Positions 1 to 64,000 of a stretch of DNA of 64,000 nt are shown here, piece by piece. Origin of the DNA: Ilex aquifolium (Eukaryota; Streptophyta; Magnoliopsida; Aquifoliales; Aquifoliaceae); NCBI GenBank assembly GCA_951799425.1, contig OX637395.1, forward strand, positions 35,240,323-35,304,322. The letters run 5' to 3'. Below the pieces are notes generated by a model. It made no database searches. It was not told the origin of the DNA and saw only the letters and a list, made by a program, of their open reading frames with translations. Both the position numbers and the translations under genes were made by a program. Within the stretch, counting starts at the first letter, position 1; every line of letters begins with the position of its first letter.

Positions 1-1202
1 TAATTTAATTTAGAGTGCAAAGTCAAACAAAGATAATAGTTCAAAGGGATAAAATATAATTTACCCATACAAATAATACTGATATATTCACATGCCACTT
101 CCTTCAAATTGAATTAAAATTTTAAAGGCTACCCCTATATTAAATTCCATAATTCGAGTTAGGCTCATCTCCAATATTAAAGTAATTAGAGAATCGTTCA
201 ATTTTTTTTTTCTGTCCATGATACTGGTTCGATTTACTTTAAATTTTTTAGATTGAAAGTGTTTTTTTTTTTTTTTTTGAATAAGATAAGATTAGTTGAC
301 ATTGATACATTTTCATCATTCAAAATAGAGTAATCATATTTGGACATAAAATCTGACCTAATTTACTGACATAATGACGTGACTTTAGTGGAACTCTTAG
401 ATCAATACCAAATTTCAATATTTAAATGGAGCCCACGGTCAATCTAAAGATCATAGTGAATTAAGTCAGTAAATTAGGTTAATAAATTAGGTCCCAATAA
501 CAAATAGAATGAATAAAGTGATAGAGGGATATGAAGTAGACATATATACTATGCAATTAAAATACAAGAAAGCTGTCCACAGTTCAATAAACAAAGCAGA
601 GTAGGATAATGTGTGTACATATAAATTACTAATGGCTAATGGTTTGATGACGAAAAAAACACTTTGAATTTTTCCTTTAATGGAAGCTTTGTTGAACTAT
701 GCAACCAAGTCGGCCAATGGGCGGTGCCTTTTGGCCTTTATTATTTATTTTCCATTAAAAAAACCGTCATCACTCACCATCTAAAAAAGGCTTAACAACC
801 GGTCAATTTTTTATATTGATTGTACCAAGATTAAATCTATATAAAAAACAAATCTAGGACAAGATAAGTAAACCAGTCGACTTGAGTAGACTGACTGACC
901 TACTCCACAAGGATCCAAATCAGTTATGGCTTGAACCAGCTCGGTCATTATCAAACGAGCTCAATTTACCAAAAACAACTCATCCCATAATGGGAGAAAG
1001 AATAGAAAAGGAATTGTGCTATCAAATCTTACCCAAGGGACAAAATACTTATCTTTAGAATGTCAAGTCATCAGCTTCTAGAATATCATGTTGTACCTAA
1101 GAAACATAGTTTATAACGGCTAATTATTTCCTCCAATATTCTAATAAATTAGGGGACCATCCCATCATTAATTATTTGATGACCACACTACCTTAGTGTA
1201 TA
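1..1202. other. AT-rich intergenic DNA; right part may be old LTR sequence
   Basis: No gene is seen. Positions 1-780 are AT-rich with poly-T runs. From about 800 to 1202 the composition changes and resembles the U3 part of an LTR. If the Tat-type element inserted at 1203 is ignored, this stretch runs into a TATA-like GTATACATAGG at 13479 and then LTR-like and gag-like sequence to about 14290. That continuity is an inference from composition and context. No second LTR of the older element was found. Confidence 0.4.
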
Positions 1203-1731
1203 TGAAGGGACATGAAATTATGCCATGTGTAAATAGTCACATGAAGGTCATGTGAAGGCTATTGCTCTGTTTCCGCCAAGCCGAACTGATTTGGTCGGTG
1301 GAATGACCGAGCAGAGGAGTTAGGCCAGAACAGGATAACAACCAAACAACACGATCACAGCCTAAATTCAAGGGATTCGGCTTGTACCAGTTGAATCAAT
1401 CTAAACAGCTCATAAGCTAAGATCAAGGGAGCGTAAGAGGAAACCTAGGGAAACCCAACAGCTAAGGCTGAATTGAAGGAGAATGTGTCAATCTCCCCAG
1501 AAGAAGAAATCATTTACAAGCTTATATAAACCAACAAGGATGAACAGTAAAAGTACACAAAAACTATTTTAAAATACCAGTTCATCACGTCCAGTGACTG
1601 ACTTAAGCATCGGAGTGTCTTCGACCGAAGCATTTCGGTCTTAGGCAGTTTGTTCGTTTTGCAGGAAGCTCGACTCGGAGGGGACTCAAGACGATTACAA
1701 AACCTAGGTGGAATATTCTTTTCCGCTTACA
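1203..1731 (+). repeat. 5' LTR of the Tat-type element
   Basis: It aligns end to end with 12951-13478. It starts TG and ends CA, as LTRs do. A TATA-like TTATATAAACC near 1522-1532 is a plausible transcription start region. GTATA immediately upstream is the left target-site copy. Confidence 0.93.
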
Positions 1732-1752
1732 TTTGGCGTCGTCTGTGGGAAA
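1732..1752 (+). other. Primer-binding-site region of the Tat-type element
   Basis: Directly after the 5' LTR the sequence reads TTTGGCGTCGTCTGTGGGAA. This matches the conserved block that follows the 5' LTR in many plant Ty3/gypsy elements, where a tRNA primes minus-strand synthesis. The exact tRNA was not determined. Confidence 0.7.
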
Positions 1753-1799
1753 CTAGCAACAAAAAGTCATGTCAAAACTAAAGAGCACACTAGGGTCAC

Positions 1800-4700
1800 C
1801 ATTGGAGCCCGATGTACAACGCGAAGACTCGGATCCGAACTACCGTGTCTCGATTCCTTCTGGACTGGAAGCAGTTTATCACGAATGAGCTTGATAGGTG
1901 GTTGAAAGAGCAAAAGTCAGCAAGAGACCTCTCACATAGAGCAACCGGAGGTTACGTCGGAGGAACGAAATTTTCACCGTTTACCGAATGGATAGACCAA
2001 GTTCGAATACCGAGCAAGTTTGTTGTTCCAAGTTTTAAGCTCTATGATGGGAAGATGGATCCTACCGCACACATGCGCCATTACAGGCAAATTATGACTG
2101 TGCATAGAAAAAATGAGCCCCTATTTTGCGCCATATTCCCGAGCAGCCTTGGGGAATCGACAATGAAATGGTTCGATGGGCTCCCTAGAAATTCGGTGGA
2201 CAGTTGGAGCCACCTGGCAGAGCAGTTTACGGCTCCGTTCATCACTAGTAGCCGGCAACCTAAAGACATTGGAGCTCTGTTAACTCTAAAGAAAAAGAGT
2301 GGGGAGACATTGTGAGAGTATGCCCACCAATATTGGGAGACGATGAATGAAGTTAAGGCATGCAATCCTGAGATAGCGGTTGCAACATTCAAAATTGGGC
2401 TACCAAAGGAGAATCCGCTATACCAGTCATTAACAAGAAGACCCGCGTCAAATATGGAGGAACTAATGGCTAGGGTGGAGAAATACGCCAAGGTTGACGA
2501 CGACCTCGGAAGGGATACGAGAAGATAACAACCAAACAAGAAGCAATTCGGGAAGGACAAGAATGGCCCTCCAGCTTGGGAGGGGGGAAAGAACAAGGAG
2601 GACATTTTCCCTCAAAATCCCCGTATATGGGAGTCAGTACGGTGTTCAAGGAACCGATTTACAAGATTTTGTCTTAGATCAAGGGAAAGCCCTATTTTAA
2701 GTGGTCGAACAAGTTGGAAGGAGGCCAATCGAGAAGGAACCCAAACTTCAAGTGCTCTTATCACCGTGACATAGGGCACATGACTAAAAATTGCTGATCT
2801 CTGAAGCAACACCTAGAGGAACTGGTCCGAGCAGGACACCTGTCGCAGTTCATTGAATGCGGGGAAAAAGCCAATGCTAACATTGGCAATCCCCCTCGCA
2901 ACCGACTAATCCCGGTTGGAGTCATTGATGTTATACATTCGGAGGCACCACATATGGCAACTAATAATTCAGCTAGGGCCTACATCAAATTGGCAGCACA
3001 GGCCCGAGAAGTTTATCAGCTCAGGTCGGGTGACGAATAGGCAAGTAAGAAGTCGAGGATGGATGAATCGTTGGAGAAAATCAGTTTCTCCGAACAGGAC
3101 TTGATAGGGATACACCAACCACATAACGACGCCCTCGTGCTGACTATCAGAATCGCCAATTTTGACGTCAGAAGGGTATTAATTGATCAAGGTAGTTCCT
3201 CAGAAATTATGTACTTCAGCTTGTTCAAAAAGCTAGGTTTGAAGGAGGAGGACCTGGTAGAGTCAAACACTCCTCTGGTAGCTTTCAATGGCAAGATGGT
3301 ATTGCCAAAAGGAAAAGTCACCCTCCTAGTACAGTTAGGGGCCAGTCGGGATGATGACTGAGTTTCTAGTCGTCAATGCGGAGTCAGGTTACAATGCCAT
3401 TATGGGGCACACCTGGTTGCACGAGATGAAGGCGGTCCCCTCCACCTATCACCAGATGCTCAGATTCCCGACAGATGGTGGAATTGTTGACATACGCGGG
3501 GACTAGGTCAGTTCACACACTTGTCTTCTCACGTCGATTAAAGCGAAGGGACATGACGGCGTCACAGAGGGAAATCTAGAAAAATAGCAATTACAGAAGC
3601 AGTCGACCAGGGAGGTCGTAGACGCCGAGTCAGCGTCTCACACCGTTGAGGATCTGACAAAGAAGTTCATAGATGGAAGCACCGAGAAATATTTCCTGTT
3701 AGGGTCGTCGTTAACCACAAAAGAACACGCAGATATAATCTCATTGTGACACGAGTACATGGACATATTCGCTTGGGAAGCAAATGACATACCGAAAGTG
3801 CCTCCCGCGGTTGCTTGTCATCACCTCAACGTAGACCTAAGTTTCAAGCCGGTCAAGCAAAAGCTGAGGAGGTCAGTGCTGCAGCATAGAGACGTGGTGA
3901 AAGAGGAAGTGAAAGAGTTGTTAGAAGCACGAATCATTAGGGAAGTGCAATACCCGACTTGGCTGTCGAATACAATGGTGGTGAAGAAGAAGTCAGGAAA
4001 ATGGAGGGTGTGCGTAGATTTTAGCGACCTGAATAAAGTGTGCCCCAAAGATTATTTCCCGTTGCCCAAAATTGACCAGCTGGTTGATGCAACAGTTGGA
4101 TACGAGAGGATGAGTTTTCTCGACACATATAGGGGTTATCACCAAATCCCTATGGCCAAGCAGCATCAGGAGAAAACAACATTTATAACCCCGGAAGGCA
4201 TTTATTGCTACAGGGTGATGTCGTTCGGGTTAAAGAACGTCGGGGCAACATATCAAAGATTGGTCACAAGAATGTTTTCCGATATGGTTGGCGATTCTAT
4301 GGAAGTGTACATCGATGACATGGTTGTGAAAAGTTGAGCAACAGCGGATCATGTCACCGACCTCAAGAAAACCTTCGCAGTGCTACGCAAGTTTGGTATG
4401 AAGCTAAATGCTTCAAAGTGCGCTTTCGGGGTCGGTTCTGCAACATTTTTGGGATTCATGGTGACCCACCGAGGAATTGAAGCAAATCCAGACCAGATTT
4501 TAGCTTTAGTTCGGCTAGAGTGACCTAAGACGATAAAAGAAATTCAGAAGCTGACGAGGATGGTAGCGGCATTGGGGAGATTCATATCTCAATCCTCCGA
4601 CAGATGCCGACCTTTTTTTCAGGCAATTAGAAAGAAAATCGATCCACTTTGGGATGAAAAGTGCGACGAGGCCTTTATCGATCTCCGGACCTACCTGGCC

Positions 4701-6960
4701 ACTTCACCTCTCTTGGTAACACCTGCCCTAGGGGAACGATTGCTACTATATTTGGCAGTTTTCGAACATGCAGTTAGTGGCGCTCTGATGAAAAACACGC
4801 AGAAAAGATTGAGACCGATTTATTTTGTAAGCAGGATACTCTTGGATGCAGAAACAAGGTACCTCCCCCTAGAAAAGCTTGCGCTCGCACTAATCAGTTC
4901 GGCTCGGAAGTTGCGCTAGTTTTTTCAGTCGCATACTATAGTGGTACTCACAAACCATCCTCTTAAAGCTTTGTTCAGAAGGGCCGACCTATCCGGTAGA
5001 ATATCGAAATGGGCAATTGAGCTAGGGGAGTTTGATATCCAATTCGAGTCGAGGACGGCGGTAAAGGGCCAGGTCATCTCTGATTTCATAGTTGAATTCT
5101 CCCCCAGGGGACATGAAGCATCAGTCCTTCCCGAACCGGAAGAATCCGAGAGAAACAAGAATGGAGTTTATACGTCGATGGAGCTTCAAATTTCAAAGGT
5201 GCAGGAATTGACATCGTGTTGGAAAGTCCAGAAGGAGACATACTTGAAAACGCAATGAGGCTCGAATTTCAAGTCTAAAATAATGAGGCAGAATACGAGG
5301 CCTTGTTGGCTGGCTTAAAATTAGCAGTCGCTTTGAATGTTGCGGAACTCAGAATACTATCTGATTCACAGCTCATAGTGAACCAGATTCTAGGGGAATA
5401 TTTGACAAAGGACGAAAGAATGATGTCATATCTAGAGCTCGTGAGGAAAGAACTTTTTGGCCATGCCAAACATCGCCTCGATGGAAACATCGGAGGCAAA
5501 TATGATCGAATAAAAACCTAGTTGGATGGATGAAATTGTCAACTATCTCAGAGGTGGGAACCTCCCCGAAAACAAGAAGGAGGCGCATAGGCTGCGACTT
5601 AAGTCTGCTAGATTCTGGCTGTCACCCGAGCAAAAACTTTACAGGCGTTCTTTCTCTGGACCGTATTTAAGGTGTGTTCACCCAGAATTAGTGCAAGACT
5701 TCCTATTTGAAATCCATGAGGGAAGTTGTAGTGCGCACGCTGGAGGTCGGTCGCTTGCGCACTGAGCCTTGTCTCAAGGGTATTGGTGGCCCTATATGCA
5801 GAAAGACACCCAACAATTCGTCAAAAATGCGCAAAATGTCAATTGTTCTCCCCTGTTCCAAGACAACCTACAGGAGGTCTGATTTCATTAACGAGCCTCT
5901 GACCTTTCGCTCAGTGGGGGACTCGATATAGGAGGCCCCTTACCTCGGGCACCCAGTAATAAGCGGTTCCTATTGGTCGCCACCGACTATTTTACGAAAT
6001 GGGTTGAAGCTGAAACTTTAGCCCATATAAGGGATATCGATACTAGAAAGTTCATATGGAAGAATATCATTACCCAGTTCGGAATCCCGACAGTGCTGAT
6101 ATCGGATAACGACACTCAGTTTGAAAGCGGCCCTTTCAGAACCTTCTGCCAACAATATGGGATTCAAAACCGATACTCTACACTAGCTTATCCCCAAAGT
6201 AACGGACAGACCGAGATATCAAATAAGATAGTTCTGGATGGAATCAAGAAAAGGTTGAAAAAGACAAAAGGAAAATGGATGGAGGAATTGCCCAGCGTCT
6301 TGTGGACGTACCGAACCACGCCACGCCGAGCAACGGGGCAGACCCCATTTGCCTTAGCATACGGCATGGAGGCTGCCATACCGTTAGAAATAGGGTTACC
6401 AACCCTTAGAACGACCCTAGCAACAACTGATAAAAATGACTCGGCCATAAGCCAAGAGCTCGACTTTCTGGAAGAGATAAGAGAAGCAGCAGTTGTTCGG
6501 ATAACAGCCTATCAACAACAAATGGCTCGGTCTTTTAACAAGAAAGTGGGCCCTAGGACATTTCTGCTTGGAGACTTGGTCCTCAGACGAGTGATGGGAG
6601 CTGCCAAAGAATTAGCCCACATAAAGCTAGGAGCTAACTGGGAAGGACCCTATAAGGTGGTTCGAGTAGTCAGAAATGGGTCTTATGAGATTGAGACCAT
6701 GGATCAAAACCGAGTGCCTAGGCCATGGAATGTAGTTAATTTAAGAAAATTCTATTTCCGAAGTACCTTCAATAAATTGATCTCCGAAGTACCTTTGGAG
6801 AGTAAGGGGTGCCCCCTGCAATTATTTCTTTTTAAATTCTTTAGTGAGAATAAATACCCTCTTAGGAAAGAGGGAAGTTCATTTATAATAAAATTCTTCT
6901 TTCACTTTTATGTTCATTCTCATCCTACTGTCAAGACAGTGAGGCAAAAAACCTGTTAAG
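1800..6960 (+). mobile_element. gag-pol coding region of the Tat-type element (broken fossil)
   Basis: Recognisable parts in order: gag capsid-like sequence (about 1810-2530), an aspartic-protease-like stretch (about 3060-3360), reverse transcriptase with YIDDM near 4310 (about 3760-4340), RNase H (about 4560-5500), and integrase with its catalytic core in the 5970-6960 stretch. The integrase part is followed by a C-terminal segment typical of plant gypsy integrases. The region is interrupted many times and cannot encode a working polyprotein. It is treated here only as a fossil. Confidence 0.9.
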
Positions 6961-7130
6961 AGGCATGAGCCTGACTCAGGCGCAACCACCTGATTGGACC
7001 CAGGCCCGTGGTTAGGCATGACGATGTAAACCAAAAGGGTAGAGGTCCGAGTCCGAATTGGTCGACAGGTCGGTGCGAATGGAATAAGCTACAAAAACAC
7101 CGACAAGGTCGGTTTATTCGTAGCACTCCG

Positions 7131-7575
7131 TGGAAATACCTAGCTCAAAGAACGGCCGAGCAAGGCCAAAACTTGTGAGCAATATTTTTTCTAAGTTAAA
7201 ATATGTCCCTAGGAGGAGCGTTGGGACCTAGCTCAAAGTGTGGCCGAGCAAGGCAAAAACTTGTGAGCAATTGTTTTTCTAAGTTAAAATATGTCCCTAG
7301 CAGAAGCGTTGGGACCTAGCTCAAAGTGTGGCCGAGCAAGGCAAAAATTTGTAAGCAATGTTTTTTCTAAGTTAAAATATATCCCTAGCAGAAGCGTTGG
7401 GACCTAGCTCAAAGTGTGGCCGAGCGAGGCCAAAACTTGTGAGCAATGTTTTTTCTAAGTTAAAATATGTCCCAAGCAGAAGCGTTGGGACCTAGCTCAA
7501 AGAATGGCCGAGCAAGGCCAAAACTTGTAAAACAATGTTAAAATGTGTCCCTAGCAGGAGCATTGGGACCTAGCT
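7131..7575 (+). repeat. 88-bp tandem array inside the Tat-type element
   Basis: The block starting TAGCTCAAAG recurs at 7141, 7229, 7317, 7405 and 7493, exactly 88 bp apart each time. A shortened unit follows at 7571. Each unit holds a GGCCGAGC motif, a T-rich stretch and GTCCCTAG. Arrays of this kind between integrase and the 3' LTR are known from Tat/Ogre-type plant elements and can seed satellites. Confidence 0.92.
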
Positions 7576-7779
7576 GTCAAATTTTTCCAAAATTAAGCAG
7601 CAAAGGCATAAACAAAAGATTTTTCATTAATGATTAACACAAGTCTTTCCTTTCTACATGAGTTTTCAGGGGGCAGAAGGGGTAGCAGAAAAGCTAGGCA
7701 TAGAATGGCGCGAGTAAAGTTTAGACGAAAGAGGAACATTAACAGCCTTCAAAGCAGCAGCCCAGCCTTTTGCAAAGTA

Positions 7780-9660
7780 TGTCTTCTCTAATGAAGGGAT
7801 CTGCAAAGCAAGGTCACTCTCTGCCTCTCCATTCCCTGATCAAAGGCAGCATCTTCAAGACTCTTCGCTTCAACTTTAAACTTATCGAACTCTTCAAGTA
7901 AAGTAGAGTGTTCAAGCTGAGTCTGGGACAAGTCCATGCTGAGGGAGCTCTCTGAAGCCTTCAAAACCTCCACCTCTTTTGCCAGTTTTTCATTTTCTTC
8001 CTTCAGGCTAAGAGATTGAGCCTGAAGGAGAAGCATTTCTTCGCAAAGCTTGGAGTATTCTTCGTCAATGGATTCCTTTTTACCCAGGGCAGTCATGTGA
8101 TCATGGATCGCCTCATTCATTGCTTTGTCCTTCTTAGCAATTATGGCTGCTACTTCGTGCACCTTTTGAAGACCCTTTTTAAGAAAGGGAACGGAAAAAG
8201 TAAGTATATTGAATGAATTAGAAGGATGAAAGGAAAAAGATATTAAGATAAATACCAGAACCATTTGTTGAATGGCTTGTCGAGCAATATCATCATCGGA
8301 AGCCGACTCATTCATAGCCAGATCACGCGACAGAATCACGCCCCTAGCGATCCCCACTGCCACGTTCATGTCCTCGACAACTGAATCTCTTCTAGTAATC
8401 TCTCGACCCTTTGCCCGAAGTATGGGCCGAAATGCATTGTTTAACCGCTCGGGAGATTCGATTCACCTCCTTTTAATTGATTGCTCATCAGGGTCGGCAT
8501 CAGTTGGCCGAGGAGAAGTGATGACTAGAGCAACAATTTCAGCGGACGGGGGCTCTGAAGAAGGAATTATTGTCTCATGATTAATTGGGGGATCAGCAGT
8601 AGGAACTTCGATTTCTGGTTCGGCATGTGGACTAGTAGCAGGAGGATCAGAAGCATCAAGGGTGACTGGCAGATCATCGAATTTAGGGGCTTGATCAGTG
8701 TCAAACGTGAGATCAATTGATGAAACAGGCAAATAGGTGGCCACGGGGGGAACAGGCAACGCCGAAGAGGTAGCCTCGCCAGGTTCGCCAGAAGAAAGGA
8801 AGCTGAGAAAGTTCTTTACTGGTCTGGATCGCGTGGAAGCAGCAGCCGCTTTCTATTGAGGTCGGGGTGTGGCGGCACGCTGAGCTTGCAGTTCGGCTCT
8901 GTCTTCGGCTTGTGTAGCATTGGACTGATCAGGGATGGCAATGAACGAGTGGTAGGTGGGAGTATATCCTAGCAGGACATGAGCAGCTCGGCAAAAAACC
9001 CCTTCGTTGTAGGACCACACCTTTCTCAGGTCCTCCATCTTCACCGAGCTCTCATACATCTTGCCCTTAACAGTTTCTCCCAAGTAAGGATAATACTGAA
9101 TTAAGGGATGCGTATTTTAGAAAAAGGAAAAAGGAGTCTTGAAACTAAACTAGCATATACCTGGTATACCTTCTTAATAGGGGCATCGATAAAAGGGTGT
9201 TTCACCTGCCCCATACTCCCAGTTGCCAGAAACAAAAATGATGTCATTCTCATGCCCCTTATTTGAATTTGGGAGATAAGTGACCAAATACCTATCCTTT
9301 CTTCTCACTGCTAGGTAATAGCTATCGCCAGCAGTCTTCAGGATGTAGCAGAAGAGAATTTCCCAGAAGCCCAAATTCATGCCCAAAAGGTTGTTCAGAG
9401 CGGCAACGCCCATAACGATTCTGAAGAAATTGGGGCAACATTGGATGGGGCAGAGCTTGGTGGTTGCAAGAACCCAAAGCAATAGGGGGTGCAATGGGAA
9501 CCTCACACCCCCTTCGGTGATGGCTCTCATATAAATAGGGATTGATTCCCTAGTTCCAATCAGTGGTTCATCCTCACCCGCAATTCAAATTTCAACGTCG
9601 TCGGGGATATTGTACTTAGTCTTGAATGCTAGGATACCTTCCTTTGTGAGGGGATCCATT
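7780..9660 (-). mobile_element. Antisense reading region of the Tat-type element (Transposase_28-like, broken)
   Basis: On the strand opposite gag-pol, several open stretches fall in one orientation between the tandem array and the CACTA element. The first (from about 9657 down) starts MDPLTKEGILAFKTKYNIPD. The next contains GVRFPLHPLLLWVL. Both resemble the plant domain called putative gypsy type transposon (Pfam Transposase_28). The last (about 8240-7790) is a Glu/Lys-rich coiled coil. Antisense genes at this place are known in Tat-lineage elements; their function is not known. The region is broken in several places. Confidence 0.7.
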
Positions 9661-10199
9661 TGGAAGGATGGGTGCAGAAAGTATGAGCACATAAGAACTT
9701 GAAGAAGAAGAGGAACAAAGTACAAATGAAGTAAAGTTGAGACATTTTATACTAGGAATGGAGGGAAGTCAAGAAGCAAAAGGAAGTGCATTTAATGAGA
9801 AGAGACAGTTGCGTGTCTCGAAAGCCCCGACAATCATGAACTTGAAGACATAAATCGGCTGTCAGACGAATGACAGCTGACATGCACTTCATGGGGCACT
9901 ACAACAAAAATCGTTTTTTGCGATGATTTTTTTCGTCGCTAAATTCAAAAAAATCGTCGTAACTTATTTTTTGCGACGTTTTTTTTTCGTCGCAATAGCC
10001 TCGTCGCAAATAATATTAAATATTTCCTCTTCCTTCACTACACTGGTAGTTATTTACTTAATTCAAAAATAAAATTTTGAATTCTGCAACGATTTATAAA
10101 AACGTCACAAATAATATTCACCTTTAAAATATTTCAGAGCCATTTCTCCCGCCACAAAATTTTTTGGAGGGAATCACTTCTGCGACGATTTATAAAAAC

Positions 10200-11880
10200 G
10201 TCGCAAATAATCAAATTGACATTCGATAATTGACATCCAATTTCATCAAATTAACCTATAATTTCATCAAATTAACTTTAATTCATCAAATTAACATTTA
10301 ATTCATCAAATTAACATCAAATTACATCTAATTAACATTCAATTTTTTCTAATAAGCATTTCATTCACTAAATTAACATTCAAACTCAACTAATTAACAT
10401 TAAATCAATCAAATAAAATTTCAATTTCATTCAATAAACACTCAATTCACCAAATTAACATTCGAATTATCAAATTGACATCCAATTTCATCAAATTAAC
10501 CTATAATTTCATCAAATTAACATTTAATTCATCAAATTAACACCAAATTACATCTAATTAACATTCAATTTTTTCTAATAAGCATTTCATTCACTAAATT
10601 AACATTCAAACTCAACTAGTTAACATTAAATCAATCAAATAAACTTTCAATTTAATTCAATAAACACTCAATTCACCAAATTGACATCCAATTTCATCAA
10701 ATTAACTTATAATTTCATCAAATTAACATTTAATTCATCTAATTAACATTCAATTTTTTCTAATAAGCATTGCATTCACTAAATTAACATTCAAACTCAA
10801 CTAATTAACATTAAATCAATCAAATACACTTTCAATTTAATTCAATAAACACTCAATTCACCAAATTAATATACGAATTATCAAATTGATATCCAATTTC
10901 ATCAAATTAACCTATAATTTCATCAAATTAACATTTAATTCATCAAATTAACACCAAATTACATCTAATCAACATTCAATTTTTTTCTAATAAGCATTGC
11001 ATTCACTAAATTAACATTCAAACTCAACTAATTAACATTAAATCAATCAAATAAACTTTCAATTTCATTCAATAAATACTCAATTCATCAAATTAACATT
11101 CGAATTATCAAATTGACATCTAATTTCATCAAATTAACCTATAATTTCATCAAATTAACATTTAATTCATCAAATTAACACCAAATTACATCTAATTAAC
11201 ATTCATTTTTTTCTAATAAACATTTCATTCACTAAATTAACATTCAAACTCAACTAATTAACATTAAATCAATCAAATAAACTTTCAATTTTATTCAATA
11301 AACATTCAATTCACCAAATTAACATTCGAATTATCAAATTGACATCCAATTTCATCAAATTAACCTATAATTTCATCAAATTAACATTTAATTCATTCAA
11401 TTAAATTAACACCAAATTACATCTAATTAACATTCAATTTTTTCTAATAAGCATTGCATTCACTAAATTAACATTCAAACTCAACTAATTAACATTAAAT
11501 CAATCAAATAAACTTTCAATTTAATTCAATAAACACTCAATTCACCAAATTAACATTCGAATTATCAAATTGACATCCAATTTCATCAAATTAACCTATA
11601 ATTTCATCAAATTAACATTTAATTCATTCACTTAAATTAACACCAAATTACATCTAATTAACATTCAATTTTTTCTAATAAGCATTGCATTCACTAAATT
11701 AACATTCAAACTCAACTAATTAACATTAAATCAATCAAATAAACTTTCTATTTAATTCAATAAACACTCAATTCACCAAATTAACATTCGAATTATCAAA
11801 TTGACATCCAATTTCATCAAATTAACCTATAATTTCATCAAATTAACATTTAATTCATTCAATTAAATTAACATCTAAAT
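10200..11880. repeat. Tandem array of about 205-245 bp units inside the CACTA element
   Basis: The unit start TGACATCCAATTTCATCAAA recurs with small changes near 10231, 10476, 10682, 10887, 11114, 11340, 11571 and 11802. There are about seven full units and a partial one. Units are very AT-rich and made of smaller CAAATTAACAT-like steps. Length differs between units by internal deletions. No coding potential is seen. Confidence 0.9.
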
Positions 11881-12094
11881 TAACAAATTTTTTTTTTTTT
11901 TAACCTCGACGACAACCAAATTAACAAATTAGTTGAGTTTGAATTATCAAATTAATTGAGTTTGAATTATCAAATTAACATCCAAATTTAATCGAATTGA
12001 CATTCAATTTCATCAAATCAACACTAAATTAATATGTAATTTCATCCAATTAAAATTTAATTTATCTAATTAAAACGAAATTAATATTTTCTGT

Positions 12095-12785
12095 ATAAAG
12101 TTATTTGCGACGTTTTATAAAAACATCGCTAAAAATCACCCAAGTTAATTTTTTTGGTTGATTTTTTATTTTTTGTAAATTGTTATTTGCGACGTTTTTT
12201 AAAAACGTCGCTAAATATACCCAAGTTAATTTTTTTTGTTGATTTTTTATTTTCTGTAAACTGTTATGTGCGACATTTTGTAAAAACATCGCTAAAAATC
12301 ACCTAAGTTAATTTTTTTGGTTGATTTTTTATTTTTTGTAAACTGTTATTTGCGACGTTTTTTAAAAACGTCGCTAAAAAATCACCCAAGTTAATTTTTT
12401 TTGTTGATTTTTTATTTTCTGTAAACTGTTATGTGCGACGTTTTGTAAAAACATCGCTAAAAATCACCCAAGTTAATTTTTTTGGTTGATTTTTTATTTT
12501 TTGTAAACTGTTATTTGAAAAACGTCGCTAAAAAATCACCCAAGTTAATTTTTTTGTTGATTTTTTATTTTCTGTAAACTGTTATTTGCGACGTTTTGTA
12601 AAAACGTCGCTAAAAATCATCCAAGTTAATTTTTTTTGTTGATTTTTAATTTTCTGTAAACTGTTATTGGCGACGTTTTTTAAAAACGTCGTGAAAAATC
12701 AACAAAGTTAATTTTTTTGTTGATTTTTTATTTTCTGTAAAATGTTACTTGCGACGGTTTTGAAAAACGTCGCTAATAAATTTTC
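12095..12785. repeat. Tandem array of about 80 bp units with a palindromic GCGACG core
   Basis: About eight or nine units carry GCGACGTTTT followed closely by AAAACGTCGC, an inverted repeat that can fold into a short hairpin. Cores are near 12109, 12188, 12270, 12351, 12435, 12589, 12672 and 12750. One unit near 12517 has lost the left half of its palindrome. This is the right subterminal region of the CACTA element. Confidence 0.88.
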
Positions 12786-12950
12786 CCGCCACTTCTCCCG
12801 CCAAAGACAATTAGGAGGGAAAAGCATTTTTGCGACGTTTTATTAAAAACGTCGCAAAAAAACTTGCCAAAATAGAATTTTGTGACAAAATTTTAAAATC
12901 GTCGCAAAAAAAACGTCGCAAAAAAGGTATTTTGTTGTAGTGGGGACAAG

Positions 12951-13478
12951 TGAAGGGGCATGAAATTATGCCACGTGTAAATAGTCGCATGAAGGTTATG
13001 TGAGGGCTATTGCTCTGTTTCCACCGAGCCGAACTGATTTGGTCGGTGGAATGACCGAGCAGAGGAGTTAGTCCAGAACAGGATAACAACCAAACAACAC
13101 GATCACAACCTAAATTCAAGGGATTCGGTTGTACCAGTTGAATCAATCTAAACAGCTCATAGCTAAGATCAAGGGAGCGTTAGACGAAACCTAGGGAAAA
13201 CCCAACAGCTAAGGCTGAATTGAAGGAGAATGTGTCAATCTCCCCAGAAGAAGAAATCATTTACAAGCTTATATAAACCAGCAAGGATGAACAATAAAGG
13301 TACGCAAAAACTATTTTAAAATACCAGTTCATCACGTCCAGTGATTGACTTAAGCATCGGAGTGCCTTCGATCGAAGCACTTCGGTCTTGGGCAGTTTGT
13401 TCGTTTTGCAGGAAGTTCGACTCGGAGGGGACTCAAGACGATTACAAAACCTAGGTGGAATATTCTTTTCCGCTTATA
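12951..13478 (+). repeat. 3' LTR of the Tat-type element
   Basis: It aligns along its whole length with 1203-1731. The terminal dinucleotide is TA instead of the CA kept in the 5' copy. GTATA at 13479-13483 is the right target-site copy. The short GGGGACAAG just before it, interrupted by the CACTA insertion, is the likely polypurine tract. Confidence 0.93.
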
Positions 13479-13483
13479 GTATA

Positions 13484-14290
13484 CATAGGCAAACCCTTGC
13501 CTTGTGCCAAACAATGCGAAAATTGTAATTAGAAAGGTTGTAACTGAACAAGAGTCTCTGTTAGAGTGGACTAGCTTAATTCTTTAGCTTGGTGAACAAC
13601 TCATCATCTTGTGTTTTCTTTTACTGTTATTTCACACACACACACACACATAACTCTCTCTTCATCATGATTAGAGCTCACTCTACACCCATAACTCATG
13701 TTCTTGATCTCTAGCACCGTTCCTTTTTGTGGGAATGATTGTCATCGTTCTACTCTGAAACTACTTAACATTTGTTTGATTGATGTTTCTAATGAGAACT
13801 ATGAGCCAAAATTCAAAAAGCCAGCAACGAATACCTTTACCACTAGCTCCTGCTGCAAATCTGCCTCTGGTGGAGCAGCTTAAAACTTACCAGCAAATCA
13901 TTTTACACCTCTTTAGGCAAAACCAAAAAATTATTGCCCTTATCACTACCCAGATACCTCGAAATCCTAAAAGTCCTCCTTCTCCTCCATAACCTCTTAA
14001 TGTGGTCACTGAGGAGGATTGTTGAAGCCACTCTGACAAAAATGTTCGCTCTTGTCGAGCTCAGACAAAGCAGGAAGATGAGGCTCACAACAAAGCTAGT
14101 GAAGAAAGGAGGCATATCCCTCAGCCTACTCTTCAATGAAACCCTCTAAACCAGTACTAGGAGAACTGCATTAAGGAGGTCCAGGATGAGCTGGTCAACC
14201 TAAGAAATATCGTCAAGAACTGATCCATGGAGGTTTTGGAAACATCATCAACTTTTCCATGAGAAAAATCATAAATTTTTCTTCTTTTTT
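13484..14290 (+). mobile_element. Remnant of an older LTR element (LTR part and gag-like start), fossil
   Basis: Sequence after the Tat element begins with a TATA-like stretch. It continues with LTR-like sequence, a (CA)n run at 13632-13651, then short open stretches at 13780-14250 with a Gln/Pro-rich character and helical segments resembling the N-terminus of a plant gag. It is broken and partial, and the family is not determined. Together with about 800-1202 it could be the element into which the Tat-type copy inserted. Confidence 0.35.
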
Positions 14291-14759
14291 CTTATTTTCT
14301 TCCATTCTTCCCCCCATTTGGTCACTACCTCACAAACCCCCTTTATAGCCAACCATCGCTTGGCCACCAGGGTTCTTATGTCATCATGCTTATGACATGC
14401 ATGGTAATATCACATGGACACTCGTCCATTTTCTTTGGTTATTTTTTTTGTCTATAAAGATATGTGTCACATTTTTCTTTTGTATATATATTCTATGTTA
14501 ATGTATGTGACACACACTTCTACACACATTATACAGTTCAGATACTTTAGATATTTAACATAACATTTAACATGCTTAATATTATAGTCATTGGACTCTT
14601 TTTGCGCAAGTAATCTAATTTTGAGGTATACTTTGTTTAGGGAGATTTGGTAACAGGTACAAAGCCGGGTATTTTTAAGGTGAGAGGTCTAGCCTTGACA
14701 CTTTGAAGGCGAAAGGTTCATAAAATCAATCCTTGAATAAAACACCCTTAATGAATAAT
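14291..14759. other. Intergenic, no feature recognised
   Basis: AT-rich sequence with no convincing reading frame and no terminal repeats that I could see. It lies between the old LTR remnant and the first copy of the long repeat. Confidence 0.5.
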
Positions 14760-15194
14760 GTAAAATTCAGAAAAATTAAAACTTAATTAAAAGGGTAAAA
14801 TAGTAATTAAGTCATTAAGCGCGGGTTAAAAATGTGAATTTTTATATAGCTCGGATGACGAAACGGACCTTCGCCATTAGATTCGTCTCAAGAAATATAG
14901 TTATCCAGTCAAATTTCATTGAATTTTAAGACAGTCGGATTTTTTATGTGTTACGAAGCGATCAAGTGTAGCACAACTAAAATTATTGCGATTAGACTTT
15001 ATTTGCAGGAACCGAGAAATAATTTAAAATTAGTTGAATAAAAATATACTAAACTTAATGCATGATGAGATTTAATTAGTTTGGGATAAAATTGGACCTG
15101 TTAAAACGAGATGTGTGGCTCAATACGAGCTAAGTATAAATAAGGACTTAAAAGGAGAAGACTTAGTCTTTCAAGCCTTCTTCCACACAAATCA

Positions 15195-15236
<42 letters not shown>

Positions 15237-16333
15237 AGTCTTCTCTTCTATTTTCGTCTTTAAATCTACGAAGATCCAACGTTGGATCGCTTCGAGCTAA
15301 GAGTTAAAATTGCTCTACGCAACATGGCTACACAAAAGATCGTGTCATTCTCCAAAAATCTCAAGAACAAGGGTTGGGAGCTAAGGCTTGGGAAGCTAGA
15401 TTTTGGGTTCTTGGGAGTTCTACTACGTGGGCTCACGCTATAAAAGGTAGAGTTCTCTCCTATCTAGGTTTACTTTCAACTTATTATTACGATATGAAAT
15501 GGGTAGGGTTATGGAAATGAAATCTCAAATGTTAGCTCACACCTAGTGTGTCTAGGGTATGAAAATGAGTATATGAGCATGTTAAAAACCATTTCTACCT
15601 TGATTTGAGTTTGGTTTCGAAAATGTGAACTTACCTGCAGGAGAGGCACGATCTATTGGTAGTAAGGTGTTCGGGTTTGATGGAATGACTTGTTTCTACC
15701 AAAGGCGATCCTATTATAGGAATAGCTTCAGGTATACCTGTTACAATTTTCATGCTGTGAGTTTACATTTTATGCCCACTAAGTGTTTTGATAAAATACT
15801 TAGGGTTTAAGTGTGTTATTTGGATTGAAATCATATGTGACATGCTTGTGAATGTTTGTAGAAAATGAACATGATTATTATATGTTTTATGATATAATGA
15901 GCATGGTGATATGAATTATAATTGTACATTACATTTGCATATGTACAGGTAGCATCACATTCGTGGGCATACGATATGAGTGTGTGTGTGTATTTTTAAT
16001 CAAACACCATTCTTAGCGGGTTGATACATGGGCTCGGAAAAGTTGAACTTAGGTCTAGTTGAGTCGCACGGGTTTGCATTGAAAAGAGTGCCGGGGTTAG
16101 CAAGAAGGGTTAGATTCTCCCTAGGGTGTAAGACCCAATGATTTCGGATATGCACTCCCATTGGTATTGAATCCATAAAATGTGTCGGTGTATGCGGAAC
16201 TATTGATGAAAGTTCATAGACTCCATGTCGATTGGGTGACCGTTGGTGGAAGTCTTTAAATACCTACCCCAGAAAGACAATTTTTTTAAAATTAGTTATT
16301 GGATGTCTAACATCAATGGCGAGGGGTTGAAAT
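14760..16333 (+). mobile_element. Long unclassified repeat, copy A (plus orientation, partial)
   Basis: This stretch is homologous to the reverse complement of about 17350-19360. Shared landmarks are a CTCGGATGA(C/G)GAAACGGA block (14852 here), a TATA-like GTATAAATAAGG near 15132, a G-rich CTTGGGAGCTT-like block and a GAGTCGCA(T/C)GGTTTGCATTG-like block near 16050. A (GA)n run lies at 15199-15232. The TATA box followed by a transcript-leader-like sequence suggests an LTR or promoter region of a large retroelement derivative. It could also be an internal part of a long inverted-repeat element. It stops where copy B begins. Confidence 0.55.
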
Positions 16334-19300
16334 TGTGACGCCCCAAAATCCGGGGGTCCGTTGATTACCCATCAACCCGCGGAATACCTGTAGATACCTA
16401 GTATCTCGATATCACACTGTTATGCCCCATTTACCGGGGTCCATAACTTAACGAAATTTGGGCAGAGTCTCCTTTGTATGGGGAGCTCTACCCAATACCC
16501 AACCTGTGCAATACACAATTACCAGACCCATCCGAGGTCAAATATAAAGCAATGGCCGCACCGGGTCCATGTATAAGTAAACATTGGCCACACTGGGTCC
16601 AATTAACCATACTTAAATCAAAACATGAAAGGCTAATCTAACAATAGTCGTTATAAGTTCTATTACAATTATTTTACGCATTACATGCCCCAAAATATAG
16701 TTTCTAACATGTAATTACACAAAACATTAAGTAAAGCCACATGCGGCTTTCTTCAAGCATGAGGGTCCAAAATGGAGCCATCCGCCGGTGTATCTCTCCC
16801 ACCTGAAATGTGTTCCCGTATAGGGTGAGCCAACGCCCAGTAGAGTATTTCCTACATAGGCTACTCCTCAACCTATATGCATATGAAATGTTCACATGCA
16901 ACATCCATAAATCCGTAACCATTCTATCAAATAATATACAATTAAATGATGTAATGCTATAATGTCATGCCATGAATGAGGTGAGACCCACCCATGTGCA
17001 CTCAACCCGAGTCCACTCTGACTCTCTTTACATGTCAATGTCATGTATGTTAAACCGGGCTACCTAAGCCCCATGAAATGAGATGAGACTCATGTACTCA
17101 ACCCGAGCCCTCCCTGGCTCCTCAACACAATACTAATGCCAACGTGTTTGATGTATCATGAAATGAGATGTGACTCATTTATGCACTCACCCCGAGCCCT
17201 TCCCGGCTCGACAACACAATGTAATGTCAATGTGTATAACATGCCATGAGTGAGATGAGACTCAATCATATAACACAACCCGAGTCCTTCCCGACTCCCA
17301 CAACACAATGCAATGTGTAATGAACCCGTCTTCGACGGAAAATATGATACTCATTGGATGAGTATATTTTATATCAAAATCTTGTGTCTTGTTGGGCAAC
17401 GGATTTTGGAATTTCACCCTGGCTCCGTAAGCATTACACTTTTGCGGAATTTCACCCCGGGAAGTGTATGAACCAAGTGATTCCGGGTCTTTCACCCGAG
17501 GAAGTCGTCATGCCCCTTCTTGCTATACCCAAACACAAGTTTTACTTATGCAATGCAACCATGCGACTCAAAAAGGATCGTCGATCCACTTTTCTCCCGA
17601 GTCCACATATCAAGCACCAAACAAGGTGTTGATTAACCATGCACCACCTACACATGCCTCCACTAATGACTAATGTCCATGAATGGAGTTACCAATGTCA
17701 TGCTCTATATGCAATAATGCTAATGAGCAATTTCCATGACCATATGCATTTAATACCACATAGATTGTGGTACAATCATCCATGCACAATCACATCCACA
17801 CCCATGCTAACATCCCATGAATGTGATGCCTCACCATGTCCCATATGCAATGTATGCAACTTGGACTACTCCTCGCGTTAATCACCAAGCCTGGTGTCGA
17901 CGTCAACCATGCACTCACCCATGAAATGAATGATGCCGTGCAAATGCAATGTGATGCACCATTGCATATCCATGTCATGTCCCATATGGAGTGAATGTCA
18001 TATGGACAATTTAATTCACAACTTCACATGTTCAAATTCATGGCAATTATATCAATAGCATATAACTACCATATTTCTTAACCATGTCAATACATCAAAG
18101 AGCATATATTGGCATATCATAGTGCATAAGTTCACGTACCTCAACACACTTAAACATGTTATCTCAATTTCATCGAATAACAACATTTACATCAACCAAG
18201 ACATTTAATCAAACACCTTCAAGGCAAACAACATGGTAACACATATAATGCCCAATTTTCACGTAGTTTTCACATAATTCAAGAAATCCCAATAGGCAAT
18301 TTCTACATACTCATTTAGGATAAAATCATTTTACCTAAATTCCACCAATGGGCAAGTGAAATTTTCTAACAACTACCCATTTACCTCATTATTCCATAAC
18401 CATAACCATATACATATAAATATATGTATACATAGGGCAATATATATAGATGTACACACATATATATATATATATATCCAGCCCATTTATCATAGGCATT
18501 TCTAGGTAAGAAATCAACCCAAGTAGGAGAACCCCTATCTCTTGTAGCGTGAGAATCCCGTAGGAAGCTCCCAAGACAAGAAAACCCAACTCGAAGTTGA
18601 TTTTTCCAAATCCCGATTTTTCACCTTCGGTGAAAATCTTCATTTTTGGTACCCACGAGTAGCCCTCGTCGACGTGATCACTTCTCCCTTCTAGCTCGAC
18701 GGAATCCGAGCAAAGAAATACAACTCGAATCTTGATTTTCGTACACCCCCACCCGTTCACCTTCGGTGAAACTTGTTGTTTTTGGTACCCACGCGTAGCC
18801 CTCGTCGCGTAGATGAACTTTGCCTTTTGAATCGACGAATTCCGACGGACGGAACTCCCGGAATCGAAGCGAGAAGGCTAAAGAAATTTTTTTCTTTTCT
18901 CTCTTTGCTTGGCCGGCTGGTTTCAGTCAAAGGAGGAGATATTTCTTCTCCAAAAAGCTGATTTTTGAGGGTATTTATAGGCAAAAATGTGTGGTCCACA
19001 TCGCACCGCATATTTTCGACTTTCGGGTCCGTTTTTCGTCCCGAAACGATTCATTATACCTCGGATTAAGTTCAAATTAATTTTATTGGAACTTTAATCC
19101 AATTATAAGGAAATTTTATAAAATCCATTATTGGGGACCTTTAAAATTACATTCGCCACGCAGTCGCCTCGAACGACGTGCAAAAATCCGACTATCTCGG
19201 AATTCGACGAAATTTCTAGTGATTACTAGATTTCGCGTTGCGAATCCAATGGCGCACTCCGTTTCCTCATCCGAGGTCTAGAACATGATTATTTCAAATA

Positions 19301-20106
19301 CGCATAAGGGTGGAGAATTACCATTTTGCCCTTTTTCAGAAAAAGTTCAAATTTTCCCGGGTTTTACAGAAATGCTCGAATGCATACGCATGGCATGACA
19401 TGTGTTATGAGAGCCAGTGGGACTCGGTGTTGCATTACATGCGTGAGTTTTCATCTCATAATATGGCATGGAATTTGTAACATTCGTCTATCATATGTAC
19501 ATATAATTGAATGATGTTTGACATGATGTTTGTATATGACATTTCATATGCATGTGGGTTAAAAGGTGATCTCCATAGGAGATACCCCATTGAGCATGAC
19601 TAATTCTTTATGGGAATACATTTTAAGTATCAGACAGACTTCCGTTAAAGGCCTTAACTTGGGCCCGTTTTGATGACAGAGCCGGACTATGACTCTTATT
19701 TTTGATGTTGTAGTCTTTGTTTTCCATTTACAGTGATCTTGTATAAATTTCTTAAACAAAACATGTATTTGAATTAAGGCATGTATATGAGACTCTTTCG
19801 TGATATTTATTTTTTTATGAATGAATATATGCATAGATGATGGTTATGAGTTAGTATTCAATGATATATGATTGAATATTGATGGTTGGGACCCAGTGTG
19901 ATCAATGGATAGGATTTGCATAGGTTGTGTGTATTGGGTAGAGCTTCCCGTGCAAAGGAGACTCTGCCCAAATTTTGTTAAAGTTATGGACCCCGGTGAA
20001 TAAGGTATCACTACGTGTTATTAGGTTAAGCGGTATCATGAGTTATTCTGCAAGTTTATGGTTGATCAACAGGTTAATCAGGACTCGCGAAAATTAGGGT
20101 GTCACA
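16334..20106 (-). mobile_element. Long unclassified repeat, copy B, bounded by long inverted repeats
   Basis: The left end reads TGTGACGCCCCAAAATCCGG and the right end, read inward, TGTGACACCCTAATTTTCGC. The match continues through a CCGGGGTCCATAACTT block and GGGCAGAGTCTCCTTTG, and more loosely to about 16900 on the left and 19540 on the right. The direct flanks share only AAT. A TATA-like CCTATAAATACC lies on the minus strand near 18980. The ends fit either a solo long LTR (TG...CA) or a long-TIR DNA element; the class is not settled. Confidence 0.6.
16990..17300. repeat. Short tandem array of about 88-95 bp in copy B
   Basis: A unit with GAGATGAGACTCA, an ACTCAACCCGAG-like core and CACAATG recurs. 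The CCCGAG cores are near 17006, 17101, 17191 and 17278, giving spacings of about 95, 89 and 88 bp. The GC-rich core contains a small inverted repeat (GAGCC...GGCTC). There is no coding function. Confidence 0.75.
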
Positions 20107-20149
20107 AATAAAGTTATTTAAAAGCCTCAGTCATTATTTCATTCTTATA

Positions 20150-21270
20150 TTGATTACTATTACCATCATCATCCCAATGTTGCCACTACTATTTGCCACC
20201 TCACACCATTGCTACCACTACCCCCTACGATCACCCAACACCACCAACCACCGTTATCGTCCCCGCCAGCCACCACCATCCAAAATCCACCATCACCACC
20301 ACCGCCCACCATGACCACCACCACCATCGTTCCTCATCACCCACCACCCAATATCGCCGTAAACCACCACCATCCAAAACCCACCATCGTCGCCTATAAC
20401 GACCCTCACCCACCATCACCACCATTGGCTACCATCACCCTTACTACCATTATCATTCCATCGCTGTCGCCACTATTCACCACCTCCCACCTCCCACTAT
20501 CGCCACCACCACCACCACCGCCACCGCCCACCACCACCGCCACCACTGCCCACCACAACCCATCACCATTACCTACTGCAACCCACTACCACCATCATCG
20601 CCGCCCATTATTATCGCCAACCATCATCACCCAAAACTCACCATAACCACTCACTACTGTCCATCACCCACCATCAATGCCACCCACCACCATTACCTAC
20701 CGCTAGGAGTGTTAAACGTGTCGAGTTAAACGGTTACGTGTCGGGTTAAACGGGTGACGGGTGAAAAACATGTAAACCCCATACACGACCCGTTTAATAA
20801 ACGGGTGAAAAACCTCAACACGAACACGAACCGTTTAATAAATAGGTAACACGACACGACTCGTTTAACCCGTTTAGTTTTAATTTATTATTTTTTTTGT
20901 GACTATCACTAAATTAGAAAAAAAATTGTGGCTATCACTAAAAATAATATATATTTTATGTGGTTGTCATTAAAAAAAAAAATCTGCCTAATTTTTTAAA
21001 ATAATTATTAATTTATTATTATATTAATTTTATTTAAACGGGTAATAAATGAGTTGACAAAACTCACCCGAACACGACCCGTTTAATAAACGTGTTAGAC
21101 GGGTCAACTCGTTTACCACTCAAATCTGTTAAGGTCTCATCCAAACCCGTTTAATTCGTGTCGGTTAATCGTGTCGTGTCGTGTCGGACTTTGACAGGCC
21201 TACCTGCCGCTGCCGCCCACCACCACCACCAACATTACCCACCATCATCGCCACCCCATCACCCATTACC
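20150..21270 (+). repeat. CCA/ACC-rich low-complexity tract, interrupted by a MITE
   Basis: Long runs rich in CACCA, CCACC and CCATCA cover 20150-20703 and resume at 21203-21270. Apparent Pro/His/Thr-rich reading frames here are composition artefacts. The tract is split by the hAT-type MITE at 20704-21202, which shows that it was continuous before that insertion. Confidence 0.85.
20704..21202. mobile_element. hAT-type MITE, 499 bp
   Basis: The ends read TAGGAGTGTTAAA and, inverted, TAGGCCTGTCAAA. This is the TAGG..TGT.AA pattern of many plant hAT-derived MITEs. The flanking 8-mers CCTACCGC (20696-20703) and CCTGCCGC (21203-21210) differ at one base, matching the 8-bp duplication of hAT elements. 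The interior repeats AAACGGGT and GTGTCG. No reading frame. Confidence 0.85.
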
Positions 21271-21538
21271 ACCACAACCCACAATAAACTAGAGACAGTG
21301 AATTTAAACATGCAATAGTTTTTTTTGGAGGAAAAATAGGACTTATTGGTAATTTTTTATTTTATTTTTGAGGTCTATTTTTTTATTTAGAATTTCTATA
21401 AATAAATTTTGATAATATAGAGTCATAGTTATCATTTTAATTAACGTTATTAGGAATTAATTTTTGTCCGGGTTATCACACTACACAACCTCCTAACGTC
21501 AAACAACTCAATCAATACACTCTCAAATGCTAGACAAC

Positions 21539-21794
21539 TAGAGGCGAAACTAGAATATAGTGTTGGGGGGGGGGGATATGACTATAAAAAACTATCTAGA
21601 ATAGATTAATTCTACTATATTTTCTAGTTATTCTTTTTTGATGTACACAATGTTCAAGTCTCTGACAAAAAATTTATTTATTTTGTCGTGAAAATTAATT
21701 CTAATCATAAAATATTATTTGGTCAAGATTAACTATACATTTTGTCTTAAAAGAAAATAGGGGGACAATGCATTCGATGGGAGAGAATAAAGGG

Positions 21795-21849
<55 letters not shown>

Positions 21850-22049
21850 ATAACATTTTCAAATAAAACACTTGTTTTAGGGGTCAATATCTTACAAAAA
21901 AAAAAAAAAGAAGTTCACTACATAATTTTTTCAAGAAATTAGAGGGGATAAATGTGTTAATTGAACAAATTTGTCGGACTATATAAGGGTAGTTCAAAAA
22001 GTTAAGGGAGGCAAGTGCCCCCTCCACTAAACATTACTTCTCGCTTCTT
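21539..22049. mobile_element. hAT-like element, degraded (GGCGGAGCCAG family)
   Basis: The left end AGAGGCGAAACTAG and inverted right end AGAAGCGAGAAGTA, each followed inward by a G-run (GGGGGGGGGG; GGAGGGGGCAC), resemble the ends of the intact family members at 28189-28610 and 49602-50542. No target-site duplication is visible. A (CT)n(TA)n microsatellite lies inside at 21795-21842. Confidence 0.5.
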
Positions 22050-22192
22050 CCTCTCTATTCATTTTAATTCTAAATTAAATAATTAAAAAATAAATAAATA
22101 ACTATTTAAGTATAAATATTATATAATTAATATTTAAAATTTTTATATTACATAGTGTCTCTAAAAGTTATTGATAGTATAATAAAATTTGA

Positions 22193-22742
22193 AGGTTAAT
22201 TACATTAAAGGTCCCCAAAATATTGAATTTATCTCATTTTAGTTTTTAATATTTCAATTGCATCATTTTGGTCTTTAAAGTATTAAATATATTTTTATGT
22301 GGTCCCTCAAGCAAACAACATCCAAATTGCTAACGATTTTTTATCATAAACTTGTCACTTGATACCTAAATATATACAAAAAATAATTTGGGTAGCTCTG
22401 CACTAAAATTTGGGTAGATATTGACCAAAAAATGTGTCATATGGGTAGCTCTTGATTAAATTTTGGATAACTCATGATTAAAATGTATAATTGAGGTAGT
22501 TATTTGACCAAAATTTGGGTAAAAATTTAGTTTAGAGTTATCCAACTTATTTTTTTACCCATATTTAAGTATTACATGACAAGTTTATAATAAAAAATTG
22601 TTAGCAATTTGAACGTTGTCTGTTTGAGGGACCGCATAGAAATATATTTAATATTTTATAGACTAAAATGATGTAACTGAAATATTAGAGACTAAAATGA
22701 GACAACCTCTATATTTTAGGGACATCTATTGTAATTAACCCA
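22193..22742. mobile_element. MULE-type foldback MITE, 550 bp, upstream of the YY1-like gene
   Basis: The ends are (G)GGTTAATTACA and its inverse, and the inverted similarity runs through most of the element. The left GTGGTCCCTCAAGCAAACAA pairs with the right TGTTTGAGGGACCGCA, so nearly the whole element can fold back. Flanking 9-mers AAAATTTGA and AAAATGTGA match at 8 of 9 bases, the size expected for Mutator-like elements. A second copy lies at 38413-38886. The right end is 267 bp from the gene's start codon. Confidence 0.85.
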
Positions 22743-23009
22743 AAATGTGATAAAAGACTCAGGTATTCATGGGGGAATAATGAAAAGAAAGAATGGAGAA
22801 ACAATAGCCGGTCTAGCTAACTCGACCGGACCGGTTCTTTCTGCATTCCACATCCGGTCTGGACTCTCGAGAAAAACGCAGACTAATCCGACATGAATAG
22901 GTTTTCCCAATCTCTCTCTCTCTCTCTCTCACATATGTTGAAACCCTAGCCCCGACATAATAACCAACGAATCTCCATGTTTCTTTTGACATCGATTTGA
23001 GTTTGGGAG

Positions 23010-32067
<9,058 letters not shown>

Positions 32068-32296
32068 GCTTTCATCAATGAACACTATTCACTCAACCTT
32101 TCCTTGCAAACCGCTTCTTTTCAAAATGATAGGTGTAGTCTTCTTTACTTCATTCAATTTGATGAATATAGTGATAATTCCGGTAAAAATTATTTATATA
32201 TATAAAAAAAAAATTCTAGTAAAACTCTGTATATTTTTGTGTGTGTGTGAACACTAACATTGAATTATTGAACTGGGGCCCCAGAACTATTGTTAT

Positions 32297-33000
32297 TTGA
32301 TGAATTGCCCCAGATTACTAGCTAATTGTATTCTTCTTCTCTTAATTGCTTCCCTCAAACTACTCATCAGTTTCTGGCACAGAGACAGACAGAGAGAGAA
32401 GAGAGGGGGGGGGGGCTATAGCACTCAAAACACCTTAGAAACAAACACACCAGAAGGGCCAAACAAGAAAAAAGAAGGGAAGCCTTTCAGATTCCGGCCG
32501 GTTCATCCACCATCTCCGTTTGGCCAAGCCTTTCAGATCTTACATCATTTGGTCTTGCATGATGTAATGCACCAGGTGGTGGTGGTGGAGGGGCGGAGAC
32601 TGCAGCGGCAGAAAGGTGGCGAAAGAGGTAGAGCCTAATAACTTGGAGGCGGTGGAGTGGCAGCTCCTCCTTGCGATGAAAATTCCGATGACACCCACAG
32701 GCGGCGCAAAGCAAAGCTTCTGGTGTTCCATCGTTCCCATTCTTCAAGAACTCACCGCAACCATCGAAAGCATGACGACCCAGGTTCGCTGCATGGTTGT
32801 GCCTACACTCTTTGTACACTACCGTCTCAGCGGCACCGCCGTTTGTGGCCATGAGAGAGAGAGAGAGAAGGGGGGACTATAGGGACGATGAAGCTAATTT
32901 GCATGGCTCTTCCAGCTGTGGAAAACCGCTGATACAACTTACAAGTGGCTTTACTGAGTAATAAATAAGTAACAGGAATTGCCATTTGTACTTTTTTTTT
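32297..33000. repeat. MIF duplication unit 1 (MIF gene plus flanks)
   Basis: The flanks of this MIF gene match those at 42010-42740 and 56990-57690. Shared parts are CTTTCAGATCTTACATC downstream, a GA tract just upstream of the ATG, then GATGAAGCTAATTTGCA, GGCTCTTCC and CAAGTGGCTTTACTG. The matching sequence is broken near 33000 and resumes near 33772. Confidence 0.8.
32487..32852 (-). CDS. Mini zinc finger (MIF) protein, copy 1, 121 aa
   Basis: This intronless gene encodes a ZF-HD dimerisation-type zinc finger at about residues 13-61. Key pieces are [20 protein letters not shown] and [16 protein letters not shown], with all the metal-binding Cys and His present. No homeodomain follows; a Pro-rich stretch and a tail [11 protein letters not shown] end the protein. 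Plant MIF proteins (about 80-100 aa) dimerise with ZF-HD homeodomain proteins through this finger and block their DNA binding. This copy is a little longer than usual. The start is the ATG next to a CT-rich leader, conserved in all three copies. Its C-terminal tail ends differently from copy 3 (MVDEPAGI). Confidence 0.87.
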
Positions 33001-33771
33001 TTTTAATAAACAAAGACAAGAATATATGTAAATTTTAAAAATACTTTATTACCATCATACTTCAATTGCTCTCAAAACTTATAATCACAGTGGTTGACAT
33101 TGATTTTGGTAATTCAGATGTGTAGGTGTAATTTTTTTTCACACCCTTCAGAGTTTGTTTGGATGAATTTTGGGGAAGAATTTTCATTGGTTTCTCTAAA
33201 CCCTTCTAAACTTAAACCCCTCTTTACAAAGAGGAGATTCAACATTGAATCCGGTCCATATCATAATTATTAACAATTATTTGTCCTATAAATGACTATT
33301 TTACCTTGATCAATTTAATTCATACCTATGTTAAAGGGTACAATTGTCTTTTGCATCCTTAACCCCTTAACTCATCTTCTCAAACTCACCCCCTCCCTAG
33401 GTTTCGTCGAACTTATGATCATGGGTTTAATCTTTAGACCAGCTACGGGCCGAATTTCGGAACCTGGGATTGAATTTTCAATCCAAAAATGAGATTTGGG
33501 GATCTTTTGGATTATTTTTTCAAAACCCATCTTGTCAAGCCTCTCCATATCCCTTTACAAAACAACCCCTTAAGGGTTAGTTACCTTTGTCTTTTTAGGG
33601 ATATGCTTTAATTTAGTTCAAGTCTTGGTGGTCAACTTTTGAGTTCGAGGGAATAATCGATATAAGTCTAGACACCCACTAATAAAAAAATAAAAAATAT
33701 TGAACCATATAATTATTATATTATTAAGTTAATAAATTAGATCAATTTTTATAAGTGAGAGTGGTATTACT
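33001..33771. mobile_element. Insertion splitting the flank of MIF unit 1, probably MITE-bearing
   Basis: Flank sequence of the MIF unit stops near 33000 (GAATTGCCATTTG) and restarts at about 33780 (CAATTGCCATTTGGACTTG). The short overlap CAATTGCCATTTGG suggests a duplicated target. The inside holds GTTTGTTTGGATGAATTTTG near 33152 and, inverted near 33590, GGGGTTGTTTTGTAAAGGGA, a loose inverted pair like Tourist- or hAT-type MITE ends. The exact limits are uncertain. Confidence 0.5.
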
Positions 33772-34824
33772 CTTCCTTCAATTGCCATTTGGACTTGAAG
33801 ACAAAAGTAGGAGGAGACTTCCTCCATTAGCCAGCTGTTTTGAAATGGAAGCCAACTTTTCCCTCCATGATAAGGTTGTAATTAAGGCTAATTGGTAAAG
33901 TGATAAGTGATAACTATTCATTGAAAATATATTATATGTTATTAATAATGTACATTACCTCATATTGTCATGTAGTACTTTAAACCCACACAAAAATTTA
34001 TCGAGATTCTTATCGTGTTTAAGCTATATTGTCTTAACATTTAATTAATTTATACCCAATACATTTATAATCTATGGTCGAATTCATTTTGTGAAAAAAT
34101 CGTGTCATGTATAAATTGTGTTTAACTAATCATGTTTATTTTGGCTCATTTATTTGAGAAGTGTAATTATAGAACATTTCGGGTGAGTAGCATAATAAAT
34201 TCGACAATTGTTTGGTGACGTTTTTAAAAAAAATATATATTTTAAATCACAATAAAGTAATCATTCCATAAAGTTCAAAAACCTCTTCCAAGAACTTGTA
34301 TAGAGAAGGATTTCCGGTGGAGTAGCAGTTCTTCTATACCAACTTAGCTGCCCGACGCTGCTACCTATATATGCTATTACAAGTGTAATATAATTAAACT
34401 TCAGAATGGAATAAAATTAGACAATAAAATAAATAAATTAAACAAATAAAATCAAACGATACTCAAAGAAAATACTTAAAACAAAAAATATTTTAAAACC
34501 TTTTAGTAATAATATTTTAATTGTGCTAATTAAACTTGTACTCTTTTTCGATCGTCTTTGTGATGTGACTATTTTTTTTTTCAACGAGAAGTGTAAAATA
34601 TCATCACGTGATATCAGTTTTCAATAAGAACATATCAAATAAGCAAAATGAATTCCATGAATTTGAGTAACCACACTTCCTTGCTATTTGTTAATCACCT
34701 CATGTAAAAAAATGGGATCTAATTTATTTTTTTATTATGTTTTTATTGTATTGTGACATCATGTATCTTTGATAACGTGATGTCACCGTTGTATAACATA
34801 TTTACTCCTCAAGTGCGCGGTCTT
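33772..34824. other. MIF unit 1 upstream flank and AT-rich DNA
   Basis: Positions 33780-34230 continue the flank shared with units 2 and 3 (TGATAAGGTTGTAATTAAGG; TTTATACCCAATACATTTAT; GGTCGAATTCATTTTGTGAA). From 34260 to 34824 I see only AT-rich sequence without genes. Confidence 0.6.
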
Positions 34825-34985
34825 AAGAGAGTATTTGCATGGCTCTTCCATTACAAGTGGCTTTACTGCACAAAAAAGGTGAACTCTAGAATTGCCATTT
34901 GGCCTTGAAGACAAAACTAAATGCGAATGGAATAGTCATCATCGGTTTGCCAGTGGTTTTGAAATGGAAGACTAACTTTTATATA
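34825..34985. repeat. Orphan fragment of a MIF unit flank
   Basis: The stretch GCATGGCTCTTCCATTACAA, then GTGGCTTTACTGCA, then GCCATTTGGCCTTGAAGAC and TTTTGAAATGGAAG, repeats the upstream flank of the MIF genes. No MIF reading frame lies next to it. It looks like the leftover of a further duplicated unit whose gene was deleted. Confidence 0.65.
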
Positions 34986-36119
34986 TACTGGGTAATCCGT
35001 GTCTATTTAAAGGTACGGTGCAACGTAAGTGAGAAGTGATGAATTTGAGAGATAAAAAATTTAATGTGAATAATTTTAATAGGAATATTGGTGACCGTTG
35101 AATGAGTTTATTTGAAACTGTCGAATAAATTTATTGAAAGTCTTTTATGTTTTATATTATAAAAGATATATATTTTTTCGTGAAGGCCCCAACAACAAGC
35201 TACTGTGGTGGACCCTCCCCTCAAAAAATTTATTTAATATTGCGTAGGCCATTGACCCACGTATATTAGATATCAAATTAGGATTAATTACAAAATACCC
35301 CTTCAAAGGCCGAGAAACTACACTTAATCTTAACTAAAAGGCCGAGAAAGGTATTGGAAGCCTGACTTATAAACTAGTAAACATGGGTGTCAATCTTTTC
35401 TTAAATTCATGGTTGACCAATTATAATTGCACATATATATCTATTTATCACACTCAGATCCATTAAGACTAAACTCTAACTATATACGTTGATTTTCATA
35501 TTCAGTTCTTGAGTGTGTCTAGAATTATCATATTTAATTGTAAAGAGTATCTCTTTTGGTTGACTAATTTGTTCATTTTTGATTGCTTAGCAGAGTTTTT
35601 TAGAAATAAATTTGTCACCTGCAGTTTCTTACCTTTTAAATAAATATAATGTTCTTTATGGTGTGGATTACTTTTTGGGTATGAAGTGTAAATGGAGTCA
35701 AATTTTGGGGTCGGAAATGAGAAGATGACAAGTTTAATCACACATATATCTGTATATATGTGATTAAATTGGGAAGAATAGAATAAGCCTGAATAAGGAA
35801 ATAACATATAAATAAATAAACGTACAAAAACAAACGCTACTTAAAAGAATATACTTAAGAGATACAAAGACCAGAAAATTTAGGAAAATGTTACCAAACA
35901 ATACACTAATTAAACTCTGTATTCTTTTCGACCGTCTTTTTTTATCTACTTACTAGAGATAACTCGTGTCTGAATGTACGTTGCAATGTAAATGGTTTTG
36001 AGAGGGATATTGGTGGCCGTTGGATGAATATATTTGAGACCGTCGGATGAATTTATTAAAACATGTCCTATTTTATATTATAGATTATTAAGTTGTTAAA
36101 ATTAATTACTTGAACTTCT
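34986..36119. repeat. AT-rich DNA with two copies of a short dispersed repeat
   Basis: About 34990-35175 and 35945-36080 share a block with GTGTCT, a (G/C)TACG(G/T)TGCAA-like stretch, ATATTGGTG(A/G)CCGTTG(A/G)ATGA and TTTTATATTATA. The pair frames a region with no recognised gene. A weak minus-strand reading frame at 35502-35807 has no recognisable domain and was not accepted. Confidence 0.5.
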
Positions 36120-37770
36120 AAAGCATCATATTCACTTTTTTTGGTATTAGGTCAATGAGAATGTGATCATCTGAAAATTCTTGGTTGATAAAAGATTATT
36201 ATTTTTCTTAGGGTGTAGTATAGTAATAAGCACATAAGTTTATACTTTGTGTTACTTTGGTTCTCTTTTTCTTTATTATGTTACTTTACTCTATCAAGCT
36301 TTTAATTTTTATGCTTTGGTCCAGTCGAAAAAGATAGTTTAATTTGACTAACGTAGACAGTTAAGTGTATTTGTGACCATACTTGAGATGCATTCTTTAA
36401 AAACTTAAGGAACTAAAGCAATATACAAATTATTAAATTGACAGATCAAAGTGACACAAATCGTAAAAATTTAAAAACTAAAGTGATTATTCATGCGTGG
36501 TCATGTGAAACGAACATAAATTTTTCTGTTAGACAATTTTTTTTTTTGAAAGAAACGCTATGTTTTATTTATACGGAATATCATAAAAAAAGAAGAGGCA
36601 TTACAAAATCCGGAGCACTCTCCCGCTATACAATTGAACCCTCAAGAAACCTCGCATATTTAACTAAGCTCAACGTCACTCTATTACCATTTCTCTGGAC
36701 TATAGTTATCTCGTAATAACTTGAGCTTTTGAGTCCAAACATCGCACTATCCAGATTTGTGACACTGGTTTCCATATGTTCCTTAGTGTCCAAAGCCTTA
36801 ATAGATTTCATTTAAAGGACTAAAAATGACAAGTGCAAAAATATTACAAAACTTGATCCCTTAATCGATTACATTGGTAAGATGTACATAGCAACAAATG
36901 AGCAAAAAGAAATTGGTGTGGAAATAGTTCCATTTTTGGAACTTTTTTTTTCAAAGTGTTATCATGTTATTAAGCATTGATGGTAAATACACAAGAAGCA
37001 AAACGACATCATAAATTTATGGTGCTAAACTTTTTTCTTTTGATTGCTTTTCTCTACGATTTTTATTATATTTTTTTTCTTTGTCTTTTTTTAAATCATC
37101 CAGACATATATTCACTTTGTCGTATATAGTCAATTAAACTATCATTTTGTTTTCAAGGTTACGACGAAAGATGAATTTTTTCAGTTGCTAAAATTTGTTG
37201 CTCTTCTCAACTTTTTTTGTATGATTGTTATTCTGTCTGTAAGTACATAACAAGTAAAGCGATATCATAAATGTATGTTGCTAGACTTTTTCCTTTGTTC
37301 GAGTGTTTTTCTCTCTTAGCATTATTATTTTATTCTTTCTTTAATTGTATGAACCGTTAAGACATATATTCACTTTGTCGTTGTATATACGGCCAATTAA
37401 ATTCTCACTTTGTTTTCATTCTTCTGAAAAAAATGGAGTTTTTCGGTGACTAAAAGTTCTGAGTGGAATTTTTCTTTGATAATTTGGTGGCAACTTTACC
37501 ATGTATGTCGCCAAAACTTATGAGTCTTATAGCGATGACAAATGTGTCATGAAAAGTGCCATTTTTTTTAGATAAACTTAGTCTCTTGCAGATATAAAAC
37601 TTTTTCCGACAAACTCAAGAATACGATATTAAAGCTTTTTGTGACCGTCTATTGCGATGAATTGGAGACAAAATCTTTTGTCACGGATAGTTAGTGACAA
37701 ATAATTTGTTGGGAAAGGGCTAATTGGTTGTGATGAATAATTTGTTGGGAAAGGGCTAATTGGTTGTGAT
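36120..37770. repeat. Dispersed repeat family, copy 1 (interrupted by a LINE-like tail)
   Basis: The order of blocks matches 59985-62930: a CTTTGGTCCA(A/G)TCGAAAA-like block, a GATCAAAGTGACA block, ACATAGCAACAA, then ACACAAGAAGCAAAA(C/T)(G/A)ACAT and repeated ACATATATTCACTTTGTCG. The last block is itself duplicated here (near 37105 and 37365). Partial copies are at 40600-41240 and 63700-64000. The class is unknown, and no coding capacity is seen. Confidence 0.6.
36537..36830 (-). mobile_element. LINE-like 3' end with poly-A and RNase H-like tail
   Basis: On the minus strand an open stretch ends in VQRNGNRVTLSLVKYARFLE. This recalls the end of the RNase H-like (RVT_3) domain found in plant retroelement and LINE proteins (consensus RNGNKVAHSLAKYA). 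A short 3' part and an A-run (a T-run at 36537-36548 on the plus strand) follow. It interrupts the dispersed repeat, as shown by the uninterrupted order in the copy at about 60300-60400. It is heavily 5'-truncated. Confidence 0.5.
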
Positions 37771-38403
37771 GACTCAACTTGTTTATGTTGTCAACCTTTT
37801 TCTCTATGATTGATAATTTGATATTCAATCTTATATTATCTAAACGGTCAACATATATATTCACCTTGTCGGTCTAAATTTTTTTTCGAGAAATTCTTTT
37901 TCTTCTTGTGTGGTTTATTGAGGTGTATGTACCCATTTAATTATTAAGAGCCTATAATATTTATAATATTTAATTAATTAAATAGAATTATCTATGTATA
38001 ACTTTGTAATGTAATTTTAACTACTCTTTTTTATAAAAAAAAAAATTCATCAAAAAGTAAAAGTATTATTTGTTTATATTCAAATTTTAACTTTTTATTG
38101 TTTTCTTGTCAGACTTTATCAATCTTCAAATCATAACCACTTGTATAGTAATAAACAAAAAATACTTATAAAACTGAAACAATAAAAAAAACCATAAATA
38201 ACGTTATAACGGAATAGAACCAAATAAGAAAAAAAAATTGAAAACCCTAATGCATGTATTGTTTTTCAACATTATTGAAAGAAACCTAGTACAAACTTCT
38301 TAAACCAGCCTTAGAGATCAAACTCAGGAGAAAACAATCAATAGATCAGTGATATTTTATCATTATTGATACGTGATATTTTATCATTATTGATACGTGA
38401 TAT
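37771..38403. other. AT-rich intergenic DNA, nothing recognised
   Basis: No reading frame or structured repeat was found except two tandem copies of ATTTTATCATTATTGATACGTG near 38350-38400. Confidence 0.5.
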
Positions 38404-38412
38404 TACTAATTA

Positions 38413-38886
38413 GGGTTAATTATATTAGAGATCCCTAATGTATAAAATTTTTCTTATTTTAGTCCCTAATATTTCAATTGCATTATTTTGATCCCTGAAG
38501 TATTGAATATATTTATATGTAAACTCTCAAACAGATAACATCCAAATTATTAACGAATTTTTATTATAAACTTGTCACGTGATACCTAAATATGGACAAA
38601 CAATAATTTATATAGTTTTTGACCAAAATTTGGATAGCTCATTGATCAAAATTTGGATACAAATTTGGTTAAAAATTATCCAAATTATTTTTTTTTGCCC
38701 ATATTTAGGTATTACTTACCAAGTTTATAATAAAAAAAAATTTGTTAGAAATCCGGATGCTGTAAGTTTAAGGGACCACATAGAAATATATTTTATACTT
38801 TAAGGACTAAAATGATGCAATTGAAATATTGGAGACCGAAATGAGACAAAATCCTTATTTTTAGAGACATTCAGTGCAATTAACCC
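38413..38886. mobile_element. MULE-type foldback MITE, 474 bp (second copy)
   Basis: The element is homologous along its length to 22193-22742, with the same GGGTTAATTA ends and foldback structure. The flanking 9-mers TACTAATTA (38404-38412) and TACTAATTG (38887-38895) match at 8 of 9 bases. No reading frame. Confidence 0.87.
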
Positions 38887-39016
38887 TACTAATTGATTAT
38901 AAACCAATAAATAGATTTAGTTAATCTATGGTTTATAATTAAGTTATGTTATTATTAGTCAATAATGATATAATATTAGCATTGTATGGAATATTTTTTC
39001 TCCCAATAGGTAGGCA

Positions 39017-39538
39017 TCAAGGAGTGGATGAGGATGATGCTCGTCCGGCTTCCATCTTGCGCCTGTTGTAGCTGATCCAATTCTTCAACACCGGAGGGGT
39101 GATTCCGATCTCATTACACAACTTGGAAACGTCTTCCTCGTCATGCTTCATGACTCTCCAACCCAACTTCCTCTCTGCAAACACCTTCATTTTCTCTTTC
39201 TGTTCTTCTGTTAGCTTCGTCCTCGCCTTCTTTTTCACCCTCATTTCCTCCTCCTCTTCCACCACTCCTGCCACCTGCTCAGGTGAAATGGGTGGTTGTA
39301 GTCGTGCTGATGGAAGAGGAGGAGGAGGAGCGATGATGGCGGGGTGGGGGATCAAGTGGCTCCTGGTGGCCTGGTGGTTGGGGATAGGCGGCCCTGCCAC
39401 CACCTTCCGGTGGATATTGCGGTGACACCCATCAAGGGTATTGGCGACATTGAATCGTGCTGCTTGGTTTCGCAAGCACAGTCTGTACCTTGAAGGAGTC
39501 ACAGGCCTAGCACCATAGGCGTCATTGTTGTCGGCCAT
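39017..39538 (-). CDS. ZF-HD homeobox protein with a destroyed zinc finger, 173 aa
   Basis: The start chosen is MADNND at 39538. An in-frame ATG at 39658 would add 40 hydrophobic residues unlike the family. Residues about 104-162 form a ZF-HD homeodomain: KKKARTKLTEEQKEKM, W127, then VLKNWISYNRRKM with the invariant W154 and N158. The N-terminal dimerisation finger is reduced to YRLCLRNQAARFNVANTLDG followed directly by CHRNIHRKV. About 20 residues between DGC and CHRN, including the LLCAACG core, are missing, and the His of RNHAA is Gln. A Pro-rich linker and an EEEEE run lie between the parts. It should bind DNA but probably cannot dimerise through the usual finger. Upstream TTTGCATGGCT and a GA tract match the MIF units, so it belongs to the same tandem family. 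Confidence 0.87.
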   Translation of the reverse strand: MADNNDAYGARPVTPSRYRLCLRNQAARFNVANTLDGCHRNIHRKVVAGPPIPNHQATRSHLIPHPAIIAPPPPLPSARLQPPISPEQVAGVVEEEEEMRVKKKARTKLTEEQKEKMKVFAERKLGWRVMKHDEEDVSKLCNEIGITPPVLKNWISYNRRKMEAGRASSSSTP

Positions 39539-39659
39539 TGAAGAACTTAAAGTAGATAGATGAGCAATTGAAGAGATAGTGGAGAGAGGCAAGCAGACCA
39601 GTATGAGTGATAGCAATTTAAAGGAGGGAGAGAGAGAGAGAGAGGTGTTTCTTTGCATG

Positions 39660-41299
39660 GCTATGCCGGTTACAAATGCTTGTCATCCTGCACGTAATGG
39701 TTACAAGAGTTGACGCATGGACATAGTGACAAACCTGAGACCTAAGAGAAGGATGCTTTTTTTTTTTTTTTTTTTAAGAATCTAACACCATCCACGACTC
39801 TTGCTCAAATTTAAATTTAAATAAAAAAAACTCAAAAAATTGGCTTTAACCTTTAACTCAAACTTATATCAAATGAAGGGATACTCATTTTTTTACTAAA
39901 ATCAAGGGAGACTCAAATCTTTAATGGTGAGATTTTATCATCTTTTAAAGATTCAATGGTCGTTTTTATTCTGTTTTAAATTTAGGTTTACCCTCATTTA
40001 AATTTGGGTTTCTCCTTCTTTAAATTTGAGTTTGTCCATTGGAGTTTTTTGCATCAAATTAAGTTTTTTACTCAAATGTAAATTTATATTTGAGTAAAAA
40101 TTTGAATCAAGATTGGAGATACTCGAAGAGCCAAAAGTTATGTGTTGAGAAACTATTTAATAAAGGCAGTTGGTGAGATTTAATTCAGGTTTTGCTTCAT
40201 TTCATCAGGGTGATTATGATAATAAAAAAAATGAGATAAAAAATACGGTTCTCTGTGCCACTTTTATTTATTTAATATTTAAGGTTTAAGGTTTGCATAC
40301 AATATCAATTATCACATCATTTAAACTCTATTTTTTTATCTCGTTTCTTAGTCAGTCTAACATTATTAATTTACCAATAGTAAAAATTTATGTCTTGGTG
40401 GGTCATAACTAACTGATCAATTTCATGAGCTTAACTCCAATAACAAGAGCATCTCTCAGTGGCTGCAAGACCTTGTTTTTGGTTGACACTATTGAGAATG
40501 AGTATCTCACTTTTGACAAAGAGATATTCGAATTTGAATTACCATTATAATCTTGTTTGACTACGTATTGCGAGTAATAGTACAGGGATTAGTATACTCC
40601 ATATTTGTTTTTATGAATGAATTTAATTGTAGGGAGGAGTTTTTTTCCCTTATTTCGACCTTTTTTCTTTATGACCGTTAATTCTGTTATTTTTTCCTTA
40701 GATTTTGAACCGTTAAGACATATAATCACTTTGTAATAGACGGTCAATTAAACTGTCGTATTGTTGTCGTGGTTACGACAAAAATGTATATTTTTACTTG
40801 CTACACGTGTTCCTCTTTATAAATATTTTCTGCGTGGCAATTGTTCTGTTAGTATAATTACATAACAAGCGAAATGATGTCATAAATATTAAATGAAGTT
40901 AAATTGGTCTTTTCGAGTGTTTTTCTCTATTATAGTTATAATTTTGTTGTTTCTTTTGTAACCATAAGACATATATTCACTTTCTCACTATACGATCAAC
41001 AAAATTCTCACTTTGTTTCTATGGTAATGACAGACCTTTCAAGCTTTACATATAAAGAACGTGCAATGAAAATTTAATTTTTATCAAAGAACTCTAGAAT
41101 TTATCGCGAAAGCTTTTGCGACGGGCAATTGCAAAAGTATGTGCTACGAAAGCTCTAGTTCATTGTAATGGCTCAACTTGTTCACAATTCACTTATATAG
41201 CTAAACAACAATTGTAAACTCAAATTATATGATGTCTTTGGGATAAATATTTTCCTTTCTCATATCGTTTACAAAAGTGTACATAGTAGTTCTTTTAAA
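39660..41299. other. Flank of the ZF-HD gene and a partial dispersed repeat
   Basis: About 40125-40245 repeats the upstream flank of MIF copy 2 (AGAGCCAAAAGTT, AGAAACTATTTAAT, GGTGAGATTTAATT, CATCAGGGT). About 40600-41240 holds a degraded copy of the dispersed repeat (AACCGTTAAGACATATAATC; ACATATATTCACTTTCTCAC). No gene seen. Confidence 0.55.
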
Positions 41300-41644
41300 G
41301 GTTAATATTTTTTTTTATCCCTAAAATATGTCCGTTTTATCTGTTTGATCATCATTATATTAATTTTATCAATTTGGTAATTGAAATTTTAATTCGTGTC
41401 ATTTTTGTTCCTAATCAAACAATTCATTAAGTTTTATGATTTTTTCAGATGGTATCACATGACAAACATATGATCATTCTGGCAAAAACTTAAAAGTACA
41501 TCTATGTAGGGATCATTTAAACATGAATTGAATGTTTTAGAGACTAAATTGATACATTAAAGATTAAACTGATAAAAAATTGATACATTGAAGATTAAAC
41601 TGATAAAATGAGCATAATTTTGGAACAAAAAATACTATTAACTC
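41300..41644. mobile_element. MITE-like element with about 45-bp inverted ends
   Basis: The left GTTAATATTTTTTTTTATCC and inverted right GTTAATAGTATTTTTTGTTC continue into a shared TTTTATC(T/A)GTTT. The interior is largely self-complementary. The flanks TCTTTTAAA and TCTTATTTT match only in part, so the duplication is not firm. Confidence 0.55.
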
Positions 41645-42011
41645 TTATTTTAATTATTCCAGAAGATAAATTGTATTAAAGCACATCACCCACAAAATGT
41701 ACAATGAAATCACACAGAACTCAAAGACAAACATAAAAAACACAAAAAGTTAAGGCTGAAAATACGTCTATATAAGAGATGCCCTGGGTAAGAGCATCTC
41801 CCACAGACTTAATTATTGAAAAGTATTAATGGCTTAACTATTTTTCAAAGTATTAATAGCTTAGTATATAAGATTTATTTTTTCAACGGTTTAAATTCTA
41901 TGAGTGTAACCAAAGAAGCATAGTTATGTATAGGCTGGTAGTGCTTTTTTTAAGTAAAAAATAATGAGCAATGCTACCTAATTCAAATTTACTGGACTAT
42001 TAAAAAAAAAA
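41645..42011. other. Intergenic, nothing recognised
   Basis: AT-rich DNA between a MITE and MIF unit 2, without a reading frame of note. Confidence 0.5.
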
Positions 42012-42205
42012 TTGATGAGACATGCTGTGTGTGTGAGAGAGAGAGAGAGAGAGTCCAAAGCAAGTAAGCAAGCTGAATTAATTAATATATTTCATCCGAC
42101 TGAAGGAAGAAAGAAAATAACCGAAGGAAAATCAAGTTTCAGTTCCATCCTCAATTTCCCCTTCGCCGAACCTTTCAGATCTTACATCGTTTGGTCTTGC
42201 ATGAT

Positions 42206-42505
42206 CTAACGCACCAGGTGGTGGTGGTGGTGGAGGTGAGGGCCGGCGGCAGCGGCTGCAGAAAGGTGACGAAAGAGGTAGAGCCTTAATTCTTGACGAC
42301 GGGTGAGTGGCTGCTCCACCTTGCGATGAAAACTCCGGTGACACCCACAGGCGGCGCAAAGCAAAGCTTCTGGTGTTCCGTCATTCCCACTCTTCGAGAA
42401 CTCGCTGCATCCATCAATGGCGTGGCGACCGAGGTGGGCTGCGTGGTTGCGCCTACACTCTTTGTACCTTACCGTCTCAGCAGCACCATTATTGTTTGTA
42501 GCCAT
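42206..42505 (-). CDS. MIF protein, copy 2, 99 aa, shortened by a frameshift in the Pro-rich part
   Basis: The zinc-finger part (residues 14-62: [20 protein letters not shown], then [13 protein letters not shown]) is almost identical to copy 3 and keeps all metal-binding residues. After SAAAAAG the frame changes within the GGT/CCA repeat and ends [10 protein letters not shown]. The tail typical of its sisters ([14 protein letters not shown]) is intact in another frame at 42132-42210. So only the C-terminal extension is lost, and the finger could still work. Noncoding flanks are also about 95 percent like those of copy 3, so the duplication is recent. Confidence 0.83.
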
Positions 42506-43060
42506 GAGAGAGAGAGAGAGATATGGGGGACTATAGAGGAGATGAAGCTAATTTGCAAGGCTCTTCCGGCGGTGCTGTGCGAAATCCACCATTCCTGCAA
42601 TAAAAAGTGACAGGAATTAATTGCCATCTGGACTTGTAGACAAAAGGGTGAGTCGGAGTCATCGGTTTTAAGGCTTTAAGCCATTGGGTTTGAAATGGAT
42701 GATAAGGTTGTAATTAAGGCTGAGATTCTGTCAGATACGCGTTTTTAAGTTGTGTTATCTTATAATTTAATTAATTATACCCAATACATCTATAATTTAT
42801 AGTCGAATTCATTTCTGAAGTTCGTACCATATATAAGTCGAGTATAAGCTAAGTTTAAGTGATAGTATTGTCTAAGAGCCAAAAGTTGTGTCGAGAAACT
42901 ATTTAATATCGAGGTGCGTGTAAGTTGATTCAGACACTCTTAATTGTCGAATTAAAAAAAAAAAATTATTTAATGTAAGGAGTTGGTGAGATTTAATTGA
43001 GGTTTTTGCTTGATTTCATCAGGGTAATTATGATAACAAACAATGAGACAAATTAAGAGT
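42506..43060. repeat. Upstream flank shared by MIF copies 2 and 3 (uninterrupted here)
   Basis: From the GA tract (about 42508) through GGATGATAAGGTTGTAATTA to ATAATTTATAGTCGAATTCA this flank matches 57470-57686 and then 58876-59040. Copy 3 carries a 1.19-kb insertion at about 42722 in these coordinates. The region holds the MIF promoter by position, but no clear TATA box was assigned. Confidence 0.75.
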
Positions 43061-43570
43061 GTCTCATTGTCGTTCAAGATTTTGAAGTGTTTGTCGTTTT
43101 TTTGTTTTTCGTCTTTCTTATTTTATTTTCTTAGATCTCTGATTAAGTCTTTATATGTGAGATTATTTTGAGATTCTACATGTTTTAATTCAATGATTTT
43201 TTCCTTAGTGACACAGATTTCAGTAATAAAAAAAGTGTACTATATTCAAACAATAGTTGATAGAGTTGAGTGAAATCAAGATCATAGTTTCAAAGAGAAA
43301 AGTGTAATCAAACCCTTAGAAGAAAATAGATAACAAGTACTTCTACACATAAAAAATGGAAACAAGTTTCCTACAACAAAACAAGTAGCTCTTTATTCAA
43401 CCAAAATGATAACAACTTCTATAATTGTTCCAATGTCAAGGCAAACAACCACAGAGGTAGGGGTGAAAGAGAGGAATAGGTGTGAAGTCATATATCTCGT
43501 ACCATTTATCGCTCTTACCACTTTCTCAAATCTCAATACAAACACGAGACTTGTACAATACACACGATGT
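43061..43570. other. Intergenic between MIF copy 2 and the GST gene
   Basis: No reading frame with recognisable domains. The left part is T-rich. The right part, next to the GST stop codon, would include the GST 3' untranslated region on the minus strand. Confidence 0.5.
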
Positions 43571-45445
43571 TTACAATGTTTTAGAACTAGTCATAGCAAG
43601 AACCATTGTTCTGAACTTTTGAGAGGCTTTAAGGATCACATCAGGTGGTGGAAGGTTCTCCTTAATGACAGAAACTTCCAAAATGTTGTTCATCCATGAA
43701 GCAATTGAAGGATATTTTGCTGAGTCCATTACCTTAAAATCACCAAATTCTTGCGTATATTGCAACCAATATGAAAACCAACCAATGACAATATCAACAT
43801 ACCCTATCGTCTCTCCTCCAAAGAACTTCTTTTCAGCTATCTCACGTTCAAGGAGTGGTAGTACCTCGGCCATCATTTCAACTCCCCTTGCTTGTTCTTT
43901 TCCACGGTTAAAGAATGCTATGCTTGATCCTTCTAATAACTACAACAATAAAAGAAATACAATAATTTTAATCTATACCACGAGGAGTTCAAAATAAGGG
44001 GAGCTTTTGAATTTTTTTTATATTTTTTATTTTTTTAAAAGTATTTTTAAATTTGCATCTATTTTGAGACATTCTTAATTCATTGCATTTAAATAATTAA
44101 TTATTGATTATATATTATTTAAATAATTAGGTAGATAATTGACATAGAATTAACTGGATTAGTACTAGCCAATTCAATAGGGGTATTTTGGAATTTTGAT
44201 TCTTTAAATATGCTGACGTTATCAAATTTTGATGGCGTTCCAAATTGCTCTTAATGGTAGAGGATCTATGTGTTACATGGGTATAAATCTTACGGAGTGT
44301 TAGTATAATATGTCATACTTGAGGGGGTTTATGTGTTTTATTGACAAAGCTCAGAGGGTTTGAATGTAATTTACCCTAAAAAAATTCAATTCTTAAATAT
44401 TAATATTCAACTTTTAATGCCCAAACACCACCTAAATCTATTGTATTGTTAGCAAAGTGACTTTTCTTGTGTTTCTATCACTTAAATTGCTACGGGATAC
44501 TTTTATAAGAATATCTCCGACCTAGCTCTCTAAAATATATTTAAATATTATATTTTTTTACTTTAGTTAGTTATTTTTATAAATTCACTTCAACTACACT
44601 CTTTATTTTATGTAACTACTTCACCCAACTTTCTTTAACTTCCAATAATTTAAAAGAAATATAACATATATATAGAGATAGAGATAGATATACAGAGAAA
44701 TAATTTAGAAAGACTAACCGGTTCTCCACATTTGGAGAGCTATTTAGGTGAAATGAGAAATAAAGAGTGAAATAGAGAATAGGTTGGAGAGTGTTTTTTG
44801 TATTTGGTTAACTAAAATAGTTACAAGACATGAACTAAAGAGTGGGTTGGAGATGTTTTAAGGCCGAAGAAAAAAAGTCGACCCACGTAAAACAGAAAGA
44901 AAAAAGAATGACACCATATATTTAGTCAGACCCTCGACATAAAGATCTAAGATTAAACCTGTCATCACTAAACTTTAATAGATATTAGGGCAAACTGTAT
45001 CTTTTACCCCGAAAGATTTTAAAATTTTTATTTTATACCTTCAAAGAATAAATTTTTAGTCTATAAAAAATAGTACATGTTCTAGATCGCTGTAAAACAC
45101 GCGTCTGCGTTCACTGTCGAGTAATTTTACCTTTTTGTCGGCCAATTTAGCCCAGAAACGTGCATAGGCTCTTTGAATAGGATCTTTGGGTAAGATTGGA
45201 TTATGTTTCCACGTGTCGTCGATGTATTCGAGAATGACAAGGGATTCGCAGATTGGTTTTCCACCATGAATGAGCACAGGAATCATCTTGTGAACAGGAT
45301 TCATCTCCAGAAGCAATGGGCTCTTATTGAACAAATCTTCTTCAATGAACTCGAACTCAATTCCTTTCAACTTCAATGCCCACACAATCCTCCACACATA
45401 TTGGCTCGTTTTGTTGCCCAAAAGCTTCACATCTTTTCCGTCCAT
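43571..45445 (-). CDS. Tau-class glutathione S-transferase, 2 exons, 227 aa
   Basis: Exon 1 is 45445-45131 (105 codons, ends at an AAG|GTAAAA donor). Exon 2 is 43939-43571, after a TTGTAG acceptor, phase 0. Two exons and 227 residues are typical of plant tau GSTs. The N-terminal thioredoxin-like half shows [40 protein letters not shown] and LEYIDDTW. The cis-Pro (IPVL) and the glutathione-binding ES pair are kept. The C-terminal helical half has [15 protein letters not shown]. The expected active-site block SPFVQRV is changed: Ser14 is present, but it is followed by QYVWRI rather than PF. The enzyme should conjugate glutathione to electrophilic compounds in the cytosol. The start MDGKD was preferred over an upstream in-frame ATG at 45541. 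Confidence 0.9.
44250..44384. repeat. Single end of a MULE-type element in the GST intron
   Basis: Read inverted, GGGTAAATTACATTCAAACC, then CCTC and an ATAAAACACATAAACCCCCTC block resemble the ends of the element at 48264-49487. No partner end or duplication was found in the 1.19-kb intron. The rest of the intron is AT-rich without features. Confidence 0.4.
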
Positions 45446-45574
45446 GCTTTTGTCCTTACTTTGATGGGTATTTTCGCTTGTTTTTACAGGTATTTTGCTT
45501 CGGGAAGGACGATTATTATAGAAGAAGAGGCATAGATGCATCTAATATTCAAACCACCCCAATTTAGTTATTAA

Positions 45575-45925
45575 CCAGGGAAAAGTCTACGGTACTAAAA
45601 AAAAAAAAAAATGGGGAGAATCTCAACTTACGTGTTGAAAGATTTATGTTTTTTTCATTTTGTACCCTTAAAAAAGAGATTTTTTATATTGTACTTTTGA
45701 TGTATTAAAAGTATTGTAATGTGATTATTTCATTACCTTCCGTTGCTTATTCCGTTAAAACCCACCTCATTGAAGTTGACGGAATGAGTAACTAAAACTA
45801 ACAGAATAATTACAGTACAACACTTGTGATACATTGAGGGTGTAATTTAAAATTTTTAATCTTTGAGAATATAAAGTAAATTTTTTTAATTCTTTCATGA
45901 TACAAAGTGCAATTTTCTCTTAACA
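45575..45925. mobile_element. Possible MITE upstream of the GST gene
   Basis: The two halves around 45760 are loosely inverted: TTATATTGTACTTTTGATGTATTAAAAG against ATTACAGTACAACACTTGTG and its surroundings. The outer ends are AGGGAAAAGTCTACGG and, inverted, AGAGAAAATTGCACTTTG. It lies 130 bp upstream of the GST start codon. No clear target-site duplication. Confidence 0.4.
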
Positions 45926-47374
45926 AAATTTTGGTACTATACTAATAGTCATTATTTTTAATGGCAAGATTACACTTTTGAAATGTAAAGTTGCAACTGG
46001 TTGAGCAAGTCCAATGATCAAACATGAGTATCCATGATCGATTATGGGATTCCCTCAATCAATTATAACTTCTCTTTTACGAATTGTAACTTAAACTTTA
46101 AAAATTGTAACTCACTTTTAAAAAATTGTAACTTTCATTATGTACATCTTGACTAATCTTCTTTCCGGTCCGATCAAAGGCGGGTCATCTACGTCGGGAT
46201 AAGGGTATTCCGAATAGATAAATCTCTCATAGCGTATTTCTAAGGAATTGTCAAAATTCGAACTCAGAACATCTTGATTTACAGTTCAATCCTGTTATCA
46301 CTTAAGCTACATTTGGAGTTGGATCGATCATGCCTTTACAAGTTATAACTTACACTTCAAAATATTATAACTTAATCATACAAAATTATAATTTTCAATA
46401 CAATACCGCCGTCACTACCGTAGTCTTACAATTTAATTATCGGAGAATCAATGTTTGGTACCAAGAAGAGCATCTTCAGTTCCAAAAGTCCAACTTCATG
46501 TTTTGTTTTCGGATAAATAGAATAGATGCTCCCCAACTATGCCTTTAGTTTTAAAACACCCCCTCAAGTTCCCATTATCTCACTCTGGTCCTTCAATTAT
46601 ATAAAATTACGACAATCAACCATTTTCATCCCCTCCCCCAATTTTTTTTTTTGGTCAAAACAAGCAAAAAATCTCACTCCACTTGTATTAGTTTGCCTCC
46701 TGAATCTAAAATTTCTTGGATTTTTCAGTACTTTGTAGGGTGGAATCGGATTAAAAACGCTAATTAATTCGTGTGATTTTAATAGTTTGAGTTAACCGGA
46801 GATTACTTAAAGTTGAGAGGCAAAACAAAAATTGGAGTCAAAGTTCTGGGACATCATTTGTTTTTTTTTCTTCAAGTTTTGGTTGACTTGCAAATTGCAA
46901 AAGTGTCAGGTGCAGTTGTAACTACTTACTTTTTTTTATTTATAGAATGCTTACTTCTGCATGACAAATGCTTGTTAACAAATAAGCTTTCCCAATAAAA
47001 AAAGTGTTAAATACTCATGTTTTTGTAATCTATTTTTTAAGGAAAACAGCGTTGAATAGGTTGTTACTTCCTTCAGGTCCTGTGCAACCACCATATTTAA
47101 AATGTCAATTTAAAAAAAAAATATTAATATTGAATTTCTAAAATATGTGAAACATCTTCCAAAGATTTCAAGATTACGTAAAAAATATATTTTTGATGCT
47201 ACGCTTCCGCAATAAAGTATCAACACGACCTTTTAGTACTCCTGTAACTTTGTCAGTGTAGAAATTTGCCTCCCCCCCCCCCACCTCCTCGACCCAATAG
47301 AAATCTTATTCATATATAATGACTATTTAGGGCCCCTCCGATTGAGACCCCCTTTATTTAATGAATTTTTTTAC
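45926..47374. other. Intergenic, nothing recognised
   Basis: AT-rich sequence with short unsupported reading frames. A C-run lies at 47272-47282. Confidence 0.5.
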
Positions 47375-47785
47375 GTACTAAAATTCAAACCGATTAAAAT
47401 CCGATTCGAGCATATTAAAATTCGTTTTTAATTGGCTCGAATTAAATTTTAATCAATGCACATTGAATTTTAATTGGCCAGAATTTTGATACGTAAAAAA
47501 ATATAAATTTTAATCGACTCAAACTTTAATACGCAAAAAATAAATTTTAATTAACACAAATTTTAATAAATAAAAAAATATAAATTTTAATCGACTCGAA
47601 TCGAATCGAATCTTAATCGGTGCTAACAACTTAGGTTGAGCACAAGTTGGCTCGAATTTTAATACGTAAAAAAACTAAAATTTAACCAGCTCAAATTTTA
47701 ATATGTAAAAAACGAATTTTAATCAGCTCAAATTTTAATATTTAAAAAAATAAATTTTAATCGGCTCGAACTTTAATTGAATTTT
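47375..47785. repeat. Degenerate minisatellite, units about 35-45 bp
   Basis: Blocks of the form (A)AATTTTAATCGGCTCGAA followed by TTTTAATACGTAAAAAA recur about nine times with drift. A short GAATCGAATCGAATC run is included. No coding potential. Confidence 0.7.
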
Positions 47786-48254
47786 ATGTAGAAAGATTGT
47801 TTGGACCTTTGGAACTTATATATGAATAATTTTGATATTTTAGATGAATTTTTTTTATTAGAAATAGTGGTTTAACAGTAAGAGGTTTCAATGATGTTTA
47901 AATATAAACTATATGGGGTGTTAGTGATGTTTTAGATAATAGAGGGAGTATCTTTGAAAATATGGTGAACTAGGAGTGTGGCTGAAATTTTTCTTTTTTT
48001 TTTTCTTTTAGGGTTGAAAGTCTAACTCCATAAAAAACCCTATTTTCTAAAACTACCGTCCCTTTTCCCGGTTGAATTGCACCTGCGAGGAATTTGCCAA
48101 AATTAATCCAATCTTTGTTTTTTCCTCTATTAATTAACAGGTTAGTGTTTTTAATTTTGACTATTGAAAATTTTTAGATTTTGACAAATTTATGGCTTAG
48201 AAGAAGTGCAATCTCTATGGGTTGATTTATGTGGTATATTTAAGAATAAAATAA
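47786..48254. other. Intergenic, nothing recognised
   Basis: AT-rich sequence leading to the left duplication (TATTATTTT) of the MULE-type element. Confidence 0.5.
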
Positions 48255-48263
48255 TATTATTTT

Positions 48264-48583
48264 GGGTAAATTACACTCACACCCCCTGACATTTGACTTT
48301 ATTACACGAACACCCCCTCACATTTCAACAATTACACTGAGACCCCAATAGGCAGACGGAGTTAACTATTTTAATAAAAAGACTATTTTACCCTTCTGTT
48401 TAACACAAACCCTTCGTTTCATCAATCTTTTTTCTCTCTCTCTCTCTCTCCCTCAGCCCATCTCTGCTTGTGCGTGTATATATATATACATACATATATA
48501 CATACACATATATATAGATACATATATACATACACAGGCTCAATCTTCTCTCTCTCTATCCCTCAGCCCATCTCTGTGTGTGC

Positions 48584-48660
<77 letters not shown>

Positions 48661-49487
48661 ATACATACACATATATATACATACACACAGACAGAGAGAG
48701 GGAACCCGACAACAAAGCCATCTCTCCGTCGCCTACAATCACTGACCACCAACACCACAACAAAGCCATCACCGCCACAATCCAAAAACTCAAAACCAGA
48801 TCTGAGATTGATACTCCAAATCTGAGTTCTTCATGGTAAAAAATGGAACAGAGAAAGTTTTCAAATTTTTGAGATCGATTTTCAAATCTGTGTTTGGTGG
48901 GTTTGTGTGGTGGATTGTGGCGGTGGATCGCGGTGTTTGGTGGGTTTGTGTGGTGGATTGTGGCGGTGGATCACGGTGTTTGGTGGGTTTTATGTGGTGG
49001 ATTGTGGCGGTGGACTTGCGGTGCTTGGTGGATTTCACTTGAAGGTGAGTTGTGACAGTGGAGATTGATGGTTTGCTGGGTTTGTGTTGCGGATTTGGGG
49101 GCAAATTGGGTGGGTTTGTGTGGTGGATTTCACTGGTGGTGGAGGCGGCAATTGGTGGTGCATGGTGGTGGTGTTAATGGTATTAATTAGAATTGAATTT
49201 GGGGGCTAAATTTAAATTAATGAAATTTTGGAGATAAATTACCTTAATTAGTAGATTGGTTTGATTTTATTAAATTTTTTAAGATAAATTTGATTAAGAG
49301 ATTGTTAATCTCAATGTTATAAGGGTAAAAAAGTCTTTTTAATGAAATAGTTAACGTCTGTTATACAAAAAGGGGTGCGGTTGTCACAACTATTCTAATG
49401 TCAAGGGGTCTTAGTGTAATTGTTGAAATGTGAGGGGCTGTCCGTGTAATAAAGTCAAATGTCAGGGGGTGTGAGTGTAATTTACCC
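48264..49487. mobile_element. MULE-type non-autonomous element, 1224 bp
   Basis: Inverted ends start GGGTAAATTACACTCACACC and stay similar for about 130 bp, through CCCCCTGACATTTGACTTTA and CACCCCCTCACATTTCAACA. The flanking 9-mers TATTATTTT at 48255-48263 and 49488-49496 are identical, the Mutator-like hallmark. The interior has a (TA)n run (48587-48655), a duplicated CCTCAGCCCATCTCTG block (48453 and 48561) and a GGTGG-rich tandem stretch (48890-49150). No transposase and no recognisable captured gene. Confidence 0.92.
48587..48655. repeat. (TA)n microsatellite
   Basis: About 34 TA steps in a row, inside the MULE-type element. Frames reading Tyr-Ile repeats here are artefacts. Confidence 0.97.
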
Positions 49488-49601
49488 TATTATTTTTTAT
49501 TAGATGCGTATCTCTAGTTGTGAAGATGAACTCTATCGTATAATTATTTTCGAGCACAATATTCCCCCCCACCCTCCCAAAGATAAAATTTTAGCTATGT
49601 C

Positions 49602-50542
49602 CAGGGGCAGAGCCAGGAATTCTGATCAGGGTGGACACTTTAATTAAGCACTCTAATTTTTTTCATTCTAATCAATCAAACTATATAATATATTTATATT
49701 TATTATATTATATTTGATACATGAAGTCCATTTAACATAAAAAAAAATGCTAATATATATATATTGTCAGGGGTGAAGCCATGAATGTCTATGAGGGGAC
49801 AAAATATAACTGGTATAAAAAAATATTTAGCCGAAATTGATACAAAAAAATTCAGTTCAAGAATAACAAAAAAGTAAGAATCAAAACAAAATTATTGTGA
49901 AATAATAAATTCAATTTTTATTTAGCCGAAGCAAAATTCTAACAAAAAGACAAAAAAAAAAAATTTAGTACATTTTTAACCTAATTATATATTTCAATAA
50001 AATATAAATTTTTTAAAAATCACTAAAATTTTGTATATGAATTAAATGTAAATTAATTTTCACTAATTTTCTATCAATGCGCACAATCACAAGTCCGTAG
50101 TAAAATTATTTTTTATTTAGTTGCAATTAGGGATTTTATACATTTTTCTCCCCTTAGTCAAGTGGGCCAAAAGTTTTGTTTTTTAATGGTGGGTGTGCCA
50201 AAAGTTTTGTTTTTAATGTTGGGTCAAAAATTTTGTTTTTAATGTTGGGCTAAAAGTTTTACTTTTTTAATAGGTTTGAGTGGATTGTGATAGGTCAAAT
50301 ATTTGATTTTTTAATAAGTTTGGGTAGATAATAGTGGGCTCAAATTTTTTTTGTTTTAAATGGACTTAATTTTTTAATTTTTTTGGGTAAATAATGTGGG
50401 CCTCATATTTTTATCTTGGATTTTGGGTGGGCACAAATAATATATTATACAAATTTATAATATATATACTTAACTAAAAAAAAAAAAAAAAATTTGAGGG
50501 GGGGCACGTGCCCACCCTGGCCCTAGCCTCCCTCCGCCCTTG
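49602..50542. mobile_element. hAT-type element, 941 bp, GGCGGAGCCAG family
   Basis: The left end is CAGGGGCAGAGCCAGG; the inverted right end is CAAGGGCGGAGGGAGGC, followed inward by GGCCAGGGTGGGC. The flanking 8-mers GCTATGTC at 49594-49601 and 50543-50550 are identical. A second left-type end, CAGGGGTGAAGCCATG, starts at 49768, so a related element may be nested inside and truncated. The interior repeats a TTTTGTTTTTAATG(T/G)TGGG phrase. No transposase. Confidence 0.88.
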
Positions 50543-50550
50543 GCTATGTC

Positions 50551-51571
50551 CCTACGTTTCCGCACTTGTATACGATTCCCAACATTAGTAGCAGATCCAT
50601 TTAGAGTGTTTTCGCACCTTTGGAATCAATTAGCATCAATTTAGAGACGCCAAAACGCATGAAAACACATTGTCTTTGCACAAAAGCTTTGAACGGACTT
50701 CAATGGCATCTCAGAGAAATAATCTCTGAATGCCATGAAATTTCAGTAAGTTGTAGTCCACATGTGTGTGAAATAAGCTTGAATGTTTCGTGGTAAAAGG
50801 CCTTACAGATTTTGAGAAAAATGGAACTCTAGTTGGAATTGACCCACGGGCTGGCCCGAACCAAACCAAGTCATGCTTAAGTGGCTCACTTACGGGTTAT
50901 CAGGAGGAGTTTTAACTCCTAATTTTTTTCGATATTCTGCAATTTTTTAATTTTTTATTTTACATATATTTTTACCAAATTATATGGAGAGTTAAAAAAT
51001 TTGAATTTTTTAAATTTTCAACAAAATAAATAAAAAATAGGAAATTGAACACCGTTCATGACAGAGGGGGCACATACTTTTTTTTTCAAAATATTTTATT
51101 ATGTGTATTTTTTTATAATTATGTTTAATTTAGTGTACCAGTTTCCAAAGAACCCTTCAAAGAATGCCTCAAAATTTGCAGATGCATAGTTAGTCGGTAG
51201 TTTGGGCTCTTTAACCCAACCCATAATATTAAAATTAGTGAAAATTAAAATTAAGAATAATATAATAATTTATTTTACCAATAAGAACAAGCGCTAACTT
51301 ATAACATATGGTATGTAATATTTGGTAAGTAAGTCCAATAGTCTGTTTTATATTTTTTTTAAAATTTCTCTTATGTCCTCCTGTAGTACGTTATTATTCC
51401 AATTTCTCTCTCCTTGCTCTCTCTTCTCCCTCTCTCTTCTCCTCCGGCGTGAAACCACCGGTGCTCTACTCCTGACGAGATAGCTAGTTATGGTTTACCA
51501 TATCTCTCCAAAATCCACTTTATTTAAGCTGCCAAAGCCCTAAGTTCCAGAGCTCCTCTTCAATCGAAACA
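50551..51571. other. Intergenic, then leader of the IPI3-like gene fragment
   Basis: No gene is recognised to about 51380. From about 51390 a CT-rich stretch (CTCTCTCCTTGCTCTCTCTT) and CCTCTTCAATCGAAACA directly before the ATG look like the 5' untranslated region of the gene fragment that starts at 51572. Confidence 0.5.
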
Positions 51572-51609
51572 ATGGAAGAGGAACTGGTGATAGTTTCATC
51601 GTCAACCAA

Positions 51610-52170
51610 GACCTTTTGACCCATCCCGAGTGTTTTTGAAAAAAAAGTCTCAAGGGTTGGTTTGAAAATAATTTTCAAACTCAGGTCCTTTTAAAAAACG
51701 TCAAATTGACCGACGTTTTTAAGATAAAAATGTCAGTTCATTTGACGTTTTTAAAAAGGAAAAACAGATTCCAAAAAACTTAAAAACGTCAGTGCAATTG
51801 ACGTGTTATTTAAAAACGTGAGTTGTATTGACATTTTTAACTCAAACCTGAACCCCATTTTTCCCTCCTCTCTCTTATTTTCTCTTCTTCCCCCCCCCCC
51901 CCCTTTGAGCTACCTAACTCACTCAGGCGACATCGCAGCACCCCCATAGTAGACCACCATCGCAGCACCCCCCATTTCCCTTATTTTTATTTTCCTTTCC
52001 CTTATTCTCAATCAGCAGCTAATCGCAGAACCACCACCATCCTACTTCACCACCCACCACCACGCAGCACCACCCAGCGCCACCCACGACCACTCAGCCC
52101 CACCCACCACCACCCAACCATCGAAGCCGCACCACCATCAGCCTCCATTGCACCGTTGACAACATCCACC
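51610..52170 (+). repeat. Left terminal inverted repeat of the Pack-MULE
   Basis: It pairs with 54990-55579 over nearly its whole length with indels. It contains four or five AACGTCA / TGACGTTTTT inverted pairs (51690-51840), a C-run at 51890-51903 and a CACCACC-rich end. Confidence 0.9.
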
Positions 52171-52189
52171 ACATCCGGTGAGAATTCTT

Positions 52190-52850
52190 AGATTATTTAA
52201 TGAAAAATATTGAAATTATATGAAATGATTGAAATATTGAAATTGTATGAAAATATTTATTGATTATTGATTATTGATTATTGATTGAAATATTGAAATT
52301 GAGTTGAAATTATTGAAATTATTGAAAATATTGAATTTATATTGATTGAAATATTGAAATTGAGTTGAGTTGATTATTGAATTGGGTATTGAGTAGATTA
52401 TAGATTATTGATTATTGAGTTGATTATTGAATTGGGTATTGAGTTGATTATTGAGTAGATTATTGATTATTGAATTGGGTATTGATTATTTAGTTGATTA
52501 TTGAATTGGGTATTGAGTAGATTATTTAATGAAAAATATTGAAATTATATGAAATGATTGAAATATTGAAATCCTATGAAAATATTTATTATTGAATTGA
52601 GTTGATTATTAATTGAGTTATTGAATTGAGTATTGAGCAGATTATTGATTATTGAGTTGAGTTGATTATTGATTGTGTTATTGAGTTGGGTATTGAGTAT
52701 ATTATTGATTATTGAGTTGAGTTGATTATTGAATTAAGTATTGAGTAGATTATAGATTATTGATTATTGATTATTGAAAATTAATTATTGAGTTGATTAT
52801 TGAATTGGGTATTGAGTAGATTATAGATTAATGAAACAAACTGAAGCTTT
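52190..52850 (+). repeat. Simple tandem stretch of TTGATTATTGAGTTG-like units
   Basis: Units such as GATTATTGAATTGGGTATTG and AGTAGATTATTGATTATTGA recur more than fifteen times. It lies inside the Pack-MULE between the left repeat and the DUF4079 fragment. Noncoding. Confidence 0.88.
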
Positions 52851-53119
52851 TCAACATTTTTAAAATTAGAAGTAAATTAATAAACTTTGCTAGATGAAAA
52901 ATAATAAAATTAGAAGTAAATTAACAAACTGAAGATATTGATGTTCTTTTTTATGCATTTTCACAATTTTGTGGTGTCAAATTCACCCCCAGAAATGTCA
53001 GTTTTGTAATTTGGTTTCACTTCCACCACATCTGCTAGTTAATTAATTTGCATTTACTGGATACTGACTTCATCTTTTCTTTTACATACTCCTACTGAGA
53101 TTGAATTTCTGGATGTCAG
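52851..53119. other. Pack-MULE interior before the captured fragment
   Basis: Intron-like sequence with a pyrimidine-rich stretch leading to the TGTCAG acceptor at 53114-53119. It is probably captured intron of the DUF4079 gene. Confidence 0.45.
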
Positions 53120-53692
53120 CTGCTAGTGTGAGGTCTCTGTTTGGGCCTTTTGTTGAACTTCTGAAGTCATGGAACCTTCCGGGCTGGCTTGTGCATTGGG
53201 GTCACCCTGGTAACATGGTAGACTTCTTTTCTTTTGCTTCCTTGCCCACCTCCTTGTTCTTTTTATTTATTCTTTTACCTTAATCATTGCTGCAAATCTT
53301 TCAATTGAGTTTCTTGTTTAGAGTTAAATAAGTATTTGTTTATGGGATTTTCTCTCCTGTAATGTTGCAGGTTGTTGTGCTCTTTGCCATGGGTGGTTAT
53401 GGAACCTATTTAGGTTTTCGAATTCATTTTTCTGCTAATGTGGTAAGACATCGTTTGAATACGTTATATTTAGTTGTTTGCCTATAATGTCATTTTTGTA
53501 CCCTAATTTGCATTGGTAAATCCAGGAGGAAAAAGCAAAGGCTAAAGACTTGCACCCAAAACTCCTTGGAGGAATGTTTTTCTTCTTTGCTCTTGGAGCT
53601 ACTGGTGGTGGTCGCGGTGTAATTCAGAACTCATCAGTTCAATGAATATCTTTCTTTTTATTCATTTATACAGGGGAATTCTGGACTACGGA
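53120..53692 (+). pseudogene. Captured fragment of a DUF4079-family plastid protein gene
   Basis: Three consecutive exons with intact splice sites can be read. 53120-53217 gives VRSLFGPFVELLKSWNLPGW and HWGHPGNM. 53371-53442 gives VVVLFAMGGYGTYLGFRIHF. 53526 to about 53612 gives EEKAKAKDLHPKLLGGMFFF and ALGATGG. A later exon start at 53674 reads GNSGLRNVHG. These match the recalled DUF4079 family, predicted chloroplast membrane proteins of unknown function. The transit-peptide exons, the segment that should follow GATGG (VTSLLTSDK...) and the C-terminus are missing. The break at about 53612 coincides with a rearrangement. It cannot make a complete protein. Confidence 0.75.
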
Positions 53693-53842
53693 ATGTTCAT
53701 GGGATGTTCATGGGAATTCTTTTTAGGTTTTAGCTTCATAGGTGTAAACATGTACTAACCCGTCTGGTCGCGGTGTAATTCAGAAGTTCTTATGCATCTC
53801 ATATGGGAGGATTTGTCAATCAATTTTCATTGAACTGATGAG
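53609..53842. repeat. Rearrangement scar: 21-bp direct and 16-bp inverted repeats
   Basis: TGGTCGCGGTGTAATTCAGA(A) occurs at 53609-53629 and again at 53765-53785. Directly after the first copy, CTCATCAGTTCAATGA (53630-53645) has an exact inverted copy at 53827-53842. The arrangement sits where the DUF4079 reading frame loses similarity, so it looks like filler from repair or capture. Confidence 0.85.
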
Positions 53843-54018
53843 CAATTCAATTAATGGAATTGATTTGGTTAGTCATTCATACATGCAAATGTATACCTCT
53901 TTTATGATGCACTTCATATTTTTCAGAGCAATGGACACATCTCGAGTAAGTCTAACAAATGAAACTGTGCAGCTCTTACAGGATGTAGATTTCAGAGCTG
54001 GTAAAGCATGAAGCGTCT

Positions 54019-54210
54019 TCAGGAATGCAACCACAAACGATCTCGCAGCCTCTCCTCCCCAGCACCAAACATCTCATCAACCTTTTCAATTTCACCCTCT
54101 CGGTAGAAATGAAAAGTTGGTGTGTACCGAATATGCCGAGTGCTTTCTGGGCATTCGTCGATATCTGCATATATGGAAGATAATTGTGGAAACTTGTTGA
54201 ACATAAATAT
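54019..54210 (-). pseudogene. Captured last exon of a thioredoxin-like 3-3 gene
   Basis: After a GTACTAG acceptor the minus strand reads MFNKFPQLSSIYADIDECPE, HIRYTPTFHFYREGE, KVDEMFGAGEERLRDRLWLH and S-stop. This matches the C-terminal half of plant thioredoxin-like 3-3 proteins (about 125 aa, ending ERLHDRLWLHS). The N-terminal half with the WCGVC-type redox site is absent, so the piece has no thiol-disulfide activity. Relative to the recalled family there is a short insertion (EIE) after REG. It lies in the opposite orientation to the DUF4079 piece, so it was captured separately or inverted. Confidence 0.78.
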
Positions 54211-54989
54211 CTAGTACAGTGTATGAACACCAAAACCAATGATGCCTCCTATTTCATTCAGATGATCTTGAGTGTGCTGTGTTCTACTCGGTGCAAAATC
54301 AAAGCTAGTAGAATGATGTATTATACAATTGATGCGTATGTTTATTAATATTTGTGCGAAAACAAAAAATAATGCCCTCATGGGCACAAATGTATTCATG
54401 CACCAAACTGAAAACATCCATTTTGGAATTAGATTACTTGCAAAAACAGATTACCAATAGATGCTTTCTACAAATTGAACTATTTGAAGTACAATTGATA
54501 TATTATGTCAACCACTTTCTGGTGCATCTTATGGCATTGAGGCTTCTTGATCAGACTTTAATGCATTTCATAGTGTGCAAGAAATCAATTCACAGTAAGA
54601 AATCGATCTCCCAAGTAAACACAACAAAGCCAAATTTCATTGGAGTCAAACATCGAACACCTTGTGTTCACAAATTTTGCACCCCTCCCTCCCCCAACAC
54701 ACACATACATCTTGTCGCCCCTTTTAATTCCTAATATAAAATTGTTGGCTTAACTAAAAGATAATAATTGATAGCAAATAACAGGTATAATATATGATAT
54801 TTGGATCACTAAACAAGAAACCTAATTTACCAAAAAGGGACGGTGCAAAGCAATAGGCATCAACAGTGTAAACTTGTCAACAAAGAACTTACCTGGTCGC
54901 TGGTGGAAGAAGATGAAGCTAATGGTATACATATTTTTCATTCAACAAATAAAGAGGACTCACCGGAGTTGGTGGAGGCGCTGTCAGCG
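54211..54989. other. Pack-MULE interior after the captured fragments
   Basis: No recognised exon. On the minus strand this is upstream of the thioredoxin-like exon and may be its captured intron. A plus-strand open frame at 54354-54734 has no recognisable domain. Confidence 0.45.
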
Positions 54990-55579
54990 GTGCAATGGAG
55001 GAACAGTAGTGCAGATTGGGGGATTTTGGGTGGTGATGGGGCGGGCTTCGATGGTGGTGGTGCTTGGATTTGGGGCCTCGATGGTTGGGTGGTGTTGGGT
55101 AGTGGTGGGTGGTGCTGGGTGGTGCTGGGTAGTGGTAGGTGGTGCTGGGTGGTGCTGGGTGCTGCTGCGATGGTGGTGTTGCTATGACCAATAGTGGCTG
55201 CTGATTGAATGGGGGTGCAATGGTTCTCTCGCCTGGAAACGTTAGGGCTCAGATGAGAGGGAAGAATGGGAAAATAAGAGAGAAAAGAAGAGGGGAAAAA
55301 CGAAGCTTCAACTTAAACACGCAAGTAGAACTGAGGTTTTTAATTAAAACGTCAATTATAATAACGTTTTTAGGGCTCTTGAAATTTGACTCTTTAACCT
55401 TAAAAAACATCAGTTGGACTGACGTTTTTAGGCTAAAAACGTCAGACCAATTGACGTCTTTAAGTCTTAAAACGTCAGGCCAATTGACGTGTTTAAAAAA
55501 ATTTGGGTTTGAGAACTATTTTCAAATCAACCATTAGTTAGGATTTTTTTTTCAAAACAACGTGAGATGGGTCAAAAGC
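54990..55579 (-). repeat. Right terminal inverted repeat of the Pack-MULE
   Basis: Inverted partner of 51610-52170. The GGTGGTGCTGGGTGGTGCTG-type stretch at 55060-55160 is the inverse of the CACCACCCAGCACC stretch on the left. The GACGTTTTTAGG/AACGTCA pairs lie at 55350-55490. Confidence 0.9.
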
Positions 55580-55753
55580 TCGTCAACCAACGCCTGCATC
55601 AATTGTTGGAACCTATGGTCCGGCGCCGAGCACCTTCGCTATAAATCATGCTATTGGGAACCAGTGGTTACGATTGGGGCTTTTGATTTACCAACCTACG
55701 ACTTCGATGTAACCTCTGAAGAAGTGTTTCCCTTGCAAGTAGCACAGCTCTAG

Positions 55754-56988
55754 GAAGCCTATCATTCTCACTGAATCTCTCTCTCTCTCTCTCTTATACC
55801 GCTAAAATTTTCTTGAGTTTACAGAGTTTCCTAAAGCAGATTGGCTCTGATTTGGTCATAACGTACTGATTCATACTCCTGGACATGCCAAAATACACCA
55901 CATGTTGAGTACAAAATTTGTCTAGTTGTCCAAAGTGATTCATACTACCGAATTTTATGCATGGATTGTAAAGAGATGCCCATATTCGTCTTAAAAAAAA
56001 AGTATCATATTCACACAAAAATTTAGTATTAGTTTATTTTTTGTTTTGATGACGTTCTTCGGTTTATATGTTATGTCCAAATGGTGTTCAATGAAATTGA
56101 TAAGTTAAGGGTGTTTTTTTTTTTTTTTTGTGACTGTTACTGTGATAATGTAACTGTCTAATTTATATTACTGTCTAGTTTTGTATAATTTTGATAATGA
56201 CTATAGTTGTTACTGTTATGCTCCACCTCTGCCACCTTTTATAGTACCTCTATTCCCAACTATCGTTCCTTACATCTCACCCACACGAGCATTGCTGTTA
56301 ATGTGATCATGTTATTGTGAGAGTGATTGTTAATGTTACTACTACAGTGTCGTTATTGTTACTATCTTGCTATTACTGTTACTGTTATTGTGTCGCTATT
56401 ACTGTTACCGTCTTACTGTTATTATCTATTTTGTAATATAACTATTTATTTTATTAAGGATAAATTAACTTTTATACTTTTAGTTGTTTTTTAAGTCCCA
56501 AAAAAAACACGTCTGTCCTTCTGCTCCCAAAAGTTCACAAGTGTAGATCAACTTCCAAAAAGCTCTTAAAATTATACTAAAATATTTTTTTAGGCAAAAA
56601 AAAAGAAAAAGCTAAGGGTTAAAATAATTTTAACTAATTAACCAAAACACACCACTCATTTGTAACTATTCTCCCTCTCTCTCTCTCTCTCTCTCTCTGT
56701 ATATAGTAAACTAATGCCCTCCCTCTCACTCACTCTCTACTAAATACAAATTCTCTTCTTTTTTCTTGTGTTACCGTAAAATAAGCTAAAATATTTTTTT
56801 ATTAAACTATAAAAATTAAAATCAATAAACTATAATTGTTTGAAATTAAAATTTATAAAATCTTCCCTAAGATCAATCATCACAACAAAAATTATAATAG
56901 TTTTAATTTAAAAAAAAAGAATAAATTTTTAAATAAAAAATTATTAATATTAAAAATAAAAAAACTCATTTGTATTAGCCCGCCCTAG
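55754..56988. other. Intergenic, nothing recognised
   Basis: Includes (CT)n at 55776-55793 and 56672-56698 and a T/G-rich stretch with many TACTGTTA-like steps (56130-56440). No reading frame with a recognisable domain. Confidence 0.5.
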
Positions 56989-57088
56989 TGTGTGTGGTGA
57001 GAGAGAGCGAGTCCAAAGCAAGTAATTAGCAAGCTGAATTAATATATTGCATCCGACTGGAGGAAGAAAGAAAATAACCGAAGGAAAA

Positions 57089-57469
57089 TCAAGTTTGGGT
57101 TCCATCCTCAATTTCCCCTTCGCCGAGCCTTTCAGATCTTACATCGTTTGGTCTTGCATGATCTAAAGCACGAGGTGGTGGTGGTGGTGGCGGCGGTGGT
57201 GGAGGGCCAGCGGCAGCGGCTGCAGAAAGGTGACGAAAGAGGTAGAGCCTTAATTCTTGACGGCGGGAGAGTGGCTGCTCCTCCTTGCGATGAAAATTCC
57301 GGTGACACCCACAGGCGGCGCAAAGCAAAGCTTCTGGTGTTCCGTCGTTCCCACTCTTCGAGAACTCGCCGCATCCATCAATGGCGTGGCGACCGAGGTG
57401 GGCTGCGTGGTTGCGCCTACACTCTTTGTACCTTACCGTCTCAGCAGCACCATTATTGTTTGTAGCCAT
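57089..57469 (-). CDS. MIF protein, copy 3, 126 aa
   Basis: This is the best-preserved MIF of the cluster. The ZF-HD dimerisation finger spans residues 14-62, with Cys17, His21, Cys33, Cys50, Cys53, Cys55, His56 and His60 in place ([37 protein letters not shown]). It is followed by [16 protein letters not shown], an 11-Pro run and the tail [20 protein letters not shown]. No homeodomain is present. The expected role is to sequester ZF-HD homeodomain proteins by dimerisation. The start is the ATG next to the CT/GA tract conserved in copies 1 and 2. Downstream and upstream flanks match copy 2 closely. Confidence 0.88.
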
Positions 57470-57686
57470 GAGAGAGAGAGAGAGATATGGGGGACTATAG
57501 AGGAGATGAAGCTAATTTGCAAGGCTCTTCCGGCGGTGCTGTGCGAAAACGACCATTACAAGTGGCTTTACTGCAATAAAAAGGAACAGGAATTAATTGC
57601 CATTTGGAGTAGAAGACAAAAGGGTGAGTAGGAGTCATCGGTTTAAGCCATTGGGTTTGAAATGGATGATAAGGTTGTAATTTAGG

Positions 57687-58875
57687 CGGGGGCGGGACAA
57701 TTTGGGGCCTAAAAGGGACAAATATAAATGAGGTTTTTTTTATTTTTTAATATTAATAAAAAGAAATATAAAATGTGTTTTTTTAAAATTTTTTGAGATG
57801 TAAAATTACTAAATTTTTTATAATGAGATTTTGCTAATATAATCATTGATCTATTTAATTTTTCTTGTGATATAATCGATCTTAAATAAAATTTTATTAT
57901 TTAAACAATTTTTTTCTACAAAAGTAATTGTTATTAGGTATGTCAAGTGTCAACGGACCAAATATGGACCGGATTGGCCTATATTCGAATCCGAATCCGA
58001 TTAACTTTTTTGTCCATCCGATTATCCAACGGATTTGAAAAATTCAATCCATGTCCAAATCCGATAATTTTCGGATGCTCAATCCGAAAATCCGATCCAA
58101 TCCATTATCCACCAAATTTGAAAAATTCAATCCATTATCCGCCAAATTTGAAAAATTTAATCCATATCTGAATCTGTTAATTTTTTATCCGGTCCGATTA
58201 TCACAAAAAACACTTGTACACCAAAAAATTAATAATAAGAATTTATATAATTAACTAAAAAAAGGAGGAAAAATGAAAAATTAAAGTAAAAGAAAGAGGA
58301 AAAATCAAACAAGAAAGGGAAACAAAATAAAAATGAAAAAAAGTGGGTCATACATTGTGATATTCACTCTATTTTTACTTATTTTTTAGTATAAGTATAA
58401 TATATGTGTGATATTTATTTACATAATATTTTTTCATTCAGATCGAATTATTATAAATTCATATCCGAATCTGTTTAGAGTCTTAGACAACTCTAATTGA
58501 ATTAGGATCGGATCGGATTAATTGATTGAAAATTTGATCCATATCTGCTTAAACGAATTGGAATTCGAGTTGAAATCCAGTCCATTGACAGACCTAGTTT
58601 TTATAAAAAACTGTCAATAATATTAGTTGAATAATAAATGCATTTGAAAAATAAAATTAACTTTTTTATATAATTTAGTATATCAATTAGAGTATGACCC
58701 AAACTAATTAATTTTATTTGTGGACTTAACTTTCAGTACTTTTTGTGGGCTTTGATGTTTTTAAAGATTTAGACTTTTTATTTTGGCTAATTACACATCC
58801 AAATATTTTGGGGCCTTCCATAAGTGTGAGACTTAAAGTAAAGGCCTTGTTGGCCTTGTTATTGGGTCGGCCCTG
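57687..58875. mobile_element. Probable hAT-type element, 1189 bp, in the flank of MIF copy 3
   Basis: It is absent from the matching place near 42722 in the copy 2 flank, where the sequence runs straight from TTGTAATTAAGG to CTGAGATTCTG. The ends are CGGGGGCGGGACAATTTGGG and, inverted, CAGGGCCGACCCAATAAC, both continuing to GGCC. A clean 8-bp duplication was not found. It contains the nested MITE at 57935-58596. Confidence 0.7.
57935..58596. mobile_element. hAT-type MITE, 662 bp, nested
   Basis: The ends are TAGGTATGTCAAGTGTCAAC and, inverted, TAGGTCTGTCAATGGACTGG, the TAGG..TGTCAA type also seen at 20704-21202. The interior repeats AATCCGA and CCGATTA. The flanking 8-mers ATTGTTAT and GTTTTTAT match at 6 of 8 bases. 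Confidence 0.72.
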
Positions 58876-59984
58876 AGGTTACGTCGGATTCTGTGTCGCG
58901 TTTAAGTTGTATTATTTTAAAATTTAAATAATTATACCCAATGTATTTGTAATTTATAGTCGAATTCATCTGTGAAATTCATATCGTTTATAAATTGAGT
59001 ATAAGTTACGTTGTAAGTGGTGGTATTGTCTTTAACCATATTTATATCAACTCATTTATTTGGCAAGTGTAAGTATAAAAGCATTTCTGGTGAGTCTGTA
59101 ACAACCACAGTAGCATCATAAATCAAACAAATGTAAATATGTTTTAAAGCGTAATAAAATAATTTTTTTCATAAAAGTATCCTTAGTAAAAGTAAATTAT
59201 ATTAAATTTTAATGTACTAGAAATGCACTAAGTGCGTTACACGTGATTTTTTTGTTGAAACATTTGATAAAACACATAAAATAATCTAATTATATAGTTA
59301 AATTAGATATTATCTCATATTTAACATACTTAAATTGTTTGTATTCTCTTCATAACTATAAACATCCGATGAACTCATTTTCTGTGATTTTTTTATTCGA
59401 ACTACTAAGTAGTAAGGGTTATAGATTTTTCTTTTCTCTATTTTTTTTTTTTTTTTGTCTTTCTTGTTTTTACTTTGTGCCTCAATAGTTTTTTACCAAA
59501 TTATTTTGATTGTGAATGAAGAGAAAAGCTATATATATCCATTTTGGGGCATTGGAGATGATATTGTGTCAATGGAGTTGTCGACGTATATTAATATTAG
59601 GGTTTTGAAAAAAAAAAAGAATAATATTTTTTTTGTATATCATATTAAGCATAACATGACCATTCAAAAGTTTTGCAAAGATAGAGAAATTTATATGATT
59701 TATTAGAGATTATTTTTTTATTTAAATACATAGAGGTATAATGGTAATTTATATATTTAAATACAAAAGGACATGTTAGACTTTATAATTTTTAATAAGG
59801 GTAAAATAGTGAATCAAAAAAATTTCATGCTAAGGTATATTGTTTGTTTTTAACTATGTACCTATGTATGTTATTACAGGTGTGACAAGAATGGAATAAA
59901 ATTAGACAAGAAAATACAAAAATTAAATACTTATGAACAAAAAATACTTAAAAAACGTTTAAGAATAATATCTTAATTTAGCAT
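58876..59984. other. Rest of the MIF copy 3 flank, then AT-rich DNA
   Basis: 58876-59130 continues the flank shared with copies 1 and 2 (ATTATACCCAATGTATTTGT; TAGTCGAATTCAT). The remainder is AT-rich. An 83-codon frame at 59455-59706 has no recognisable feature and lies in low-complexity sequence. Confidence 0.55.
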
Positions 59985-60514
59985 ATTCACTTTTCTATGA
60001 GAATACATTTTTGTTTTTCTTTTCTTTTTTTTTAATTATGTTACTACAGTCTCGCAAGTTTTCAAGTCTTATCATTTTGGCCCAATAAAAAATGGTGGTT
60101 TATACGTAGGACAACATGACATATCCTGGGTGATTAAACTTGAGGGACATGTTTTAAAAACTTGAGAAATTAAAGTGCTACAAATAATAAAGTTGAGGGA
60201 TCAAAGTGACATAAATTATAAACCTAAGGGACCAAAGGGACCCCTTAAGGGTGATCACATGAGATGAACGTAACTTTTTCTATTAGTGAACTTAATCTGA
60301 CGTATCCGACTCGAATAAATTTATATAATTAAAAATTTGGGGGTTTAAAGTGACAATTGAAAAAGTGATTACCAAAGTTAGACAAGAGATTCATGTCACA
60401 TTTTTCTCATCTAAAACCTGCTTGTAAATAAAATCTTCCTTGTGATGCACATCCACTACATTGGCAAGAAGAACATAGCAACAAGCAAGGGAAAATAAAT
60501 GGTGTGCGCACAGG

Positions 60515-61738
60515 TTTTTGCACAATAGTTTATAAAAAACAGTCTCTTCCCTGATGAACTCGCCCCAGAGTCGAACGTCGGGTATCTCCCTGCAAGGCAA
60601 GGGTTGAGGGGGCCAAAGGGCCTGCTGGAGTGGTGATGAATTGTTTCTTTGGGTCCCTCGATCCCTCAGGCGGTTTGAAACGGACTCCGGCCTGGGGGAT
60701 GGTATTTTCCACAGCAAGGAATGGGTTGAAAGGGCCAAAGGAGGCCTAAGGAGTGGTGATGAATTGTCGTTATGGTCGATCGAAAGCTTCAGGCGGCCCT
60801 ACGGAGGTTCCTGGTACACACAAAAAGAGTCAGAAAGGGCGCCGGAGTGTTTTCCGGCGTATCCCCTCCAACGATCAAGTCAGTTCTTTGACGATGAGGA
60901 AGAAGAGAACACTGGTTGTTCTAGAGGGTCGTCTTTGCGTACCTTTGCAATGTATTTTTGGGAACTATTTATACCCACCCGGACTTCATCATTGGTGACA
61001 GTCTAGAGAGTAGGTAGTGTTCAGAGATGGGGCAGTGTGCCCCCTACTGTGTATGGGGAAGACCCCATTATTGATTGCTCGGATCCCCGAGCAATCAATG
61101 TTCTTTCCTTTGTCTAAGAGCATTGAATGCTCGGATCCCCGTGCACTTAATGCTCTTCTTTCAATGACGGATCAGTAAATGCTCCGATGCTGGGACAATT
61201 AATGTTTGCCTCTTTCCGGCTTTTCATGTCAAAGCGAACATCCCATCAGCAGTGAATTCATTTATTGCTGCCTTTCAATTGCCGCACGTTGCCAGGGGCA
61301 GTTTCGTCCGCCTGCCCCCCATCATGTCACTTTCGCCATGTGTCCCGCTATTATTGGAGGGACGTCCTGTTGGCTCTGACGCCCTGACTCCCTTGTGCAG
61401 AGCGCCCCCATGATTCCTAGTCTAGCCAAAGTAGTACTGCCTGATAGCGACTTTTTATGAAGTAGGAGCTACGTAACAGGATTACTACTCCCGTCATCAT
61501 CTCTCGGCGCCGAGGGAGAACCGTGACCATGTGATAAGTGTACTTCAGGCGCCGAGGGTATGCAGTTGGAAGAACCGGATGACCCCTTCTCGTCGAGACC
61601 ACGTCGCTTTTGAGCACGTGTCCAGAATGTGGATGACAGCATCGTCGGCGCCAAGGACACGTGTCCTCATCGCAGAGAGAGTCGCCTATTCTACCGAGGA
61701 CATGTGTCCTGATCCCCCGTGATCTCAGAAATGTCCCA
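60515..61738 (-). mobile_element. LTR-like fossil (possible solo or partial LTR)
   Basis: GC-richer than its surroundings. On the minus strand it starts TGGGACATTTCTGAG. A TATA-like GGGTATAAATAGTTCCC lies near 60970. It holds repeated ATTGCTCGG(G)GATCCGAGCA and ACACGTGTCC phrases upstream of the TATA box, as in LTR enhancer regions. Downstream, a block ending CAATTCATCACCACTCC occurs twice about 122 bp apart (near 60630 and 60752). No internal genes and no clear 5-bp duplication are seen, so the limits are approximate. Confidence 0.55.
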
Positions 61739-61964
61739 TCAAATGGGTATTGAAAAATTTACTTTTTTGGAACGGTTATATTATTTTTTCAGTAACTAAG
61801 TGTTTTTATGTTATTAAGCATTGAAGGTAAGCACACAAGAAGCAAAATAACATCATAAATTAATGGAGATTAGTTTCTTTCCTTTTCTTGAATTTTTTTC
61901 TATTACCATAATTATTATGTTCTTCCTTCTTTATTTTTTGGACCATCCAAACATATATTCACTG

Positions 61965-62241
61965 AGTTATTTACCAATGGCATGCACCTCATAAACTTAT
62001 TTCTTAAAACTAGTCATTACTTTCAAACTTATTTCTTAAACTTCACTTTTTAGAGGACGTCATTTGAAATGACGTCATAACACCTTTAAAGCGTTAAAAA
62101 CGTTATTTCAAATGACATATTTCAAGAAAACGTCATTTGGAATGACGTTTTGTAAAAATTGACTAGGTTTGAGAAATAAGTTTGAAAGTGACTGATTTAG
62201 AAAAATAAGTTTTTGAGGGGAATGGATATAATGAAAAGTTT
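61965..62241. mobile_element. Small MULE-like MITE, 277 bp
   Basis: The 10-mer TATATTCACT is duplicated exactly at 61955-61964 and 62242-62251. It belongs to the ACATATATTCACTTTGTCG block of the surrounding repeat, so the empty site is known from sister copies. The inner ends CATAAACTTATTTCTTAAAA and (inverted) CAAAAACTTATTTTTCTAAA are complementary. The centre has GACGTCATTTGAAATGACGT-type palindromes like the repeats of the Pack-MULE ends. Confidence 0.88.
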
Positions 62242-62930
62242 TATATTCACTTTGTCGTATATTGTCAATTAAACTATCATTTTGTCTGTGTAGTTACGAC
62301 AAAAATATATCATTTTAGTTACTAAAACGTATTCCTCTTATGAACTTTTATTTGTATGATTGTTATTCTATTACTAAGTACATAAAAAGAAAAATGATGT
62401 CATAAAAGAATGACGCGAAACTATTTCCTTTTTTGAGTGCACTTTTCTCTATAATAGTTATAATGTTATTCTTTCTTTAGTTGTTTGAACCGTCATGACA
62501 CATCTTCACTCTATTGGTGGAGTCAACTAAATTTTTGCTTTGTTTTTGTGGTTACAACAAATAGGAAGCTTTTCGGTAACTAAAAGTACAAAGTTGAATT
62601 TTTCTTGCATAATTTGGTAATGACCTTAAATTTATTTATTATTATTATTTTTTTTTATCAAGACCTTAAATTTATTGGAATGAGCAATTACAGTTATGAA
62701 AAATGTGCCACAAAAAGTTTACTTTTTTGCCACAAATTATGTCAGCACAAAAACTAAAAAAAATTCGCAACGAAATCGAGAATTTGTCACCAAACTTTTT
62801 ACGATGGGTTAATGTGAAATAATAGATTACGAAAACTCTAATTGATTGTATTGACTCAACTTTTCATGCTTTTGATCTTTTTTCTCTATGATTGATATTC
62901 TATCTTTGTTATTCAACCCTTAAGATACTA

Positions 62931-63381
62931 GCCGTGAATCACGTTGCACGTGCAAATTTTTTTAAAAAAAATTGATGGATTACATATAAAGAATATGAGT
63001 TAAATATCATGTCATATTTGCCAAGCCTATTTTGTATACTATATCTTTTAATTTAAAAAATCACATTTGTACTCAAAAATAAATTAAGATCCATTCATGC
63101 AACTCAAATATAAGCTTGAAATTGCATTATGATTTTAAAATTTCAGTAGACTTAATTTACTTTTTATGGATTGTATTGAATTATTTTGGCCAAACAACTT
63201 TTGTGGGATTCTGATTTTCATAACCTTGGAACATGGTTAGCAATTGAATTATAAAGAATAACTTTTTATACTCTTTTCGATTGTTTGTTATGATGTAATT
63301 TTTGTTTTAACTGATTAGTCTCTCCAATATAGAGTTACATTAGACTCATCTAGGATTAATTGTTCATTTTAGAAACAACTC
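62931..63381. other. Intergenic, nothing recognised
   Basis: AT-rich. A CTAGCCGTGAATCACGTTGC phrase at 62928 looks like the end of a dispersed repeat, but no partner was found. Confidence 0.45.
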
Positions 63382-63398
63382 GAATCCACTGGATTACC

Positions 63399-63640
63399 AC
63401 TGAGGAGGGTGGTCTAGTGGTAGTACCGGTCTTATTCCTCATCTAGAGGTTGGGAGTTCGAGTCCTGGAGTCCCTATTAGGTTTCGATGGTTGGCCGCTA
63501 TGCCAGCCTAGCTAGGTCTGGTCCCGAGAGGTGTTCCAGGCGCGGTCAGAGGCCTTATGATTCCACCAGTGAGGGCCTAACGCGGGGTGGTCGCCGAGCA
63601 CTCTTCTTTGCCCCCACCCCCTTTTTTAATTATCAAAAAA
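63399..63640 (+). mobile_element. tRNA-derived SINE, 242 bp
   Basis: An internal RNA polymerase III promoter is visible: A box GGTCTAGTGG (63411-63420) and B box-like GAGTTCGAGTCC (about 63454). A 3' tail ends in a T-rich and ATCAAAAAA stretch. Flanking 17-mers GAATCCACTGGATTACC (63382-63398) and GAATCCACTGGGTTACC (63641-63657) differ at one base, a long target duplication typical of LINE-driven retroposition. It looks full length. Confidence 0.92.
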
Positions 63641-63699
63641 GAATCCACTGGGTTACCCACTAATTTTTTTCTTCCTTTTTTGTAATTGATATTGTGTTA

Positions 63700-64000
63700 T
63701 TGTCTAAATTAATCATTTGGACTTCTATGACAATATGTTCACTTTCTATGAGAATATGATCATTTGGTATTCACAGTTGCAAAAAAAAAAATGACTATTT
63801 TTCTCAAGGTAAAATATAGTAATATCTACCCAAGTATAGACATACATTTTTTATTCTCATTTTTTTTAATTATGTTACAACAGTTTTGCAAGTTTTTAAG
63901 TTTTATCATTTTGGTCCAATCGAAAATGGTGGTTTATATGTAGGCGATATGTTATATCATGTGATTAAACTTGAGGGACATTTTTTAAAGACTTAAGAAA
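63700..64000. repeat. Dispersed repeat family, partial copy at the window edge
   Basis: It matches 36130-36420 and 59985-60190: a GAGAATATGATCATTTG-like block, TTTTGCAAGTTTTTAAGTTT, TCATTTTGGTCCAATCG and TTAAACTTGAGGGACAT. It continues past the window end. Confidence 0.6.

Follow-up and report, generated by a model that had tools for sequence, protein, structure and literature searches.

A Pack-MULE in Ilex aquifolium carrying DUF4079 and thioredoxin-like gene fragments in opposite orientations

How did pieces of two host genes, read from opposite strands, come to lie between inverted repeats within 3,970 bp of the Ilex aquifolium genome, and what could such an arrangement do? The locus lies in the window analysed here, the whole 64-kb stretch of contig OX637395.1, and an original prediction had described it as a Pack-MULE with an 11-bp target duplication and two captured gene fragments. 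The proposed span of 51610–55579 is exact, with TCGTCAACCAA directly adjoining both ends. The element is delimited by the following features:

51599–51609, no strand: left target-site duplication TCGTCAACCAA, one of an exact 11-mer pair
51610–52210, plus strand: left terminal inverted repeat, its outer part with ACGTCA/TGACGT palindromes, its inner part C-rich
52205–52835, no strand: AT-rich degenerate tandem repeats (TATTGAATTGAGTATTGAG...), from repeat analysis
54931–55579, minus strand: right terminal inverted repeat, from self-comparison and alignment
55580–55590, no strand: right target-site duplication TCGTCAACCAA, partner of the exact 11-mer pair

The 11-mer is a perfect direct repeat with only two occurrences in the window, both strands searched, and among 20,000 random draws of window 11-mers only 2 had a partner at similar spacing (41 offsets), which bears out the target duplication. 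Homology between the terminal inverted repeats (TIRs) ends near 52210 in the left arm and near 54931 in the right one, giving arms of about 600 and 650 bp; the repeats had thus been recognized correctly, while their predicted length of about 560–590 bp was slightly too short. In both arms the outer part is AT-rich and the inner part C-rich. Their local alignment score of 156 compares with a maximum of 34 among 300 Markov shuffles. Identity is 75% across the outer 150 alignment columns (blastn), and 413 of 501 gap-free columns are identical in a global alignment that is rich in gaps and hence flatters identity. Two observations count against the explanation favoured here: the arms have diverged, with gaps and about 20–25% of aligned bases differing, and the tips begin with GACCTTTTG and GCTTTTG, so that the extreme tip is not an exact mirror image. 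The inner TIR parts are, moreover, partly low-complexity, as would be expected if the locus were no transposon unit and chance gene debris simply lay between two C-rich/AT-rich repeats. This is hardly credible given the alignment of the outer 150 bp, the exact 11-bp repeat at both ends and the open frame of 66 codons that appears once the unit and one copy of the duplication are removed. Elsewhere in the window, a small foldback element at 61981–62224 has at its centre a AAAACGTCATTTGGAATGACGTTTT palindrome resembling the TIR palindromes, and it is possibly a miniature element related to the Pack-MULE.

In agreement with the original prediction, we identify the unit as a Pack-MULE; transposons of this type are common in plants. 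Indeed, long TIRs, a perfect 11-bp duplication, host gene fragments (DUF4079 by Pfam, thioredoxin by PDB matches), the lack of any open reading frame longer than 133 aa and the lack of a transposase family together fit this class. Six stop-to-stop open reading frames of at least 110 aa lie within the element, the longest being the one of 133 aa, and Pfam searches with all six revealed no transposase family reaching its cut-off, the best match being FAM194 (E=0.042). Target-site duplications of other superfamilies are shorter (3 bp in CACTA, 8 bp in hAT). CACTA, hAT, Helitron and retroposon identities were dropped, as the length of the duplication and the TIRs are at odds with them. Pack-CACTA and other Pack-TYPE elements share the cargo principle but differ from the present element, with its 11-bp duplication, in these shorter duplications. 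Mutator-like elements, as described in PMC3310237, have duplications of 9–11 bp, TIRs typically of 100–500 bp and promoters within the TIRs. Pack-MULEs of rice, tomato, Arabidopsis and maize likewise combine long TIRs and 9–11-bp duplications with host fragments and no transposase, whereas the arms found here are a little longer than the typical 100–500 bp. A pattern made from one terminal TIR had no match in viral contigs, and no relative of the TIRs or of the fragments was found in the viral and prokaryote collections, which say little on plants; these collections thus yielded no second copy that would prove mobility, and this too is counted against the favoured explanation.

Between the TIRs, the cargo comprises the following features:

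53120–53217, plus strand: captured DUF4079 exon (a), an open frame with AG before and GT after
53371–53442, plus strand: captured DUF4079 exon (b), an open frame, with Pfam run on exons a–c joined
53526–53611, plus strand: captured DUF4079 exon (c), taken to end after ...FALGATGG, at the filler start
53609–53646, no strand: filler made of direct and inverted copies, from a repeat search against Markov shuffles
53674–53721, plus strand: candidate additional piece of a DUF4079 exon (GNSGLRNVHG...), with acceptor-like ATACAG ahead of it
54019–54210, minus strand: C-terminal exon of a thioredoxin-like gene, captured along with its stop codon, an open frame with PDB matches

The first three exons, the third ending at about 53611, join over two GT..AG introns into a frame without a stop codon, ASVRSLFGPF...FFALGATGG. 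This frame matches Pfam PF13301 (DUF4079) with E=2e-8 and 35.0 bits against a gathering cut-off of 31.4, covering profile positions 1–68 of 141, and the piece breaks off within its third exon. Because the fragment holds introns, genomic DNA and not cDNA was taken up, as had been proposed. The same proposal had treated 53120–53692 as one spliced DUF4079 fragment; spliced DUF4079 sequence is indeed present there, but it is not a single piece, as filler interrupts it. By its motif, 53674–53721 looks like a possible later DUF4079 exon; Pfam gave it no DUF4079 support, whether alone or joined with the spacer, and joining it without the spacer raised the score from 35.0 to only 35.8 bits, the match ending one residue in. 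This stretch also contains an 11-bp tandem duplication at 53693–53715 (a 12-bp match at 53693 and 53704), equal in length to the target-site duplication, which could be due to slippage or be a transposon excision footprint. Searches for relatives of the DUF4079 fragment returned 21 pattern stretches in viral contigs and 98 in genome contigs of the viral and prokaryote collections, none of which was confirmed.

On the minus strand, the frame running from 54210 to the stop codon at 54019–54021 reads IFMFNKFPQLSSIYADIDECPESTRHIRYTPTFHFYREGEIEKVDEMFGAGEERLRDRLWLHS. Its best match among PDB thioredoxins has E=3.3e-5, and 24 distinct sequences match at E<=0.01, which bears out the thioredoxin-like exon; the Pfam Thioredoxin family matches the frame with E=0.024, under its cut-off. 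The gene name '3-3' given to this exon is putative. With DUF4079 on the plus strand and the thioredoxin-like exon on the minus strand, the opposite orientations of the fragments are supported as well. Sixteen pattern stretches related to the thioredoxin fragment were found in viral contigs, and none was confirmed.

The break in the DUF4079 exon points to how the cargo may have been assembled. Filler 53609–53629, TGGTCGCGGTGTAATTCAGAA, is an exact 21-bp direct copy of 53765–53785, and the immediately adjacent 53630–53646, CTCATCAGTTCAATGAA, is the exact reverse complement of 53826–53842 (17 bp). The copied sequence lies 150–200 bp from the filler, between the two gene fragments, and we have taken the copy outside the broken exon as the source. 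In the 1,061-bp region searched, a direct repeat of at least 21 bp arose in none of 500 Markov shuffles and an inverted repeat of at least 17 bp in one of 500. Such a pattern would be expected from template switching while a gap is repaired, and it points to several closely spaced switches. Gap filling with template switching has been argued for animal Pack-TIRs in PMC8277862. The cargo would then have entered as genomic DNA while a break or gap within the element was being repaired, the direct and inverted patches at the DUF4079 end being the visible scar, and a transposase supplied from elsewhere would later have recognized the TIRs and mobilised the complete 3,970-bp unit. The original prediction had reasoned that two fragments in opposite orientations imply at least two captures. 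This does not follow, since the filler fits one multi-switch repair, which could have brought both fragments; because the switches cluster at the filler, capture events cannot be counted from one copy.

Two other routes to the same cargo can be weighed against these data. If the parent genes were convergent genomic neighbours taken up jointly by a single capture, with the filler as a later internal deletion, both the opposite, converging orientation of the fragments and the location of the filler source between them would be accounted for. We consider this unlikely, as DUF4079 is cut off within an exon and the distance from there to the thioredoxin stop codon is only about 400 bp, so that at least one large deletion would be needed. 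Fusion of neighbouring elements has been proposed for Pack-TYPE elements, with examples from PIF, Mariner, CACTA and hAT in PMC8903248, and by this model two Pack-MULEs with one fragment each would have inserted nearby and been remobilised jointly through their outer TIRs. Each fragment is indeed sense to its own TIR; nevertheless, blastn with TIR queries (word 7, E<=0.01) revealed no internal TIR remnant between 52210 and 54931, so the model requires complete loss of the inner TIRs, and we judge it improbable.

The orientation of the fragments also bears on transcription. GT sites of the element were scored by strand with an approximate weight matrix, and three donor-like sites stand out:

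52178–52183, plus strand: donor-like CCG|GTGAGA within the left TIR, ranked first among 221 scored GT sites
54958–54963, minus strand: donor-like CCG|GTGAGT within the right TIR, second of 182 scored GT sites
54887–54892, minus strand: donor-like CAG|GTAAGT, a perfect consensus, slightly inward of the right TIR, ranked first among 182 scored GT sites

Each fragment is oriented in sense to the nearer TIR and lies behind a donor-like CCG|GTGAG near the inner end of that TIR; hence inward, convergent transcription initiated in the TIRs and giving spliced chimeric RNAs would be the most likely activity of the element. The two TIR donors are homologous and thus do not constitute independent evidence, and the higher rank of the minus-strand donor at 54892 over the TIR donor at 54963 counts against the favoured explanation. 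One left-TIR frame continues in frame into DUF4079, for which the chance is one in three. On the opposite strand, the candidate acceptor is 54210 or 54164, and either leaves one right-TIR frame open into the thioredoxin frame. Collectively, this arrangement makes chimeric RNA from the TIRs plausible and suggests convergent, TIR-driven chimeric transcripts similar to those of MuDR. MuDR, the autonomous Mutator element of maize, has two convergent genes that are transcribed from promoters in its TIRs according to PMC3310237, and the present element likewise has two inward convergent units, each adjoining a TIR; unlike MuDR, it holds gene fragments and no transposase-like open reading frame, and its convergent transcription is a prediction. 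Long chimeric proteins starting in the TIRs are unlikely, because the inner stretches 51841–52177 and 55320–54964 contain no ATG. The outer TIR parts contain one ATG on the left and two on the right, so that transcription beginning further out would produce a leader with ATGs. Short frames could still begin at ATGs within the cargo.

Removal of the element also reveals what it entered. When the flanks are joined without the element and one duplication copy, the 66-codon frame noted above is open from its ATG and comprises two parts:

51572–51609, plus strand: target ORF start (MEEELVIVSSST...), weakly WD40-like in the joined-flank frame
55591–55753, plus strand: target ORF remainder to the stop codon (...NACINCWNLWSGAEHLRYKSC + YWEPVVTIGAFDLPTYDFDVTS...), its second part PNGase A-like (PF12222)

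A stretch of 21–22 residues matches PF12222 (PNGase A) with E=4.4e-4 in the joined ORF and 1.5e-4 alone, both under the gathering score, and none of nine shuffled target peptides matched any family. A WD40 identity of the target was rejected, as low PDB E-values for designed chains arise from summed repeats and the single-repeat scores shown are 3.4 bits or less, not significant; ROOT INITIATION DEFECTIVE 3 is a putative name for the WD40-like part. Since a weakly WD40-like start is fused to a weak PNGase A match, we tentatively read the target as an older gene-fragment fusion, a chimeric ORF in which the element probably landed. No outer element was identified by comparing 48001–51571 with 55714–59500 for an outer TIR pair around this ORF; matches at E<0.5 were AT-rich or simple-sequence, and the others had E of at least 1.7.

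Other contents of the window were recorded as well. Three similar minus-strand ORFs with a ZF-HD dimerisation domain (32487–32876, 42206–42547 and 57089–57511; E 4e-28 to 3e-27) are spread across 25 kb, and a minus-strand glutathione S-transferase gene occupies 43571–45541 (N-terminal domain at 45056–45541, C-terminal domain at 43571–43939). Retrotransposon debris at 1794–6959 includes a reverse transcriptase match at 3750–4337, and we read the other ORFs of that region as part of the debris. Self-comparison revealed tandem arrays with units of roughly 210–225 bp (10204–12083) and about 82 bp (12085–12781). The ORF at 39017–39682 had no family match. The only Rfam match in the window is a U2 snRNA-like one on the minus strand at 35154–35354 (50.5 bits versus a gathering score of 46), outside the element.

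Overall, we consider it very probable that the locus is a non-autonomous Mutator-like Pack-MULE, whose cargo would stem from template switching and whose most likely activity would be convergent TIR-initiated RNAs, inserted in a probable fusion locus. Multi-gene capture is already routine in published work on Pack-MULE and Pack-TYPE elements, and the Pack-MULEs of rice, tomato, Arabidopsis and maize sometimes hold fragments of several genes, as here. Published examples are putative genes derived from Oryza MULEs, of which 5–10% have at least two parents (PMC4858842), and Pack-TYPE elements whose DNA stems from several loci (PMC8903248), the same being restated for Pack-MULEs (PMC3544724). Direct and inverted filler is visible in the cargo of this copy and may set it apart from other Pack-MULEs. 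More speculatively, and rather doubtfully, the TIRs may act as built-in exon traps, each with an ATG-free inner leader and a strong donor near its inner end, giving MuDR-like convergent chimeric transcripts; if so, any fragment captured with an inward-facing acceptor would be spliced to a TIR first exon. As the element would also sit within an older chimeric ORF, the layers of gene shuffling would be nested. The known picture of Pack-MULEs is unchanged by this element. As a single example, it legibly records how a plant transposon assembles and delivers gene pieces, with repair scars copied both ways, fragments sense to each end and insertion in a probable fusion, and it could help to test template switching as the origin of Pack-MULE cargo and TIRs as a source of first exons.
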